Shown: in pieces, positions 1 through 64,000 of the stretch
Layout of the letters: every line of letters starts with the position of its first letter
Position numbering within the stretch: the stretch's first letter is position 1
Source: Actinomyces polynesiensis
GTDB taxonomy: Bacteria > Actinomycetota > Actinomycetes > Actinomycetales > Actinomycetaceae
NCBI RefSeq assembly: GCF_000820725.1
Contig: NZ_CCXH01000094.1
Coordinates: forward strand, 1 to 64,000
Length of the DNA: 64,000 bases
Direction: 5' to 3'
Notes under the pieces: model-generated
What the model was told of the DNA's origin: nothing
Database searches by the model: none
Seen by the model: the letters and a program-made list of their open reading frames with translations, nothing else
Translations under genes and position numbers: made by a program

Positions 1-147
1 GTCCTGCGTCGTCGTGGCGGTCGCGGGCAGCGGGGATGCGGGGGCCGGGCCGGTCGGGGTCGTCGGCTGCACGTGGTCGGGAGCCTCCACGGGGTCGGGG
101 GACTGCCCGGGGTCGGGGGACTGCCCGGGTGCCGGTGGGGTGCTCAC
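1..147 (-). CDS. N-terminus of unidentified protein downstream of arsR (partial)
   Basis: Only the first 49 codons lie in the window; the gene continues past the left edge. It starts with GTG inside a GTGA overlap with the stop of the ArsR gene, so the two are almost certainly co-transcribed and translationally coupled. The visible part is Pro/Ala/Thr-rich and disordered, with a short duplicated motif PGQSPDP. No domain is visible. ArsR regulators of this type usually precede a metal exporter (for example a cation diffusion facilitator or P-type ATPase), and such exporters often have disordered N-termini, so an efflux protein is a reasonable inference but is not shown by sequence. Confidence 0.55.
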   Translation of the reverse strand, partial: MSTPPAPGQSPDPGQSPDPVEAPDHVQPTTPTGPAPASPLPATATTTQD

Positions 148-665
148 GAGGCCGCCCCCTCCGCCGTTGCCGCGGTGCGTGCCACGGCCCGGTGGTGGGC
201 GGGGACCTCGTCGACCATGTGCTCGGCCTGGAAGAGGGCCTGGTGGATGAGGGTGCGTGCGTGCTCGTCGACGAGGCGGTAGTAGACGCGGGTGCCCTCC
301 TGCCGGGTCGCCACCACGCGCGCCCAGCGCAGCTTCGCCAGGTGCTGCGACACCGCCGTGGGCGGTCGGCCCACCCGGCTGGCGAGCACGCCGACGGGCA
401 GCTCCCCGTCCTCCAGTGCCAGGATCAGCCGGACCCGCGTCTCGTCGGAGAGCAGCGAGAACACCTCGGTGGCCAGGGCGACGTGCTCGTCGTCGGCGGT
501 GCCCGGGGCCAGGACGTCTGCGCCCGGGTCGGGGAGGTCCGTGCCGGGAGCGGAGGGTCCAGCGCTGGGCACGGAAGGTCCGGCGCCGCGAACGAGGCGG
601 GCCCCCACGGGCGCCGACCGCCGGGGGCCGGGACCCGGAGCGCTCACCTGCATGTCTGCATCCAT
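144..665 (-). CDS. ArsR/SmtB-family metal-responsive repressor
   Basis: Winged-helix repressor of about 173 aa. After a disordered, Pro-rich N-terminus of about 55 residues comes a typical ArsR core: LSDETRVRLILALEDGELPV, then recognition helix TAVSQHLAKLRWARVV and wing TRQEGTRVYYRL. The last helix reads DEHARTLIHQAL followed by AEHMVDE, which resembles the alpha-5 metal site (D-x-H ... H/E) of SmtB, NmtR and KmtR sensors of Zn, Ni or Co; there is no Cys-rich alpha-3 site. I chose ATG at 665 because a TTATCT -10-like hexamer (670-675, minus strand) would start transcription right at this codon, giving a leaderless mRNA; ATG at 653 is the alternative. The stop overlaps the next gene by GTGA. 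Confidence 0.85.
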   Translation of the reverse strand: MDADMQVSAPGPGPRRSAPVGARLVRGAGPSVPSAGPSAPGTDLPDPGADVLAPGTADDEHVALATEVFSLLSDETRVRLILALEDGELPVGVLASRVGRPPTAVSQHLAKLRWARVVATRQEGTRVYYRLVDEHARTLIHQALFQAEHMVDEVPAHHRAVARTAATAEGAAS

Positions 666-672
666 GTGCAGA
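655..672. promoter_or_regulatory. Inverted repeat over the arsR start: probable operator
   Basis: TCTGCA-N6-TGCAGA is a perfect 6-bp inverted repeat that overlaps both the putative -10 (TTATCT on the minus strand, 670-675) and the ATG of the ArsR gene. A dimeric winged-helix repressor bound here would block its own promoter. Autoregulation is inferred from position and symmetry. Confidence 0.5.
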
Positions 673-810
673 TAACAGAAGCCTTGCCTCAGTCGGAGGA
701 AGCCCTTTCGTCCCCTGCCGGGAGGTGGGCGGTGGTCCCACCGGAGTGACGTGGCGCCCCCGTGCCCGGGGAGGGGGTCCGGCCCCCACCGGCCCGCCGG
801 GCACGGGCCC

Positions 811-855
811 GGTCGTCGGGGGCCCGATCGTCGGGAACCCGGTCGTCGGGAACCC
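811..855. repeat. Three 15-bp tandem repeats in the arsR/DUF4395 intergenic gap
   Basis: Three consecutive 15-bp units based on GGTCGTCGGGAACCC (811-825, 826-840, 841-855); the first differs in three bases and the second in one. They lie in the gene-free stretch 666-1019, upstream of the leftward ArsR gene and downstream of the leftward DUF4395 gene. No coding role is evident. Confidence 0.6.
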
Positions 856-956
856 GGATCCGCGGGGTCGTCGAGGGCCGTCGCCGCCTGGTCCAAGGAC
901 CACGCAGCCACCAACTGATCCACCGACGGTCCCCGGTCCCGACCGGGCACTGACCA

Positions 957-992
957 CGCCGCCCCACCGGACCCATCCCCGGTGGGGCGGCG
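957..992 (-). terminator. Strong stem-loop downstream of DUF4395 gene
   Basis: Arms 957-970 and 979-992 form a perfect 14-bp GC-rich stem with an 8-nt loop, 27 nt past the DUF4395 stop. It lacks a U-run, as is usual for actinobacterial terminators. Confidence 0.6.
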
Positions 993-1019
993 TCGTCGTC
1001 CAGGGGGTGATGCCTCCCC

Positions 1020-1604
1020 TCAGCCCGCCGATGCCCTCCCCCGACCCACGAGCCCGGCCCGCAGCAGGAGGACGTGGAGCTGGCAGCCGAGGCACAACCC
1101 GAAGGCAGCGTTGAGGAACGCCGCAAGGAAGGCGATCGCGGCCGAGACCACGACGGCGTGGGGCACCCCCACCAGCGCGAGCGCCAATCCGACCCCGGTC
1201 ACCAGGAGGCCCACCCCCTGGGCGAAGGTCGGCGGAGCCGCGTCCTCGAGCTCGTCGGGCGGGGACAGACGCGGGCGCACCAGGCGTTGGAAGAGCAGAC
1301 CCCAGGGATGACGTCCCACCCCGGCGAAGGCACCCCAGGCGAAGAGCACGACCAGCACCGCGAGCAGGACGAGGGCCGCAGTGCGGGCCCCCTGCAGGTC
1401 CAGGGCAATGGTCACCAACAGCAGCACCGAGGTGATCGCGGCACCGAAGCGCGGACCACGGGGGTCGACCCGGGTCGGGCGTATTCCGGCGCCGTTGGGT
1501 CCCCCCGCGGGGAGCGGGGCATGCGCGTCGGGGGGCGAGGTCCGCCCCACAGCCCGGGCACCACCCGTCGACGAGGACGGGGAACTGTCGGGTGAAGTGG
1601 TCAT
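1020..1604 (-). CDS. DUF4395 family membrane protein with CxxC
   Basis: 194-aa integral membrane protein with a disordered first 50 residues and four predicted membrane segments (about 53-70, 74-96, 129-147, 149-178). It matches the DUF4395 pattern, ending in the segment GLCLGCQLH, whose Cys171-x-x-Cys174 pair is a likely redox site near the membrane face. Its ATG overlaps the stop of the upstream thioredoxin gene (ATGA), a gene pair common in actinobacteria. The inferred role is as membrane partner in a thiol relay with that thioredoxin; the family has no settled biochemical function that I know of. Confidence 0.8.
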   Translation of the reverse strand: MTTSPDSSPSSSTGGARAVGRTSPPDAHAPLPAGGPNGAGIRPTRVDPRGPRFGAAITSVLLLVTIALDLQGARTAALVLLAVLVVLFAWGAFAGVGRHPWGLLFQRLVRPRLSPPDELEDAAPPTFAQGVGLLVTGVGLALALVGVPHAVVVSAAIAFLAAFLNAAFGLCLGCQLHVLLLRAGLVGRGRASAG

Positions 1605-2002
1605 GCTGGCACCTCCAGGAGCTCGTCGATGGCGTGGGTGAGGTCGTCCCGCGAGGGTGCGCCGACGATGCGTCGCCGGACCCGGCCCGACCCGTCGACC
1701 AGCAGCAGGGTCGGCGTGCTCGCGACGTGGAAGCGGTCGGCGATGTCGGGGCGGTCGACCAGGTCGATCTCGCGGTGGTGGGCACCGGGACGCTGGTCGA
1801 CCACCCCGCGCACGAGGCGCGCAGTCCCGGGGCAACGCGTGCACATGGGCGTGGACAGTTGGAGGACGGTCAGGCGGGAGTCGGGCTCAACGAGGTCGAC
1901 CGCGGCTCCCTCCGCGTGGCGCACCCGCCCCTGACGGACACGGAGGACCACCCCGATGAGCACGCCCACCAGGACCAGGCCCGCAAGGACCGCCAGCGTC
2001 AT
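1601..2002 (-). CDS. Membrane-anchored thioredoxin-like protein
   Basis: 133-aa protein with one N-terminal membrane anchor (residues 3-20) followed by a thioredoxin fold. The active site is MCTRCP (Cys54, Cys57), and a cis-Pro loop STPTLLL follows at about residues 93-99. The redox domain therefore most likely sits outside the membrane. The start at ATG 2002 places the anchor right at the N-terminus; an in-frame longer version exists but adds no conserved sequence. No strong ribosome-binding site is visible. The stop overlaps the DUF4395 start, so the two are translationally coupled and probably act as one thiol-disulfide module. The TRC dipeptide differs from the GP of classical thioredoxin, so the redox potential may be higher. 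Confidence 0.82.
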   Translation of the reverse strand: MTLAVLAGLVLVGVLIGVVLRVRQGRVRHAEGAAVDLVEPDSRLTVLQLSTPMCTRCPGTARLVRGVVDQRPGAHHREIDLVDRPDIADRFHVASTPTLLLVDGSGRVRRRIVGAPSRDDLTHAIDELLEVPA

Positions 2003-2124
2003 GGTGGTGACGCTACGGGCGTTCGCACACGTGCGCGACCCCAGTCCTGCGCACCGGATGATTGTGAAAGATCCTCTGGGAAGGCATCCGAGGGGACCCG
2101 GTGCGAGCGAGGTCGGCACACAGC

Positions 2125-2168
2125 GGGGCGGGGCAGTGCCCGTTTCGTTCCGGACACTGCCCCGCCCC
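2125..2168 (-). terminator. Long GC stem-loop after the glycosidase gene
   Basis: Arms 2125-2138 and 2155-2168 are perfectly complementary over 14 bp, with a further three paired bases inside. It lies 25 nt beyond the stop of the leftward glycosidase-like gene and before the thioredoxin gene, so it should end the large upstream transcript. Confidence 0.65.
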
Positions 2169-2192
2169 TGCTCCTCGGCCGAGAGCCCCGAC

Positions 2193-5100
2193 TCAGCCGC
2201 GACGCCTGCGTGAGGCGAGCGTCAGACCCGTCCCACCGGCGGCGAGAAGGCCCAGTGCAACCAGGACTGCGGTGGACAGACCCGTGTGGGCCAGGCCCGT
2301 GGACTCCGACTGGTCAGACCCCGAGGCTGAAGACCCCTGGGTGGCGGAGGAGTCTCCACCGTTCGTCGACCCGCCGTTGTCGGACCCACCATTGTCGGAC
2401 CCACCGTTGTCGGTGCCGCCGTTGTCCTCCGACCATGCGGGCACCAGGACCGAGGAGCCCGCGACGGGGATGTCGACGCTGTCGGTCAGGCCACCCTCGC
2501 CCACCGCATCGCCGGAGAGCTTGACGGAGGTCCCGTCGATGTCGACGTCGAGGGACCTGCCGAGGTACTTCAGGCCAGTGACACCGCCCGTGGCACCATC
2601 GAGGCGCACCACCGTCGGGGTGCCCTCATCGACCCGGTAGCCATTCGCGATCCAGATGTTGTCGATGTAGTTCGAGATCCCGAACAACGAGGGCCGGACA
2701 CCGCTGGCGTTCGGCGTGCCGCCCGCCTTGTGGTCGCCGGTGGAGTTGTACACCTCTGCGAACCAGCCGGACTTCACCATGTCCCTGTTGAAGGAGTTGA
2801 CGATGACCGTGGCCATGTCGCGCAGCTGTGCCACCGAGTAGGAGTCCGTCGAGGTGCTGGCACCGGTCGCTGCTCCGCCGATCGCCTCACCGTCCAGGAG
2901 TCCGTAGGTGGTGAGCTGCATGTCCGGTGCCTTCACCGCGAAGTGTCCGAGGCCCGCCAGCTGCTCGGTGTCGTCGTAGTCGCGCATGTACCGCTCCATG
3001 ACCTTCTGGCGGTACTCGTCGTCCAGCTGGTCGGCGATCAGTGCGGTCGTCGTGTAGAAGGACCATCCGGCCTTGACCCAGCGCCCCTCCTGATCGCGGT
3101 AGTCGGGCCCCTCGGTCGGGTCCGACCACGGGCTCGAGGTCCGTGAGGTGTCGAGGAAGACCTTCTGCACGGTCGGGAAGACAGTTCCCTCGCTGTTCTG
3201 CGTGGTCGGGAAGAACCAGTCCTCGTAGTCCTTGGTCAGGTCCGTGATCATCGTCGTGAAGGTGGTGGCGTCGTCCTCGTGGCCGAGCAGCTCCGCGATG
3301 CGGGACCCGAAGTTGAGGTCGTAGATCAGGGAGGCGACGAACTCCGCGTCACGCTCATCCGTGTAGTTGTTCGAACCGTAGATCCACCGCATGTTGTGGC
3401 TCGCCCAGATGAGGTTGGCCCGGAGGTTGTCGTAGATCGAGGCCAGCTTGTCCTTGTCACCCGTCACCGAGTAGAGGATCCAGGCCGTCTGGGCCTTGCG
3501 GGACGGGAGCGACTCCCCCTTGAGGGCGCCGATCACCGGGCTCGAGTCCGTCCCCACACCGTTGGTGTCGGTCGGCTCTGCGCCGGTCATGGAGACCGAC
3601 TCCATCATGCCGATGAAGGAGTCCCAGGAGGCGTCCGGATCGGTGTAGACGAGCTGTTGCATGCCCAGCAGGGAGTCCCAGCTGGCCACGTTCCTGGTGC
3701 CAGGGGTCCCGTGCATCCACAGCGAGGGCTTGCCCGTGCCCAGCTGCAGGTACTGGTTGCCGGTCTCGGGTGTGGCCGGGAGGACGTTCATCTCCAGGTT
3801 GACCCATGCCTTGTAGTAGAACGACTTCATCTGGTCGGCAGTCACTCCTCCGTCGGCCACCCGCTGGATCGAGTAGTCCTCGACCGCGGGGACACTGGAG
3901 ACGTAGCCGTCCCAGAAGGACTGCCAGTGACCGAGTGAGCCCGCGGCGCGCGAGGCCGCGCCGAGTGCTCCGGCACGCGAGTTGGACGGCCCGTCCGCGT
4001 CGGACGGGGACAGCGCGTTCCCGGACTTGGCGTTGATCGCCCAGCCGACGCCCACGACAGATTCGGCATCCGCGGACAGGTCCGCGGTCCAGAAACCGGA
4101 GGTGGTGGTCGGGGTGGCCGAGGCCCCCATGTCCCGCTCCGCAGCTGCCTGGGAGCTGTAGAAGGTGGGCACGGACCCCTCGGGCAGGGCGATCGTCCGT
4201 GTGGCGTGCTCACCCACGATGGTGATCGTGTTCGAGGTGGAGTCGTAGGTCGTGCCGGACCCCTCGAAGGCTCCGCCGACGACGGGAACGGATCCCTCGG
4301 GAAGCCCCTCGGGATCGATGGAACGCACGAAGGCATCGACATCGGTGGAGTCGAAGTACTCCTCGGTGCTGATCGTGCCCGAGCTGTAGTGCCCGGTCAT
4401 CGACAGGGAGGCCGGGGTCCAGGAGTAGTCCACCGAGTCGGCCTGGGAGAGCACCGCGGCCGAGGACGAGGCGTGGACCGACATCCGTCCGAAGGTGGTC
4501 GAGGTGCCCTTCCCGATCTGGAACACCTTGATCGAGAACGTCTTGGTCCCGGTCCAGCCCGTGATCTTCTGGAGGTCGAACACCAGCTCACCGGTGTCGG
4601 TGGTGTCGTGCCGCACCTCCTTGTCCCCACTGCCGTCATTGACCTTGAGCGCCCACTGACCACCTGTCATCGAGTCGACGTGGACCGACAGGTAGGGGGT
4701 GGCACCCAGGTCGGCCGTGATCGCCTTGGACTGCACGTAGCGGTAGTTCTCCCCCGCCTTCGATGACAGCGCGAGGGTGGCGGCCCCGTCTGCGGCCGTC
4801 AGGGAGATGTCCGAGTTCTGGGGGGTCCACCCGGCCGTCGTCTCGAAGTCGTCGCTCCAGGCCACCGCGGTTCCGGAGTCCGTCCTGATCGACATCGACT
4901 TCACGGTGACCGACGGCGCCGGACCTGACCCACCGTTGGAGGCCCACAGCTTGATGCGGAAGGGGGTGCTCGCGGAGATCTTGTTCGCCTGCATCGCCGC
5001 AGCCAGGTCGAAGGTCTGCACGGACTCCCCTGTGGAGGAGGTGTCGGCGACGACCGCCGTCTGGGCGTCGTCGCCGTTGCCGTCGGCGGTGTTGAGCTTG

Positions 5101-5675
5101 ATGGCCCACTTCCCCGTCACGGAGGGGACGACGATCTCCAGCTTCGGGTTCGTCGCGGGGTTGATGGTGATGGGGTCCGAGTAGGCGGCCGACCAGTTCT
5201 TCCCGTCCAGGACGCGCACGGTCATCCCGTCCTGACCGACGGTCGCCGTCGCGCCGCTGAGCGTGTTCCACACCGAGGCGGAGGAGTCGAAGACCTGGTT
5301 CCACAGGACCTTGTCGCTGCCGGGATCCGCAGTGGATCCCTCGCCCTCGGCGGGCCGCAGGTAGGTCGTGAGCACATCCGCGGTCGACACCGCATTGTCC
5401 CAGGCATAGAACCCGGTGGACAGGGGCAGGTCGGTCCCTGAACTCCCCTTCAGCTCGGTGCTGGCACCGGAGGTGTAGGGGTTGAGGACGACCCTCGACC
5501 CGGGTACCGACAACCAGCGCTGCTGGGTGGCGCTGGAGTCCGACAGTGAGGCGTTGGTCGCCCCGCCACCGGTCTGCGGTGCCTCAGCAGCTCGTGCCGC
5601 TGCCGGGACCCCGACCGCGCCCGCCACGAGGGCGAGGACTGCGGGGACGACAACTGCGTGACGAGACAGTCTCAT
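2193..5675 (-). CDS. Secreted, sortase-anchored six-hairpin glycosidase-like protein
   Basis: 1160-aa surface protein. The N-terminus is a signal peptide (MRLSRHAVVVPAVL then an Ala-rich region to about residue 32). Two similar beta-rich modules of about 125 residues follow, each with a K-W-A/Q-x-K-x-N-like core (VTGKWAIKLN and TGGQWALKVN), resembling carbohydrate-binding repeats. The second half has the helical pattern of (alpha/alpha)6 six-hairpin glycosidases (WDSLLGMQQLVYTDPDASWD, RDAEFVASLIYDLNFGSRIA); the exact GH family and catalytic acids cannot be assigned by eye. The C-terminus has a 15-bp-repeat-encoded (N/D)NGGS linker, an LAHTG sortase signal at about residues 1128-1132, a membrane helix and RRRRG. 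ATG at 5675 follows AAGGAGAT at good spacing. A likely role is breakdown or binding of an extracellular glycan. Confidence 0.75.
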   Translation of the reverse strand: MRLSRHAVVVPAVLALVAGAVGVPAAARAAEAPQTGGGATNASLSDSSATQQRWLSVPGSRVVLNPYTSGASTELKGSSGTDLPLSTGFYAWDNAVSTADVLTTYLRPAEGEGSTADPGSDKVLWNQVFDSSASVWNTLSGATATVGQDGMTVRVLDGKNWSAAYSDPITINPATNPKLEIVVPSVTGKWAIKLNTADGNGDDAQTAVVADTSSTGESVQTFDLAAAMQANKISASTPFRIKLWASNGGSGPAPSVTVKSMSIRTDSGTAVAWSDDFETTAGWTPQNSDISLTAADGAATLALSSKAGENYRYVQSKAITADLGATPYLSVHVDSMTGGQWALKVNDGSGDKEVRHDTTDTGELVFDLQKITGWTGTKTFSIKVFQIGKGTSTTFGRMSVHASSSAAVLSQADSVDYSWTPASLSMTGHYSSGTISTEEYFDSTDVDAFVRSIDPEGLPEGSVPVVGGAFEGSGTTYDSTSNTITIVGEHATRTIALPEGSVPTFYSSQAAAERDMGASATPTTTSGFWTADLSADAESVVGVGWAINAKSGNALSPSDADGPSNSRAGALGAASRAAGSLGHWQSFWDGYVSSVPAVEDYSIQRVADGGVTADQMKSFYYKAWVNLEMNVLPATPETGNQYLQLGTGKPSLWMHGTPGTRNVASWDSLLGMQQLVYTDPDASWDSFIGMMESVSMTGAEPTDTNGVGTDSSPVIGALKGESLPSRKAQTAWILYSVTGDKDKLASIYDNLRANLIWASHNMRWIYGSNNYTDERDAEFVASLIYDLNFGSRIAELLGHEDDATTFTTMITDLTKDYEDWFFPTTQNSEGTVFPTVQKVFLDTSRTSSPWSDPTEGPDYRDQEGRWVKAGWSFYTTTALIADQLDDEYRQKVMERYMRDYDDTEQLAGLGHFAVKAPDMQLTTYGLLDGEAIGGAATGASTSTDSYSVAQLRDMATVIVNSFNRDMVKSGWFAEVYNSTGDHKAGGTPNASGVRPSLFGISNYIDNIWIANGYRVDEGTPTVVRLDGATGGVTGLKYLGRSLDVDIDGTSVKLSGDAVGEGGLTDSVDIPVAGSSVLVPAWSEDNGGTDNGGSDNGGSDNGGSTNGGDSSATQGSSASGSDQSESTGLAHTGLSTAVLVALGLLAAGGTGLTLASRRRRG

Positions 5676-5703
5676 CAGCTCGACATCTCCTTCGATGGGA
5701 CGG

Positions 5704-5726
5704 GAGCCGGGACGGTCACCCGGCTC
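5704..5726 (-). other. Leader hairpin of the glycosidase-like gene
   Basis: GAGCCGGG/CCCGGCTC (5704-5711 with 5719-5726) forms an 8-bp hairpin about 30 nt upstream of the ATG at 5675. The ribosome-binding site is outside the stem. It may only stabilise the mRNA; no riboswitch consensus is recognised. Confidence 0.3.
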
Positions 5727-5804
5727 TGCGAAGGTCCCGACGGCGCCGTCAGCCATCGACAGAGGTGCCTGAACAGCCTTGGTCCTGCATGGTCCACCTG
5801 TTAC

Positions 5805-5816
5805 CGAAACGCTTCG
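5805..5816. promoter_or_regulatory. LacI-type operator upstream of the glycosidase-like gene
   Basis: CGAAACGCTTCG is a near-palindrome with a central CG, matching the general form of LacI/GalR-family operators (AAxCGxTT core). It lies 130 bp upstream of the glycosidase start. Sugar-inducible repression is inferred; no LacI-family gene is present in the window. Confidence 0.45.
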
Positions 5817-6003
5817 CTTCCTGAGAGTCTAGCCCATGCACCTCGCTCGGTGTGACGCCCCGGACCCGCATGTCCGCCACGCACCGGGGCCGGGAGCCAC
5901 CCACACCCCGACCCGGGGGCTCCCCCCGGGCGCCCACCCCCCCGGCACGGTCCCTGCGGCCCGCCGCCCGGACCACCACCTGACGGACGTGGGTGGACAC
6001 GGA

Positions 6004-6033
6004 GGAGCCCCGACCCGGATGGGTCGGGGCTCC
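6004..6033 (-). terminator. Terminator of the GlsB-type gene
   Basis: Arms 6004-6016 and 6021-6033 form a perfect 13-bp stem with a GGAT tetraloop, about 70 nt downstream of the leftward GlsB-type gene. A second small hairpin (CGGGTAC/GTACCCG, 6043-6060) lies between. The surrounding stretch 5676-6104 has no gene and otherwise holds the glycosidase promoter region. Confidence 0.7.
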
Positions 6034-6104
6034 GATGGTCAGCGGGTACGTCGGTACCCGTCGCGAGCTGCGACAACACCGACAGTCCGATGACGTGTGC
6101 GGTG

Positions 6105-6368
6105 TCAGCGCTTCCGGCCGGTGAGCGCCCCGTAGATGAGCAGGACGATGATCGAACCGACGATCGCCATGATCCAGGCGCTGAGGGACCAGAAGTCCTG
6201 CATGACGTCGACCTTGAAGATCAGGCCGCCGAGCCAGCCGCCGACCATGGCACCGATGACGCCCAGGATGAGCGTCGCGAACCAACCACCCGGCTGGTCA
6301 CCGGGAATGATGGCCTTCGCGATCGCCCCTGCGATCAGGCCCAGTAGAAGGAATCCCAAGAATCCCAT
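6105..6368 (-). CDS. GlsB/YeaQ/YmgE family stress-associated membrane protein
   Basis: 87-aa hydrophobic protein with three predicted membrane segments and the family pattern GLIAGAIAKAIIPGDQPGGW followed by GVIGAMVGGWLGG, ending in a short basic tail TGRKR. Members of this transglycosylase-associated/GlsB family are small inner-membrane proteins often induced by general stress; their biochemical function is unknown. The ATG at 6368 is chosen over ATG 6377 because the AGAGAGG ribosome-binding site is 9 nt upstream of the former and abuts the latter. It is a single-gene unit, bounded downstream by a strong hairpin. Confidence 0.88.
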   Translation of the reverse strand: MGFLGFLLLGLIAGAIAKAIIPGDQPGGWFATLILGVIGAMVGGWLGGLIFKVDVMQDFWSLSAWIMAIVGSIIVLLIYGALTGRKR

Positions 6369-6490
6369 GATGTCCATCCTCTCTTGATGTCGATGGGAAG
6401 CATCAACACCCCAACCCTCACACACCCTCCCGGGGGTCGCATCCGCTGGCGTGCGGGCACCTGCTCCGCGCACCGTCCGACAGCCGGGTC

Positions 6491-7852
6491 TCAGCGGACC
6501 TCCGCACCGGTCACGCGCTCATCGAGGAGCCTGACCATCGCCTCCTCCGTGATGATCGGGATCCCGTACTCCCGGGCCTTCCGGGCCTTTCCCGACATCG
6601 AGTCCGGATCTCCCGCCACCAGCACCTTGGCGGACCGACGAATCCCACCTGGTTCGAGACCGGCCCCGAGGATCCGCCGCTCCCACTCCTCCCGGGAGAG
6701 CAGGCGCGGGCTGGTCACCACCACGCGGTCTCCCGCGTCGAGCACCAACCCGCGACCCGCCCTGCACGGCCTCGGGGAGCCCGGGGAGCCCCCCATCCGT
6801 CCGTCGCCCGCCACGCGGCCCACCCCACCCTCGGGAGTGGCTCCCCGTCCCGTCTCCGTGCCGACGGAGCGCAGGGTCCCGGACGCGATTCCGGCGGGGA
6901 CGCCGAGCAGCCGTGCCACGGCCGTGAACTCCTCGACCTCGGAGTCCTCCAGGACACCGTCCTCCCATGCCGCACGGGCCAGTTCACCCAGGTAGCGCAC
7001 GTGCAGGTCGAGGAGCCCCTGCTCCGACAACCCCGAGCGCGCCGCGAAGCCCAGCAGTTCCGCCTGCTCGGACTGGCTGAGACACCGGTCCAGGAGCGCC
7101 CTGTCCACCAGGGCGAAGTACTCCTCGGCGTCGGCGCCGTCCGCGGTGTCCCTCGTGCCCACCGCCCGGGTCATCCACCGCGAGCCGGCCCCACGCGCAG
7201 CGGCTCCGTCCGCACGCGTCCACCGTGCGCGACGGGGACCACCACGGGGACGTTCCGTGCCGGGGTCCAGGGGTGAACCGTGCCCGTGGGGCGCCCACCC
7301 GCAGAAACCGTCGACCTCCCCCAGTACATCAGCCCAGGGGAGGGACCCACCCGCCCTCGTCAGGTAGTACCCGAAGAGCTCTGCGGTGGCCCTGGCGTCG
7401 CCCAGCGCGGAGTGCGCGTTGCGGAGGTCGACACCCGCCGCGGCGCAGCAGTCCGCGAGCCCGACGCTCGGTACCGACAGGAAGCGGCGGGCGTTCCTCA
7501 TGGTGCACACCGACGGCGGCACCGCGCCAGTGGCCAGGCGTCCGGCGCGGACCATCTCCGAGGTGAGGAAACGGACGTCGAAGGAGGCGTTGTGCGCGAC
7601 CAGGGCCCGCCCCTCCAGGACCTCCTCCAGGTCCTCGGCGACGTCCCGGAAACGGGGTGCCCCCAGGACGTCGGAGGCAGTGATGCCGTGGACGCGGGTC
7701 GCACCCACGTCACGGCCCGGATTGACGAGCGTCTCCCACTCGTCCTCGACCGAACCGTCAGGGTGCAGTGCCACGACACCGACCTCCACGATCCGGTCGG
7801 ACCTCGGGCTGAAACCGGTCGTCTCCAGGTCGAAGACCGCGTATCCCCGCAT
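6491..7852 (-). CDS. DnaQ-like 3'-5' exonuclease with TerB-like and BRCT regions
   Basis: 453-aa protein. Residues 1-165 form a DEDDh exonuclease of the DnaQ/epsilon type: FDLETTG (Asp8, Glu10), HNASFDVRF (Asp92) and HSALGDARATAE (His147, Asp152) supply all five catalytic residues. A disordered linker is followed by a helical stretch (about 235-310, DRALLDRCLSQSEQAELLGF) resembling TerB-like domains, and a C-terminal BRCT domain (about 360-445, with VLVAGDPDSMSGKARKAREY). This architecture is typical of actinobacterial accessory exonucleases, probably in DNA repair rather than as the replicative proofreading subunit. ATG 7852 is preceded by GGGAGGG at 6 nt. The gene follows the methyltransferase gene on the same strand with an 86-nt gap. 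Confidence 0.85.
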   Translation of the reverse strand: MRGYAVFDLETTGFSPRSDRIVEVGVVALHPDGSVEDEWETLVNPGRDVGATRVHGITASDVLGAPRFRDVAEDLEEVLEGRALVAHNASFDVRFLTSEMVRAGRLATGAVPPSVCTMRNARRFLSVPSVGLADCCAAAGVDLRNAHSALGDARATAELFGYYLTRAGGSLPWADVLGEVDGFCGWAPHGHGSPLDPGTERPRGGPRRARWTRADGAAARGAGSRWMTRAVGTRDTADGADAEEYFALVDRALLDRCLSQSEQAELLGFAARSGLSEQGLLDLHVRYLGELARAAWEDGVLEDSEVEEFTAVARLLGVPAGIASGTLRSVGTETGRGATPEGGVGRVAGDGRMGGSPGSPRPCRAGRGLVLDAGDRVVVTSPRLLSREEWERRILGAGLEPGGIRRSAKVLVAGDPDSMSGKARKAREYGIPIITEEAMVRLLDERVTGAEVR

Positions 7853-7938
7853 GGGTACCCTCCCGTTGCGCATGTGTCCGTCCAGGTTCCCACGTCGTCC
7901 GCGTCCGGGGACGGTCCATTCCGGCGCGGTACCGGGCG

Positions 7939-9066
7939 TCAATCCCGGGGACGGGCGCGTGGTGGGGCGGACACGGACCCGAGGGACCCGGGGAGGTCCG
8001 CACCTGGCACCACCCCCGCCGTCGCCGCCCCCGCCGCGGACCCGACGCGCTCGGTCGGACCCGCCACGAAGAGGTACTCCGTGTTGCGCAGGTGCGAGAC
8101 GCGACCGACCTTCTCGCCCGAGGCGTTGAAGATCCCGATCTGGGCGCCGACGTAGCGCTTGGAGTCGAAGGCCAGCACCCGTACGTCCTCGTACCCCGCG
8201 GTCCGCAGCGAGTGCACCATGTCTCCGGGACTGACCCAGGACTCGTCGTTGTAGGAGACGACCAGGACCTCCGCGCGGGCGCAGGCAATGATCCCCGCGA
8301 GCGCGACCGGCATCTCGCGCTTGCGGTTGAAGACCGACTTCGTGGACTCGTCCCGGCTGTCCACACGCTTGTTCGCGACCCCGTAGTGTTCGGGGGCGTC
8401 CCACCGCACCAGCGTCTCCCAGACGTGGTAGTTCGTGAAGTACCGGTGCTGGTTGTAGGGAGGGTCCAGGTACATCAGGTCCACGGTGGGCAGGGATCCC
8501 ACGAGCTCCACGGCGTCCCCTCGAACCGCCCGACCGGGGCCCTCGAGGAGGTGGGGGGCACGCAGCTCGAGGGCGTTGTGGGACCGCGGGGACCAGGTCT
8601 TGAGGTAGGCCATCTGCATGCCGGTGGTGGAGTCCACGCGGTCCGCCGCCTCGACGAGGCTGGTCAGGAGGACGGGGAACAGGGGGGAGTCCCGGTACTC
8701 CGCCTCCAGCACGTCACGGATCGCGTCGATGCGCCGACCGTTGGCGGGCTGGATGTAGCGGGCGTCCTCGCAGAAGGTCCGGGTGAAGTAGCCCCGCCGT
8801 CCCGGCAGTGCGGACAGGCGTGCGAGGGCGTCCCCGACCTCTTCCCGGTCGACATCACGGGCATCGGTGGCGACGTAGCACTGGGCCAGGACCTCGGAGT
8901 AGGTCGCGATGTCGCAGGCGGTGACGTGCAGACCACGCCTCTTGAACTCCTGCGCCACCCGGGTGGTACCCGTGAAGAGGTCCACGGCCGTGGTGGCCCC
9001 GGTGGCCGTGGCGATCCTCCCCAGGGCGGGGACCAGTGTCCTCTTCGACCCCAGGTACTTGATCAC
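7939..9066 (-). CDS. Orphan D12-class adenine-specific DNA methyltransferase
   Basis: 375-aa N6-adenine DNA methyltransferase-like protein. The N-terminus MIKYLGSKRTLVP and motif I (VDLFTGTTRVAQEF, residues 27-40) form the SAM pocket of the Dam/D12 class, and DPPY at residues 200-203 (in YLDPPYNQHRY) is catalytic motif IV. The C-terminal 35 residues are disordered and Pro/Ala-rich. No restriction endonuclease, specificity subunit or Vsr gene lies nearby; the neighbours are an exonuclease-BRCT gene and a DUF1801 remnant. It is therefore either an orphan epigenetic methylase or a defence leftover. The recognition site cannot be read from sequence. The ATG at 9066 starts directly at the conserved N-terminal motif. 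Confidence 0.85.
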   Translation of the reverse strand: MIKYLGSKRTLVPALGRIATATGATTAVDLFTGTTRVAQEFKRRGLHVTACDIATYSEVLAQCYVATDARDVDREEVGDALARLSALPGRRGYFTRTFCEDARYIQPANGRRIDAIRDVLEAEYRDSPLFPVLLTSLVEAADRVDSTTGMQMAYLKTWSPRSHNALELRAPHLLEGPGRAVRGDAVELVGSLPTVDLMYLDPPYNQHRYFTNYHVWETLVRWDAPEHYGVANKRVDSRDESTKSVFNRKREMPVALAGIIACARAEVLVVSYNDESWVSPGDMVHSLRTAGYEDVRVLAFDSKRYVGAQIGIFNASGEKVGRVSHLRNTEYLFVAGPTERVGSAAGAATAGVVPGADLPGSLGSVSAPPRARPRD

Positions 9067-9296
9067 GTGGGAAGTCTAGGTGCGCCCCACCCCCGGGGGA
9101 GGTCCGTCCGGCGGTCAGTGGGACACGGTGCTCCCCACACCCCGTGACCACCCCGACGCGACGAGGGCGGGAGCGACCACTGACCGCACCGGTCCCTCCG
9201 CGCGCGCTGGCGCACACTGTCCCCTAGCGTGGACACCGACCTCCGGACCGGCACCGACGCCGGGCCCGGTCCACCCATCCGCGGAGGAGACCACTG

Positions 9297-9738
9297 ATGA
9301 CCACCCAGGACGAACCCACCGAGTTCACCGCGGGGGAACGCGCCGCGATGAAGGAACGCGCGAAGGAGCTCAAGGCGGCGCGGCCCGGGAAGGGCCGGGC
9401 CAAGGTCGACCCCGAGGTCGCCGTGCTCGAGAAGATCGCGGAGATGCCCGAGGACGACCGGGCCATGGCGGAGAGGATCCACGCACTCGTCAAGGAGCAC
9501 GCCCCGGACCTCGGCACGAAGACCTGGTACGGCATGCCCGCGTACACCCGCGACGGGAAGGTCGTCTGCTTCTTCCAGGCGGCATCGAAGTTCGGCGCGC
9601 GCTACGCGACCTTCGGTTTCGTAGGGCGCGGCCCATCTCGACGAGGGCGACATGTGGGCGACCTCCTTCGCCCTCCTGCACATCGGGCCGGCCGAGGAGG
9701 AGCGCATCGTGGAGCTCCTGGAGAGGGCCGTGGGCTGA
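9297..9738 (+). pseudogene. DUF1801-family gene with a one-base frameshift
   Basis: The first 108 codons (ATG 9297, preceded by GGAGGAGA) give a DUF1801/YdhG-like protein: [20 protein letters not shown] and [11 protein letters not shown]. After TTC at 9618-9620 the frame is lost. One extra base within GTAG (9621-9624) restores [20 protein letters not shown] and a natural stop at 9736-9738, which matches the family C-terminus. As written, translation would run on in the wrong frame to 9950. This is either a true pseudogene or a one-base sequence error. The family folds like small iron chaperone-like or ligand-binding proteins, and its function is poorly known. Confidence 0.75.
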
Positions 9739-9901
9739 GGCCATCCCCGGCGGTCGTCGGGGCCCTGACCGAACGGGTCGACCGCCGCGAGCATGCTGGC
9801 GCCGTCACGCGGCGCATCTCCGACGGGGCCGAGCGGCTGGACACCCCGTCGCGGCCCACCTCGGTCCCACGTGCGGCCCGCGGCGAGGATTCCTGTCAGT
9901 G

Positions 9902-10792
9902 TCATGGTCCCGGGTGGGGGGTCGAGCTCATGGGGGGACCACTCCGGTAGAGCTCGGTGACGAGGTCGATGAGGCTGTGGACGAGCGGTGGCGGGTCGTC
10001 CCTGCGCCAGGCGATGGAGACGGGGATTCGGGGCCCGTCCGCGATGAGCCGGTAGGTGACGCCGGGTCGGGGATAGTGGGCACGGGTGGCCTCCGCGGTG
10101 GTCCCGACACCCTCGCCGGCGGCGATCGCGTCCAGCCATTCGTCGACGTCGCCGGTGTGCACGACGGAGTGGGGTCCCTGACCCGCTGGCCAGAGATCGA
10201 GGTGGGTGGTGCCGGTGCGGGCGTCGATGAGAACGGTGCGCCCGGCGACCTCGGCCATGCGCAGGCTGCGCCGACTCCTCCAGGGGTCATCGGTGGCAAA
10301 TGCGACGAGGCGTCGCTCCAGGCCCACGACGACGGAGGCGAACCGGTCGGAGTCGACGGGGGTGCGCACGACGGCCGCGTCGCAGTGGCCCTCGGCGAGG
10401 CCGGAGGTGGTCGTGTTCGCGCGGACGAGCGCGAGACGTGTTCCGGGATGGGTGCTCACCCATCGACGTTGCAGGGCGACGGTGTGGCTGCCGAGGGCGG
10501 CCCACGCATAGCCGAGCCGGAGGCTGGTACGCCCCGAGCCGGCCACGTCGGCGATCCTGTCGGCCTCCACGAGCACCCGTCGGGCCTGGTCGGTGACCGC
10601 CAGGCCGACCGGGGTCGGGACGCTGTGCCGGGGCCCGCGACGGATCAGGGTGACACCGAGGTCGTTCTCCAGGGCCTTGAGCGTCCGGGAGACGGCGGCC
10701 TGGGAGACCCCGAGGTCGATGGCCGCGTCCGTGAACGTGCCTGCGTCCACGACGGCGACCAGGGCACGGAGGTGAGCGAGCTCGACTGCCAT
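9902..10792 (-). CDS. LysR-family transcriptional regulator
   Basis: 296-aa LysR-type regulator. The N-terminal winged helix ([39 protein letters not shown], residues 5-60) precedes a linker helix and a substrate-binding domain of the periplasmic-binding-protein type. It diverges from an EamA-family exporter gene, and its ATG at 10792 lies 71 bp from the exporter start, so it probably controls that exporter. The inducer is unknown. The gene is intact, which contrasts with the disrupted partner. Confidence 0.88.
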
Positions 10793-10800
10793 GCGCCAAG

Positions 10801-10853
10801 CGTATGGCACTGCTGGTGCTTTGCATTTTGTGGATGGTTCCCGTGTCCATACG
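10801..10853. promoter_or_regulatory. Inverted repeat between lysR and EamA genes
   Basis: CGTATGG (10801-10807) and CCATACG (10847-10853) form a perfect 7-bp inverted repeat bracketing the whole divergent intergenic region. LysR-type proteins bind spaced dyads in such regions, so this may contain the regulator site. There is no clear -35/-10 pair. Confidence 0.35.
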
Positions 10854-10862
10854 TTGCTGTCC

Positions 10863-11843
10863 ATGGAGAAGACGGAAACATCTGCACCTGCTGCGCGGCA
10901 GCGGGTCCTCGGGGTCGCCACGATGCTCCTCAGCACGCTGTCCAACCAGGTCGGGGCCGGCCTCGGTTCACTCGCCTTCCCTGCCCTCGGACCACTCGGT
11001 GTCGTCTCGGTGCGCCAGCTCGTCGCCGCCGCCGTGCTGGTCCCGATCGCCCGTCCACGTCTCCGCACCCTCACGCGGCGCCAATGGTGGCCGATCCTGC
11101 TACTGGGAGTGGTCTTCGGGGTCATGAACATCGCCCTGTACTCCGCCATCGACCGGCTCGGCCTCGCCCTGGCCGTCACCCTTGAGTTCCTCGGGCCCCT
11201 CACCCTGGCTCTCGCCACCTCGAGGCGGCGACCCGACGCGGTCTGTGGACTCATGGCGGCAGTCGGCGTCGTCCTCATCACCGCCCCGAAGCCGTCCAGC
11301 GACTTCCTCGGGATCGGCCTGGGACTCGCCGCCGCCGCTGCCTGGGCCGCCTAAATCCTGCTCAATCAGGTGGTCGGTGCCCGCATCCCCGGGGGGCGCG
11401 GTACCTCGGCCGCCGCGGGCGTCTCGGCCCTCATCTGGGCGCCGGTCGCCGCTGTGACCTTCCTCCTCCGACCCCCGACCCCGGGGGCGCTCCTGCTGGC
11501 CGTGGCCTGCGGGGTGCTCTCCTCGGCGGTGCCCTACCTGGCCGACCTGGTCACACTGCGCCGGGTGCCCGCCTCCCTGTTCAGCGTCGTCATGAGTACC
11601 AACCCCGTACATGCGGCCCTCATCGGCTGTCTCATCCTGGGAGAGGCACTCGCCGTCAACGAGTGGGTCGGCATCGCCGTCATCGTCACCAGCAACCTCG
11701 TCGTCACACTCCTGCCCGGTCGGAGTGGGGACCGTGTCACCGGGATCCCCTCGGGCACCCGCGTGCTGCCGCCCGCACGCGGACGCGGTGTCCACCGCCC
11801 ACAGCGCGCTGGGCAGTGGCGTGCTGCCGCGCCAGACAGCTGA
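10863..11843 (+). pseudogene. EamA/RhaT-family exporter interrupted by an in-frame TAA
   Basis: Encodes a 10-TM drug/metabolite exporter of the EamA type. ATG 10863 (MEKTETSAPAARQRVLGVAT) leads to residue 163, where codon TAA (11352-11354) replaces what is probably a Tyr/Phe codon in AAAAAWAA-*-ILLNQVVG. The same frame then continues for about 160 codons with a full second EamA repeat (SLFSVVMSTNPVHAALIGCL, GEALAVNEWVGIAVI) to the stop at 11841-11843. The reading frame is unchanged on both sides, so a single base substitution created the stop. Without readthrough only half the transporter is made. The gene diverges from a LysR regulator. Confidence 0.8.
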
Positions 11844-11848
11844 AGCGT

Positions 11849-11876
11849 CAGGATCTCTGCGAAGCAGACAGTCCTG
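11849..11876. terminator. Hairpin between convergent EamA and TetR genes
   Basis: CAGGA-TC-TCTGC-GAA-GCAGA-CAG-TCCTG: two 5-bp stems separated by a small internal loop, filling the short gap between the convergent EamA remnant and the TetR gene. It could serve both directions. Confidence 0.4.
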
Positions 11877-12482
11877 TCACCGACGCTCGGTGACGCCGGG
11901 CTCGGCGCCGACGATGATCCCCTCGACGACCTCGTGGACGGCGGACTCGTCCGGCGGACCACCGAGTTCGGCCGCGAAGAGCAGATGCCCCGTACCGATG
12001 AGCGCGTTGGCCAGTACAGCGGGGGTGGCGTCGGCACGGATGCGGCCGAGCCGCTGTTCGGCAACCAAGTACTCCGTCAGGCCGCCGGCCGCCTCGGTGA
12101 GCATCGGAACTCCTTGACGAGCCCCTGTCCGGAGCCGCGCGCGAAGCCCGTCGCGGGAGAGCACGAGTCGGACGACTGCCAGCCCCAGCGGGTCGAACAA
12201 CCGAACGAGCGCCGTCGAGAGGTTCTCGATCACGGTCCGTCTGCCAGCTCGGTCGCCCAGGTCGACCGACATCGCGTCGACAGCAGCGATTCGCTCGCGA
12301 ACGAGTGTCGCGAGGAAGTCATCGAAGTCGGCGAAGTGCCGGTGCAGAACGCCTTTGGCGACACCGGCCTCCTCGGTCACGGTCCGGCTCGTGAGACCTT
12401 CTGGTCCGTCGCGGAGCAGCACCCGCTCCCCAGCGGCGAGAAGACGGGAACGCGCATCGCGCAGCGCCACTCCGGTAGGCAT
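11877..12482 (-). CDS. TetR-family transcriptional repressor
   Basis: 201-aa TetR-type regulator. The N-terminal helix-turn-helix (ARSRLLAAGERVLLRDGPEG, then SRTVTEEAGVAKGVLHRHFA, residues 10-55) is clear; the C-terminal ligand domain is helical and divergent. ATG 12482 follows GGACGGAG and is preferred over an upstream in-frame GTG at 12518, which falls inside the operator. It diverges from a SAM-dependent methyltransferase gene with a perfect palindrome between them, so it should repress both itself and the methyltransferase. Confidence 0.87.
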   Translation of the reverse strand: MPTGVALRDARSRLLAAGERVLLRDGPEGLTSRTVTEEAGVAKGVLHRHFADFDDFLATLVRERIAAVDAMSVDLGDRAGRRTVIENLSTALVRLFDPLGLAVVRLVLSRDGLRARLRTGARQGVPMLTEAAGGLTEYLVAEQRLGRIRADATPAVLANALIGTGHLLFAAELGGPPDESAVHEVVEGIIVGAEPGVTERR

Positions 12483-12511
12483 CGCACTCCGTCCGCTTGT
12501 GAATGGGCACC

Positions 12512-12530
12512 CGCCCACTTAGAGTGGGCG
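12512..12530. promoter_or_regulatory. Perfect palindrome: TetR operator
   Basis: CGCCCACT-TAG-AGTGGGCG is an 8-3-8 perfect dyad, ending one base before the methyltransferase ATG and 30 bp upstream of the tetR ATG. Its symmetry, length and location in a divergent tetR promoter are typical of TetR operators. It abuts the methyltransferase start, so the bound repressor would cover that transcription start. Confidence 0.7.
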
Positions 12531-12531
12531 C

Positions 12532-13353
12532 ATGGTCACTCTACCTCCTGGGACTCCTCCGGCGGACGACGCCCCGCACAACCACCGCGAACTCGCTGAG
12601 TCATTCGGATCGGATGCCGACAAGTACGATCGCGCGCGGCCCCGGTACCCCGCCCCACTCATCGGCGCCATCGGCGATCGACTGCCGGGTCCCACGGTCC
12701 TCGACGTGGGAATCGGCACCGGCATCTCCTCCGAGCCGTTGCGCCAACGCGGACTCTCCGTGCTCGGCGTCGAGCCCGATCCGGACATGGCGGCGCTTGC
12801 GCGCGCCAAGGACTTCTCGGTCGAGACAGGACGGTTCGAGGACTGGGACCCGGCCGGTCGGACCTTCGACGGCGTGATCGCCGGGCAGACCTGGCATTGG
12901 ATCGACCCGGACGCAGGGGCGTCGAAGGCCGCGAGCGTCCTGCGCCCGAGCGGTCAGATCGCGCTCTTCTGGAACCTGGGACTCCCATCGCCAGAACTGG
13001 CTGCCGAGTTCGCCGAGGTCTTCGCCTCCCTGGACACGGGTCTCCCGTTCAATCCCTGGGCTGCCGCGCCACGCGCCGACCCCTACGGTTCGATCATCGA
13101 CCGTGCCGGCGCCGGTCTGCGTGCGACCGGCGCATTCGGGCCGGTCGAGCGTCTGGCCTTCGCGTGGCAGTCGACCATCGGGCGTGATGCCTGGCTTGAG
13201 CGGGCCTCGACCTCGGGCGGCATCAACCGTCTTCCGCAGGACAAGCTCGACACGCTCCTGCGAGGGATGGGGACGGCGATCGATGCCGTTGGCGGGACAC
13301 TGCTGATCGACCACACGACGGTTGCGGCGCTGGCCGAACGGCTGCCCGACTGA
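12532..13353 (+). CDS. Class I SAM-dependent methyltransferase
   Basis: 273-aa Rossmann-fold methyltransferase with motif I VLDVGIGTG (residues 56-64), acidic motif II VLGVEPDPDM and a post-motif region TFDGVIAGQTWHWIDP typical of small-molecule methylases annotated as type 11/25. The substrate cannot be inferred. The ATG lies one base from the TetR palindrome with no room for a ribosome-binding site, implying a leaderless transcript. Control by the divergent TetR protein is inferred, which suggests a role in modifying a toxic or signalling compound. A small hairpin (CGGCTC/GAGCCG, 13381-13395) follows the stop. Confidence 0.85.
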   Translation: MVTLPPGTPPADDAPHNHRELAESFGSDADKYDRARPRYPAPLIGAIGDRLPGPTVLDVGIGTGISSEPLRQRGLSVLGVEPDPDMAALARAKDFSVETGRFEDWDPAGRTFDGVIAGQTWHWIDPDAGASKAASVLRPSGQIALFWNLGLPSPELAAEFAEVFASLDTGLPFNPWAAAPRADPYGSIIDRAGAGLRATGAFGPVERLAFAWQSTIGRDAWLERASTSGGINRLPQDKLDTLLRGMGTAIDAVGGTLLIDHTTVAALAERLPD

Positions 13354-13453
13354 TCCGTTGGGGACGAGGAGGCAACCCTCCGGCTCGCGGAGCCGTTCGC
13401 CCTCGTGCCGGGCGGGAACGCCCTTGTCAGGGGTTCGACCGTGTCCGGAACTG

Positions 13454-13526
13454 TGGAGCCAACGGGACTCGAACCCGTAACCCCCTGCTTGCAAAGCAGG
13501 TGCGCTACCAATTGCGCCATGGCCCC
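13454..13526 (-). tRNA. tRNA-Ala (anticodon TGC)
   Basis: 73-nt tRNA read on the minus strand: acceptor stem GGGGCCA/TGGCTCC with one G-U pair, D-arm GCGCAATTGGTAGCGC, anticodon loop CTTTGCAAG giving TGC, and T-loop GGTTCGAGTCC. The 3' CCA is not encoded. It lies downstream of tRNA-Ile and gyrA on the same strand. Confidence 0.95.
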
Positions 13527-13618
13527 TCGAGTGACGGGACGCGAGCCCCGCACGTGTGCCGGTGTCACGGACCTCCCGATCCGGCGACTCCGACCCCGCC
13601 CTCGTGCGCCCTCCGGGG

Positions 13619-13756
13619 TCAGAGCCCCGAGGGATCGTCGGTGACGGACCTCCACAGGTCGGCGTTGGTGGACAGGTCCTCCATGACCTGACGGACGACC
13701 AACCCCATCGCCGCAGCGGTGCCGACGGCAGCAAGGGTCGTGATCCACTTCTTCAC
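13619..13756 (-). CDS. DLW-39 family micro-protein
   Basis: 45-aa protein between tRNA-Ile and tRNA-Ala. It starts with GTG (13756) after a GGAGGA ribosome-binding site, reads MKKWITTLAAVGTAAAMGLV, then ends in NADLWRSVTDDPSGL. The N-terminal basic/hydrophobic segment looks like a membrane anchor, and the ADLW motif is the hallmark of the actinobacterial DLW-39 family, which is usually found just behind gyrA and DUF3566. Function is unknown. The gene is too short for most length cut-offs. Confidence 0.82.
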   Translation of the reverse strand: MKKWITTLAAVGTAAAMGLVVRQVMEDLSTNADLWRSVTDDPSGL

Positions 13757-13791
13757 GGGGGGTCCTCCACATCTCCGCCGACTGCGGATGG

Positions 13792-13865
13792 TGGGCCTAG
13801 ATGGACTCGAACCATCGACCTCAGTCTTATCAGGACTGCGCTCTAACCTACTGAGCTATAGGCCC
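13792..13865 (-). tRNA. tRNA-Ile (anticodon GAT)
   Basis: 74-nt tRNA on the minus strand: acceptor GGGCCTA/TAGGCCC, D-arm AGCTCAGTAGGTTAGAGC, anticodon loop CTGATAA giving GAT, and T-arm ATGGTTCGAGTCCAT. CCA is not encoded. The order gyrA - DUF3566 - tRNA-Ile - DLW-39 - tRNA-Ala is conserved in many actinobacteria. Confidence 0.95.
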
Positions 13866-13970
13866 TCCGTGCCCGTGCGGGCACCGGACAATGCTACCCG
13901 AGCCCCCCGCCGGCGACAAAACCGCGTCCAGTGAACTGGACCACCGGCCAGCACCGCGGGGAACGGTGGG

Positions 13971-14368
13971 TCACTCGTCCATCAGGGAGACCCGGACACC
14001 GCCCACCAGGGAGGCGATGACGTTGTACAGCAGGGCCCCCAGCGTGGAGATCGCCGTCATGATGATGACGTTGGCGACGGCGAAGACCGTCGCGTAGGAC
14101 ACCACCTTGGGCAGCTTGACGTAGTCGAGCAGGGCCACGAACTTCGTGGCACTGATCTGGTTGAGGAAGTCCTCGATCGAGGAGAAGACGTGCATCCCGT
14201 CCAGCATCGCCCACACGACGATCGTGGCGATGACCGTCGCGATCCCCATGGCCACCGAGAGCAGGAACCCGACCTTCATCACGGTCCACGGATCGACCCG
14301 GGCGACCACCAGGTTCACCTGGCGCGGCGCGTCCTCGGAGATCTCGATCTCCGTCCCGACGCTTGCAC

Positions 14369-14372
<4 letters not shown>
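13971..14372 (-). CDS. DUF3566 membrane protein downstream of gyrA
   Basis: 133-aa protein with two predicted membrane segments (about 34-55 and 92-118) around the DUF3566 core [20 protein letters not shown] and GVRVSLMDE at the C-terminus. Its ATG overlaps the gyrA stop (ATGA), giving tight translational coupling. The family is found almost only in actinobacteria at this position; a mycobacterial relative has been described as a small membrane protein that affects cell wall or cell division, but no function can be proved from sequence. Confidence 0.85.
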
Positions 14373-17158
<2,786 letters not shown>

Positions 17159-17192
17159 TGTGGATGTTCTCCTTGGGATTGCTCAGGCGCGA

Positions 17193-19268
17193 TCAGGCGT
17201 CGATGAAGCGGACGTCCTGGGCGTTTCGCTGGATGAAGGCGCGACGTGACTCCACGTCGTCCCCCATGAGGAGGGTGAAGACCTCGTCCGCGGCGGCGGC
17301 CTCCCCGACCTCCACCTGCTTGAGGATGCGGTGGGCGGGGTCCATGGTGGTCTCCCACAGTTCCTGGTCGTTCATCTCGCCGAGACCCTTGTACCGCTGG
17401 ATGCCACCCTCCTTGCGGTCCTTGGGCATCTTGCGGCCGGCAGCCAGTCCGGCGGCCAGGCGCTCGTCGCGCTCCTTGTCGGTGTAGACGAACTCGTGGG
17501 GGGCGTTGGTCCACTTGAGACGGTAGAGGGGCGGCATCGCCAGGTAGACGTGACCACCCTCGACCAGGGGCTTCATGTAGCGGAACAGGAAGGTCAGCAG
17601 CAGGGTCGCGATGTGCTGGCCGTCGACGTCCGCATCGGCCATGAGGACGATCTTCGCGTAGCGCAGCTTGGCGAGGTCGAACTCCTCCCCGATGCCCGTT
17701 CCCAGGGCGCCGATGAGCGCCTGGATGGTCTCGGAGTTCAGCGCGCGGTCGAGTCGCGCCTTCTCGACGTTGAGGATCTTCCCGCGCAGCGGCAGGATCG
17801 CCTGGTGCTCGGGATCGCGTCCCTGCACCGCCGAACCACCGGCCGAGTCGCCCTCGACGATGAAGATCTCGCACACGGAAGCATCCCTGGAGCTGCAGTC
17901 ACGCAGCTTGGAGGGCATGGACACCGTGTCGAGGGCCGTCTTGCGACGGGTCGCCTCGCGGGCCTTGCGGGCGGCGACCCGGGCCAGCTGTGCCTGCATG
18001 CCCTTGGCGACGATCGCGCGGGCGTCCGCGGGGTGGGCGTCCAACCAGTCGTTGAGCTGCTGGTAGACCTGTGTCTGGACGAAGGTGCGGGCCTCGGTGT
18101 TGCCGAGCTTCGTCTTCGTCTGCCCCTCGAACTGCGGCTCCGTCAGCTTGATGGAGATGACTGCGGTGAGGCCCTCACGCACGTCGTCACCGGAGAGGTT
18201 GTCGTCGCGGTCCTTGAGGAGCCCCTTCTCGCGGGCGTAGCGGTTGATGACCGTGGTGAGCGCCGTGCGGAAGCCCTCCTCGTGGGTGCCGCCCTCCGTG
18301 GTGTTGATGGTGTTGGCGTAGGTGTGCACCGAGGAGCTGTAGGACCCGGTCCACTGCATGGCGATCTCGAGGGACATCGTGCCCTCCGGGTTCTCCGACT
18401 CGAAGTCGATGATCTCGGAGTTGATGACCTCGGACTTCTTCGTGGAGTCCAGGAACGCGACGTAGTCACGCAGTCCGTGCTCGTACATGTAGGACACACG
18501 CCGCACGCCGGGCACCGGGTCGTCGGAGGTGCCGGCCTCGTCACCGGTGATCTCGTCGCCCTCGTCCTGGACGCCGGGACGCTCGTCGGTCAGCGTGATG
18601 CGCAGGCCCTTGTTGAGGAACGCCATCTGCTGGAAACGCTGGCGCAGGGTCTCGAAGTTGAAGTCCACGGACTCGAAGATGTCGGGGTCCGGGTAGAAGG
18701 TCTGGGTGGTGCCGGTCTCGTCGGTGCCCTCACCGCGCACCAACGGGGTGATGGGGTGACCACCGTTGGCGAAGGACATCCGCCACACGTGGCCCTGACG
18801 GCGGACCTCCGTGTCGACCCGGGTGGACAGCGCGTTCACCACGGAGATGCCCACCCCGTGGAGGCCGCCGGACACCGCGTACCCGCCGCCGCCGAACTTG
18901 CCGCCGGCGTGGAGGATCGTCATGACGACCTCGACCGTGGGCTTGTGCTCGGTGGGGTGCATGTCCACCGGGATGCCGCGGCCGTTGTCGACCACCCGCA
19001 GGCCGCCGTCGGCCAGGATGGTCACCTCGATGTGGGTGGCGTACCCCGCCAGTGCCTCGTCGACGGAGTTGTCGACCACCTCGTAGACCAGGTGGTGCAG
19101 CCCCCGCTCCCCCGTCGACCCGATGTACATGCCGGGCCGCTTGCGGACGGCCTCGAGGCCCTCCAGGACCGTGATGTCCGAAGCCCCGTAGGTGTCCTCG
19201 CCATTGCCGATGACGACCTCGTGTTCGATGTCGTCATCACCCCGGTCCGTCCCAGTCGTCTCAGCCAC
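17193..19268 (-). CDS. gyrB: DNA gyrase subunit B
   Basis: 691-aa GyrB with an N-terminal GHKL ATPase ([40 protein letters not shown]), a transducer domain and a TOPRIM domain ([27 protein letters not shown]) that holds the Mg ions for DNA cleavage. The C-terminal PLYRLKW and KGLGEMN motifs bind GyrA. An insertion of about 25 acidic residues ([18 protein letters not shown]) lies in the transducer. It is followed by gyrA on the same strand. The ATG at 19268 gives a normal actinobacterial length. Confidence 0.97.
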
Positions 19269-19396
19269 TCAGGCTCCCCTCGTCCGTGCGTGCGAACCGA
19301 ACGCACGCGGGCCACCGTCGGGCCCCGGTCCGACGTCACGCGCCGGACCCCTCAAGGCGCACGAATGCGCGTCCTGATGGTGAATTCTCCGTCCCC

Positions 19397-19402
19397 ATCC
19401 TA
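19397..19402 (-). promoter_or_regulatory. Candidate extended -10 for gyrB
   Basis: On the minus strand TTGGTAGGAT gives an extended -10 (TGG-TAGGAT) 129 bp upstream of the gyrB ATG, with no good -35. The gap 19269-19574 between gyrB and dciA holds this element and a weak hairpin (GGGACC/GGTCCC, 19542-19559) after dciA, suggesting gyrBA has its own promoter. Confidence 0.35.
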
Positions 19403-19574
19403 CCAAGGATCTGCGATCCGCCCCCGGTACCCCGGACCTGGGGACAAGCGGGCCAATAGCCTCTGACCAGCAAAGACACCGACGACCAGGCGATGTGTCC
19501 GGGGTCACCCGCCGCGGGTGCCGGAGGGACGGTCGAGACGGGGGACCGAGGCGGGTCCCGCCCTCCCCGACCCC

Positions 19575-20276
19575 TCAGCCGTAGGTGTCCCTCGGGCCCC
19601 TCCCGGGCACCGACAGACGGCCCCTCTTCCACGAGGGAGCCGCCGGACCGCGCACGATCACCTGGTCCACCACACCGGGTCCGACCTCCTCCTCGATGCG
19701 ACGCTCGATGTGGGGCAGGAGCAGGCGCAGCTGCTTGGTCCACGCCGTCGACGAGCAGCGCACGACCAGACGGTGGCCCTCGAAGGTCTCGATGACGCAG
19801 TGCTCGGCGACCTGGGCCCCGACGATCGCGGGCCACCTGGCCAGCACGGACCCCATCGCCGCGGGGCCGTCCCAACCGCGCCGGTGCGACATGCGCCCGA
19901 TCACGGCCCCGAGCGCACGGGGCTCCGCCCAGCGCGTGCGGGAGGCGGCCATCCCCGGTGAACGGTGCCAGGAGGTCGACACGGCCGCCGTGCCGGCCGG
20001 GACACCCCCCGCCCCGTCACCGCCGTCGGCCGGCTCGTCCCCGCCGTCGGGGGCGCCCTCGTCGGCCTCCCGGGGTCCGGGGGCCGTGCCCCTGCGTCGC
20101 GGTGCACGCCGCAGGTCACCGCGTGCCCGCGCCGCCTCCTGGAAGCGGGCGAGCACGCCGAGCGCGACCTCACCGAGCTCCTCGGGCGTCGGCTCTGCGG
20201 CACCACCGGCCGGCGCGGGGCCCGCGGTCCCGCCGTCCTCCCCGTCCAGGGGGACGGCCGGTCCGTCCTCATGCAT
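19575..20276 (-). CDS. dciA: DciA family (DUF721) replicative helicase loader
   Basis: 233-aa protein. The first half is acidic/Ala-Gly-rich and disordered; the C-terminal half is the DUF721 domain (LGAVIGRMSHRRGWDGPAAM, VLARWPAIVGAQVAEHC, LRLLLPHIERRI). DciA proteins are the ancestral bacterial loaders or partners of the DnaB helicase, which fits its place in the dnaA-dnaN-recF operon and the presence of dnaB elsewhere in the window. Its ATG overlaps the recF stop by 8 bp, so it is translationally coupled to recF. Confidence 0.88.
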   Translation of the reverse strand: MHEDGPAVPLDGEDGGTAGPAPAGGAAEPTPEELGEVALGVLARFQEAARARGDLRRAPRRRGTAPGPREADEGAPDGGDEPADGGDGAGGVPAGTAAVSTSWHRSPGMAASRTRWAEPRALGAVIGRMSHRRGWDGPAAMGSVLARWPAIVGAQVAEHCVIETFEGHRLVVRCSSTAWTKQLRLLLPHIERRIEEEVGPGVVDQVIVRGPAAPSWKRGRLSVPGRGPRDTYG

Positions 20277-21555
20277 CCTCGACCACCGACCCCCCCTGCT
20301 CGTCGACCCTGACCACCAGGCGGTGACCCTGGAGACCCTCGGGCACATCCTCCTCCACCGCGGCGGTCACGAGCACCTGGTCCGCGCCCGACACCATGCG
20401 GGCGAGCCCCCGGCGGCGCTCGACGTCGAGTTCGGCGAAGACGTCGTCGAGGACGAGGATCGGTTCCTCGCCGTCCTGCTCCAGGACGGCGAAGGCCCCC
20501 AGGCGCAGTGCCAGTGCCACCGACCAGGACTCGCCGTGGCTGGCGTACCCCTTCACGGGCATCCCACCCAGCTCCAGCACCAGGTCGTCACGGTGGGCGC
20601 CCACCAGGTTCACACCGCGCTCGACCTCCCGTCCGCGCACGACGGCGAGGGCATCCAGGAGACGCTGTGTCTGTGCCCCGACATCGGTGAGGTCCGCGGG
20701 CCCGGAGGGCGGTGTGTCCGCCTCCCGGGCCGGTCCCCCCGGGTCCTCCGCCACCCCCGCGGAGCCGTCGGGGGCACCTGCGGGCACCGCGCCGTGGTCG
20801 TGCGGGTCGATCCGGTCGACGGAGGCATCGAGGGACAGACGCAGGGCGCGCGGGGAGTCCGAGACCTCCTGGTAGGCGTGGGCCGCAGGCTCCCGGAGCC
20901 GCTCGACGAGGGCGGCCCTCGCGGCGGTGAGCTGCGCGGACAACGTGGCGAACTGCTGGTCCCACACCTCCAGCGTGGACAGGTCCGGGGACATCCCCCG
21001 CCTCATGCGCGCCGAGGCCTGCTTCATGAGCGCAGCCCTCTGCCGGGCGACCCGGTCGAAGTCGGAGCGCACCACCGACAGTGTCGGTCGCAGCTGGGTG
21101 GCGAGGTCGTCCAGGAAGTGGCGGCGCACCGCGGGGTCCCCCCGGACCAGCTGCAGGTCCTCCGGGGCGAAGACCACCGTGCGCACCAGGCCGACGATCT
21201 CACGCGGTCTGACGCCGGTGCGGTTGAGCCTCGCGCGGTTCGCCCGTCCACGCACGATCTCCAACTCGATGACCTGCTCACGGGGGGCGCCCTCGTCACG
21301 GTGCTCGCCCGTCACGAGCTTGACGCGGACCACTGCCCCGCCGGGGGGTTCCTCGTCCCCGTGCGGGAGCCTGACGAGCGCCCCCTCGGCGGCGACGCGG
21401 TGGGAGGAGAAGGCCGAGAGGTAGGCGACCGCCTCGACCAGGTTCGTCTTGCCCCGGCCGTTGCGTCCCACCAGCACCGTGGTGCCCGGGGGGAGTTCGA
21501 CCACCGCGTGCCTGTAGGAGCGGAAGTCGTCCAGTGCCACGTGCGAGACGCGCAT
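20269..21555 (-). CDS. recF: DNA replication and repair protein RecF
   Basis: 428-aa SMC-like ATPase that loads RecA at gaps in damaged DNA. The start MRVSHVALDDFRSYRHAVVE leads to Walker A GRNGRGKTN, and Walker B ILVLDDVFAELD is near the C-terminus; a signature segment SHGESWSVALALRLGAF lies just before it. A Pro/Asp-rich insertion of about 40 residues sits around residues 240-285. ATG 21555 gives the conserved N-terminus and lies 11 nt past the dnaN stop. It is followed by dciA with an 8-bp overlap. Confidence 0.95.
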   Translation of the reverse strand: MRVSHVALDDFRSYRHAVVELPPGTTVLVGRNGRGKTNLVEAVAYLSAFSSHRVAAEGALVRLPHGDEEPPGGAVVRVKLVTGEHRDEGAPREQVIELEIVRGRANRARLNRTGVRPREIVGLVRTVVFAPEDLQLVRGDPAVRRHFLDDLATQLRPTLSVVRSDFDRVARQRAALMKQASARMRRGMSPDLSTLEVWDQQFATLSAQLTAARAALVERLREPAAHAYQEVSDSPRALRLSLDASVDRIDPHDHGAVPAGAPDGSAGVAEDPGGPAREADTPPSGPADLTDVGAQTQRLLDALAVVRGREVERGVNLVGAHRDDLVLELGGMPVKGYASHGESWSVALALRLGAFAVLEQDGEEPILVLDDVFAELDVERRRGLARMVSGADQVLVTAAVEEDVPEGLQGHRLVVRVDEQGGSVVEDA

Positions 21556-21566
21556 GGCGGCTCCGC

Positions 21567-22703
21567 TCAGATGCCGAAGCGGATCGGCATCAGCAGGTAG
21601 CGGAAGTAGGTGACCTCGCCGCCGTCGGCCTTCGTCTGGCCGGTCATGACGGCGGGCTTGGTCGGGTGGGTGAACCCGAACCGCACCCAGTCCGTGTCCG
21701 CCACCGTGAGGCCGTCGATGAGGAACTGGGGGTTGAAGGCCGTCGCGATCGGTTCGCCGAAGAGCTCCGCCTCCATGGCCTCCGAGGCCTGGGCGTTGTC
21801 GCCCTGTCCGGCCTCGAGGACCACCTGGCCCTCCGAGAAGGCCAGTCGCACCGAGGTCTTGCGCTCGGCGACCAGGGAGACACGCTTGACCGCCTCGAGG
21901 AGCGCCTGGCGCTCGCACACGGCCTGGATGGTGGTCGTCTCGGGGAAGAGCCTGCGCACCGGCGGGTAGTCGCCGTCCATGAGCGTCGACGTCGTGCGCC
22001 GACCGCCCGCGGAGAAACCGATGAGGGAGGACGCCCCGGGCTGGGACTCCTGGGACAGGCCGATGTCCACGCGGGCTCCCGATGTCATCGACTTGGCGAC
22101 ATCGGTGAGGATCCGGGCCTTCACGAGGGCGGCCTCCGACACCGAGGTGTCCAGGGGCTCCCAGGTCAGTTCCCTCATGGCCAGGCGGTAGCGGTCGGTG
22201 GCGAGGAGCGTCATGTTCTCGCCCTCGATCTCGATGCGCACCCCGGTGAGGAGCGGGAGGGTGTCGTCGCGGGAGGCGGCGATGGAGACCTGCTGCACGG
22301 CCTGGGTGAGGACCTGGGAGTCGACGGACCCGCGCATCTGCGGTTGGGCAGGCAGGATCGGGTACTCGTCCAGGGGCATCACCGCGAGGGTGAAGTGCGA
22401 GGAACCACAGGTGAGGTTCACCTTCTGGCCGTCGAGCGCCAGGTGGACGGGCTGGTTCGGCAGCGACTTCGAGATGTCGGCGAGGAGACGTCCGGAGACG
22501 AGCACCTCCCCGTCCTCCTCGACGGTGGCGGGCACCTCGGAGTTCGCCGAGACCTCGTAGTCGAAGGAGGAGAGCGTGAGGACCTGGTCATGGGCCTGGA
22601 TCCGCACCCCCGCCAGGATCGGGGTCGCTGGACGCACTGGCAGCGCGCGGGCTGTCCACGACACGGCCTCGGAGAGGACGTCACGAGCGACGGTGAACTT
22701 CAT
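21567..22703 (-). CDS. dnaN: DNA polymerase III beta sliding clamp
   Basis: 378-aa beta clamp of three repeated domains. Start MKFTVARDVLSEAVSWTARA is canonical and the C-terminus EVTYFRYLLMPIRFGI forms part of the binding cleft; VMTGQTKADGG and LLATDRYRLAMRE are family motifs. The ATG at 22703 follows CTGGAGGGACCCGGC. It sits 11 nt upstream of recF and 686 bp downstream of dnaA, that gap being the DnaA-box region. Confidence 0.97.
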   Translation of the reverse strand: MKFTVARDVLSEAVSWTARALPVRPATPILAGVRIQAHDQVLTLSSFDYEVSANSEVPATVEEDGEVLVSGRLLADISKSLPNQPVHLALDGQKVNLTCGSSHFTLAVMPLDEYPILPAQPQMRGSVDSQVLTQAVQQVSIAASRDDTLPLLTGVRIEIEGENMTLLATDRYRLAMRELTWEPLDTSVSEAALVKARILTDVAKSMTSGARVDIGLSQESQPGASSLIGFSAGGRRTTSTLMDGDYPPVRRLFPETTTIQAVCERQALLEAVKRVSLVAERKTSVRLAFSEGQVVLEAGQGDNAQASEAMEAELFGEPIATAFNPQFLIDGLTVADTDWVRFGFTHPTKPAVMTGQTKADGGEVTYFRYLLMPIRFGI

Positions 22704-22876
22704 GCCGGGTCCCTCCAGGATGGTACGGATGTGCCGTCCAACTCTACGCGACCGGGCACGTCGGTGGCGAAACTCCACGGCGCGCGAACGCGAGCCGTGG
22801 TGGGAGGGTCTTCCCGCCCCAGGTCGTCGGGGTGGGTGGCCGGTGGGCGGATGGCTGCAGTCGGGGGCCTTGAGGG

Positions 22877-23078
22877 CTGTCCACATCATTCTTGGAATTA
22901 CAGGAATCGTCGCCGTCATCGGGGGTGTGGAAACGGTGGACAACCCAGGTCCGTGCAGGTCAGGACGATTTCAGGCATGTGTAGTCACACGGGTGGGATC
23001 TGTGGAGGCGCCGTCGCGCGCTGTGGAGGGAAATTGTCGTTCCGCAGGGTTTCCACAGCAGGACCTCGATTGTCCACA
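22877..23078. other. oriC candidate: DnaA boxes in the dnaA-dnaN gap
   Basis: The gene-free stretch 22704-23389 contains DnaA boxes: a perfect TTGTCCACA at 23070-23078, and near-matches CTGTCCACA (22877-22885), GTTTCCACA (minus, 22926-22934), GGTGGACAA (minus-strand TTGTCCACC, 22935-22943) and GTTTCCACA (23049-23057). Next to the first box is the least GC-rich piece (about 22884-22912, CATTCTTGGAATTACAGGAA), a possible unwinding element. Actinobacterial origins usually lie between dnaA and dnaN. The rest of the gap, to 23389, shows no gene. Confidence 0.75.
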
Positions 23079-23389
23079 GCGTGGGTGGTCCGCGTCCACC
23101 GGTGAATCACAACTTGGTCCCCACCCCCCCTCCGACCCCGTCCGGCACCCCTGCCCCGTTCGGGACCGCCCACCCCCGCCCGGGACCCTCGGGGCTGCAG
23201 GGGGCGGGCGGTCCGGGGGGTGGGGACCTGGCCGGGTGGTGGCGGTGCGGGCGCAGGGTGTGGCGCACCGCGCCGGGTGGGTGGACGGACGCGGCGCCGG
23301 GGACGGTTGCCGACGGGACACCTGGGTCACCGAGGACGGAGGAGAGCGGACCTCAGCGTCGGGACAGAGCGGACCTCAGCAGGAGGGGG

Positions 23390-24838
23390 TCAGGACTCCC
23401 GGGCCTTCTGCTTGATGCGGTTGGTGAGCTCGGTGACGTGGTTGAAGGTCTCCCGCTTGGCGGCCATGAGCTCGGTGATCTTCTTGTTGGCGTGCATGAC
23501 CGTGGTGTGGTCGCGCCCGCCGAAGGCTGCACCGATCTTCGGCAGGGACAGGTCGGTGAGCTCCCGGCACAGGTACATCGCGATCTGACGGGCCTCCACC
23601 ATGGTGCGCGAGCGGTCGGCACTGGAGAGCTGGTCGATGGTCACCCCGAAGTAGTGGGCGGTCTGACCCATGATCAGGGCTGCGGTGATCTCTCGGTTCT
23701 CGGGGTCGGAGATCATGTCCTTGAGGACCAGCTCGGCCAGGGGCAGGTCGATTCGCTGCTGGGTGAGGTTCGCGAACGCCGTCACCCGCAGCAGCGAGCC
23801 CTCGAGCTCGCGGATGTTCGAGGAGATGCGCGAGGCGATGTACTCCAGGACCGCCGGGTCCACCTCCAGGTTCTCCGCGGCCGCCTTCTTCTGGAGGATG
23901 GCGATGCGGGTCTCCAGGTCGGGGGGCTGGACGTCGGTGAGCAGACCCCACTCGAAGCGTGAGCGCAGGCGGTCCTCGAAACCGTTGAGCTGCTTGGGCG
24001 GCAGGTCGGAGGTCAGCACCACCTGCTTGTTGGCGTTGTGGAGGGTGTTGAAGGTGTGGAAGAACTCCTCCACGGTCTGGGGCTTGTCCTGGATGAACTG
24101 GATGTCGTCGATGAGGAGGATGTCGACCTTGCGGTAGCGGCTCTGGAACTCCTCGGCGCGACCCTCGCGGATCGCGTTGACGAAGTCGTTCGTGAACTCC
24201 TCCGAGTTGACGTAGCGCACGCGCAGGTGCGGGTACAGCGACAGCGCGTAGTGCCCGATGGCGTGGAGCAGGTGGGTCTTGCCCAGACCGGAGTCCCCGT
24301 AGATGAACAGCGGGTTGTAGGCCTTGGCCGGGCTCTCCGCCACGGCGGTGGCAGCGGCGTGGGCGAAGCGGTTGGAGGGGCCGATGACGAAGGTGTCGAA
24401 GGTGTACTTCTGGTTGAGGTGCGTCTGGGTCGAGTCGATGTTGACCGCGTCGAGGATCCGTGACCCGTGGGGCTCGCGCGGGGTCTGCAGGGGCGGGTAG
24501 TGCTCGTCACGGTCCCGTCCACCGTCCTCCTGCGGACCGCCGGCCGTGTCGGGGGCCCCCCGGTCCTCGTCCTCCTCGGGCAGGAGGGAGGAGTCGACGG
24601 TGACCGCGATGCGCACGTCACGTCCGATGGCACCCGAGAGGGCCTCGGTCAACTGCTGGGAGACGCGGGTCTCGATGAAGCCCTTGGTGAACTCGTTGGG
24701 GACCGCCAGGAGGATCGTGCCCTCGATGTCCCCCAGGGGCTTGGTCATGCGCACGAAGGAGGCGGCGACCGGTCCAAGGTCCAGGGAATCGAGCGACTGC
24801 AGGGCCACGGACCACGCGTCGGAGAGTGCATTGCCCAC
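23390..24838 (-). CDS. dnaA: Chromosomal replication initiator DnaA
   Basis: 482-aa initiator ATPase. Domain I (about 1-85) is followed by an acidic domain II linker, AAA+ domain III with Walker A GDSGLGKTH (181-189), Walker B LLIDDIQFI and arginine-finger region, and DNA-binding domain IV ending in the signature GGRDHTTVMHANKKI. The start is GTG 24838, which follows GGAGG at 8 nt; the upstream extension of the frame to 25069 is not conserved and crosses the putative promoter. Two clusters of DnaA boxes flank the gene, so autoregulation is likely. It is transcribed leftward, divergent from rpmH. Confidence 0.96.
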   Translation of the reverse strand: MGNALSDAWSVALQSLDSLDLGPVAASFVRMTKPLGDIEGTILLAVPNEFTKGFIETRVSQQLTEALSGAIGRDVRIAVTVDSSLLPEEDEDRGAPDTAGGPQEDGGRDRDEHYPPLQTPREPHGSRILDAVNIDSTQTHLNQKYTFDTFVIGPSNRFAHAAATAVAESPAKAYNPLFIYGDSGLGKTHLLHAIGHYALSLYPHLRVRYVNSEEFTNDFVNAIREGRAEEFQSRYRKVDILLIDDIQFIQDKPQTVEEFFHTFNTLHNANKQVVLTSDLPPKQLNGFEDRLRSRFEWGLLTDVQPPDLETRIAILQKKAAAENLEVDPAVLEYIASRISSNIRELEGSLLRVTAFANLTQQRIDLPLAELVLKDMISDPENREITAALIMGQTAHYFGVTIDQLSSADRSRTMVEARQIAMYLCRELTDLSLPKIGAAFGGRDHTTVMHANKKITELMAAKRETFNHVTELTNRIKQKARES

Positions 24839-24911
24839 AGCCGGGACCTCCAGAGACCAGGGGCGGGGTGACGTTCGACACGGGGGTGACGCCCCAGGGT
24901 TCCCGCATCGG

Positions 24912-25115
24912 CTCTCCACATTAGCGTTCCGGAAGTCTGTCCACAGCTTGGGGACAGAGTTGTGGAGAACTTCCCGTCGAATGACAGAAATGTAGTTACA
25001 CGGCCGAATGCGGCAATGCCGCCGAATTCTCCCTGTCCACACTCCTGTGGACACAACACCCGAATTCACCGGTGTGGACGTCCCCGTCCACCGATGGGTC
25101 CACAGATGTGGACAG
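24912..25115. other. DnaA-box cluster in the rpmH-dnaA gap
   Basis: Eight DnaA-box-like 9-mers lie within 205 bp: CTCTCCACA (24912), CTGTCCACA (24937), TGTGGAGAA (24961), CTGTCCACA (25033), TGTGGACAC (25046), TGTGGACGT (25073), GGGTCCACA (25096) and TGTGGACAG (25107). None is a perfect TTGTCCACA. They cover the dnaA promoter region and could autoregulate dnaA or form one half of a bipartite origin with the dnaA-dnaN boxes. Confidence 0.7.
24989..25016 (-). promoter_or_regulatory. Candidate dnaA promoter
   Basis: On the minus strand TTGCCG (25011-25016) and TACATT (24989-24994) are separated by 16 bp, 150 bp upstream of the dnaA GTG and amid the DnaA boxes. It predicts a leader of about 145 nt. 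Confidence 0.45.
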
Positions 25116-25134
25116 ATGTCCCGTTTCGGCGCCG

Positions 25135-25163
25135 TTGACGCACTCCGCCGCGGCTCCTAGGCT
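25135..25163 (+). promoter_or_regulatory. rpmH promoter
   Basis: TTGACG (25135-25140), 17-bp spacer, TAGGCT (25158-25163): a good primary sigma-factor promoter. It is followed by a leader of about 115 nt to the rpmH GTG and drives rpmH-rnpA-yidD-yidC. Confidence 0.65.
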
Positions 25164-25285
25164 GGACTCCCGTATGTGCCCGACCTGTGGGCACGTCCGG
25201 CCACTCCCTGCGAGGACATCTCGGTGGGAATGGTGCACACCGACCGATGTCCGGGGGCCCGCCCCCGTACCCGAGGAGAACTGTC

Positions 25286-25423
25286 GTGACCAAGCGGACC
25301 TTCCAGCCCAACACCCGTCGCCGTTCCAAGGTGCACGGCTTCCGCCTGCGCATGAGCACCCGCGCCGGCCGTTCCATCCTGGCCAACCGCCGCCGCAAGG
25401 GCCGCGCCAAGCTCTCTGCCTGA
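25286..25423 (+). CDS. rpmH: 50S ribosomal protein L34
   Basis: 45-aa, very basic L34: [20 protein letters not shown] and [19 protein letters not shown] match the whole family length. It starts with GTG after GAGGAGAA. It is the first gene of the rightward operon and is divergent from dnaA, as in most bacteria. Confidence 0.97.
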
Positions 25424-25434
25424 GAGCGGCGCAG

Positions 25435-25794
25435 GTGTTGCCGCACGCGCACCGCATGGTCGATGCCGAGGACTTCCGGAGCACGATCCGTCGCGGGTCC
25501 CGTGCGGGGAATGCCATGGTGGTCGTGCACTGCCGAACCGACGTGGACTCCGATGAGCGCCTCGTCGGTTTCGTCGTGCCCAAGCGGGAGATCCCCCGTG
25601 CGACCGGTCGCAACCGGGTCAGGCGCCAGCTCCGCCATCTGATGAGGGCGCGGGTCGGGGCACTCCCCCCGGGGGCGAGGGTGGTCGTGCGCGTCCACGC
25701 AGAGGCCCTCGGTCACGACTCCACCGAGCTGGGCCGCGCCCTGGACAACGCGCTGACGCGTGCCTGGGACCGCTCCCGCAGGTCCCGTCCATGA
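25435..25794 (+). CDS. rnpA: Ribonuclease P protein component
   Basis: 119-aa basic protein that assists RNase P RNA in 5' tRNA maturation. The N-terminal [20 protein letters not shown] and the RNR motif region [18 protein letters not shown] are diagnostic. GTG 25435 was chosen because it gives the usual (V/M)LPxxHR start, 11 nt after rpmH. Its stop overlaps the yidD start (ATGA). The RNA subunit is not in this window. Confidence 0.93.
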
Positions 25795-26267
25795 GCGGAC
25801 GTCCCGGCCCCGTGGCCTGGCTGCTGATCCAGCCCGTGCGCGCCTACCAGCACTTCATCTCCCCGCTGCTCGCCCCGCGCTGCCGCTACGCGCCGAGCTG
25901 CTCCGCCTACGCGGTCGAGGCCCTGCGCGTCCACGGTGCCGCGAAGGGCCTGCTGCTGGCCGCGTGGCGCCTCCTTCGCTGCAACCCGTGGAGCACCGGC
26001 GGCGTCGACCACGTCCCCCCACGTGGGCGCTGGCGCGCGGACCCGTGGGTCCCGCCCGAGGACTGGGCCGGCAACGCGGACATCGAGGTGCCGCTCCCCA
26101 TGGGGTTCACACCGCCCAGGCCTGCGGGCCCGGACGCACCACGCGCGCAGCGGGTGCCCGGCCCCCACTCCCCCACCACCGACGAGGGCGGCGCCGCCCT
26201 CGTCCGCACTGACCTCCCGGCCCCGGCCGGACGACCCGTGGACGCCCTGGGCGTCCCGACCACCTGA
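25791..26267 (+). CDS. yidD: Membrane protein insertion efficiency factor YidD
   Basis: 158-aa protein. The first 80 residues form the conserved YidD domain: [31 protein letters not shown], and HG...[21 protein letters not shown] with the conserved Cys residues. The C-terminal 75 residues are Pro-rich and disordered, longer than the usual family length. It is translationally coupled to rnpA and lies 11 nt before yidC, whose insertase function it is thought to support. Confidence 0.92.
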
Positions 26268-26278
26268 AGGAGCACCCC

Positions 26279-27643
26279 ATGTGGGAGAAAGTCCTCCACC
26301 CCTTTGCCGTCGCGATCGCGTGGCTGTGGGTGAAGATCCACGACGTCCTGAGCCTGGTCGTCGGGTCAGGGTCCGGCATCGGCTGGGTGCTCTCCATCGT
26401 GGTGCTGACCCTGTTCGTGCGGGTGCTGATCCTCCCGTTGTTCCTCAAGCAGATCAAGTCCGCCCGCGGCATGCAGGCCGTGCAGCCGGAGCTGCAGAAG
26501 ATCCAGGCGAAGTACAAGGGCAAGACGGACACGGTCTCACGCCAGAGGATGGCGGAGGAGACCCAGGCCCTCTACAAGAAGCACGGCACCAGCCCCTTCG
26601 CGTCCTGCCTGCCGCTGCTCGTGCAGATGCCGATCCTCTTCGCCCTCTACCGGGCGATCTTCGCCATCAAGCCCCTCATGCAGGGCACGTACTCGATCGG
26701 CGGCACCCACTACGACGCCCTGGGGCCCATCACGAAGGCCGTGGCCACGGAGATCGACGGGTCCACGGTGCTCGGCGTGCCCCTGTCGCACACGATCCGC
26801 GACGGGGACGGCGGACTGGGGCTGTTCGCCTTCGTCGTGATGATCGTGCTGATGGTGGTCATGCAGTTCCTCTCCATCCGCCTCTCGATGACGAAGAACA
26901 TGCCCCCCCAGGCGGACCCGAACAACCCGATGGTCCGTTCGCAGAAGATGATGATGTACCTGATGCCGGCCATGTTCATCTTCACCGGCCTCGCCTTCCA
27001 GATGGGCCTGCTGGTCTACATGGTGACCACCACGGCGTGGTCCTGGGGTCAGCAGGTGTGGACGATCAAGTTCATGCCCACCCCGGGTGCCCCGGCCTAC
27101 AAGGAGCTCGTCTCCAAGCGCGAGAGGGCCTACAAGGAGTGGGCCAAGCCCTTCTTCTCCGACTACGACCGTGAGCGCTCCGAGCTGGAGGGCTCGCCCG
27201 AGCAGGTCGACGAGCTCAACGAGGGCACGCTGGCCGAGGCCCAGCGCCGCGCCAAGGGCCAGAAGGTGGCCAGCGACTTCCCCGAGGTCATGGGCACCGG
27301 CGAGAAGGTCTCCGTCTACCGGAACCTCGCGAACCAGGAGTGGACGGTCCTCCCCGACGAGATGTGGATGCGCGGCGTCAAGCGCGCGACCGAGAAGACC
27401 CAGGCACAGCGCGCCCAGCAGGCGGGCCGCGAGCAGCCGCGCCGCCTCAGCCGCGAGCAGCGGCGCCAGCAGGCGTTGCGCGAGGAGGAGGAGGCGCGCC
27501 AGGCCGAGCGCCGGGAGGCCCGCAAGGCCGGCTCCAAGCCCGCCTCCAACCTCACCCCCGAGGAGATCGAGCGTCGCCGCCAGGAGCGTCGCCAGGCCCG
27601 CCGCAAGCAGGGCAAGAAGAAGCCGAACCCGTCCCAGGAGTGA
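26279..27643 (+). CDS. yidC: Membrane protein insertase YidC
   Basis: 454-aa Oxa1/YidC insertase. After the first helix (VAIAWLWVKIHDVLSLVVG) come the conserved helices with Arg in the hydrophilic groove (VVLTLFVRVLILPLFLKQIK), the cytoplasmic hairpin (RGMQAVQPELQKIQAKYKGK, SPFASCLPLLVQMPILFALY) and later membrane segments. The C-terminal 130 residues are a long, highly charged Arg/Glu-rich tail (REQRRQQALREEEEARQAER), probably a ribosome-contacting helix as in other actinobacterial YidC. ATG 26279 follows GAAGGAG. Confidence 0.95.
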   Translation: MWEKVLHPFAVAIAWLWVKIHDVLSLVVGSGSGIGWVLSIVVLTLFVRVLILPLFLKQIKSARGMQAVQPELQKIQAKYKGKTDTVSRQRMAEETQALYKKHGTSPFASCLPLLVQMPILFALYRAIFAIKPLMQGTYSIGGTHYDALGPITKAVATEIDGSTVLGVPLSHTIRDGDGGLGLFAFVVMIVLMVVMQFLSIRLSMTKNMPPQADPNNPMVRSQKMMMYLMPAMFIFTGLAFQMGLLVYMVTTTAWSWGQQVWTIKFMPTPGAPAYKELVSKRERAYKEWAKPFFSDYDRERSELEGSPEQVDELNEGTLAEAQRRAKGQKVASDFPEVMGTGEKVSVYRNLANQEWTVLPDEMWMRGVKRATEKTQAQRAQQAGREQPRRLSREQRRQQALREEEEARQAERREARKAGSKPASNLTPEEIERRRQERRQARRKQGKKKPNPSQE

Positions 27644-27650
27644 GTTCTGC

Positions 27651-27678
27651 GGGTCCCGGCCGAGGACGGTCGGGACCC
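27651..27678 (+). terminator. Terminator after yidC
   Basis: Arms 27651-27661 and 27668-27678 form an 11-bp stem with one G-U pair and a 6-nt loop, 8 nt after the yidC stop. It separates the L34-RnpA-YidC unit from jag-rsmG. Confidence 0.6.
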
Positions 27679-27727
27679 CCGGACCACACCCCCGCTGACA
27701 TCCACACACACCGCCGGAGGACACATC

Positions 27728-28339
27728 ATGAGTGACAGCACGCAGAAGGACCGCATCGCCCAGCTCGAGGAGGAGGGCGAGATCGCCGCCGACTACCTCG
27801 AGGAGCTCCTCGACATCGCCGACCTCGACGGGGACATCGAGATCGACGTCGAGAACGGCAGGGCGTCGGTGGAGATCGTCTCCGACAACCCCAGGTCGAT
27901 CGACCGTCTGGTGGGGGAGGACGGCCACGTGCTGGATGCGCTCCAGGAGCTCACACGCCTCGCGGTCCAGACGGAGACGGGTGAGCGCTCACGCCTGATG
28001 CTCGACATCGCCGGATTCCGTGCGGACCGCAAGGCACAGCTCCAGGCGGTCACCGAGGAGGCGATCGCCCGGCTGCGCGCCACGGGTGAGCCGCAGCGCC
28101 TGGAGCCGATGAACCCCTTCGAGCGCAAGGTCTGCCACGACGTCGTCTCCGCCGCCGGCCTGGTCTCCGAGTCCGAGGGTGCCGAGCCCAACCGCAGGGT
28201 GGTCATCCTTCCCGCGGAGGACGAGGGCGACGAGGCTGAGGTCGTGGAGGAGGTCGTGGAGGTGACGGACGCGTCGGACGCGGACGTCACCGGTGAGGGC
28301 GCGGCGTCCGCCGCGGCCGCCCCGGAAGGGGACGAGTGA
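27728..28339 (+). CDS. jag: Jag/KhpB-type KH-R3H RNA-binding protein
   Basis: 203-aa single-strand nucleic-acid-binding protein. Residues about 15-75 form a KH-like domain (VEIVSDNPRSIDRLVGEDGH), followed by an R3H domain (about 90-150: FRADRKAQLQAVTEEAIARL, GEPQRLEPMNPFERKVCHD). It lacks the N-terminal Jag_N domain of firmicute Jag, as is usual in actinobacteria. The C-terminal 50 residues are very acidic. ATG 27728 follows CCGGAGGACACATC. Its stop overlaps the rsmG start (GTGA). Confidence 0.9.
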   Translation: MSDSTQKDRIAQLEEEGEIAADYLEELLDIADLDGDIEIDVENGRASVEIVSDNPRSIDRLVGEDGHVLDALQELTRLAVQTETGERSRLMLDIAGFRADRKAQLQAVTEEAIARLRATGEPQRLEPMNPFERKVCHDVVSAAGLVSESEGAEPNRRVVILPAEDEGDEAEVVEEVVEVTDASDADVTGEGAASAAAAPEGDE

Positions 28340-29121
28340 GCGGGCAGGCGGAGAGCGACCCCACGGTGGAGGCCCCCGTCGGGTCACCGTCGGACGGGAA
28401 CGCTGGGGCCCCCTCCGCTGGGGGTCCTGCCGCTGGACGCCCTGGCGCGGGCGGGGACCGTCCCGTCGGAGCGGGTGGCGACGCTGCGGTTGCGGTCCCC
28501 ACACCCGAGGTCCCCACACCCGAGGTCGAGGATCTCTTCGGACTGTCCTTCCCTGCGGTCGAGGAGTTCGCCCGCATGCTCGAGGACGAGGGCGAGATCC
28601 GCGGGCTCATCGGCCCGCGGGAGGTGCCGCGGCTGTGGTCACGGCACATCGTGAACTCCGCGGCGGTCCTGGACTTCCTGCCTCGGAAGGGACAGGTGCT
28701 CGACGTGGGGTCGGGGGCCGGCTTCCCGGGCATCATCATCGCGATCGCCCGGCCGGACCTCGACGTCCACCTCGCGGAGCCGATGCAACGCAGGTGCGAG
28801 TGGCTGGAGGACGTGGTCGGGGCCCTGGACCTCGACAATGTCACGATCCACCAGGCGCGTGCCGAGGAGCTGCGCGGCAAGGGCAAGGCGGATGTGGTGA
28901 CCGCCCGTGCGGTGGCCAACATGTCCAAGTTGATTCGGTTGACATCCAAGCTCATCGCACCCCACGGGTCTCTGGTGGCCCTCAAGGGACGCCGTGCACC
29001 GCTCGAAGTCGAGGAGGCAGCCGGCGAGCTCAGGCGCCACCACCTGTCGGCCAAGGTCCACGAGGTGCCCAGCATCATGGAGGAGGACTCGACCTACGTC
29101 GTGGTGTGTCGGCGGGTCTGA
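28336..29121 (+). CDS. rsmG: 16S rRNA (guanine527-N7)-methyltransferase RsmG
   Basis: 261-aa methyltransferase (GidB) that modifies G527 of 16S rRNA; loss in other bacteria gives low-level streptomycin resistance. The SAM-binding motif VLDVGSGAGFPGIIIAIA and the LWSRHIVNSAAVLDFLP segment are canonical, as is VTARAVANMSKL. The GTG start at 28336 overlaps the jag stop and yields an extra Gly/Ala/Pro-rich N-terminus of about 60 residues with a doubled PTPEV; a start further in is possible, but no better ribosome-binding site is seen. Confidence 0.93.
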   Translation: MSGQAESDPTVEAPVGSPSDGNAGAPSAGGPAAGRPGAGGDRPVGAGGDAAVAVPTPEVPTPEVEDLFGLSFPAVEEFARMLEDEGEIRGLIGPREVPRLWSRHIVNSAAVLDFLPRKGQVLDVGSGAGFPGIIIAIARPDLDVHLAEPMQRRCEWLEDVVGALDLDNVTIHQARAEELRGKGKADVVTARAVANMSKLIRLTSKLIAPHGSLVALKGRRAPLEVEEAAGELRRHHLSAKVHEVPSIMEEDSTYVVVCRRV

Positions 29122-29218
29122 GGTCCGCTCCGCGCAGGCACGGCGCGCGTCGGCCCCGTCGGCGGCACGGGAGCCGTTCCCGCCTGCGTGTGGGGCAGGT
29201 TCCCGGACCCGTCCCACG

Positions 29219-29224
29219 TAGACT
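29219..29224 (+). promoter_or_regulatory. Candidate -10 for parA
   Basis: TAGACT lies 26 bp upstream of the parA GTG, leaving a leader of about 20 nt that contains the AGAGAGGTGGA ribosome-binding site. No clear -35 is present. Confidence 0.35.
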
Positions 29225-29250
29225 GTGCGGGTGGCGAGAGAGGTGGACGT

Positions 29251-30150
29251 GTGACCGATCGGAATCCTGCGGACACTCCCCTGTCCGCACAGATCGAGCA
29301 GAACCTGGCTGATCGCCGGATGCTCGAGGAGGCAGAGTTCCCCCGCCCCGGGAGGCCGGTCGTCATGACGGTCGCCAACCAGAAGGGCGGGGTCGGCAAG
29401 ACGACCTCGACGGTCAACATCGCGGCCGCCCTGGCCCAGGGCGGGCTCAACGTCGTCGTCATCGACGCGGACGCCCAGGGGAATGCCTCCAGCGCACTGG
29501 GTGTGCCACATGGTGCCGGTGTGCCCTCGACCTATGACGTCATCGTCGGGGGGGAGACGCTGGCGTCGGTGCTGCGGCCCTGTCCCGACGTCGACGGTCT
29601 GGTGGTGGCTCCCGCCACCATCGACCTGTCCGGTGCGGAGATCGAGATGGTCGATCTCCCCCGTCGGGAGTTCCTCCTGGCGGATGCGCTCTCCGAATTC
29701 CTCTCCCTGCACCGGGAGGTGGACGTCGTCCTCATCGACTGTCCTCCCTCACTCGGACTGGTCACGCTCAATGCGTTGGTGGCGACGGACCAGGTGCTGA
29801 TCCCGATCCAGACCGAGTACTACGCACTGGAGGGCCTCACCCAGCTGTGGTCGACGATCCAGCGGATCTCCCGCGAGTTGAACCCCTCGCTGCGGGTGTC
29901 GACGATCCTGCTGACCATGTCGGACAGGCGCACGAACCTCAGCCAGGAGGTCGAGGAGGAGGTGCGCTCGCACTTCCCGGACCTCACCCTCTCCACGGTG
30001 ATCCCCCGCTCCGTGCGGATCTCCGAGGCACCGAGTTATGGTCAGAGCGTCGTGACCTACGAGCCCCGGAGCACCGGCGCGATCGCGTACCGCAAGGCGG
30101 CGCTCGAGCTCAGCCGACGTCTGGCCGGGGGTGGCAGTCCGGTGCTGTGA
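29251..30150 (+). CDS. parA: Chromosome partitioning ATPase ParA (Soj)
   Basis: 299-aa deviant Walker ATPase: VANQKGGVGKTTSTVNIAAA (signature Lys at 45 and P-loop to 52), DADAQGNASSALG and VVLIDCPPSLGLVTLNAL. It pulls ParB-parS complexes apart after origin duplication. GTG 29251 follows AGAGAGGTGGAC; a longer in-frame start at 29188 lacks conservation. It is followed by parB after a gap with two parS sites. Confidence 0.95.
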   Translation: MTDRNPADTPLSAQIEQNLADRRMLEEAEFPRPGRPVVMTVANQKGGVGKTTSTVNIAAALAQGGLNVVVIDADAQGNASSALGVPHGAGVPSTYDVIVGGETLASVLRPCPDVDGLVVAPATIDLSGAEIEMVDLPRREFLLADALSEFLSLHREVDVVLIDCPPSLGLVTLNALVATDQVLIPIQTEYYALEGLTQLWSTIQRISRELNPSLRVSTILLTMSDRRTNLSQEVEEEVRSHFPDLTLSTVIPRSVRISEAPSYGQSVVTYEPRSTGAIAYRKAALELSRRLAGGGSPVL

Positions 30151-30262
30151 CCACCGTCGCTGGCGGGCGTGCGCGCCGGTCACCGTGGTGCCGATGATCG
30201 GTTGGCCCCACTGGTCGGGGCGTGTGTGCGGAGGCGGTGCCCAGGCCCGGCACACGGAGGAG

Positions 30263-30278
30263 TGTTTCACGTGAAACA
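30263..30278. other. parS: parS site 1
   Basis: TGTTTCACGTGAAACA, the perfect 16-bp palindromic ParB-binding consensus, in the parA-parB gap (30151-30604). Apart from this site and the next, the gap shows no gene. Confidence 0.95.
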
Positions 30279-30545
30279 TTCCCGCTCGGGATTGCAGGGG
30301 AGGAGCCCCAGCTTCCGGTGAACGGGCTGCGGGGTCCTCGGGCTGTTCTCAGTTCCGGCAGGCCCACAGCCTCCGGACGGGTCCCGGAGGCCTGGTGGTG
30401 GTAGCCGTGGGAGTGGGCCACGCGGGAAGGACAGAGGCCGGGATCCTGCCCCGGGGGCGCCGGGAAGCAGGTTGTGACACTCCGTCGGGGCACCAGTGTC
30501 GGCGGTGGATGATGCGACAATGGCAGATGGGTGCGGAGGACCGAA

Positions 30546-30561
30546 TGTTTCACGTGAAACA
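30546..30561. other. parS: parS site 2
   Basis: Second perfect copy of the 16-bp parS palindrome, 44 bp upstream of the parB GTG, where bound ParB could also repress parB. Confidence 0.95.
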
Positions 30562-30604
30562 CTCGGTCCCGTCCCGCTGGAGATCGACGATGAGGAGGCT
30601 TTCA

Positions 30605-32284
30605 GTGAGCGCAGAGCGACGGAACGTGTCGGCGGGCGAGGAACACGAGGCGTCGGAACTCGCGGACCGTGACGCCGCAGCTGCCGTCGCGTCCGGTGGC
30701 CGACCCACCCGAGGCACATCGGGTGCGACCGAGCGCTCCGGCGGTCATGGTCGTCGGTCGGGACTCGGTCGCGGTCTGGCTGCGCTCATCCCGGCGGAGC
30801 AGGATGAGGAAGCGGTTGAGGGCACCCGTCCCCTGGACGTCCTCTTCCCAGGACGGACCACGGAGGGGGGGACGCGGGTGCGGGGAGGCTCCGCGCGGGA
30901 CCTCCTCGTCCCCGGGACGAGGTCGGCAGCGAAGGGACGGTCGTCCCATCCGCGTCCGACCGGGGCCGGCGGCGTGACCGGACGGGGGTCAGGAGCGGGA
31001 TCCGGCGGGAGACCCGCACGGGATCGGGCGGACGAGGGTCACGAGCTCTTCGAGGACGTGCTCGCCGAGGCGCGGACGGACGGATCCGCCGCGGCGCGCG
31101 GGCGGGACGGCACGGAGGGTGGGCCCACACGCACCGCGAAGGCGCGAGTCGGATCCGCGGCGGGGGGATCGGGGAGTGTGACCCGGGAGGCAGGCACAAG
31201 TGTGCCTCCGGTGCACGGAACGGGGTCCCCGGCGTCCGCACCCACGCAGCGTGAGGCGCGACCGGCCCGGGAGGGGGGGAATGTTTCACGTGAAACATCA
31301 AGCGTCGCCCCTTCGACCGCTCCGACTGCCGGACAGGTGCCGGAACGCAGCGTCGCCGAGGAGGAGGCGGGAGTGGGAGCCGATGACCTGGTAGCGGTCC
31401 CGGGAGCGACCTTCGCGGAGGTGCCGACTTCATGGATCATCGCGAACCACCGCCAGCCACGAGAGGTGTTCGACGAGGAGGACCTCGAGGAGCTCGCCGC
31501 ATCGATCCGGGAGGTCGGCGTCCTCCAGCCGGTGGTCGTGAGGCCGATCGACACGTCGGACGGCCCCGCACCCGAGTTGCTGGCCCTCCTGGAGGAACGG
31601 CCGGACGCCCGGTACGAGCTGATCATGGGGGAGCGGCGGCTGCGGGCCTCCGAGCTCGCAGGCCTCGAGTCGGTCCCGGCGATCGTGCGGCGGACCGAGG
31701 ACGCGGACCTCCTCCGCGACGCGCTGCTGGAGAACCTGCACCGGGCACAGCTCAACCCACTGGAGGAGGCGTCGGCGTACCAACAGCTCATGGCCGACTT
31801 CGGGGCGACCCAGGAAGAACTGTCCCGACGCATCGCACGTTCGCGGCCACAGATCGCCAACACCCTGCGGCTCCTGAGGCTTCCCCCCGCGGTCCAGCGG
31901 AAGGTGGCGGCAGGTGTCATCTCGGCCGGACACGCGCGGGCCCTGCTCTCACTGGAGTCGACCGAGGAGATGGATGTCCTCGCGGAGCGGATCGTCGCAG
32001 AGGGTCTGTCCGTGCGCACCACCGAGGAGTTGGTCAGACTCGGACAGACCCGGAGGCCTCGCCAGCTCAGGGCCACCCGCGGTCGCCCACTGTCCCCCCT
32101 CGGTGAGAACCTGGTCACCCGCCTCGGCGAGGCGTACGACACGAGGGTCACCATCACGGAGGGACGCACCAAGGGCAGGATCGTCATCGAGTTCGCCGGT
32201 CCGGAGGACCTCCGGAGGCTCGCGGAGCTCATGGTCCCACTCCAGGGAGACGAGCCTGAGGGCGACGAGCCGAATAGCCTCTGA
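30605..32284 (+). CDS. parB: Chromosome partitioning protein ParB with long N-terminal insertion
   Basis: 559-aa ParB CTPase that loads at parS and slides along DNA. The ParA-stimulating motif GLGRGLAALIP is at residues 53-63. The N-terminal CTP-binding domain begins only at about residue 268 (ATFAEVPTSWIIANHRQPRE) and contains LIMGERRLRA and LLENLHRAQLNP; the HTH (GATQEELSRRIARSRPQIAN) and a C-terminal dimer domain follow. Thus about 200 residues of Gly/Arg/Ser/Ala-rich, probably disordered sequence separate the ParA motif from the folded core, where most ParB proteins have a few dozen. GTG 30605 follows AGGAGG at 6 nt. A parS site lies within the insertion. Confidence 0.93.
   Translation: MSAERRNVSAGEEHEASELADRDAAAAVASGGRPTRGTSGATERSGGHGRRSGLGRGLAALIPAEQDEEAVEGTRPLDVLFPGRTTEGGTRVRGGSARDLLVPGTRSAAKGRSSHPRPTGAGGVTGRGSGAGSGGRPARDRADEGHELFEDVLAEARTDGSAAARGRDGTEGGPTRTAKARVGSAAGGSGSVTREAGTSVPPVHGTGSPASAPTQREARPAREGGNVSRETSSVAPSTAPTAGQVPERSVAEEEAGVGADDLVAVPGATFAEVPTSWIIANHRQPREVFDEEDLEELAASIREVGVLQPVVVRPIDTSDGPAPELLALLEERPDARYELIMGERRLRASELAGLESVPAIVRRTEDADLLRDALLENLHRAQLNPLEEASAYQQLMADFGATQEELSRRIARSRPQIANTLRLLRLPPAVQRKVAAGVISAGHARALLSLESTEEMDVLAERIVAEGLSVRTTEELVRLGQTRRPRQLRATRGRPLSPLGENLVTRLGEAYDTRVTITEGRTKGRIVIEFAGPEDLRRLAELMVPLQGDEPEGDEPNSL
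31282..31297. other. parS: parS site 3, inside parB
   Basis: Third perfect 16-bp parS palindrome, in the coding sequence for the disordered ParB insertion (encoding NVSRET at about residues 226-231). Its full conservation despite coding constraint supports a functional nucleation site. Confidence 0.93.
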
Positions 32285-32678
32285 GCTGCGGAGATAGCCC
32301 CGTCTCCGGGGTGATGGGGTGTGACCGTCCACCGGTGGAACCCCGGCGCCCTGCCCCCGGGCGCGGGACCCCACGGCCCCGCCCCGGGCCGCGTGCTGGC
32401 CCGGCACGGGGCGAGCCCGTGCGGGACGCCTGCTGCCCGGTGCGACGTGGCTGGAACCACCGTGCAGCGCCCGGGAGGGCGGGGAGCGACCGGCCATCCC
32501 CTGACCGCCCAGTCAGGAACCGCTCCACCCCTTGGTCCCCCCGCGCAGGCGTGCACGCGGACCGTGGGAGATGTGCTCCACCTCCCTGACCGTCACGGGT
32601 GTGAATCCTCACAGGTCGTACCGCGCACCGTCCTCCGCGGGGACAATGGATGGCATCCACGTGGCGCAGGGGGAAGAC
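32285..32678. other. Gene-free stretch between parB and HAD gene
   Basis: About 390 bp without a convincing gene. A weak hairpin (CGGAGA/TCTCCG, 32289-32308) directly after parB may end its transcript. The rest is GC-rich with many stop-free frames but no conserved reading frame; the HAD promoter should lie near its right end, where I see no clear -35/-10. Confidence 0.4.
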
Positions 32679-33332
32679 ATGACTGAAACGGTCCGACACA
32701 CGACGGCGGTGCTCTTCGACGTCGGCGGCGTGCTGGTCACCAACCGTCCCGATCCCACCCGCGTCGCGCGCATCCTCGGCCTCGACGGTTCCGCCGAGTC
32801 GGTGTCCCTGGTGGACCACTCCACCTGGTTCCACCGGGACGCCTATGACGCGGGATGCTCGGACCGGGAGTTCTGGGACAGCGTGGCGGGTGACTGCGGC
32901 CTCGGTGAGACCAGTGAGGAGACCCTGGCCGCCCTCGTCGCCGAGGACGTCAGCCGCTCCGAGGACCCCGATCCCGCAGCCCTGCAGGTCGCCCGGGAAC
33001 TGCACGCCCGCGGGCTCCGCCTCGGCATCCTCTCCAACGCACCGGTGGCGATCGCAAGGGCCATCGAGAACCGCCCTTGGGCGGTCGGGCTCTTCGAGAG
33101 CTTCACCTTCTCCGGCCCACTGGGGGAGACGAAGCCGGAACGGGCCATCTACCGACGGGCGGTCCACGACATCGGGGCACCGGTCGAGGAGATCCTCTTC
33201 ATCGACGACCGCACCCCGAACCTGCGCGCCGCGAGCCTGATGGGCATGGCCACGCTGCAGTGGACCACCGCGCCGGTGGCCCGGGCCGCCCTCGAGGACC
33301 TGCTCGACCGGACCGGCGCGCTCGCCTCCTGA
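32679..33332 (+). CDS. HAD-IA family hydrolase
   Basis: 217-aa haloacid dehalogenase-type phosphohydrolase. Motif I is LFDVGGVLV (nucleophile Asp, with Gly at the usual acid/base position, as in the epoxide-hydrolase-like HAD branch), motif II is LGILSNAP, motif III contains the Lys of GETKPERAIY and motif IV is EILFIDDR. The small helical cap lies between residues 20 and 85. ATG 32679 follows AGGGGGAAGAC. The substrate is unknown. It converges with ddl. Confidence 0.87.
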   Translation: MTETVRHTTAVLFDVGGVLVTNRPDPTRVARILGLDGSAESVSLVDHSTWFHRDAYDAGCSDREFWDSVAGDCGLGETSEETLAALVAEDVSRSEDPDPAALQVARELHARGLRLGILSNAPVAIARAIENRPWAVGLFESFTFSGPLGETKPERAIYRRAVHDIGAPVEEILFIDDRTPNLRAASLMGMATLQWTTAPVARAALEDLLDRTGALAS

Positions 33333-33341
33333 GTGGGACAC

Positions 33342-33371
33342 CCGTGCCGACCCACAGGGCGTCGGCCACGG
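33342..33371. terminator. Hairpin between convergent HAD and ddl genes
   Basis: CCGTGCCGAC (33342-33351) pairs with GTCGGCCACGG (33361-33371) with one bulged C and a 9-nt loop, 10 nt after the HAD stop. It could terminate both convergent transcripts. Confidence 0.4.
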
Positions 33372-33485
33372 CGCGGCGGCCTGTCCCGCACCTCCGTCGG
33401 TGCATCCGCACGTGACGCGCACAGGTCGGGGGACGTGTCCGGCATCCGGCCGGGGACAGGGCCGGGGTCACGGCCGGTGCGACCT

Positions 33486-34478
33486 TCAGTCCAGCGGCAC
33501 CGCGGAGCCGCCCTCGTCGTCCACCGGCACGGAACCGGCGCCCGAGGCGGCGTAGGCGACCAGGCGCGCGCACACGTCGGCGAAGGAGCCATCCGCCTCT
33601 GCGGCCTGGGGGAACAACGAGGTGTCCGTCATCCCCGGGGCGACATTCGCGTCGATGAACCAGATCGTCGAGCCCCGGACGATGAAGTCGATGCGTGAGA
33701 GGTGTCGCAACCCGAGCACGCGGTGGACGTCGACCGCCGCCGCGCTGACGGCCCCGACGAGTTCGGCTTCGAGCCGGGCGGGCACGAAGTACTGCGTGGT
33801 GTCGGTCGTGTAGCGGGCGTCGTAGTTGTAGTGGCCGTCATCGGTGACGATCTCCACGGGCGGGAGTGCGACGGGGCCGTCCTCGAGGTCGACGACGGAC
33901 ACCGCGATGTCGTGGCCCTCGACGTACTGCTCGATCATCACCCGCTCGCCGTAGGCGAAGGCGTCGACCATCGCGGAGCGGAGGTCCTCGGAGTCCTCCG
34001 CACGGGAGATGCCCAGGGCCGAGCCCCCGTCGGTGGGCTTGACCACCACCGGGAACTCCATGTCGTGCTCGAGGACCTCGAGGACCTCACTGGCGCCGAG
34101 CTGGCGGAACAGGGACTGGGGGAGTGAGACCCACCCCGGTGTCGCGAAACCCGCGGCGGCGACGAGGCCCTTGGCAGTGGGCTTGTTCGAGGCGAGCATC
34201 GCCTGCACGGAGTTGGAGCCCACGAAGGGGACCCCCAGGCTCTCCAGCAGGGCCTGGAGAGAACCGTCCTCCCCGACCGAGCCGTGCACCAGCGGCCAGA
34301 TGACGTCGGGGCCGAACTCCTCGACCAGGGGGAGCAGACCCGAGTCGAGGTCGGACACGCGCACCACGTGACCGAGGTGCTGGAGGACGTTGGCGACCCG
34401 ACGCCCCGAGCGCACCGAGACGTCGCGCTCGTGGGTGAGGCCGCCGGCAATGACGAGGACTCTCAGGGAGGTGCTCAT
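33486..34478 (-). CDS. D-alanine-D-alanine ligase-like ATP-grasp protein
   Basis: 330-aa ATP-grasp enzyme like Ddl, which makes the D-Ala-D-Ala end of peptidoglycan precursors. Visible motifs: LVIAGGLTHERDVSVRSGR (substrate loop), WPLVHGSVGEDGSLQALLE, GSNSVQAMLASNKPTAKGL, FPVVVKPTDGGSALGISRAE, and a metal site IDANVAPGMTDTSLFPQAA, in which Asp replaces the usual Glu of E-x-N. ATG 34478 follows CAGGAGCACGAC. It is last in a leftward run with the aminotransferase and thioredoxin genes. It could be the main Ddl or a paralogue with another dipeptide product, so no symbol is given. Confidence 0.82.
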   Translation of the reverse strand: MSTSLRVLVIAGGLTHERDVSVRSGRRVANVLQHLGHVVRVSDLDSGLLPLVEEFGPDVIWPLVHGSVGEDGSLQALLESLGVPFVGSNSVQAMLASNKPTAKGLVAAAGFATPGWVSLPQSLFRQLGASEVLEVLEHDMEFPVVVKPTDGGSALGISRAEDSEDLRSAMVDAFAYGERVMIEQYVEGHDIAVSVVDLEDGPVALPPVEIVTDDGHYNYDARYTTDTTQYFVPARLEAELVGAVSAAAVDVHRVLGLRHLSRIDFIVRGSTIWFIDANVAPGMTDTSLFPQAAEADGSFADVCARLVAYAASGAGSVPVDDEGGSAVPLD

Positions 34479-34556
34479 GTCGTGCTCCTGGTGGGGTGTG
34501 GATGACGGGGGGAATGGTCCGGGGCGGCTGGCTCGGTGGTGTCCGACCACCAGGGT

Positions 34557-35905
34557 TCACACCGCATCGGGGCCCGGACCCGGGTCCTCGGGGGGCGTGA
34601 GCGGAGAGGTGGCCGCGGGCGCATCGGTGGGTGCTCCACCCGTGCCGAACATCTCCACCAGTTCCTTCTCGGCGTTGACCACCGCGGCGAGACGGCGGAC
34701 GCCCTCGCGGATCTCCGCGGGGGAGGGGTAGCAGAAGGACAGGCGCATGTGGTCGGCACCGCGACCGTCGTAGTAGAACGCCGTGCCCGAGACGTAGGCG
34801 ACCTGCCCGCGCACGGCTCGGGGGAGCATCGACTTGGCGTCGAGCCCGTCGGGGAGGGTGACCCAGGTGTAGAAACCACCCGCCGGGGTGGTCCAGGAGC
34901 AGTCGGGCATGTACTCCGCCAGTGCACCGAGCATCGCCTCGCAGCGCTCCTGGTACATCGCGCGGAAGTCCTTGACCTGCCCGTACCAGTCGTACTCCGC
35001 CAGGTACCCGCCGATGGCCATCTGGCCGACCATCGAGGGGGAGAGGATCGCGGACTCGGAGGCCAGGACCAGTTTGTCGCGGATGGCGTGGGGTGCGTAG
35101 GCCCATCCGATGCGGAACCCCGGGGCGAACATCTTCGAGAAGGACCCCAGGTAGACGACACCCTCGGGGGAGTAGGACTTCAACGCCGGCAGGGGATCGG
35201 AGTGGAACCCGAGGAGCCCGTACGGGTTGTCCTCGAGGATGAGGATCCCCTCGCGCATGCAGATCTCGGCGATGACGGGACGGCGCTCCTCGGAGAGGGT
35301 CACGCCGGCGGGGTTCTGGAAGTTCGGGATCGTGTAGAGGAGCTTGATGTGGCGGCCCTGCCCGCGCAGCTGCGGATCGTGGTCTCCAGGGCCTCGGGGA
35401 CGAGGCCGTCGTGGTCCATCTCCACGTGGACGACGTCCGCCTGGCGGGCGCGGAAGACACCCAGGGCGCCCACGTACGAGGGCGACTCGGCGAGCACCAC
35501 GTCACCGGGATCCACGAAGAGCTCGGTCATGAGGTCCAGCGCCTGCTGGGAGCCGGTGGTCACCACCACGTCGTCGGGGTCCGCGCCCGCGATCCCGTCG
35601 TAGGACATGACCTCGGTGATGCGCTCGCGCAGGACCTCCCAGCCCTGCCCGGAGCCGTACTGCATGGCCACGGTGCCGTCGCGCAGGATCAGCTGCTTGG
35701 CGGACTCCGCGAGGTCCCTGATGGGCAGGTCCTTGAGGTTGGGCATGCCACCGGCCAGGGAGACGACCTCCGGGCGTGAGACGACGGAGAACAGCGCCCG
35801 GATCTCGGAAGCTCGCAGGTTGTGGGCTCGCTCGGCGTAGGAGCCGAACCATGGATCGAGCCTGTTGCCCTGCGTGCCGCCCGAGGGGCGTGTCATGTCG
35901 CTCAC
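34557..35905 (-). pseudogene. PLP-dependent class I/II aminotransferase with one-base frameshift
   Basis: Encodes a MocR-like/2-aminoadipate-type aminotransferase of about 449 codons split over two frames. GTG 35905 (after GGAGGAAGG) starts the upstream part (YAERAHNLRASEIRALFSVV, VSLAGGMPNLKDLPI, VVTTGSQQALDL). Near 35366-35372 one base is missing after ATCCGCAG; restoring it joins LVPEALETTIR to LRGQGRHIKLLYTIPNFQNP. The downstream part keeps ILEDNPYG and the PLP lysine in LGSFSKMFAPGFRIGWAYAP. As given, the protein is cut before the PLP site. The remainder is fully conserved, so a sequence error or very recent mutation is likely. Confidence 0.8.
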
Positions 35906-36009
35906 GGGACCTTCCTCCGTCGCTGTGGCGCAGCCCGGACGGGCCGCGTCCCCCCAGTGTGCCACCCGACACGGGCGTCCTGCGACGCGCGCTGCCGCAC
36001 CCGGTGACC

Positions 36010-36393
36010 TCAGGTGCGGGGGGTGAGGAGGGCGCGCAGCTCCGCCTTCGGGCGGGCGCCCACCAGCCGGGCGGTCTCACGGCCCCCGGTGCACGCGAGG
36101 TAGCAGGGCACGGCGGTCACGCCGTGGGCGCGGGCCACCTCGGGGTGCTCCCCCACGTCCACGGTGAGGACCAGGGCCCGGCCCGTGAGTTCGCGGGCCA
36201 GCTCCCCCACGACGGGTTCCATCTGCCGGCACGGTGCGCACCAGTCCGCGGTGAAGGCGAGGAGGACGGGCACGGCGGAGGTCAGCACGCGTTCCTCGAG
36301 GTCGCGCGGTTCCTGCAGGCCGCCGGACCCCCGCCGGGCGGCCGGGTCCTGCGGTGGCGGCCCGGGGGGAGGGGTCGGGAGCGGTCGGCTCAC
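36010..36393 (-). CDS. Thioredoxin
   Basis: 127-aa thioredoxin with active site [14 protein letters not shown], cis-Pro loop VTAVPCYLA and an N-terminal Pro-rich extension of about 25 residues. Cytoplasmic thiol-disulfide reductant for ribonucleotide reductase, methionine sulfoxide reductase and others. GTG 36393 overlaps the trxB stop (GTGA), so the reductase and its substrate are made together. The extra Cys after cis-Pro is unusual. Confidence 0.88.
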
Positions 36394-37328
36394 CGGCCCC
36401 GGACGGCCAGCCAGCGCTCCGCGTCGAGTGCCGCGCGGCACCCTGAGCCGGCTGCGGTGATGGCCTGACGGTAGGTGTGGTCGACGGCGTCCCCGCAGGC
36501 GAAGACGCCCTCGAGGTTGGTGCGCGTCGAGGGCTCCTCCACCTTGATGTACCCGGCGGGGTCCAGGTCCACCTGCCCGCGGACGATCTCGGTGCGCGGG
36601 AGGTGCCCGATGGCCACGAACACGCCCTCCACGGGGAGGATGGTCAGGGTCCCGTCGGTGGTGGAGCGCAGCTGCACACCCTCGACGTTCTCCTCACCCA
36701 GCACATCGGCGACCTCAGCGTTCCAGGCGAAGTCGATCTTCGGGTCCGCCTTGGCGCGGTCCACCATGGCCTTGGAGGCGCGCAGGGCGTCGCGCCGGTG
36801 CACGACGGTGACGTTGCGGGCGAACCGGGTGAGGAAGGTGGCCTCCTCCATGGCGGAGTCGCCCCCGCCGATGACGGCGAGGTCCTTGTCACGGAAGAAG
36901 AAGCCGTCACAGGTGGCGCAGTAGCTGACGCCGCGACCCGAGAGGCGTTCCTCACTGTCCAGGCCCAGGTGCCGGTACTCCGAACCGGTGGCCAGGATCA
37001 CGGCCCGGGTCAGGATCTCCTCGTCCTCGACGAGGACGCGCTTGACGTCACCGGTGAGGTCGAGCTCGGTGGCGTCGTCGAAGCGGACCTCGGCCCCGAA
37101 ACGCTCGGCCTGCTCGCGCATGTGCTCCATGAGGTCGGGCCCCATGATGCCCTCGGGGAAGCCGGGGAAGTTCTCCACCTCGGTCGTCGTCATCAGGGCA
37201 CCGCCGGCCGTCACCGACCCTGCCAGGACCACCGGCGCCAGGCCGGCCCGGGCGCAGTAGATGGCCGCCGTGTAGCCGGCGGGGCCCGATCCGACGATGA
37301 CGACGTCGTGCACGGTGGTGTCACTCAT
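36390..37328 (-). CDS. trxB: Thioredoxin-disulfide reductase
   Basis: 312-aa FAD/NADPH flavoenzyme. FAD motif [20 protein letters not shown], redox-active [11 protein letters not shown] (CATC), NADPH motif [15 protein letters not shown] and C-terminal FAD motif [19 protein letters not shown] are all present. The length is normal. It is directly followed, with overlap, by its thioredoxin partner and lies 30 nt after the MurJ fusion gene. Confidence 0.95.
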
Positions 37329-37358
37329 GGAAGGAGGTCTCCTTGTCCGTCGGTGAAC

Positions 37359-40300
37359 TCACTTGAGGGAGAGTTCGTAGATCCACGCCCAGTTCTGGCC
37401 GTCGGGGCCCGTCGGCATCGTCCTGAACGACAGTGACAACGCGGAGAGCTCCGTGGGCTGGGCCAGTTTGATGGTCGTGTTCGGACTCAACGCGGAGGTC
37501 GCCAACTCTGTTCCCGTGCGCGGGTTGGAGGGGTCGGTGACCTCGCGCACCACGAGCTCCCCGCCCGAGGTCTCGGGGGCCATGGTCAGGTCGATCTCGG
37601 AGACCAGGGCCTTCTCCTTGAGGGTGAGGAGGATGGTCACGGTCTGTTCCTCACGGAACTGGTTGAGGTCGTAGGAGCGCGAGTGCCACTGGGTCGTGGG
37701 ATCGCCGTCGATGAGGTTCATGACGGAGTCGGGGTTGTCGCCGCCGTCGTCACGCCAGGAGAAGATGGTCGGCGTGGCGATCTGCGGGGCCGCGACCGGG
37801 GTCTCCGACTCCGAGGGCTCGGGGCTCTGGCCGGACTGCTCCCCGCTCTGGGACCCGGACTGCTCGCCGGACTGTCCCGACAGGTTCGGGATGTCGAGGT
37901 CGCTGCCGATGGGCGTCAGTGCGGTGCGCACCCCCCAGAAGCCACCGCCCAGGACCAGGACCAGGGCGAAGACGAGGGCGGGGACCGTCGGGTCGAGGCG
38001 GCCACGCGAGCCGCTCCTGCGTGCGGGACCACTGCCGCTGGGGCCGTCGCCCCGCGGTGCCGCGCCCGACGCGGAGGAGGGCGGCTGGGGGGGTCGGCCA
38101 CCCCCGGCACCGGAGCCTGTGACGGGGGTGGGCGCGAGGACCTCGGTACGTGTGGAGGTGTCGTCGCCCGGTGTGGCCGCCGGTGGTGTGGCGGGGATCC
38201 GGTGGGGGCCGGGGGCCGCTCCGAGGACGGTGGTGGACTCCTCGTCCCCCGTGAGGACGGGGGACCCGCCCTCCGTGGGGATGTGCCCGTCGTCGCCCGG
38301 GTGGGACGGGACGTCCTCCGGGGTGGGCGCCACCTCGTCGGGGGGCACCGCGCCGTCGGGCAGGCCGCCCGTGGACGTGGCAGGGGAGTCGGTCGGTGCG
38401 CCGTCAGCCGGGGTCCCGGCCGGGGACGCTGTCGGGGTGTCCGGGCCGGGCAGCGGGGGAGTGGTGTCCCCCGGCCCGTCGCCGGTCGGTACCTGCGTCA
38501 AGGGGACCGGGCCCGCGTCGGGCCGGGTGGGCTCGGCGGAGGTGGGGGTGGCCGAGTTGCGGAGCGCCTGACGGGTCCTGCCCAGCCAACTCGAGAAGGA
38601 CCGGCCCGCCGTGGCCGCCAGTGTGGTGCCGGCGGCGAGCATGCCCGCGCCCGCCGGCGCCCCGGGTGCACCCGGCTCCGTGGACACCGGTTGCGTGGGA
38701 ATGGCTGCCGAGGGGGGTGCCGGGAGGTCGGCGGGGAGCTCCTCGCCCCTCCGGCCCGTGTCCTCCGGCGCAACCCCGTCAGTGTCCGAGTCCGGTGCGG
38801 CGGGGGTCGCGGACGGGTGGTCCCGCTCCGCGGGGGTACCGGGGAGGCCACTGCGGTCCTCGCCGTCGGGGGACGACGGGACGGGCCCTGCCTCCGTGTC
38901 GGCGAAGGTCGAGGGGTCGAAGGGGATTCCCGGGGGCGGGGGCGCGGGGAGCACGTCGGCGCCGTCGGTCCCGTCGGCGGTTCCCGTCACGTCGTCGTCG
39001 GGAGGTGTCCCCCCGGCCGGCGCCCACTCCGGCGACGGGCCCACCGTGTGCGGACGGGCGTCCGCATCGGCGGTCGGTGTCGCTGCGGTGGACGTGGGCG
39101 TTCCCCCCTGCGGTGACGGCGGTGCGGGCGGCTCGGTGCCCGCCCGGTCATGCCTCACGTCCGGGTCCTCGGCCGCCTCGTGCTCGGGCGCCGTGTCCTG
39201 GGCCGGGGGAGGCGTGGTCGCCCCCGTGGGGCGCAGGATCTCGTCGAAGGACGGCAGGTCGGTGCCCTGGGGGCTTCCGGCCCGGCGGACGGAGAAGCGG
39301 GGGACCACGGGGAACTCGCCGGTGTTGGTCGGGTCGCTCGCCGACCAGGCCGTGCCGACGGACGACCAGGTCAGCGCGTCCTCGTCGGGGGTCGGGGCCG
39401 TCCCAAAGGGACCTGTCCCGCTGTCGGCACCGGCATCGCCGTCAGCACCGGTGTCGCGCTCGTGCCCGGCACCGTCCTGGTCCCGTTCCATTGCGTCCTC
39501 CGTGGCTCGCCCGTCCTGTGTCAACCCATTATCACCGTCCGCGCCCCCGGATCGCCCCACCATGACGCGGCGCAGCGTGGCGGGCAGGGGGAGGCGGCGG
39601 GCGAGGGAGGGCAGGACCTGGCCCGAGTCCTCGGGATCGATGAGCCGGAGCACGAGTGCGTAGACGGCTGTGACCACCACGGCCACCACCAGGAGCTTGC
39701 AGCCGGCCATGAGGTAGCGCACGAGTCGCGACCCCGGGTCGGAGACGGGACCGAGCAGCGAGATGACCCCCAGGCCGACCAGGAACCCCGCCACGGCGGC
39801 GATGAGGAACTTGAGGTACGAGGCGATGATGCGGCCCGGATTGACCTCACGGACCACCCGCGCCACCCAGAAGACCGCGATGAAGCCCTGCAGGAGACGG
39901 CACGCCGTCTCCCCCAGCGCCGCGCCCGCGGTCCACCACTGGGGTCCGGCCAGCGCGAAGACCGACCACCCGACGGCCACCTGGAGCAGGGTCGGCACGA
40001 TGCCCATGAGGAACACGGGGCGTGCGTCCTCCAGGGCGAAGAACACCCGCTGGCTCATGAGGACCATGCCCGTGGAGGCGACCCCGGGCATCAGGGCGAG
40101 GAGGACCCAGGAGTACGCCTGGGCCACCTCCGGCGTCGTGCGCGGCGGCAGGGCCAGTTGCATCATCGGGACGGCGCCGGCCATGAGGATCGCCGCGGCG
40201 AGCAGGGAGAGCAGCGTGATGAGACGGACGCCCTGGTGGTAGTTCGCGGCCACCGTCTCCCCGTCGTGGTCGGCAGCGGCGTCCGCGAGGCGGGTGAAGA

Positions 40301-41366
40301 TGGCCGTGGCCAGTGACACCGAGATCAGCGACTGCGGGACCATGTAGATCATGAACGCCGTCGTGTAGGAGGCGATGCCCGCCATGATGAGGTTCGTGCC
40401 GGCGGCGTGGGTGTCGACCTGCGTCGCCAGGTTGGAGGTCGAGAGGATTCCGATCTGGCTGATGCCGAGCGTCGCGAACGTCCACCCGGCCACCTTCGAG
40501 GCGGACCCGAAGGACGTGCCCCGGAAGTGGAAGTCCGGACGCAGCTTCACACCCGCCCTGCGCATGGGGAGGATCAGCACGAGAGCCTGGAACACGACGC
40601 CGATGGTGGCGGAGCCCGCCAGAACCCAGAACTGGGCGGAGGTGAAGTCCTCCACGCGGAAGATCCCGTCGTCGGGCGCGGCGCCCCACAGGAGGAGGAA
40701 TGCGACGAGGCCGGCGATGCCCACGACGTTGTTGACCACCGGTGCCCACATGTAGGGGCCGAAGATCCCCCGGGCGTTGAGGAGTTCCCCGAGCAGGTTG
40801 TAGAGCCCGTAGAAGAAGATCTGGGGCAGGCACAGCAGGGTGAAGGCGATGCTCAGAGAGCGCAACTCACCCGTGTACCCCTTGGCGAAGAGGGTCACCA
40901 GCAAGGGGGAGAGGACCATCGCGATGAGGGTCACGCCGAAGAGGATGGTGCCCGCCAGCGTCAGGAGGCGGTTGACGTAGACACTCCCCGACCGTGACTT
41001 GAGGGCGCGCACGATCTGTGGGACCAGGACCGCGTCGAAGACTCCCGCCGCCAGGAGGTTGTAGACGGTGTTGGGGAGGTTGTTGGCGACCCCGAATGCG
41101 GCCGAGACGCTGCCCGCACCCGTGCCGATGCACGCCAGGAGGAGGAAGTTGCGGAGGAACCCGAGCACGCGGGAGACCATCGTGCCCGAGGCCATGACCA
41201 TCGAGGAGCGCAGCAGGGAGGTCTTCTGCGGCGCGCCGACCACCGCGAGGTCCTCGTCGCCGAGTGGTTCCGCGGGCGATCCGGGGACCAGCGGGAATGC
41301 CGGGACCTCCGGCGCCCCGTCGGCGTCGGGCGGTGGGGGCGCCGGAACCGCGTGGTCGTCACTCAT
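37359..41366 (-). CDS. murJ: MurJ (MviN) lipid II flippase fused to long linker and extracellular beta domain
   Basis: 1335-aa protein. Residues about 50-577 are a MurJ flippase of the MOP superfamily with about 14 membrane helices (MASGTMVSRVLGFLRNFLLL, NLPNTVYNLLAAGVFDAVLV, LLGELLNARGIFGPYMWAPV). Residues about 580-1125 are Pro/Thr/Asp/Gly-rich and disordered. A membrane helix follows (about 1127-1149), then a Gln/Ser/Glu spacer and a C-terminal domain (about 1197-1335, ATPTIFSWRDDGGDN, DGDPTTQWHSRSYD) with discoidin-like features. Mycobacterial Rv3910 has the same ends but a pseudokinase in between; I see none here. It is coupled (ATGA) to the DUF6049 gene. Confidence 0.88.
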   Translation of the reverse strand: MSDDHAVPAPPPPDADGAPEVPAFPLVPGSPAEPLGDEDLAVVGAPQKTSLLRSSMVMASGTMVSRVLGFLRNFLLLACIGTGAGSVSAAFGVANNLPNTVYNLLAAGVFDAVLVPQIVRALKSRSGSVYVNRLLTLAGTILFGVTLIAMVLSPLLVTLFAKGYTGELRSLSIAFTLLCLPQIFFYGLYNLLGELLNARGIFGPYMWAPVVNNVVGIAGLVAFLLLWGAAPDDGIFRVEDFTSAQFWVLAGSATIGVVFQALVLILPMRRAGVKLRPDFHFRGTSFGSASKVAGWTFATLGISQIGILSTSNLATQVDTHAAGTNLIMAGIASYTTAFMIYMVPQSLISVSLATAIFTRLADAAADHDGETVAANYHQGVRLITLLSLLAAAILMAGAVPMMQLALPPRTTPEVAQAYSWVLLALMPGVASTGMVLMSQRVFFALEDARPVFLMGIVPTLLQVAVGWSVFALAGPQWWTAGAALGETACRLLQGFIAVFWVARVVREVNPGRIIASYLKFLIAAVAGFLVGLGVISLLGPVSDPGSRLVRYLMAGCKLLVVAVVVTAVYALVLRLIDPEDSGQVLPSLARRLPLPATLRRVMVGRSGGADGDNGLTQDGRATEDAMERDQDGAGHERDTGADGDAGADSGTGPFGTAPTPDEDALTWSSVGTAWSASDPTNTGEFPVVPRFSVRRAGSPQGTDLPSFDEILRPTGATTPPPAQDTAPEHEAAEDPDVRHDRAGTEPPAPPSPQGGTPTSTAATPTADADARPHTVGPSPEWAPAGGTPPDDDVTGTADGTDGADVLPAPPPPGIPFDPSTFADTEAGPVPSSPDGEDRSGLPGTPAERDHPSATPAAPDSDTDGVAPEDTGRRGEELPADLPAPPSAAIPTQPVSTEPGAPGAPAGAGMLAAGTTLAATAGRSFSSWLGRTRQALRNSATPTSAEPTRPDAGPVPLTQVPTGDGPGDTTPPLPGPDTPTASPAGTPADGAPTDSPATSTGGLPDGAVPPDEVAPTPEDVPSHPGDDGHIPTEGGSPVLTGDEESTTVLGAAPGPHRIPATPPAATPGDDTSTRTEVLAPTPVTGSGAGGGRPPQPPSSASGAAPRGDGPSGSGPARRSGSRGRLDPTVPALVFALVLVLGGGFWGVRTALTPIGSDLDIPNLSGQSGEQSGSQSGEQSGQSPEPSESETPVAAPQIATPTIFSWRDDGGDNPDSVMNLIDGDPTTQWHSRSYDLNQFREEQTVTILLTLKEKALVSEIDLTMAPETSGGELVVREVTDPSNPRTGTELATSALSPNTTIKLAQPTELSALSLSFRTMPTGPDGQNWAWIYELSLK

Positions 41367-43621
41367 CGTTCCTCCTCGGATGCCGGACGGTCCCGAAGTC
41401 TACGGCGCACCGTGCGCGCCACACCTGCGACGAGCATCACCACGAGCGCCCCGGCGACCACGGCGGTGCCCATGTCCTCCCACTCGGCGCGCATGCGCAC
41501 CGTGACGGACTGGGCGTCGTCGAGGACCTGGCCCCCCGGAGTCGTCACGAGGTAGCCGACCGTGATGTCGCCCGACCCGATGGCGGAGACCGGGACGTCC
41601 ACGGAGGCGGTGCTCCGCGCCGGGATGGTGGTGGTCTGGGGACTGGTGACGCTCAGGCGGGGGTCGGAGGGCTCCAGGGTGACGACCACCGTGACGTCCC
41701 AGGGGAGGTCGTTGGTGACCCGGACCGGGAAGTTGGCGGACTTGTTGATGAGGTTGACCGTGGCGGAGGGCTCCGCGCGCACGGCGGTGAGCAGGGAGTG
41801 GACGAGCTGCTCGAAATCGGAGAGCCGCTCACTGCGCTCCTCGGTCGTGCCCGTCGCCGAGAGCGTCTCCAGGGCCGCGTCCTCCAGGCGGTCCTGGAGG
41901 TCGCGCGGCTGCGGGATCGCCTCCGCCAGGGAGGCGGTGCTGGACAGGGCGTCGGAGATCGAGGTGAAGACCCGGGAGGTGAGGTCGTCGAGGGCAGGCG
42001 CCTCGGCCACGGTCTGGCGCTGGAGGTCCGTCGGATCGGAGTCCACGACGTCGGTGAAGGACAGCGGCGCCACCCAGCGCTGGTCGAGGAGGGCGGTGAG
42101 GCGGGAGGTGAGGGAGGAGTCGAATGTGGTTCCCCGGGAGACGGGGACGAAGAGCGTGCGCGACTGGTTGGGCAGCTCACGGGTGATGACCGCGGACAGG
42201 GCGGTGAGGACCTGCTCGGTGTCGAGCTCGTCCGCCGCGCTCGTCGGCTCCCAGCTGAGCAGCTCGGCCAGTGCGGTCCGGGAGGTCAGGACGGACACGG
42301 TGGCGTCCGTGGCCCCCTGGGTGGAGGACTTCCCCGTCGTGGGGTCCACCTCGACCCGCGCCACGGAGGTGAAGGAGATCTCGTCGGTGGGTTCCAGCGA
42401 TCCGGGTGGTGCGATGAAGGTCTCGCCGGGGAAGGCCTGGAGGGCCTGGCGTCCGAAGGTCCGCGTGGTCGGCCAGACGACGTCGCGCACCACCGTCGCA
42501 GTGCCCTGGTCGAGGGAGGAGTCGCGGGACTTCGAGGCCAGGTCGAGGAGGCTCTGCGAACCGCCCATCGCCAGTGCCGCGAGGTCCGCGTCCCAGCTCG
42601 GCAGCGCCACCACCTCGTCAGCCGTGTCCAGGAGGGTGCGCGTGAAGGACGTCGTGGTGCCGTCCCCGCTCTGGCCGGAGGTGGGCGACCCTGCGTCCGA
42701 GGTGGGCGACCCTGCGTCCGAGGTGGTGCCGCTGGGGGTGGGGGAGGCGGTCGTGGTCGGGGAGCCCGTCGCCCCCGGGGTCGTGGTGCCGGTGGGTGTG
42801 GGGGTCGCCGAGGGCGAGGAGGAGGGTGCGGACGGGGGCACACCTGACTGGGCCCCGTCCACGGAGTCCGGGTCCTCCGTGCCCGTCAGCACCTCGGGGT
42901 CGATCGCCAGGGTGACCCCGGGGGTCGCGGCGAGGTCGAGGGCGGTCGCGCCCTCGGCGCTGGGATCGGTGCCCGAGGCGCTCGTCCAGGGCACCAGGGT
43001 GCCGATGCCGGTCGACGCGACCTCGTACCCGGAGTCCCACACGAGCACCGTGCGGTCCCGACCGCTGGCGTCCCCCACGCTCGCGTCGACACTGAGCCCG
43101 CGGGGGCCCCAACCGAAGGAGCTGCCCAGGGGGAGGTCGGAGGTGGCGACGGTGACGGCGAACGCCGCGGACTGCCCGGCCGCGAGGGGGCGGTCGAGGG
43201 TGGTCGTGGCGACGAGGGCGCCCGAGGGCTGTGTCCCGGAGAGGAAGCCGGTGAGTTGCTCCTGGCTGAGGGGGGTGACCGACTGCAGGTGCACCTCGAT
43301 GTGGATCCCCCCCTCGAGGGTCCCCTCAGTCGTGTTGGTGATGGTGCCGGAGACGACCACGTGGTCCTGGGTGGTGAGCACACGCGGGGAGAGGTCCTCG
43401 ATCGCGACGTCGAGGCCCGAGCTGTCCGAGCCCGCCTCGGTCCCCAGCACCGCGGGGCGGGTGTCGGTGGTGGAGGCGTCGTCGGCGAGGGCCGGGGACA
43501 CCGGTGCCAGCACGGTGGCGGTGGGGACCAGTGCACAGGCCGCGAGCAGGGCGAGGAGGACCCTGCGGGCGCGGCGGGTGGGTCCGGGGCACCGCCGTGG
43601 GGCCGGGTGTCGCGCCCCCAT
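41363..43621 (-). CDS. DUF6049 family secreted, membrane-anchored protein
   Basis: 752-aa protein with a signal peptide (RRVLLALLAACALVPTATVL, about 20-46), a long extracytoplasmic part with an early beta module (VVVSGTITNTTEGTLEGGIH), a Ser/Thr/Pro-rich low-complexity stretch (about 260-330), and a C-terminal membrane helix (VVAGALVVMLVAGVARTV) with a basic tail. By position (NUDIX - this - MurJ) and topology it corresponds to Mycobacterium Rv3909. A role in the cell envelope together with MurJ is inferred; no catalytic motif is visible. ATG 43621 overlaps the NUDIX stop by one base. Confidence 0.82.
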   Translation of the reverse strand: MGARHPAPRRCPGPTRRARRVLLALLAACALVPTATVLAPVSPALADDASTTDTRPAVLGTEAGSDSSGLDVAIEDLSPRVLTTQDHVVVSGTITNTTEGTLEGGIHIEVHLQSVTPLSQEQLTGFLSGTQPSGALVATTTLDRPLAAGQSAAFAVTVATSDLPLGSSFGWGPRGLSVDASVGDASGRDRTVLVWDSGYEVASTGIGTLVPWTSASGTDPSAEGATALDLAATPGVTLAIDPEVLTGTEDPDSVDGAQSGVPPSAPSSSPSATPTPTGTTTPGATGSPTTTASPTPSGTTSDAGSPTSDAGSPTSGQSGDGTTTSFTRTLLDTADEVVALPSWDADLAALAMGGSQSLLDLASKSRDSSLDQGTATVVRDVVWPTTRTFGRQALQAFPGETFIAPPGSLEPTDEISFTSVARVEVDPTTGKSSTQGATDATVSVLTSRTALAELLSWEPTSAADELDTEQVLTALSAVITRELPNQSRTLFVPVSRGTTFDSSLTSRLTALLDQRWVAPLSFTDVVDSDPTDLQRQTVAEAPALDDLTSRVFTSISDALSSTASLAEAIPQPRDLQDRLEDAALETLSATGTTEERSERLSDFEQLVHSLLTAVRAEPSATVNLINKSANFPVRVTNDLPWDVTVVVTLEPSDPRLSVTSPQTTTIPARSTASVDVPVSAIGSGDITVGYLVTTPGGQVLDDAQSVTVRMRAEWEDMGTAVVAGALVVMLVAGVARTVRRRLRDRPASEEER
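42681..42722. repeat. Two 21-bp tandem repeats in the DUF6049 gene
   Basis: GTGGGCGACCCTGCGTCCGAG occurs twice in tandem (42681-42701, 42702-42722), encoding a doubled SDAGSPT segment in the disordered linker. It is in frame and probably length-variable between strains. Confidence 0.8.
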
Positions 43622-44157
43622 CAGCCCTCCCTGTACAGGAGGTCCATGGCGAGTCCGACGATGCGTCGTTCGTTCGGGTAGGCGAGCTGGCGGCCCAGGT
43701 CCGCCAGGGGGATCCAGGCTGCCGCTTCGGCCTCGTGGTCGGGATCACCCTCCACGGTGATCTCGCCCGAGACGTAGCCCATGAGGAAGTGGTGGACGAC
43801 CTTGTGGACACGGCGGTCGGGACCCGAGAACCAGTAGTCGATGGTGGCCAGGTGACGGATGACACGGCCGTGGATCCCGGTCTCCTCGGCGACCTCCCGC
43901 AGGGCGGCCTCCTCGGCCGTCTCCTCACCCTCCAGGTGGCCCTTGGGCAGGCACCACTCGATGCGGCCCGCCCGGTTGCGCCGGGCGATGATGGCCGCGT
44001 AGGGGACGGTGTCGACCACGTCCACCACCAGACCCCCCGCCGAGGTCTCACCCACGACGGGCAGGTGTGACCCGTGGGCATGGATCGGCCGCAGCGACGC
44101 GTGACTCCGCGGTGGCCGGGGCACTCCGGGGCGGCGGTCGGTCGAACGGGCGGGCAT
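43621..44157 (-). CDS. NUDIX hydrolase (MutT-like)
   Basis: 178-aa NUDIX protein. The full box GHLEGEETAEEAALREVAEE-TGI is present after WCLPK, with a preceding SAGGLVVDVVDTVPYAAIIA strand. By synteny it corresponds to Mycobacterium MutT4 (Rv3908), beside DUF6049, MurJ and the CCA-adding enzyme. The substrate (8-oxo-dGTP, ADP-ribose or dinucleotide polyphosphate) cannot be decided. The ATG at 44157 yields about 35 poorly conserved N-terminal residues. It is divergent from cca. Confidence 0.87.
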   Translation of the reverse strand: MPARSTDRRPGVPRPPRSHASLRPIHAHGSHLPVVGETSAGGLVVDVVDTVPYAAIIARRNRAGRIEWCLPKGHLEGEETAEEAALREVAEETGIHGRVIRHLATIDYWFSGPDRRVHKVVHHFLMGYVSGEITVEGDPDHEAEAAAWIPLADLGRQLAYPNERRIVGLAMDLLYREG

Positions 44158-44383
44158 GTCCCCACTCTAGGCGGCGATCGGGGAGGGAACCCCATCCGGC
44201 ACCAGTCGGACGCCGGTCGACGGGGGAGCCCCCCGGGGTCGTGGCCCCGGGGGGTCCGGGCAGGACCGTCTCCCGCCACCTGCCCACCGTCCCCGCCCCG
44301 CACCTCGGGGGAGCGGTGGCGCGCGACGGGCGTGGGGTGGGGCCGGTTCCCCACCCACGGGTGGACGTGGCACGCTTGGGTCG

Positions 44384-45946
44384 ATGACCGACCACGCCCC
44401 CTCCCCAGCACCACGCCCCTCCACGCCTCCCGATGACAGGGTGCCCGGGGCCACCTCCGCAGTCCACCGGCTCCCGGTGGGGGCGTCCGCCCCCGTCACG
44501 GCCCATGACGTACCCACCCTGCTCGCCAACGCCCGACGGGCCTTCTCCCACCTCCCCGCCGGCGTCGTCGAGCTCGGGCACGTCTTCGAGGAGGCCGGCG
44601 AGGAGATCGCACTGGTCGGCGGGCCCGTGCGCGACGCCTTCCTGGGTGTGACGCCCCACGATTTCGACCTCACGACCTCCGCACGCCCGGAGCGCACCGA
44701 GGAGCTCCTGGGCCGCTGGGGGGACACCACCTGGGACGTCGGACGCGAGTTCGGCACCATCGGGGCCCGGAGGGGCGGGCTGGTGGTGGAGGTGACCACC
44801 TACCGCACCGACTCCTACGACATCGGGTCGCGCAAGCCGGAGGTCACCTACGGGGACACCCTGGAGGGTGACCTCACGCGGCGGGACTTCACCGTCAACG
44901 CCATGGCGATGCGCCTGCCGGGCATGGTCCTGGTGGATCCCCACCACGGCCTCGAGGACCTCGCCGAGGGCCGCCTGCGCACCCCGGTCACCGCCGAACA
45001 GTCCTTCGACGACGACCCGCTGAGGATCATGCGCGCCGCGCGCTTCGCCGCCCAGCTCGGCATCGACGTGGACGAGGACGTCATGGACGCGATGGGTGCC
45101 ATGGCGCACCGGCTCGACATCGTGTCGGCGGAGCGCATCCGGGCGGAGCTGGAACGGCTCATCGTCTCGCCCCTCCCCCGCCGCGGCCTGGAGCTCATGG
45201 TCCACACCGGTGTCTGCGACGTGGTGCTCCCGGAGTTCTCCGCCTTGGTGGACACCCGCGACGAGCACAACCGTCACAAGGACGTCTACGAGCACACCCT
45301 CACGGTCCTCGACCAGGCCATGGCCCTGGAGACGGGACCGGACGGTCCCGTCCCCGCCCCCGACTTCGTGCTCCGCTTCGCGGCGATCATGCACGACGTC
45401 GGCAAGCCCGACACGCGACGCTTCGAGCCCGGTGGCGCCGTCTCCTTCCACCACCACGAGGTGGTCGGTGCGAAGCTCACGCGCCGACGCATGAAGGCCC
45501 TGCGCTTCGACCGGCACACCACCGACGCGGTGGTGCTCCTGGTGCGCCTGCACCTGCGGTTCCACGGCTACGGGGAATCGCCCTGGACGGACTCCGCGGT
45601 GCGCCGGTACGTCACGGACGCCGGTGACCAGCTGGAGCGGCTCAACAGGTTGACCCGTGCGGACTGCACGACACGCAACCGGCGCAAGGCCATGCAGCTG
45701 GCCGCCGCGTACGACGACCTGGAGGCGCGCATCGCGTCGCTGCGTGAACGCGAGGAGCTCGACTCGATCCGTCCCGACCTCGACGGTGACCAGATCATGG
45801 CGGTCCTCGGCATCACCCCCGGCCCGGAGGTGGGCTCGGCCCGGAAATTCCTCATGGACCTGCGCATGGAGCGGGGTCCGATCGGTCCGGAGGCCGCGGA
45901 GCAGGAACTGCGACGGTGGTGGGCGGAGCAGGGGCACAGCTCCTGA
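44384..45946 (+). CDS. cca: CCA tRNA nucleotidyltransferase
   Basis: 520-aa enzyme that adds or repairs the 3' CCA of tRNAs; the two tRNAs in the window lack an encoded CCA and would need it. The head domain has IALVGGPVRDAFLGVTPHDF (Gly79-80, Asp93, Asp95) and DLTRRDFTVNAMA; an arm with RIMRAARFAAQLG follows, then an HD domain (HNRHKDVYEHTL, FAAIMHDVGKPDTR). The first 45 residues are disordered. It matches mycobacterial PcnA (Rv3907) in length and place. Confidence 0.93.
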   Translation: MTDHAPSPAPRPSTPPDDRVPGATSAVHRLPVGASAPVTAHDVPTLLANARRAFSHLPAGVVELGHVFEEAGEEIALVGGPVRDAFLGVTPHDFDLTTSARPERTEELLGRWGDTTWDVGREFGTIGARRGGLVVEVTTYRTDSYDIGSRKPEVTYGDTLEGDLTRRDFTVNAMAMRLPGMVLVDPHHGLEDLAEGRLRTPVTAEQSFDDDPLRIMRAARFAAQLGIDVDEDVMDAMGAMAHRLDIVSAERIRAELERLIVSPLPRRGLELMVHTGVCDVVLPEFSALVDTRDEHNRHKDVYEHTLTVLDQAMALETGPDGPVPAPDFVLRFAAIMHDVGKPDTRRFEPGGAVSFHHHEVVGAKLTRRRMKALRFDRHTTDAVVLLVRLHLRFHGYGESPWTDSAVRRYVTDAGDQLERLNRLTRADCTTRNRRKAMQLAAAYDDLEARIASLREREELDSIRPDLDGDQIMAVLGITPGPEVGSARKFLMDLRMERGPIGPEAAEQELRRWWAEQGHSS

Positions 45947-45969
45947 CGCACGTCTCCGCCACACGCCAC

Positions 45970-46003
45970 TGAACGCGTGTTAAGATGTTGAACATGCGTT
46001 CAA
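45970..46003. promoter_or_regulatory. TetR operator and -10 over the tetR start
   Basis: TTGAAC-ATGC-GTTCAA (45988-46003) is a perfect 6-bp dyad, and a related half-symmetric copy TGAACGCGTGTTAA lies at 45970-45983. Between them is TAAGAT (45981-45986), a good -10 that would start transcription near 45993, so the ATG at 45994 sits inside the dyad. Autorepression of the whole tetR-ABC operon is inferred. Confidence 0.6.
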
Positions 46004-46674
46004 CCCCTGGGGGTTCCACGGCGGACCGGATCCTGGAGGCGGCGATCCGTCGCTTCGGTGAGGACGGGCTGGACGCCCCCCTGCGCGTGATCGCCGCGGA
46101 CGCGGGGGTGAGCGCCCCCCTGATCCTCCACCACTTCGGGTCGAGGGCCGGTCTGCGGCAGGCCTGCGACGCGCGCGTGGCGGCCCTGACGAGGGCGGCC
46201 AAGTCCGCTGTCCTCGACCCGTTCACCGGCGTCTCCGCCTTCGTCGACCAGTCGAGGGACGCCGGTGGGTACGCCGAGGTCATCGCCTACATCATCCGTC
46301 TGCTGCAGGCGGGCGGCCCCACGACCGGGAGGCTCGTCGACAGCCTCGCCGCCGCCACGTCGGACTACCTCGAGGAGGGGGTCCGGGCGGGCACGGTGCG
46401 ACCGAGCCGCTTCCCCGCCGAACGAGCCCGCGTCCTCGTGGAGTCCTCCCTGGGCGCGCTCCTCCTGGGGCTGCCCGCCGACGGCGGGAGGATCGACCTC
46501 GACCAGCTGCCGGGCCGGCTCGACGAGCTCCACCGCCGCATCGCGGGGCCGTTCCTCGAGCTGTACACCCAGGGCCTGCTGACGGGCCCCGAGCTCCTCG
46601 AGGCCCACCTCTCCCCCGACCTGTCCCCGCACGCGGCGACGCCGCCGTCGACCCAGGAGGAACCCCATGAGTGA
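45994..46674 (+). CDS. TetR-family repressor of an ABC exporter operon
   Basis: 226-aa TetR-type regulator: HTH region [20 protein letters not shown] and [20 protein letters not shown] (about 10-55), helical ligand domain after it. I chose ATG 45994 because the TAAGAT -10 predicts a leaderless transcript beginning there; ATG 45985 (three codons longer) is the alternative. The stop overlaps the ABC ATPase start, and all three genes form one operon, so the exporter substrate is probably the inducer. Confidence 0.88.
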
Positions 46675-47620
46675 ACCCGTGATCGAGACCCGTGCCCTGC
46701 GCAAGGCCTTCAGGACCGTCCAGGCGCTCGACGGCCTGGACCTGGTCGTCCGGCCCGGGGAGGTGGCGGGCTTCCTCGGACCGAACGGGGCAGGGAAGTC
46801 CACCACCATCCGCATCCTCCTGGGAATGCAGCGGGCCGACTCCGGGCACGCCCGGGTCCTGGGGATGGACCCCTGGACCGAGGCGGTCGAGCTCCACCGG
46901 CGACTCGCCTACGTCCCCGGTGACGTCACACTGTGGCCCAACCTCACGGGCGGGGAGACCATCGACCTCCTCACCCGCCTGCACCGCACCACGGCCGACC
47001 GGCGGCGACGTGCCGAGCTCCTCGAACGGTTCGAGCTCGACCCGACACGCAGGACGCACACCTACTCCAAGGGCAACCGGCAGAAGGTGGCCCTCGTGGC
47101 GGCGCTGCTCACCGACGCTGAGCTCTACCTGTTCGACGAGCCCACCTCCGGCCTGGACCCGCTGATGATGGCCGTCTTCACCGAGGAGGTCAGGGCACTG
47201 CGCGACCGGGGGCGGACCGTCCTGCTGTCGAGCCACATCCTCGGTGAGGTCGAGGCCCTGTGCCACAGCGTCACGATCATCCGCGGCGGCAGGGACGTGG
47301 AATCCGGCACCCTGGCGGACCTGCGCCACCTCACCCGCTCCTCCGTGGTGCTCACCTCCGACATCGACCCCGCCCGCCTGCGCGGCCTCCCGGGTGTCCA
47401 CAACGTGACGGTGGATGACGACCGCGTGGACTTCGACGTCGACAACGCGGCGCTGAGCTCCGTGGTCGACGCGATGGCCACTGCCCATGTGCGCGGACTG
47501 CAGGTCACCCCGCCCTCGTTGGAGGAGCTCTTCCTGCGCCTCTACGACTCCCATTCCGGGTCGTCGCAGCCGGGGAACGACGGGGCCGACGACGGGCTCC
47601 CCGGGGCGGGTGTCCGATGA
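46667..47620 (+). CDS. ABC exporter ATP-binding protein
   Basis: 317-aa ATPase with Walker [10 protein letters not shown] (38-46), signature [11 protein letters not shown] (a degenerate LSGGQ as in DrrA-like subunits), Walker [14 protein letters not shown] and switch His [13 protein letters not shown]. The C-terminal 90 residues resemble the DrrA/CcmA-type regulatory tail. ATG 46667 follows CAGGAGGAA and overlaps the tetR stop. With the next gene it forms a drug or polyketide-type exporter. Confidence 0.93.
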
Positions 47621-49212
47621 TGACCGGGGTGGGGACGCTCGTGCGCCTGGCGCTGCGCCGTGACCGCGTGCGGCTCGTGGCGTGGGGACTCGGCTTCCTG
47701 GTGACGATGTGGTTCTCCGTCGCCGCGGTGATCGACGCCTACAGCGGTCCGGGAGCGCTCGAGGCGCGTGCGGCACTCGCCCACAGCCCGGGCACCGTCG
47801 TCATCGCCGGGCCCCTCTTCGGTGCCGACGAGCCCGGCATCGGGCCCGTGGTGGCCAATGAGCTCACCACGATGCTCCTGGTCGTCGTCGCCGTCATCAG
47901 TGTGCTGTGCGCGGTCCGCCACACCCGCGCCGACGAGGAGGCGGGCCGCACCGAGCTGGTGCGCGCCCAGGTGACCGCCCGTCGCGCCCCGGCCGTGGCC
48001 GCCCTCGTGGCGGTGGCCACCCTCGACCTCGTGGTGTCCGCAGCGGTGGTCGTCGCCCTGGTCGGCCAGGACCTCCCGGTCGTGGACTCCCTGGCCCTGG
48101 GGGCGTCCTGCCTGCTCACCGGGTTCCTCTTCGGAGCGGTCGCAGCCGTGGCGGCGCAGGTGGCACCCTCTGCACGGGGCGCCTCCTCCCTCGCCATGGG
48201 TGTCCTGGGGTCGTCCTTCGCGGTGCGCGCCGCAGGGGACGTGCTCGAGCCCTCGACCGGTTCGTGGCTCTCCTGGCTCTCGCCCCTCGCCTGGGCGCAG
48301 CAGATCAGGGCGTACGCCGACCTGCGGTGGTGGCCCCTGGCCCTCGTCCTCGCGGCGACGGTGGTGGCACTCGTGGTGGCGGCTGCCCTCTCGGACCGGC
48401 GGGACCTGGGCTCGGGGCTCCTGCCCTCCCGCCCGGGTACCGGGGTGGCCCGCCCCCCGCTGCTGTCGGGCGGTGGGTTGGCGCGGCGTCTGCTGCGTCC
48501 GGCATTCCTGTCCTGGGGCACGGGCATCGTGCTCACCGCGGCCCTGTCGGGGTCCATGGCCCGTTCCGTGGAGGGCATGCTCTCGGAGTCACCTGAACTG
48601 GCCGCGTGGATGGGCACCTCCTCCCACGACCTCGTCGCCTCCTTCTCCACCTACATGCTCGGCTTCCTGGTCGTGATGACCACCGCCTTCGCCGTCTCGT
48701 CGGTCCTGGTGCTGCGCGGGGAGGAGAGCTCCGGCCGCGCCGAGCTCGTGCTCGTGTCGGGGGTCCCGCGCACGCGCTGGGTCACCGTCTGGATCGCGGT
48801 GGTCGCGGTGGAGACGGTCGTCATCCTCGTCACGGCGGCCCTCGCGATGGGCGTGTGCACGGTGGTGGCACTCGGTGAGTGGCGCTGGGTGGGGGACCTC
48901 CTGGTCGCCGGCCTGGTCAACGTGCCGGGCGCCCTCGTCGCACCGGCCCTCGCGGCGGCACTGGTCGCCTGGCTGCCGCGATGGGCGCCGCTGGCGTGGG
49001 TGATGGTCGGGTGGAGTGCCTTCGTGCTCCTGCTCGGCCCGGTGCTGGGCCTGCCGGAATGGGTGGGGCACCTCTCCCCCCTGGGACTCACCCCGAAGCT
49101 CGCGGAGGCCGCGTTCACGCCCGCACCCGTCCTCGCCCTCGCCGCGGTCGTGGTCGTGCTGGTGCTCCTGGTGCGTCCGGGGACCGCCCGGAGGGACCTC
49201 CTGACGGGCTGA
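47617..49212 (+). CDS. ABC-2 type exporter permease
   Basis: 531-aa permease with about 12 predicted membrane helices in two similar halves, each with an AD(E)EAGRTELV or [16 protein letters not shown] segment, the duplicated pattern of actinobacterial polyketide-antibiotic exporter permeases. ATG 47617 overlaps the ATPase stop (ATGA). The predicted function is export of a hydrophobic drug or metabolite controlled by the upstream TetR protein; the substrate is unknown. Confidence 0.87.
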
Positions 49213-49305
49213 CGCGGGCATCCTAGGATGGGACCACGCCGCCGGGCGCCCGGGGAGTCCGGTGGGAGGGACTGTCCGCCCCGCCCTCGTGAAGGAAGAC
49301 CTGAC

Positions 49306-50770
49306 ATGACCATCCCCACCCCTGCTGCGGCCAGTGCGGACATCGGCGTCTACGGGCTCGGCGTCATGGGATCGAACCTCGCCCGCAACCTGGCGCGCAA
49401 CGGGTACCGCACGGCGGTGTTCAACCGGACCCCCACCCGCACGGAGCGCCTCATGGCGGCCCACGGCGACGGCTCGGAGGGCGTCTTCGTCCCCTCCCTC
49501 GACATCGACGACTTCATCCGTTCCCTCGAGCGTCCCCGCGTCGCCATCATCATGGTCCAGGCGGGGGCCGCCACCGACGCCGTCATGGAGCAGCTCGCCG
49601 CCCGCATGGAGGCCGGGGACATCATCGTGGACTGCGGGAACTCCCTCTTCACCGACACGATCCGCCGGGAGGCGTGGGCGCGCGAGCGGGGGCGTCCACT
49701 TCGTGGGTGCCGGGGTCTCCGGCGGCGAGGAGGGTGCCCTGTGGGGCCCCTCGATCATGCCCGGGGGCACGAAGGAGTCCTACGACCGCCTCGGCCCCAT
49801 GTTCGAGAGGATCTCCGCCCACTACGAGGGCGTCCCCTGCTGCACCCACATCGGACCCGACGGGGCGGGTCACTTCGTGAAGATGGTCCACAACGGCATC
49901 GAGTACGCGGACATGCAGGTCATCGCCGAGGCCTACGACCTGCTGCGCCACGGGCTGGGGACCGGGCCCGCGGAGATCGCCGACATCTTCTCCCAGTGGA
50001 ACACCGGTGAACTGAACTCCTTCCTCATCGAGATCACCGCCGAGGTGCTGCGCCAGGTCGACGCCTCCACGGGGATCCCCCTGGTGGACCTCATCGTCGA
50101 CCGGGCCTCCCAGAAGGGCACCGGCAAGTGGACCGTGCAGACGGCCCTCGACCTGGCGGTGCCCGTCACCGCCATCGGCGAGGCGACCTTCGCCCGCGGC
50201 GCCTCCTCGGCCACGGCGCAGCGCACGACGGCCAGGGTCCTGGACGGGCACGCGGCGCCACTGCAGGTCGCGGACCGTGACGCCTTCGTCGAGGACGTGC
50301 GCCAGGCCCTCTACGCCTCCAAGATCGTCGCCTACTCCCAGGGGTTCGACGAGATCACCGAGGGTGGGCTCACCTACCACTGGGACATCGACAAGGGGGC
50401 GCTCGCGCGCATCTGGCGGGCCGGGTGCATCATCCGCGCGGCCTTCCTCGACGACATCTCACGTGCCTACGTGGACGCCCCTGACCTCCCGCTGCTCCTC
50501 GCGGCGGAGCCCTTCGCCACCCGGATCCAGGAGGCCGTGCCCTCCCTGCGCCGTGTCGTGGCGCTCGCGGCCGGGGCGGGGGTCCCGATCCCCGTGTTCG
50601 GCTCCTCGCTGTCCTACTTCGACACGATCCGGGCGGAGCGGCTGCCGGCCGCGCTCATCCAGGGGCAGCGGGACTTCTTCGGGTCCCACACCTACCAGCG
50701 CACCGACCGCCCGGGCACCTTCCACACCCTGTGGGCCCAGGAGGGCCGCCCCGAGGAGCAGTGGGACTGA
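49306..50770 (+). pseudogene. gnd: NADP-dependent 6-phosphogluconate dehydrogenase with one-base frameshift
   Basis: Encodes the oxidative pentose phosphate enzyme that makes ribulose 5-phosphate and NADPH. ATG 49306 (after GAAGGAAGA) starts ADIGVYGLGVMGSNLARNLA with the NADP motif, then VDCGNSLFTDT. In the run GCGGGGGCG at about 49688-49694 one extra G shifts the frame; removing it gives ARERGVHFVGAGVSGGEEGA. Downstream, GGAGHFVKMVHNGIEYADMQ-type residues, KGTGKWT and a C-terminal YQRTDRPGTFHT are intact to the stop at 50770. Only the homopolymer breaks the gene. It is a central metabolic gene, so an assembly error is more likely than true loss. Confidence 0.85.
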
Positions 50771-50868
50771 TCCCGGGCGGGGATCGTCGCGCGCGCCACA
50801 CTCCGTGGAGGATTCCCAGACTCCGTGCGTAGTCTGGAGGTTCGAGGCTCTGCACGGAAGGTGGACAC

Positions 50869-53067
50869 GTGGCGAACAACGACGGGAAGATGGACTGGGA
50901 CCAGGTGGTCTCCGGATCCACCTCCTCCCCCCAGCCCTCCTCGCGCCGGGGCGGCACCGGGGCGAGGTCCGGGTCATCGCGCGCGGGCTCCGGTGGGCGC
51001 AGGGGCAGGATCGGTCGGCGCATCGGCCTGGGCATCGTCTTCACCGTGCTCGGCGCCCTCATCGCGGGGCTCGCCGCCTTCCTGGTCCTCTACATGCGAC
51101 TCGACGTGCCGGCGGCGGACGAGGTCGCCCTCGCCCAGACCACCACCGTCTACTACTCCGACGGCACCACGACGATGGGGACCTTCTCCGACATCGACCG
51201 GAAGATCATCGACACCTCGACCCTGCCCGACTACGTCGGGAACGCCATCGTCGCCTCGGAGGACCGCACGTTCTACACGAACGCGGGCATCGACTTCAAG
51301 GGCATCTTCCGCGCCCTGCTCAACAACGTCTCCGGCGGGGGCCGTCAGGGTGGATCGACCCTCACCCAGCAGTACGTGGAGCGCTACTACCTCGGGGAGA
51401 CGACGTCCTACAAGGGCAAGATCAAGGAAGCGGTCCTCGCGGTCAAGATCAACCGCGAGCAGTCGAAGTCCGAGATCCTCGGCAACTACATGAACACGAT
51501 CTACTTCGGACGCGGGGCCTACGGCATCGAGGCGGCTTCGGAGGCCTACTTCGGTCATCCCGCCTCCGAGCTCTCCCTCTCCGAGTCGGCCCTGCTCGCA
51601 GGGATCATCCCCGCGCCCTCCGCATGGGACCCCGCGGTCGACGAGACCCAGGCGAAGGACCGCTGGGAGCGGGTGCTGGGCCTCATGGTCGAGGACGGGC
51701 ACATCAGCCAGGCCGAGGCCAGCGCCGCCACGTTCCCCGAGACGATCGAGCCCTCGACGGGCACCTCGTCGATGACGGGGACCAACGGCTACCTCATGGA
51801 GCAGATCCGCAAGGAGCTCATCGCGACCGAGCAGTTCAGCGACGAGGACCTCGACACCGGTGGTTTCCAGATCGTCTCCACCATCGACAAGACGAAGCAG
51901 GACGCGGCCGTCGCGGCGGCGTCGTCCATGACACAGGTCGCGAACTGGGACAGCGACACGATGCACACGGCGCTGTCCTCCATGGATCCGGCCACGGGTG
52001 AGATCGTCGCGGAGTACGCCGGCGCGGACTACCAGAAGCGTCAGCAGAACGCCGTCACGCAGGACATCGCGGCCGCCGGGTCGACGTTCAAGACCTTCGC
52101 GCTGTTGGCCCACGCCGAGGAGGGGGGATCGATCCTCGACACCTATGACGGGAACTCCCCCCAGTCCTTCCCGGGTCTGACCGACCCGGTCCAGAACGAC
52201 GGGAACTATTCCTTCGGCACGGTCTCGCTGGAGACGGCGACGAAGTACTCGATCAACACCGCCTTCGTCGGGCTGAACGAGGAGGTCGGACCGGCGAACA
52301 CGATGAAGGCGGCCATCCGGGCGGGCATCCCCGAGAAGACCAACGGACTCGAGGACACCCTGCTCAACGTGCTCGGCTTCGCCGCCCCCCACAACATCGA
52401 CATCACGCACGCCTATGCCACGATCGCCTCCGGCGGTCTCAAGGTGGACCCCCACATCGTGCGCCAGGTCAAGGACTCCGACGGGAAGGACGTCTACACG
52501 ACGCCCGTGAACCCCGAGCGGGTGTTCTCCGCGGAGGACGTCTCCGAGATCATGCCGGCCCTCGAGGCCGCCATGGGCACCGGCGGCACCGGCGAGAAGG
52601 CCGCCTCCCTGGGGCGCGTCGTCGCCGGGAAGACCGGCACCTCCGAGGAGCAGAAGTCCGCGCAGTTCGTCGGGATGATCCCCCAGTTGGTGACCACGGT
52701 GTCGATGTACCAGACCGGCGAGGACGGGACCTCCTCCGTGCCCCTGTCCGACATCGGCGGGCTCGACCAGTTCCACGGTGGCGACTGGCCGGCCGACGTG
52801 TGGCTGAAGTACATGCAGGTCGCGGTGCAGGACCTGCCGGACGAGGGGTTCTCCTGGCTCACGACGAGTACGAGGGCGCCCTCGGTGGCCCCTGTGCCGA
52901 CCCAGACCCACGCACCGGAGCCGGAGCAGACGGAGACCCAGACCTACGCACCGGAGCCGGAGCAGACGGAGACGGAGACCCAGGCCCCGGAGCCCTCGGA
53001 GCCGACGGAGCAACCGGTGACCCCGGATCCCGAGCCGGACGACTCCCCTCAACAGTCCGGGCATTGA
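50869..53067 (+). CDS. Bifunctional class A penicillin-binding protein
   Basis: 732-aa peptidoglycan synthase. A basic cytoplasmic tail (1-51) and one membrane helix (about 52-76) precede a GT51 glycosyltransferase (Glu131 in ASEDRTFYTNAGIDF, GGSTLTQQYVERYYLG) and a transpeptidase with Ser405-TFK-408, SIN (461-463) and KTGT (588-591). The C-terminal 70 residues are Pro/Glu/Thr-rich with a duplicated 12-residue unit QT(H/Y)APEPEQTET (36-bp repeat, 52903-52974). It resembles PonA-type enzymes. GTG 50869 follows GGAAGGTGGAC. TAGTCT at 50830-50835 is a possible -10. Confidence 0.93.
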   Translation: MANNDGKMDWDQVVSGSTSSPQPSSRRGGTGARSGSSRAGSGGRRGRIGRRIGLGIVFTVLGALIAGLAAFLVLYMRLDVPAADEVALAQTTTVYYSDGTTTMGTFSDIDRKIIDTSTLPDYVGNAIVASEDRTFYTNAGIDFKGIFRALLNNVSGGGRQGGSTLTQQYVERYYLGETTSYKGKIKEAVLAVKINREQSKSEILGNYMNTIYFGRGAYGIEAASEAYFGHPASELSLSESALLAGIIPAPSAWDPAVDETQAKDRWERVLGLMVEDGHISQAEASAATFPETIEPSTGTSSMTGTNGYLMEQIRKELIATEQFSDEDLDTGGFQIVSTIDKTKQDAAVAAASSMTQVANWDSDTMHTALSSMDPATGEIVAEYAGADYQKRQQNAVTQDIAAAGSTFKTFALLAHAEEGGSILDTYDGNSPQSFPGLTDPVQNDGNYSFGTVSLETATKYSINTAFVGLNEEVGPANTMKAAIRAGIPEKTNGLEDTLLNVLGFAAPHNIDITHAYATIASGGLKVDPHIVRQVKDSDGKDVYTTPVNPERVFSAEDVSEIMPALEAAMGTGGTGEKAASLGRVVAGKTGTSEEQKSAQFVGMIPQLVTTVSMYQTGEDGTSSVPLSDIGGLDQFHGGDWPADVWLKYMQVAVQDLPDEGFSWLTTSTRAPSVAPVPTQTHAPEPEQTETQTYAPEPEQTETETQAPEPSEPTEQPVTPDPEPDDSPQQSGH
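52903..52974. repeat. Two 36-bp tandem repeats in the PBP gene tail
   Basis: Unit 52903-52938 is repeated at 52939-52974 with two mismatches, in frame, extending the extracellular Pro/Glu/Thr tail of the PBP by 12 residues per copy. Confidence 0.75.
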
Positions 53068-53180
53068 GGGCGTCGCTGACTCCCGTGCCGCGCACGGCCC
53101 CCCGGTGCGGGTCCACGTCCCGGGTGGTCGACCGGCGCCCGACCAGGACAGCCCCCGACAGGACCGTTCCCGTCACAGGG

Positions 53181-53214
53181 TTGGGGCCCCGATCCATCCG
53201 GATCGGGGCCCCAA
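53181..53214. terminator. Bidirectional terminator between PBP and rplI
   Basis: TTGGGGCCCCGATCC (53181-53195) and its exact complement (53200-53214) form a perfect 15-bp stem with an ATCC loop, between convergent genes, with flanking A/T pairs suiting both directions. Confidence 0.8.
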
Positions 53215-53284
53215 CTGTGTGCGAGGAGTGCGACCGGTCAGGGGGTCAGCTGGTCAGCTGACACCGACGGACCGGCCGGCCCGC

Positions 53285-53743
53285 TCACTTGGCGACGACG
53301 CGCACCGTCAGGGTCGCGGTGACCTCGGGGTGCAGGTTGACGAACACCGTGTGGTCGCCGAGCGACTTGATGGGCGTGCGCACGACCACCTTGCGGCGGT
53401 CGATGGTCTGCCCCAGGTCGTTCTTGACGGCCTCGGCGATGTCCGCGGTGGAGATGGCGCCGAAGAGGCGGTCGTTCGTGCCGACCTTGCCGGACACCGT
53501 CACGAAGGAGGCGTCCTGCAGGGTGTCGCGCACGAGACGCGCGTCATCGATCGAGGCGATCTCGCGCTTGCGGCGCGCGGCGGCCATCTGGTCGATCTGC
53601 TTCTGGGCGCCCTTCGTCCACTTGGTGGCCAGGCCACGGGGGACGAGGTAGTTGCGGGCGTAGCCGTTCTTGACCTCGACGACCTCCCCGGCGGTGCCGA
53701 GGTTGGCCACGTCGTGGGTCAGGATGAGCTTGGTGGTAGCCAT
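53285..53743 (-). CDS. rplI: 50S ribosomal protein L9
   Basis: 152-aa L9. The N-terminal 23S rRNA-binding domain has LGTAGEVVEVKNGYARNYLV and PRGLA; a long connecting helix and the C-terminal domain (VSGKVGTNDRLFGAISTADI) follow. ATG 53743 follows GGAAGGAAGA. It is the last gene of rpsF-ssb-rpsR-rplI. Confidence 0.96.
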   Translation of the reverse strand: MATTKLILTHDVANLGTAGEVVEVKNGYARNYLVPRGLATKWTKGAQKQIDQMAAARRKREIASIDDARLVRDTLQDASFVTVSGKVGTNDRLFGAISTADIAEAVKNDLGQTIDRRKVVVRTPIKSLGDHTVFVNLHPEVTATLTVRVVAK

Positions 53744-53766
53744 GAGTCTTCTTCCTTCCCCGTCGG

Positions 53767-54009
53767 TCAGCGGCCGGTGGACGAGTAGGGCAGCAGGGCC
53801 ATCTCGCGAGCGTTCTTGACGGCCTTGGCGATCTGGCGCTGCTGCTGGACGGTCACGCCGGTGACGCGACGGGCGCGGATCTTCCCACGGTCGGAGATGA
53901 ACTTCCGCAGGAGTGCGGTGTCCTTGTAGTCGATGTGGTCGATCTTGGCCGCCCGCAGCGGGTTGGCCTTCTTCTTGATGGGCTTGTTGCGAAGTTGGGG
54001 CTTCGCCAT
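53767..54009 (-). CDS. rpsR: 30S ribosomal protein S18
   Basis: 80-aa S18: [20 protein letters not shown] and [20 protein letters not shown] cover the full domain. No Cys zinc-ribbon (CxxC) residues are present, so this is the zinc-independent form. ATG 54009 follows AGGAGAACATC. It is in the S6-SSB-S18-L9 operon; S18 binds S6 in the ribosome. Confidence 0.96.
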
Positions 54010-54159
54010 GATGTTCTCCTAGGTGATCCGGACGGGGCGTCCCCGTCCTCGAGCGTGGTGTGGAGCGTTGCCGGTGACATCCGCCGACGGTGTCGGTGCT
54101 GACGAGGGCGGACCCGCACGTCCCGTGGTCGGGACCGACGGGGGCCGCCCTCGTGGACG

Positions 54160-54756
54160 TCAGAAGGGCGGCTCGTCCCCGAAGGAGGTCGCACCACCTG
54201 CATCGGTGCGCCACGGGTCGTTGGTCGACCCACCCGTCGGGGCGTTGTAGCTGCCCTGGTTGCCCTGTCCTCGACCGCCCTGGCCGTACCCGCCCTGGGG
54301 GGCCTGGCCGCCCTGGGAGCCGTAGCCCCCCTGGCTGCCCTGCCCGCTCGGGGCGCCGCCCTGGCTGTAGCCACCCTGTCCGCCGCCCTGTGAGGCGGTG
54401 CGGGTGACCTGCGCCTTCGCGCGGCGGAGGGACGGGCCGACCTCGTCGACCTGCATCTCCACCACGGTGCGGCGCTCGCCCTCGCGGGTCTCGTAGGAGC
54501 GCTGCGTGAGCCGCCCCTGGACGATGACCCGCATGCCCTTGCGCAGGGACTCCGCGACGTTCTCGGCGGCCTCACGCCACACGCTGCAGCGCATGAAGAG
54601 GGTCTCGCCGTCCTTCCACTCGTTCGCATTGCGATCGAAGGTGCGCGGTGTCGATGCCACCGTGAAGTCGGCGACCGCGGCACCCGAGGGCGTGAAACGC
54701 AGCTCGGGATCGGCGGTCAGGTTGCCGATGATCGTGATGACGGTGTCTCCGGCCAT
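54160..54756 (-). CDS. ssb: Single-stranded DNA-binding protein
   Basis: 198-aa SSB. The OB fold fills residues 1-115 ([52 protein letters not shown]-like segment). A Gly/Gln/Tyr-rich linker of about 65 residues follows, and the tip DEPPF is the acidic partner-binding peptide. It sits between rpsF and rpsR, the usual place for the main SSB. Confidence 0.96.
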
Positions 54757-54809
54757 GTCGGCTCCTCGGTGTGGGTGGGTGCTCCGGCACGGTGGCCGGG
54801 CGGGGTTGG

Positions 54810-55100
54810 TCAGTGGCTGTCGGGGCGCTGGAGCTTGGTGCGCAGGATGGCCTCGTTGAGGTTCATCTGACGCGTGATCTCCAGGGCGACGTCGGGGGTC
54901 GTCGTCATGTCGATGACGACGTAGATCCCCTCGGAACGCTTGTTGATGTCATAGGCAAGACGACGCTTGCCCCAGATGTCGACCTTCTCGACGGAGCCCT
55001 TGGCAGCGGTCACCTGCTGCAGGTACTTCTCCATCGAAGGGGCGACGGTGCGCTCGTCGATCTCGGGATCGAGGATCACCATCAGTTCGTAGGCACGCAC
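54810..55100 (-). CDS. rpsF: 30S ribosomal protein S6
   Basis: 96-aa S6 ([50 protein letters not shown]). GTG 55100 gives the standard length and lies 11 nt after AGGAGG; the in-frame GTG at 55112 abuts that ribosome-binding site and cannot use it. It is the first gene of the operon. Confidence 0.95.
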
Positions 55101-55129
55101 GTGGGTACCCACCTCCTATGGTCTCTGCG

Positions 55130-55148
55130 GTCACGGTCCTTCCGTGAC
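55130..55148 (-). promoter_or_regulatory. rpsF leader hairpin, possible S6:S18 autoregulatory element
   Basis: GTCACGG (55130-55136) pairs with CCGTGAC (55142-55148) around a 5-nt loop, 30 nt before the rpsF start and within the predicted leader; TAGAGT at 55209-55214 (minus) is a possible -10. Many bacteria regulate this operon by S6:S18 binding to a leader hairpin, but the diagnostic bulge is not verified here. Confidence 0.3.
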
Positions 55149-55355
55149 AGGAGGGTGTTGCGGCGGTCCGTCCCCACCCGGGTCGGGTGCGGGGCAGTCC
55201 GCCTGTCCACTCTAGTCGTGGGGTGGGCGGGCGTGCCACCCGCCCCGTCGGGCCGCGGGGGTTGTGTGGGACACACCGGTGGGGCCATGGCCCTCCTGCG
55301 CGCACCCGTCAGGTCTCCGTGGGTCCCGGTTGCGTCGTACCCGGTGGCGCCGGGC

Positions 55356-58531
<3,176 letters not shown>

Positions 58532-58549
58532 CGATCCGTCCTCCACTTC

Positions 58550-58722
58550 CTGTCCACAGACTGTTGACAGATCTGTGGACAACGCCCCGCGTACCTGTGG
58601 CGGGATTCCGCGGTTCGCGTCGATCCGGGGGATCCCGCGAGGTCCGGGCATCCCCAGGCGTGTCCACAGGCATTGTGCACGACGCGCCGATCCATCCACA
58701 TCCTGTCCACATCGAGTCCACA
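58550..58722. promoter_or_regulatory. DnaA-box cluster upstream of dnaB
   Basis: Six DnaA-box-like 9-mers in 173 bp: CTGTCCACA (58550), a perfect TGTGGACAA (58574-58582, minus-strand TTGTCCACA), GTGTCCACA (58660), CCATCCACA (58692), CTGTCCACA (58703) and GAGTCCACA (58714). They fill the gap between the divergent MATE and dnaB genes (58532-58941). No gene is otherwise visible there; TACGCT at 58755-58760 is a possible dnaB -10. DnaA control of dnaB or DnaA titration is inferred. Confidence 0.6.
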
Positions 58723-58941
58723 TCGAGGGTGGTGGAGATGCGTACGGGAGCGTCTACGCTCACGTGTGCGCGAACGGATCGGGGCCCCGCACGGGGTCCT
58801 CCCGCAGCGCGGTGTGGGTCGCCCTCGTCACGGGGACGGAGCACGGGCCACCGTCGCGTTGCCCGTGCCGGTTCGACCTGCGCACACCCGGACCCCGGCA
58901 GCGCGACCCGCTTCCACCAGAACTCAGGAGGACATGACCCG

Positions 58942-60303
58942 ATGGCCCCGGACGCCGACTACGACCGCACCCCACCCCAGGACATCGAGGCCGAGATGTC
59001 CGTGCTGGGGTCGATGATGCTGTCGCGCGAGGCCATCAACGACGTCACCGAGGAGATCCGGGGCACGGACTACTACCGGCCCGCCCACGAGACGATCCAC
59101 GACGTCATCATCGACCTCTCGGGGCGCGGGGAGCCCGCCGACGCCGTGACCGTGGCCGGCGAGCTGCAGCGCCAGGGTGAGCTCCAGCGCGTGGGCGGGG
59201 CCGCCTACCTCCACACCCTCATCGCCTCCGTCCCCACGGCCGCCAACGCCGGCTACTACGCCCGGATCGTGCGTGAGCGCTCCCTGCTGCGCCGCCTGGT
59301 CTCCGCCGGCACCCGCATCGTGCAACTCGGGTACGCCGACGCCGGTGGGGACGTCGACCAGATCGTCGACCAGGCCTCCCAGGAGATCTACGCCGTCGCC
59401 GAGCGGCGTGCCTCAGCCGACTACGTGCCCATGAGCGAGATCTCGGAGGGGATCCTCGACGAGCTCGAGGACATCGAACGCAACAAGGGCAAACTGCACG
59501 GTGTCCCCACCGGGTTCCTCGAGCTCGACAAGCTGACCCAGGGACTCCACCCCGGTCAGATGATCATCGTCGCGGCGCGACCGGCCATGGGGAAGTCGAC
59601 CCTGGCCCTGGACTTCTGCCGCTCCGCGGCCATCCACAACCAGACCACCGCCGTCATCTTCTCCCTGGAGATGTCGCGCTCGGAGATCGCGATGAGGCTC
59701 CTCTCGGCGGAGTCGGGGGTGTGGCTGTCGAAGATGCGTGCCGGGGACATGAAGAGCCAGGACTGGCAGCGGGTGTCGGAGACGACCTCGCGAGTGTCCG
59801 AGGCGCCGCTGTTCATCGACGACTCCCCGAACATGGCGATGACAGAGATCCGGGCGAAGTGCCGCCGTCTCAAGCAGCAGCACGGGCTGGGGCTCGTGGT
59901 GGTCGACTACCTCCAGCTGATGACCTCGGGACGCCAGGTGGAGTCGCGCCAGCAGGAGGTCTCGGAGTTCTCCCGCCAGCTCAAGCTGCTCGCCAAGGAG
60001 ATCGAGGTGCCGGTGGTGGCGGTGGCGCAGCTGAACCGTGGCCCCGAGTCCCGCACCGACAAGAAGCCGATGATGGCCGACCTGCGCGAGTCCGGGTCGT
60101 TGGAGCAGGACGCCGACGTCATCATGCTGCTCCACCGCCCCGAGTACTACAACGCCGAGGAACGCCCCGGGGAGGCCGACCTCATCGTCGCCAAGCACCG
60201 CAACGGTGAGACCCGGACGATCCCGTTGCTGTTCCAGGGCATCAACGCGCGCTTCGCCAACCAGGCGTTCCGTGAGGAACCGGGGGCCGCGCAGGCGTCG
60301 TGA
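58942..60303 (+). CDS. dnaB: Replicative DNA helicase DnaB
   Basis: 453-aa hexameric 5'-3' helicase. The N-terminal domain begins PPQDIEAEMSVLGSMMLSRE; the RecA-like motor has Walker A AARPAMGKSTLALDF, Walker B LGLVVVDYLQLM and an Arg finger region near HRPEYYNAEERPGEADLIVA. No intein interrupts it, although inteins are common in actinobacterial DnaB. ATG 58942 follows AGGAGG at 10 nt. Its likely loading partner DciA is encoded in the recF operon. Confidence 0.96.
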   Translation: MAPDADYDRTPPQDIEAEMSVLGSMMLSREAINDVTEEIRGTDYYRPAHETIHDVIIDLSGRGEPADAVTVAGELQRQGELQRVGGAAYLHTLIASVPTAANAGYYARIVRERSLLRRLVSAGTRIVQLGYADAGGDVDQIVDQASQEIYAVAERRASADYVPMSEISEGILDELEDIERNKGKLHGVPTGFLELDKLTQGLHPGQMIIVAARPAMGKSTLALDFCRSAAIHNQTTAVIFSLEMSRSEIAMRLLSAESGVWLSKMRAGDMKSQDWQRVSETTSRVSEAPLFIDDSPNMAMTEIRAKCRRLKQQHGLGLVVVDYLQLMTSGRQVESRQQEVSEFSRQLKLLAKEIEVPVVAVAQLNRGPESRTDKKPMMADLRESGSLEQDADVIMLLHRPEYYNAEERPGEADLIVAKHRNGETRTIPLLFQGINARFANQAFREEPGAAQAS

Positions 60304-60304
60304 G

Positions 60305-60323
60305 TGACCGGGGGCCCCGGTCA
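60305..60323. terminator. Palindrome between convergent dnaB and rarD
   Basis: TGACCGGGGGCCCCGGTCA fills almost the whole 22-bp gap between the two stop codons and folds into an 8-bp hairpin usable in both directions. Confidence 0.6.
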
Positions 60324-60325
60324 GG

Positions 60326-61345
60326 TCAGACGGTCCGGGTCCCGTCCGCCCGCGCGGCCGCCCTCGTGAGCTTCCGTGAGCGGCGCACCTGGCCCACCCA
60401 GTCCACCCCGAGCACCACCAGGGCCACCCAGACGATGGCGGTCCCGGCCCAACGGGCGGGCTCCATGGTCTCGTGGAAGACGAGGAGACCGATCAGCAGT
60501 TGCATGACCGGGGCGACGTACTGGATGAGCCCGAGGATGCCCAACGGCAGGCCCTGGGCCGCCTTGGCGAACATGATCAGGGGGACCATCGTCAGGAAAC
60601 CCGCTCCCACCAGCAGTGCGAAGTGCCAGCCCCACGCGGTCCCGCCCTCGTCCGCGAGGACCTGGAAGGAGGTCCTGCCGTTGACGGCCAGGTACGCGTA
60701 GTACCCGAGGAGCACCGGGGTGACGGCGGCGGTCTCGATGGCCATGCCCTCCAGCGGGCCGACCCTGTGCGCCACGTCCTTCTTGACGAGGGCGTAGAAC
60801 CCGAACGAGAACGCCAACGTGAGGGAGACCCACGGGAGGCGACCCAGACCGATGAGCAGCACCACCACGGCGAGCGCGCCCAGACCGACCGCGACCTTCT
60901 GGGGCAGCGAGATGCGCTCACGCAGGACGACGAGGCCGAGTGCCACCGTGACCAGCGGGTTGATGAAGTAGCCCAGTGCGGCGTCCACGGTGTGCCCGCT
61001 CTGGACGGCGAACACGTAGACCGTCCAGTTCACCACGATGAGTGCACCGGCCAGGGAGAGGCGCCACACGACCTCCCGGTCGCGCAGGGCGGCCCACAGG
61101 CGGGGGAGCCTGTGCAGGAGTCCCAGGAGCAGCAGGCAGAAGACCATTCCCCACGCGGCCCGGTGGACGATGACCTCCAGGGCCCCCGCCGGTTGCAGTG
61201 CGTGGAAGTAGAGGGGGAAGAACCCCCAGATCACGTAGCAGGACACCCCCAGCGCGAGGGAGGAGGGGTCGATGGCGTCCGGGTCCCGGTCGGGTGCGGT
61301 GGGCGCGGGCGGCTCCTGTCGGTGCGCGAGGGGGGTCTCATCCAC
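60326..61345 (-). CDS. rarD: EamA-family transporter RarD
   Basis: 339-aa 10-TM drug/metabolite transporter. The RarD signature GVSCYVIWGFFPLYFHALQP and AAWGMVFCLLLLG at the N-terminus, AVQSGHTVDAALGYFINPLV and LGLIQYVAPVMQLLIGLLVF in the second half, are characteristic. RarD proteins are putative permeases of unsettled substrate. The GTG at 61345 directly follows GGAG and TAGCCT lies just upstream, suggesting a leaderless or near-leaderless mRNA. It converges with dnaB. Confidence 0.88.
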   Translation of the reverse strand: MDETPLAHRQEPPAPTAPDRDPDAIDPSSLALGVSCYVIWGFFPLYFHALQPAGALEVIVHRAAWGMVFCLLLLGLLHRLPRLWAALRDREVVWRLSLAGALIVVNWTVYVFAVQSGHTVDAALGYFINPLVTVALGLVVLRERISLPQKVAVGLGALAVVVLLIGLGRLPWVSLTLAFSFGFYALVKKDVAHRVGPLEGMAIETAAVTPVLLGYYAYLAVNGRTSFQVLADEGGTAWGWHFALLVGAGFLTMVPLIMFAKAAQGLPLGILGLIQYVAPVMQLLIGLLVFHETMEPARWAGTAIVWVALVVLGVDWVGQVRRSRKLTRAAARADGTRTV

Positions 61346-61497
61346 CTCCGAAGGCTATCCCCGCCCAGGTCCGGTACCGACGGGGGCGCCCGAGGGATGG
61401 ACGAGGGCGGAACGGGGTGGTCGGACCCCCGCACGGGGGGAGGGGCCCACAGGTGGGACCCGTCCCGGCCAGGGGCGGCACCCGGCGCCGGACACGA

Positions 61498-61534
61498 CCC
61501 GGGGCGCTCCACCGTGGGGGTGGAGCGCCCCGGG
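61498..61534 (-). terminator. Strong terminator after iolG-like gene
   Basis: Arms 61498-61513 and 61519-61534 pair perfectly over 16 bp around a 5-nt loop, 31 nt beyond the stop of the leftward dehydrogenase gene. The rest of 61346-61564 holds no gene. Confidence 0.8.
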
Positions 61535-61564
61535 AGGGCGGTGCAGGTGGTCGGTGACCCCAGA

Positions 61565-62551
61565 TCAGAGGGCGACGACTGTCCCGGTGCGGGCGGCCTG
61601 CTCGGCGGCCTCGGCCAGGCGCAGGGCCTTGGCGCCGTCCTCGATGCCCGGGGAGGGCCTGCGCCCCTCTGAGATGGCCGCGATGAACTCGGTGAGTTCA
61701 TGGGTGTAGGCCTGCTCGTAGCGGGTGAGGAAGAAGTCGAGGTAGGGGTCCTGGGCGTCGGAGACCTCGGAGGTGGAGCGACGAACGGTCGTGGGACGCA
61801 CGTTGTCCGCGTTCAGGACGCCCTTCGACCCGAAGGCCTCCAGGCGCTGGTCGTACCCGGGGGCGCAGTGGCGGGAGTTGGTGATGGTCGCGACGGTCCC
61901 CCGGGTGTTGACCAGGGTCACGACGGCACCGTCGTAGTCACCGGTGTCGGCGAGCTCGGGATCCATGTTCTGCCCCACGGCGCTGACCGTGGCGATGTCA
62001 CCGAGGAAGTAGCGTGCCGTGTCGAAGTCGTGGATCGTCATGTCCTTGAAGATCCCGCCGGAGACGGCGATGTAGGACTTCGGCGGGGCCGCCGGGTCGC
62101 GCGAGATGATCGTGACCTGCTCGAGGTCCCCGATGTCACCGGCCTCGACCATGTCGTGGATGGCGTGGAAGGAGGGGTCGAAACGTCGGTTGAAGCCCAT
62201 CATGATGACCGGGTCCAGGCCCTCGAGTTGCTCGTGCAGCTTCTCGACCCCGGAGGAGTCGAGGGCCACGGGCTTCTCGCACAGGGCCGGCTTCCCGACC
62301 CGGGCGGCCTTGACGATGTGCTCGACATGGAGTGGGGTGGGGGAACAGATGATGAGCGCGTCGACCTGGTCGTCGGTGAAGACCGAGTCGATGTCGTCCG
62401 TTGCGCGGGCTCCCTGGCTGGCCGCCAGTGACTTCGCGGAGTCCAGGACGACGTCAGCGACAATGCTGAGCGTCGCATCGGGATTCGAGGCGATGGAACG
62501 GGCGTGGACATGGGCGATGCGTCCAGCGCCGATGAGGCCAATACGCAGCAC
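61565..62551 (-). CDS. Gfo/Idh/MocA oxidoreductase, probable inositol 2-dehydrogenase
   Basis: 328-aa NAD-dependent dehydrogenase. The Rossmann domain starts LRIGLIGAGRIAHVHARSIA; EKPVALD supplies the catalytic Lys and GGIFKDMTIHDFDTARYFLG the conserved Asp/His of IolG-type enzymes. Myo-inositol oxidation to scyllo-inosose is the best guess, supported by the divergent sugar-porter transporter, but related hexose dehydrogenases cannot be excluded, so no symbol is given. GTG 62551 follows AAGGAAG at 6 nt and starts the conserved beta strand; the upstream in-frame extension is not conserved. Confidence 0.85.
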   Translation of the reverse strand: MLRIGLIGAGRIAHVHARSIASNPDATLSIVADVVLDSAKSLAASQGARATDDIDSVFTDDQVDALIICSPTPLHVEHIVKAARVGKPALCEKPVALDSSGVEKLHEQLEGLDPVIMMGFNRRFDPSFHAIHDMVEAGDIGDLEQVTIISRDPAAPPKSYIAVSGGIFKDMTIHDFDTARYFLGDIATVSAVGQNMDPELADTGDYDGAVVTLVNTRGTVATITNSRHCAPGYDQRLEAFGSKGVLNADNVRPTTVRRSTSEVSDAQDPYLDFFLTRYEQAYTHELTEFIAAISEGRRPSPGIEDGAKALRLAEAAEQAARTGTVVAL

Positions 62552-62610
62552 GGTGCACTTCCTTGTGTGGTGAGTCGGTGGCACGCCGGATCATTCCGAC
62601 GTCGTCGCCA

Positions 62611-62715
62611 AGTGTACGGTCAAACGAGGTCCACATCCAGCGGTTTGTGCGCACAAAGTCTGCGTGGATTTGTTGTGTCAAACGGCTTGACGTCGCTCGG
62701 ACATGTCAGTAACCT
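62611..62715. promoter_or_regulatory. Divergent promoter/operator region of the inositol-type pair
   Basis: Rightward promoter TTGACG (62687-62692), 17-bp spacer, TAACCT (62710-62715). Leftward -10 TACACT (62611-62616 on the plus strand as AGTGTA). GTCAAACG occurs at 62619-62626 and 62677-62684, the latter inside the dyad GTCAA-ACGGC-TTGAC (62677-62691) that overlaps the -35. A perfect 14-bp palindrome TTTGTGCGCACAAA lies midway (62644-62657). These suit repressor control of both genes. The remaining leader to 62994 (about 275 nt) shows no gene. Confidence 0.6.
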
Positions 62716-62994
62716 CACGATTGGAGCGCGCCAATGGGTGCCCGTGATCGCCGTCGATCGGGCCCCGGGATGTCTGGTGCGCACCTGGTCGCGGGGTGGA
62801 GCAACCTCCCGCACCTCTCAGGGTCGAGCGAGGAGATCGGACACCCGCGGAGCGCAGCCGGACGGACCGGCGGTGGTCACGGCGGACGGTCGGGGCGGAG
62901 CTGCTTCCACGCTGCAGCGCCCGGCGGGCACGGAGCCGGCCGGGAGTTGGGGGACCATGACTGAGAAAGACCCTTCCACCGGAGGACCACATCC

Positions 62995-64000
62995 ATGAAA
63001 CAGAGCATCCAACTGGCCAGCGGGGCGATCCCAGCTGACGCCGCGATCCCGGACCTCGTCGGGTCCGTCCCCGCGGCCGGACCGAGGCGTCGCACGCTCC
63101 TGCTGGCGGGCGTCGCGACGCTGGGGTCCCTGCTCTTCGGATACGACACGGGCGTCATCGCCGGCGCGCTGCCCTACATGTACCTGCCCCACGCGGCGGG
63201 CGGTCTCGGGCTGACCGCCGTCACCGAGGGATTCGTGACCGCCGCACTGGCGCTCGGTGCCGCCTTCGGCGCGGTCATCGGCGGCCACATCACCGACCGC
63301 ATCGGACGCCGCTCGAACATCCTGATCCTCGCCCTCATCTTCGTGGTTGGCACCATCGGGTGCACCCTGGCGCCCAGCGTCCTGGTCCTGTACCCCTTCC
63401 GGTTCATCCTCGGGTGGGCGGTGGGCGGAGCCTCCTCGACGGTTCCGCTCTACCTCGCCGAGACGGCACCGAAGCACATCCGCGGTCCCCTGGTCGCGGT
63501 GGACCAGTTCATGATCGTCTTCGGGCAGTTCGTCGCCTTCGCCATGAACGCCGTCATCGCCCGGGTCCACTCCGGTCCGGAGGCGGTCGTCCAGACCGAC
63601 CCGAGTGGCAGGTACGCCGCCGGTGAGACGGTCGTGTGGGACAACCTGAAGAACATCGCCGGCATCGTGGTCTCCGCGGGCAATGGTTCCGCCTGGCGGT
63701 GGATGCTCGTGCTGGCGACGATCCCCGCGGTCCTCCTGTGGATCGGCATGCGGCTCATGCCGGAGTCCCCCCGCTGGTACGCCGCCAACCTGGACTTCTA
63801 CCACGCGGTGGCGAGCCTCAAGCAGGTGCGTGATGACGACGGTGAGGTCGTCGACGAGATCCGCGAGATGGCGCAGCTGCGACGCGACGAGGACTCGAGG
63901 CAGGAGGAGGAGTGGAGCCTCCGCCACGCCATGCGGGTGAAGTGGACCCGGAAGATCATCGTCATCGGTGTGTTCCTGGGGATCTTCGACCAGCTCACCG
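62995..64000 (+). CDS. Sugar-porter family MFS transporter (partial)
   Basis: At least 335 codons; the C-terminal part is beyond the window. Major facilitator of the SP subfamily: LGSLLFGYDTGVIAGALPYM in helix 1, GHITDRIGRRSNILILALIF in the first cytoplasmic loop, RFILGWAVGGASSTVPLYLA, ETAPKHIRG and the PESPRWY motif before the central loop. An insertion of about 30 residues (VHSGPEAVVQTDPSGRYAAG) lies in the loop after helix 5. Resemblance to actinobacterial inositol/H+ symporters (IolT-like) plus the divergent dehydrogenase suggests myo-inositol uptake. ATG 62995 follows CCGGAGGACC. Confidence 0.88.
   Translation, partial: MKQSIQLASGAIPADAAIPDLVGSVPAAGPRRRTLLLAGVATLGSLLFGYDTGVIAGALPYMYLPHAAGGLGLTAVTEGFVTAALALGAAFGAVIGGHITDRIGRRSNILILALIFVVGTIGCTLAPSVLVLYPFRFILGWAVGGASSTVPLYLAETAPKHIRGPLVAVDQFMIVFGQFVAFAMNAVIARVHSGPEAVVQTDPSGRYAAGETVVWDNLKNIAGIVVSAGNGSAWRWMLVLATIPAVLLWIGMRLMPESPRWYAANLDFYHAVASLKQVRDDDGEVVDEIREMAQLRRDEDSRQEEEWSLRHAMRVKWTRKIIVIGVFLGIFDQLT

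Follow-up and report, generated by a model that had tools for sequence, protein, structure and literature searches.

Organisation of the locus

The window (the whole 64,000-nucleotide stretch that was analysed) carries on its minus strand an ORF of 1335 amino acids with an ATG start (37359-41366). Its architecture was confirmed as a MurJ lipid II flippase followed by a disordered linker of about 540 residues, a transmembrane (TM) helix and, last, a domain resembling CBM32/discoidin; the pseudokinase that mycobacterial MviN has between MurJ and the TM helix is absent. The Pfam scan of the protein returned MurJ alone, at residues 83-533 (PF03023, 212.1 bits for a curated cut-off of 27.4, profile positions 6-431 of 451) and no other family at E<=1; this is the single PF03023 match of the whole genome. 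The MurJ equivalog model TIGR01695 scored 217.3 bits, below the NCBI curated cut-off of 235.55. Combining PF03023 (212 bits) with a profile from our alignment A1, the flippase domain was set at residues 47-586 (39609..41228, minus strand). Upstream lies a DUF6049 gene (41363..43621, minus strand; PF19516, 2.5e-86), which shares 4 nt with the murJ start and which, by position, we take to be Rv3909-like. Downstream, a thioredoxin-reductase-like gene (TrxB by position; 36390..37328, minus strand; PF07992, 2.3e-48) follows the fusion after a 30-nt gap.

The C-terminal end consists of a single TM helix (residues 1127-1150; 37917..37988, minus strand), placed by helix 572-595 of the AlphaFold2 tail model and by a hydropathy peak, and of an extracellular beta domain (residues 1193-1335; 37362..37790, minus strand). 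The initial annotation had proposed that this outer domain was retained, and structure prediction bears it out: the model is a beta-sandwich jelly roll with a pLDDT of 95.8, whose best Foldseek match is 2jda (1.7e-8). Nine VIA rows have Z 14-15 with CBM32s and C-terminal domains of fucosidases, and a profile search finds 2v72 at E 1e-5. In fold, the domain is close to the CBM32 and F5_8 type C (discoidin) families. Identity in the nine VIA rows is 14-19%, the window protein has no match to PF00754 (F5_F8_type_C) at E<=1, short of the Pfam threshold, and two of six relatives match at 0.058 and 0.13. The outer domain may bind a wall glycan or a precursor.

Between MurJ and the TM helix, the cytosolic low-complexity linker (residues 587-1126; 37989..39608, minus strand) is composed of 17.6% Pro, 13.5% Ala, 13.5% Gly, 12.0% Thr and 9.8% Asp. 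Two short linear motifs in it recur in the linkers of relatives, counted here with duplicates of named loci excluded. The segment GTAWSASDPTNTGEFPVVPR (residues 671-690; 39297..39356, minus strand) has a TGxPhiP core. The loose form TG.[FLMIV]P occurs in 6/6 linkers of g30 (shuffle mean 0.13, max 2) and in 5/33 other Schaalia linkers, a count that shuffling also reaches (mean 0.91, max 5) and that is not significant in Schaalia alone; the strict form TG[ED][FM]P occurs in four of these 33 (shuffle mean 0.04, max 1). The second motif, PSFDEIL (residues 705-711; 39234..39254, minus strand), recurs as P.F[DE][DE][IV] in 24 of the 33 (shuffle mean 0.04, max 1); as a degenerate DNA pattern it has two sites in the window genome, one in MurJ and one elsewhere. 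We consider the TGxPhiP motif a candidate kinase/FHA site, the Thr of TGEFP being, by motif, a candidate phosphothreonine for recruiting the FHA domain of FhaA. SDPTNTGEFP and PSFDEIL may be docking sites for cytosolic proteins of the PknB/FhaA cell-wall machinery. PknA-dependent sites are described as having acidic residues on the N-terminal side and a hydrophobic residue at +3 (PMC7164672); TGEF matches this pattern loosely only.

Absence of the pseudokinase

The Pfam Pkinase model was set aside as a kinase test, since it overlooks existing pseudokinases or detects them only faintly: it shows two of six scanned pseudokinase-bearing relatives, both below the cut-off (E 0.005 and 0.037). A clade-specific profile of 183 positions, grown from one fused relative, was used instead. 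The scanned set holds 22 proteins of other genera of the family, of which it matches 15; no Schaalia, g30 or Gleimia protein of that set is matched at E<=10. A search with the alignment A2, made of 14 pseudokinase domains, finds the solved Mycobacterium tuberculosis (Mtb) MviN pseudokinase (3OTV/3OUK/3UQC/3OUN) at E 7e-15, alongside true kinases with values down to 1e-19.

A strongly diverged kinase hidden in the linker is hardly credible and was rejected. Diverged pseudokinases do exist in other genera (g34, L078 and L234; g25, L235), but when the Schaalia tail alignment is compared with A2 by hhalign, the probability is 0.06%, and the AlphaFold2 tail model has a pLDDT below 50 for 528 of its 780 residues, most of the linker included, drawing only juxtamembrane helices, one four-residue turn, the TM helix and the C-terminal beta domain. 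Moreover, linker length (X removed) ranges from 131 to 744 residues in the 38 pseudokinase-less fused copies of Schaalia and g30; with the shortest linkers at 131-187 residues and a profile of 183 positions, the shortest orthologs have no space for a pseudokinase. The missing pseudokinase reported in the initial annotation therefore stands, the search for a kinase fold in the linker having found none.

This is the normal state of the clade and not an oddity of the window genome. The survey of MurJ architectures found no pseudokinase-level match in 35 Schaalia, 6 g30 and 11 Gleimia genomes, which form one clade (SH-aLRT 100). In the family, by hand count, 207 of 213 genomes have the outer domain and 133 of 213 a clear pseudokinase, at a threshold (E<=1e-25) set after the table had been seen, where the matches leave a gap from 7.4e-28 (the weakest one counted) to 1.1e-22 (the strongest one left out); the 80 others include genera with a diverged pseudokinase (g34 and g25, whose tree labels as pseudokinase-bearing we assigned ourselves) and some genomes that are incomplete or broken. 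Within these fusions, the stable component is the outer domain. To our knowledge, the family of the window organism is devoid of arabinogalactan. The published statement that the MviN pseudokinase occurs only in arabinogalactan-bearing organisms (PMC10166564) does not hold against these 133 genomes.

The window protein shares with mycobacterial MviN (Rv3910; MurJ, pseudokinase, TM helix and extracellular domain) the MurJ at its beginning and a predicted TM helix and CBM-like outer domain at its end, but a long disordered linker stands in place of the pseudokinase. Likewise, FhaA and PknB-PASTA are encoded in the window genome: there is FhaA_N (1.5e-31) together with FHA, a second FHA protein, a kinase belonging to the same gene row, and a Pkinase domain accompanied by three PASTA domains. 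FhaA_N was found in all 35 Schaalia. In Mtb, phosphorylated Thr947 on the pseudokinase is described as the dock of FhaA (PMC10166564, PMC12599244), which is not possible in a protein without pseudokinase. The pseudokinase being absent and FhaA and PknB kept, the flippase is therefore not regulated here through the pseudokinase-FhaA dock.

Putative start signals inside the fused gene

About 40 residues past MurJ, an in-frame ATG (M626, 39491) with a strong Shine-Dalgarno (SD) sequence is conserved in Schaalia. In the window, the SD (GGAGG; 39497..39501, minus strand) has a duplex energy of -9.5, and a -10-like hexamer GATAAT (39528..39533, minus strand) lies within the ORF 36 nt 5' of the ATG. 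ATAAT is present at 27/33 Schaalia junctions, that is 3.27 per kb against 0.084 per kb elsewhere in the same genes, and is 30-49 nt 5' of the ATG (34 nt in 16/26). ATAAT paired with an ATG of SD <=-7 was found in 26 of 33 Schaalia ORFs (L013, at a contig end, and the split L044 being omitted), for a synonymous-resampling null of mean 0.23 and max 2 (200 runs), with the SD threshold, hexamers and search regions picked after the sequences were seen. Among 17 cluster representatives (19 clusters minus L044 and L088), which reduce but do not remove the kinship of related species, the pair is present in 12 (null 0.18, max 2; 1000 runs); it is found at none of the 874 other ATGs of the same genes. 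Strong-SD ATGs alone are not rare at fixed amino-acid sequence (27/33, null mean 13.7, max 20). The pair is missing from 7/33 Schaalia ORFs, the split copy L088 among them, and from 6/6 g30. The nested start is therefore not present throughout, and the fusion may be the sole product in some species.

The ATAAT hexamer occurs in two reading phases, with three changes on the tree, and is therefore a nucleic-acid signal. Synonymous codon identity is 0.84-0.96 in sliding windows starting at codons +24 to +42 (mean of 986 such windows 0.69, SD 0.11), and equally frozen codons occur in two other stretches of the gene (-316, and +333 to +359). No consensus sigma-70 promoter with a -35 box was found in 39400-39800; Mtb promoters are also described as having no conserved -35 (PMC3898074). 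Rfam yielded no RNA element at the junction (37000-41600, E<=0.1). In the pseudokinase-bearing fusions (29 genes, duplicates L179 and L184 excluded), TANNNT with a strong-SD start precedes the kinase in 11 (null 0.23, max 2; 500 runs).

In two Schaalia (L044 and L088), murJ is closed by a TGA codon and the outer-domain ORF follows in another frame, its ATG lying 31 nt (L044, SD -8.4) or 28 nt (L088, SD -8.6) after the last murJ sense codon; in L044 an earlier in-frame ATG overlaps the murJ end (SD -8.5), which makes the start of its outer-domain gene uncertain. Gleimia has a separate gene 3' of murJ, with the same order of linker, TM helix and outer domain and likewise kinase-less. It is an ORF of its own in 7/11 Gleimia loci, whereas L058 is fused, no domain is detectable in L059 and L060, and one locus lies on a cut contig. 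Brevibacterium and part of Cellulomonas also have the parts seen in the window as a separate TM-outer-domain gene 3' of murJ, but, unlike the window, with a pseudokinase.

One polypeptide or two nested genes

We propose, with a probability of roughly 0.7, that in Schaalia murJ and the next gene have been joined in frame with the internal signals kept, and that two products are to be expected. The locus probably represents two genes run together, the outer half existing also, or mainly, as a membrane protein of its own. The second gene would encode a membrane-anchored protein whose cytosolic linker is disordered and whose single TM helix is followed by a CBM32-like domain on the outside. In Actinomyces, Georgenia or Mycobacterium a pseudokinase stands ahead of the linker; the Schaalia/g30/Gleimia clade would have lost it. 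As the second gene would retain its -10-like hexamer, SD and ATG inside the fused ORF, both the full-length fusion and a free linker-TM-domain protein of 710 residues would be made, the latter from a predicted nested gene running from M626 to the stop (37359..39491, minus strand). Judging from sequence comparison, the internal start is probably used in Schaalia.

A true single polypeptide, with the junction signals left over from a time when there were two genes, would agree with the unbroken ORF of most Schaalia and with the species devoid of the pair. We consider it unlikely, as the signals are conserved at the nucleotide level, in two reading phases, while MurJ identity to the window protein is 56-87%, and as the split copies could make the domain only separately; the isoform reported in Mycobacterium abscessus also speaks against it. 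There, an internal TSS in MAB_4937 is reported to give a truncated form of MviN (PMC4974804), comparable to the C-terminal product predicted to begin inside the fused gene; the C-terminal region of M. abscessus, however, has a kinase domain, whereas Schaalia has none, has split copies, and shows by sequence comparison that its putative start is under selection. That the internal element drives the downstream trxB-trxA genes is very improbable: trxB is on the same strand just past the fusion, but the element is some 2.2 kb from it in the window and stands immediately ahead of the strong-SD ATG at the spacing given above. One polypeptide whose linker itself does the work of the pseudokinase, for example through a phospho-Thr in SDPTNTGEFP bound by FhaA, is a doubtful alternative. 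The conserved TGxPhiP (6/6 g30 and five other Schaalia) and PxFDEIL motifs and the retention of FhaA in all Schaalia are in its favour, but the TG motif is absent from 28 of the 33 other Schaalia linkers. It is compatible with the nested gene, because a protein begun at the internal ATG would contain these motifs too. The initial annotation had suggested another way of coupling lipid II flipping to regulation. The present ends, the absent pseudokinase and the remaining FhaA and PknB agree with this; a single polypeptide with a coupling linker is not supported in that form, given the conserved start signals and the two split Schaalia.

In transposon screens of both Mtb (PMC4974804) and S. odontolytica (PMC12369343), the MurJ half is needed and the C-terminal half dispensable. 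In S. odontolytica only the MurJ half is free of insertions, and the possibilities listed by the authors in 2025 include a fusion of an essential and a non-essential protein or a misannotation (PMC12369343). A nested start offers a testable explanation for this puzzle, and it also agrees with the M. abscessus isoform.

MurJ is essential, and its regulation in actinobacteria is known mainly through the mycobacterial pseudokinase-FhaA model. A large clade retains the outer domain, and in Schaalia FhaA too, without the pseudokinase; this model therefore cannot be general. More broadly, and at about even odds in our judgement, the MurJ regulatory fusions of Actinomycetales may in general be two nested genes, one for the flippase and one for an independent membrane protein with a glycan-binding-like outer domain, repeatedly joined and separated, with a promoter and start of its own kept by the second. 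The pseudokinase, regarded as the essence of the mycobacterial system, would then be an optional insert dropped by whole clades, and the near-universal partner of MurJ in the family would be a tethered outer domain with short docking motifs in its linker.

Kinase-free MurJ fusion and its surroundings

The ORF at 37359-41366 (reverse strand) starts with ATG, encodes a product of 1335 aa and is the only match to PF03023 in the whole genome. In Pfam, MurJ is the sole match of this protein, a negative of little weight as to the kinase since Pfam also misses pseudokinases that are plain to other tests in relatives. A pseudokinase profile grown from one relative has zero matches at E<=10 among proteins of Schaalia (the group of the window), group g30 and Gleimia; of the 22 proteins of the family's other genera it matches 15. 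The alignment A2 of 14 pseudokinase domains finds the solved M. tuberculosis MviN pseudokinase at 7e-15, alongside true kinases up to 1e-19, and its comparison with the Schaalia tail by hhalign gave a probability of 0.06%. The AlphaFold2 model of the tail (528 of 780 residues with pLDDT under 50) leaves the linker disordered and draws one transmembrane helix and a C-terminal domain. Among the 38 fused kinase-less copies of Schaalia and g30, linkers measure 131-744 aa (median 266; 541 aa in the window, the third longest), and because they go down to 131 aa, the shortest have no room for the 183-position kinase domain. The initial annotation, which had described a MurJ fusion without pseudokinase and proposed a search of the linker for a diverged kinase fold, is borne out, as none was found: the kinase is absent, and its absence is the rule within the Schaalia/g30/Gleimia clade.

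The extracellular beta domain is retained, as also annotated. It was modelled with a mean pLDDT of 95.8 (AlphaFold2), its top Foldseek match is a CBM (2jda, 1.7e-8), and VIA returned nine rows of CBM32s and C-terminal domains of fucosidases (Z 14-15, rmsd 2.1-4.1 over 115-128 residues). An independent sequence profile reaches the NanJ CBM32 at 1e-5, and the domain may bind sugar.

A DUF6049 gene overlaps the start of the fusion gene by 4 nt, followed on that side by NUDIX and poly(A)-polymerase genes, and a thioredoxin-reductase-like (trxB-like) gene lies 30 nt 3' (spacer region 37328-37359). We take this gene order to be that of the M. tuberculosis Rv3907-Rv3914 region minus sigM, presumably the sigma-factor gene found at that spacer position there; the spacer here contains no sigma-factor gene. 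At 34557-35303 and 35300-35965 (reverse strand), an aminotransferase-like gene, as read from translations, apparently occupies two overlapping frames (frameshift or assembly error).

Architectures across the family

The survey of MurJ architectures proposed earlier found fused and separate forms, both with and without kinase. A clear A2 match (E<=1e-25, the cut-off being placed in a visible gap; hand tally) occurs in 133 of the 213 family genomes. The best matches of the other 80 are at ordinary-kinase level, and these genomes are not all kinase-free, groups g34 and g25 at least carrying a diverged form. Clear matches are lacking in Schaalia (0/35), g30 (0/6) and Gleimia (0/11), and also in some other genera and in broken genomes. 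The outer domain is present in 207 of 213 genomes (132/133 with a clear match, 75/80 without). Briefly, the kinase is fused in, for example, Actinomyces oris and Georgenia, and belongs to a separate kinase-TM-domain gene in Brevibacterium and part of Cellulomonas; kinase-less fusions occur in Schaalia, g30, two of three g35 and Mobiluncus porci (linker of 74 aa), and separate kinase-less genes in most Gleimia (murJ and outer-domain genes are apart in 7/11 loci), g20, other g24 and one g35. The MurJ tree unites Schaalia, g30 and Gleimia in a single clade (SH-aLRT 100), and on it kinase presence or absence requires at least three changes.

PMC10166564 states that the MviN pseudokinase occurs only in arabinogalactan-bearing organisms, against which stand the 133 family genomes, and gives the pThr947-FhaA model of M. 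tuberculosis MviN; ActPs3 pseudokinases are treated in PMC12599244. FhaA_N is found in all 35 Schaalia genomes. In this genome, Pfam shows a kinase gene in one row with two FHA genes, one of them encoding FhaA_N+FHA, and the genes between them have translations that read as putative PP2C phosphatase, RodA and PBP; a further kinase, carrying three PASTA domains, is encoded on a different contig, and VAxK, HRD and DFG are intact in each of the genome's four Pkinase matches.

Two loci call for separate mention: L091 (genome G010; 4661-7378 and 7102-10176), like L164, has a tandem second murJ-outer-domain copy without MurJ start, and in L083 (genome G014; 8241-14837) the linker is very long, containing N runs and a duplicated segment, probably a scaffolding artefact.

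Linker motifs and an internal start

Of the 33 other Schaalia linkers, 24 carry the motif PxF[DE][DE][IV] (PSFDEIL in the window; shuffle mean 0.04); in its strict form it occurs in 0/6 g30, 0/8 Gleimia and 2/26 kinase-bearing family linkers. Looser forms were seen by eye in g30 (PPQWDDIF, PSWEEIM) and past the pseudokinase in several relatives (PDFDEIL, PDFTEIL). TGxPhiP (within SDPTNTGEFP in the window), whose Thr is a candidate phosphosite judging from sequence, occurs in all six g30 linkers and in five other Schaalia linkers, which within Schaalia alone is not significant (shuffle max 5); TG[ED][FM]P is significant there (4/33 vs 0.04). In the window, both motifs lie at linker residues 671-711, and PSFDEIL variants recur in relatives with and without kinase.

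Linker comparison places a Met at a nearly constant position, mostly about 40 aa past MurJ, preceded by variable residues that spell a Shine-Dalgarno (SD). In the window this is M626 (reverse strand; ATG 39491, GGAGG 39501-39497), with a duplex energy of -9.5, compared with -11.6 at the murJ start, -8.3 for trxB and -4.3 for the NUDIX gene. The hexamer [ACG]ATAAT lies 30-49 nt 5' of the ATG (34 nt in 16/26). The pair of ATAAT and ATG with SD of -7 or below is present in 26 of 33 Schaalia ORFs, vs a mean of 0.23 (max 2 in 200 runs) under synonymous resampling from each gene's own codon usage, and in 12 of 17 representatives below 90% MurJ identity (null 0.18, max 2 in 1000). Elsewhere in the same genes, the pairing occurs at 0 of 874 ATGs and ATAAT has a density of 0.084 per kb, vs 3.27 at the junction. 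With amino acids fixed, the SD part alone is less striking (27/33, null mean 13.7, max 20). Eighteen of the 26 paired ORFs read the hexamer as ATA|ATG and the other eight, window included, as xAT|AAT, and the tree shows three phase changes; because it is read in two frames, the protein sequence cannot be what is conserved there. Within one eight-member clade, the junction has near-frozen synonymous codons (0.84-0.96 vs mean 0.69, SD 0.11), as do two other stretches of the gene. The pair is missing in seven Schaalia ORFs, including L088, and in all six of g30.

In pseudokinase-bearing fusions, TANNNT precedes the kinase in 22/29 (null 4.2, max 12), and TANNNT with a strong start in 11/29 (null 0.23, max 2 of 500). 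Junctions with promoter-like TANNNT and a strong-SD start are those of L062, L068, L074, L077, L121, L177, L182, L183, L198, L205 and L220. In published work, M. tuberculosis promoters have a TANNNT -10 and no conserved -35, 26% of its CDSs having an internal TSS (PMC3898074); a TSS is reported inside the M. abscessus MviN gene (PMC4974804); and Tn-seq in S. odontolytica is reported to show a MurJ half without insertions (PMC12369343).

Natural splits and the proposed two products

In L044 (genome G003) and L088 (genome G004), both genomes being listed as 100% complete, murJ stops at a TGA directly past the hexamer and the outer-domain ORF is intact in another frame. Its ATG lies 31 nt (L044) and 28 nt (L088) past the last murJ sense codon, with SD of -8.4 and -8.6; L044 has an extra candidate ATG slightly 5', overlapping murJ (SD -8.5). 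Starting from two separate genes, a single small shift of frame on either side of the hexamer could yield either phase of the fused genes. The split may also be secondary, since this pair is nested within fused relatives on the tree.

A single fusion coupling lipid II flipping to regulation had initially been suggested. Its pseudokinase-less fusion stands; the conserved internal start pair (26/33) and the splits speak against its assumption of one polypeptide. On sequence grounds, we consider a run-together locus with two products likely: one would be the essential flippase to which the outer domain is tethered, the other that domain alone on its own anchor.
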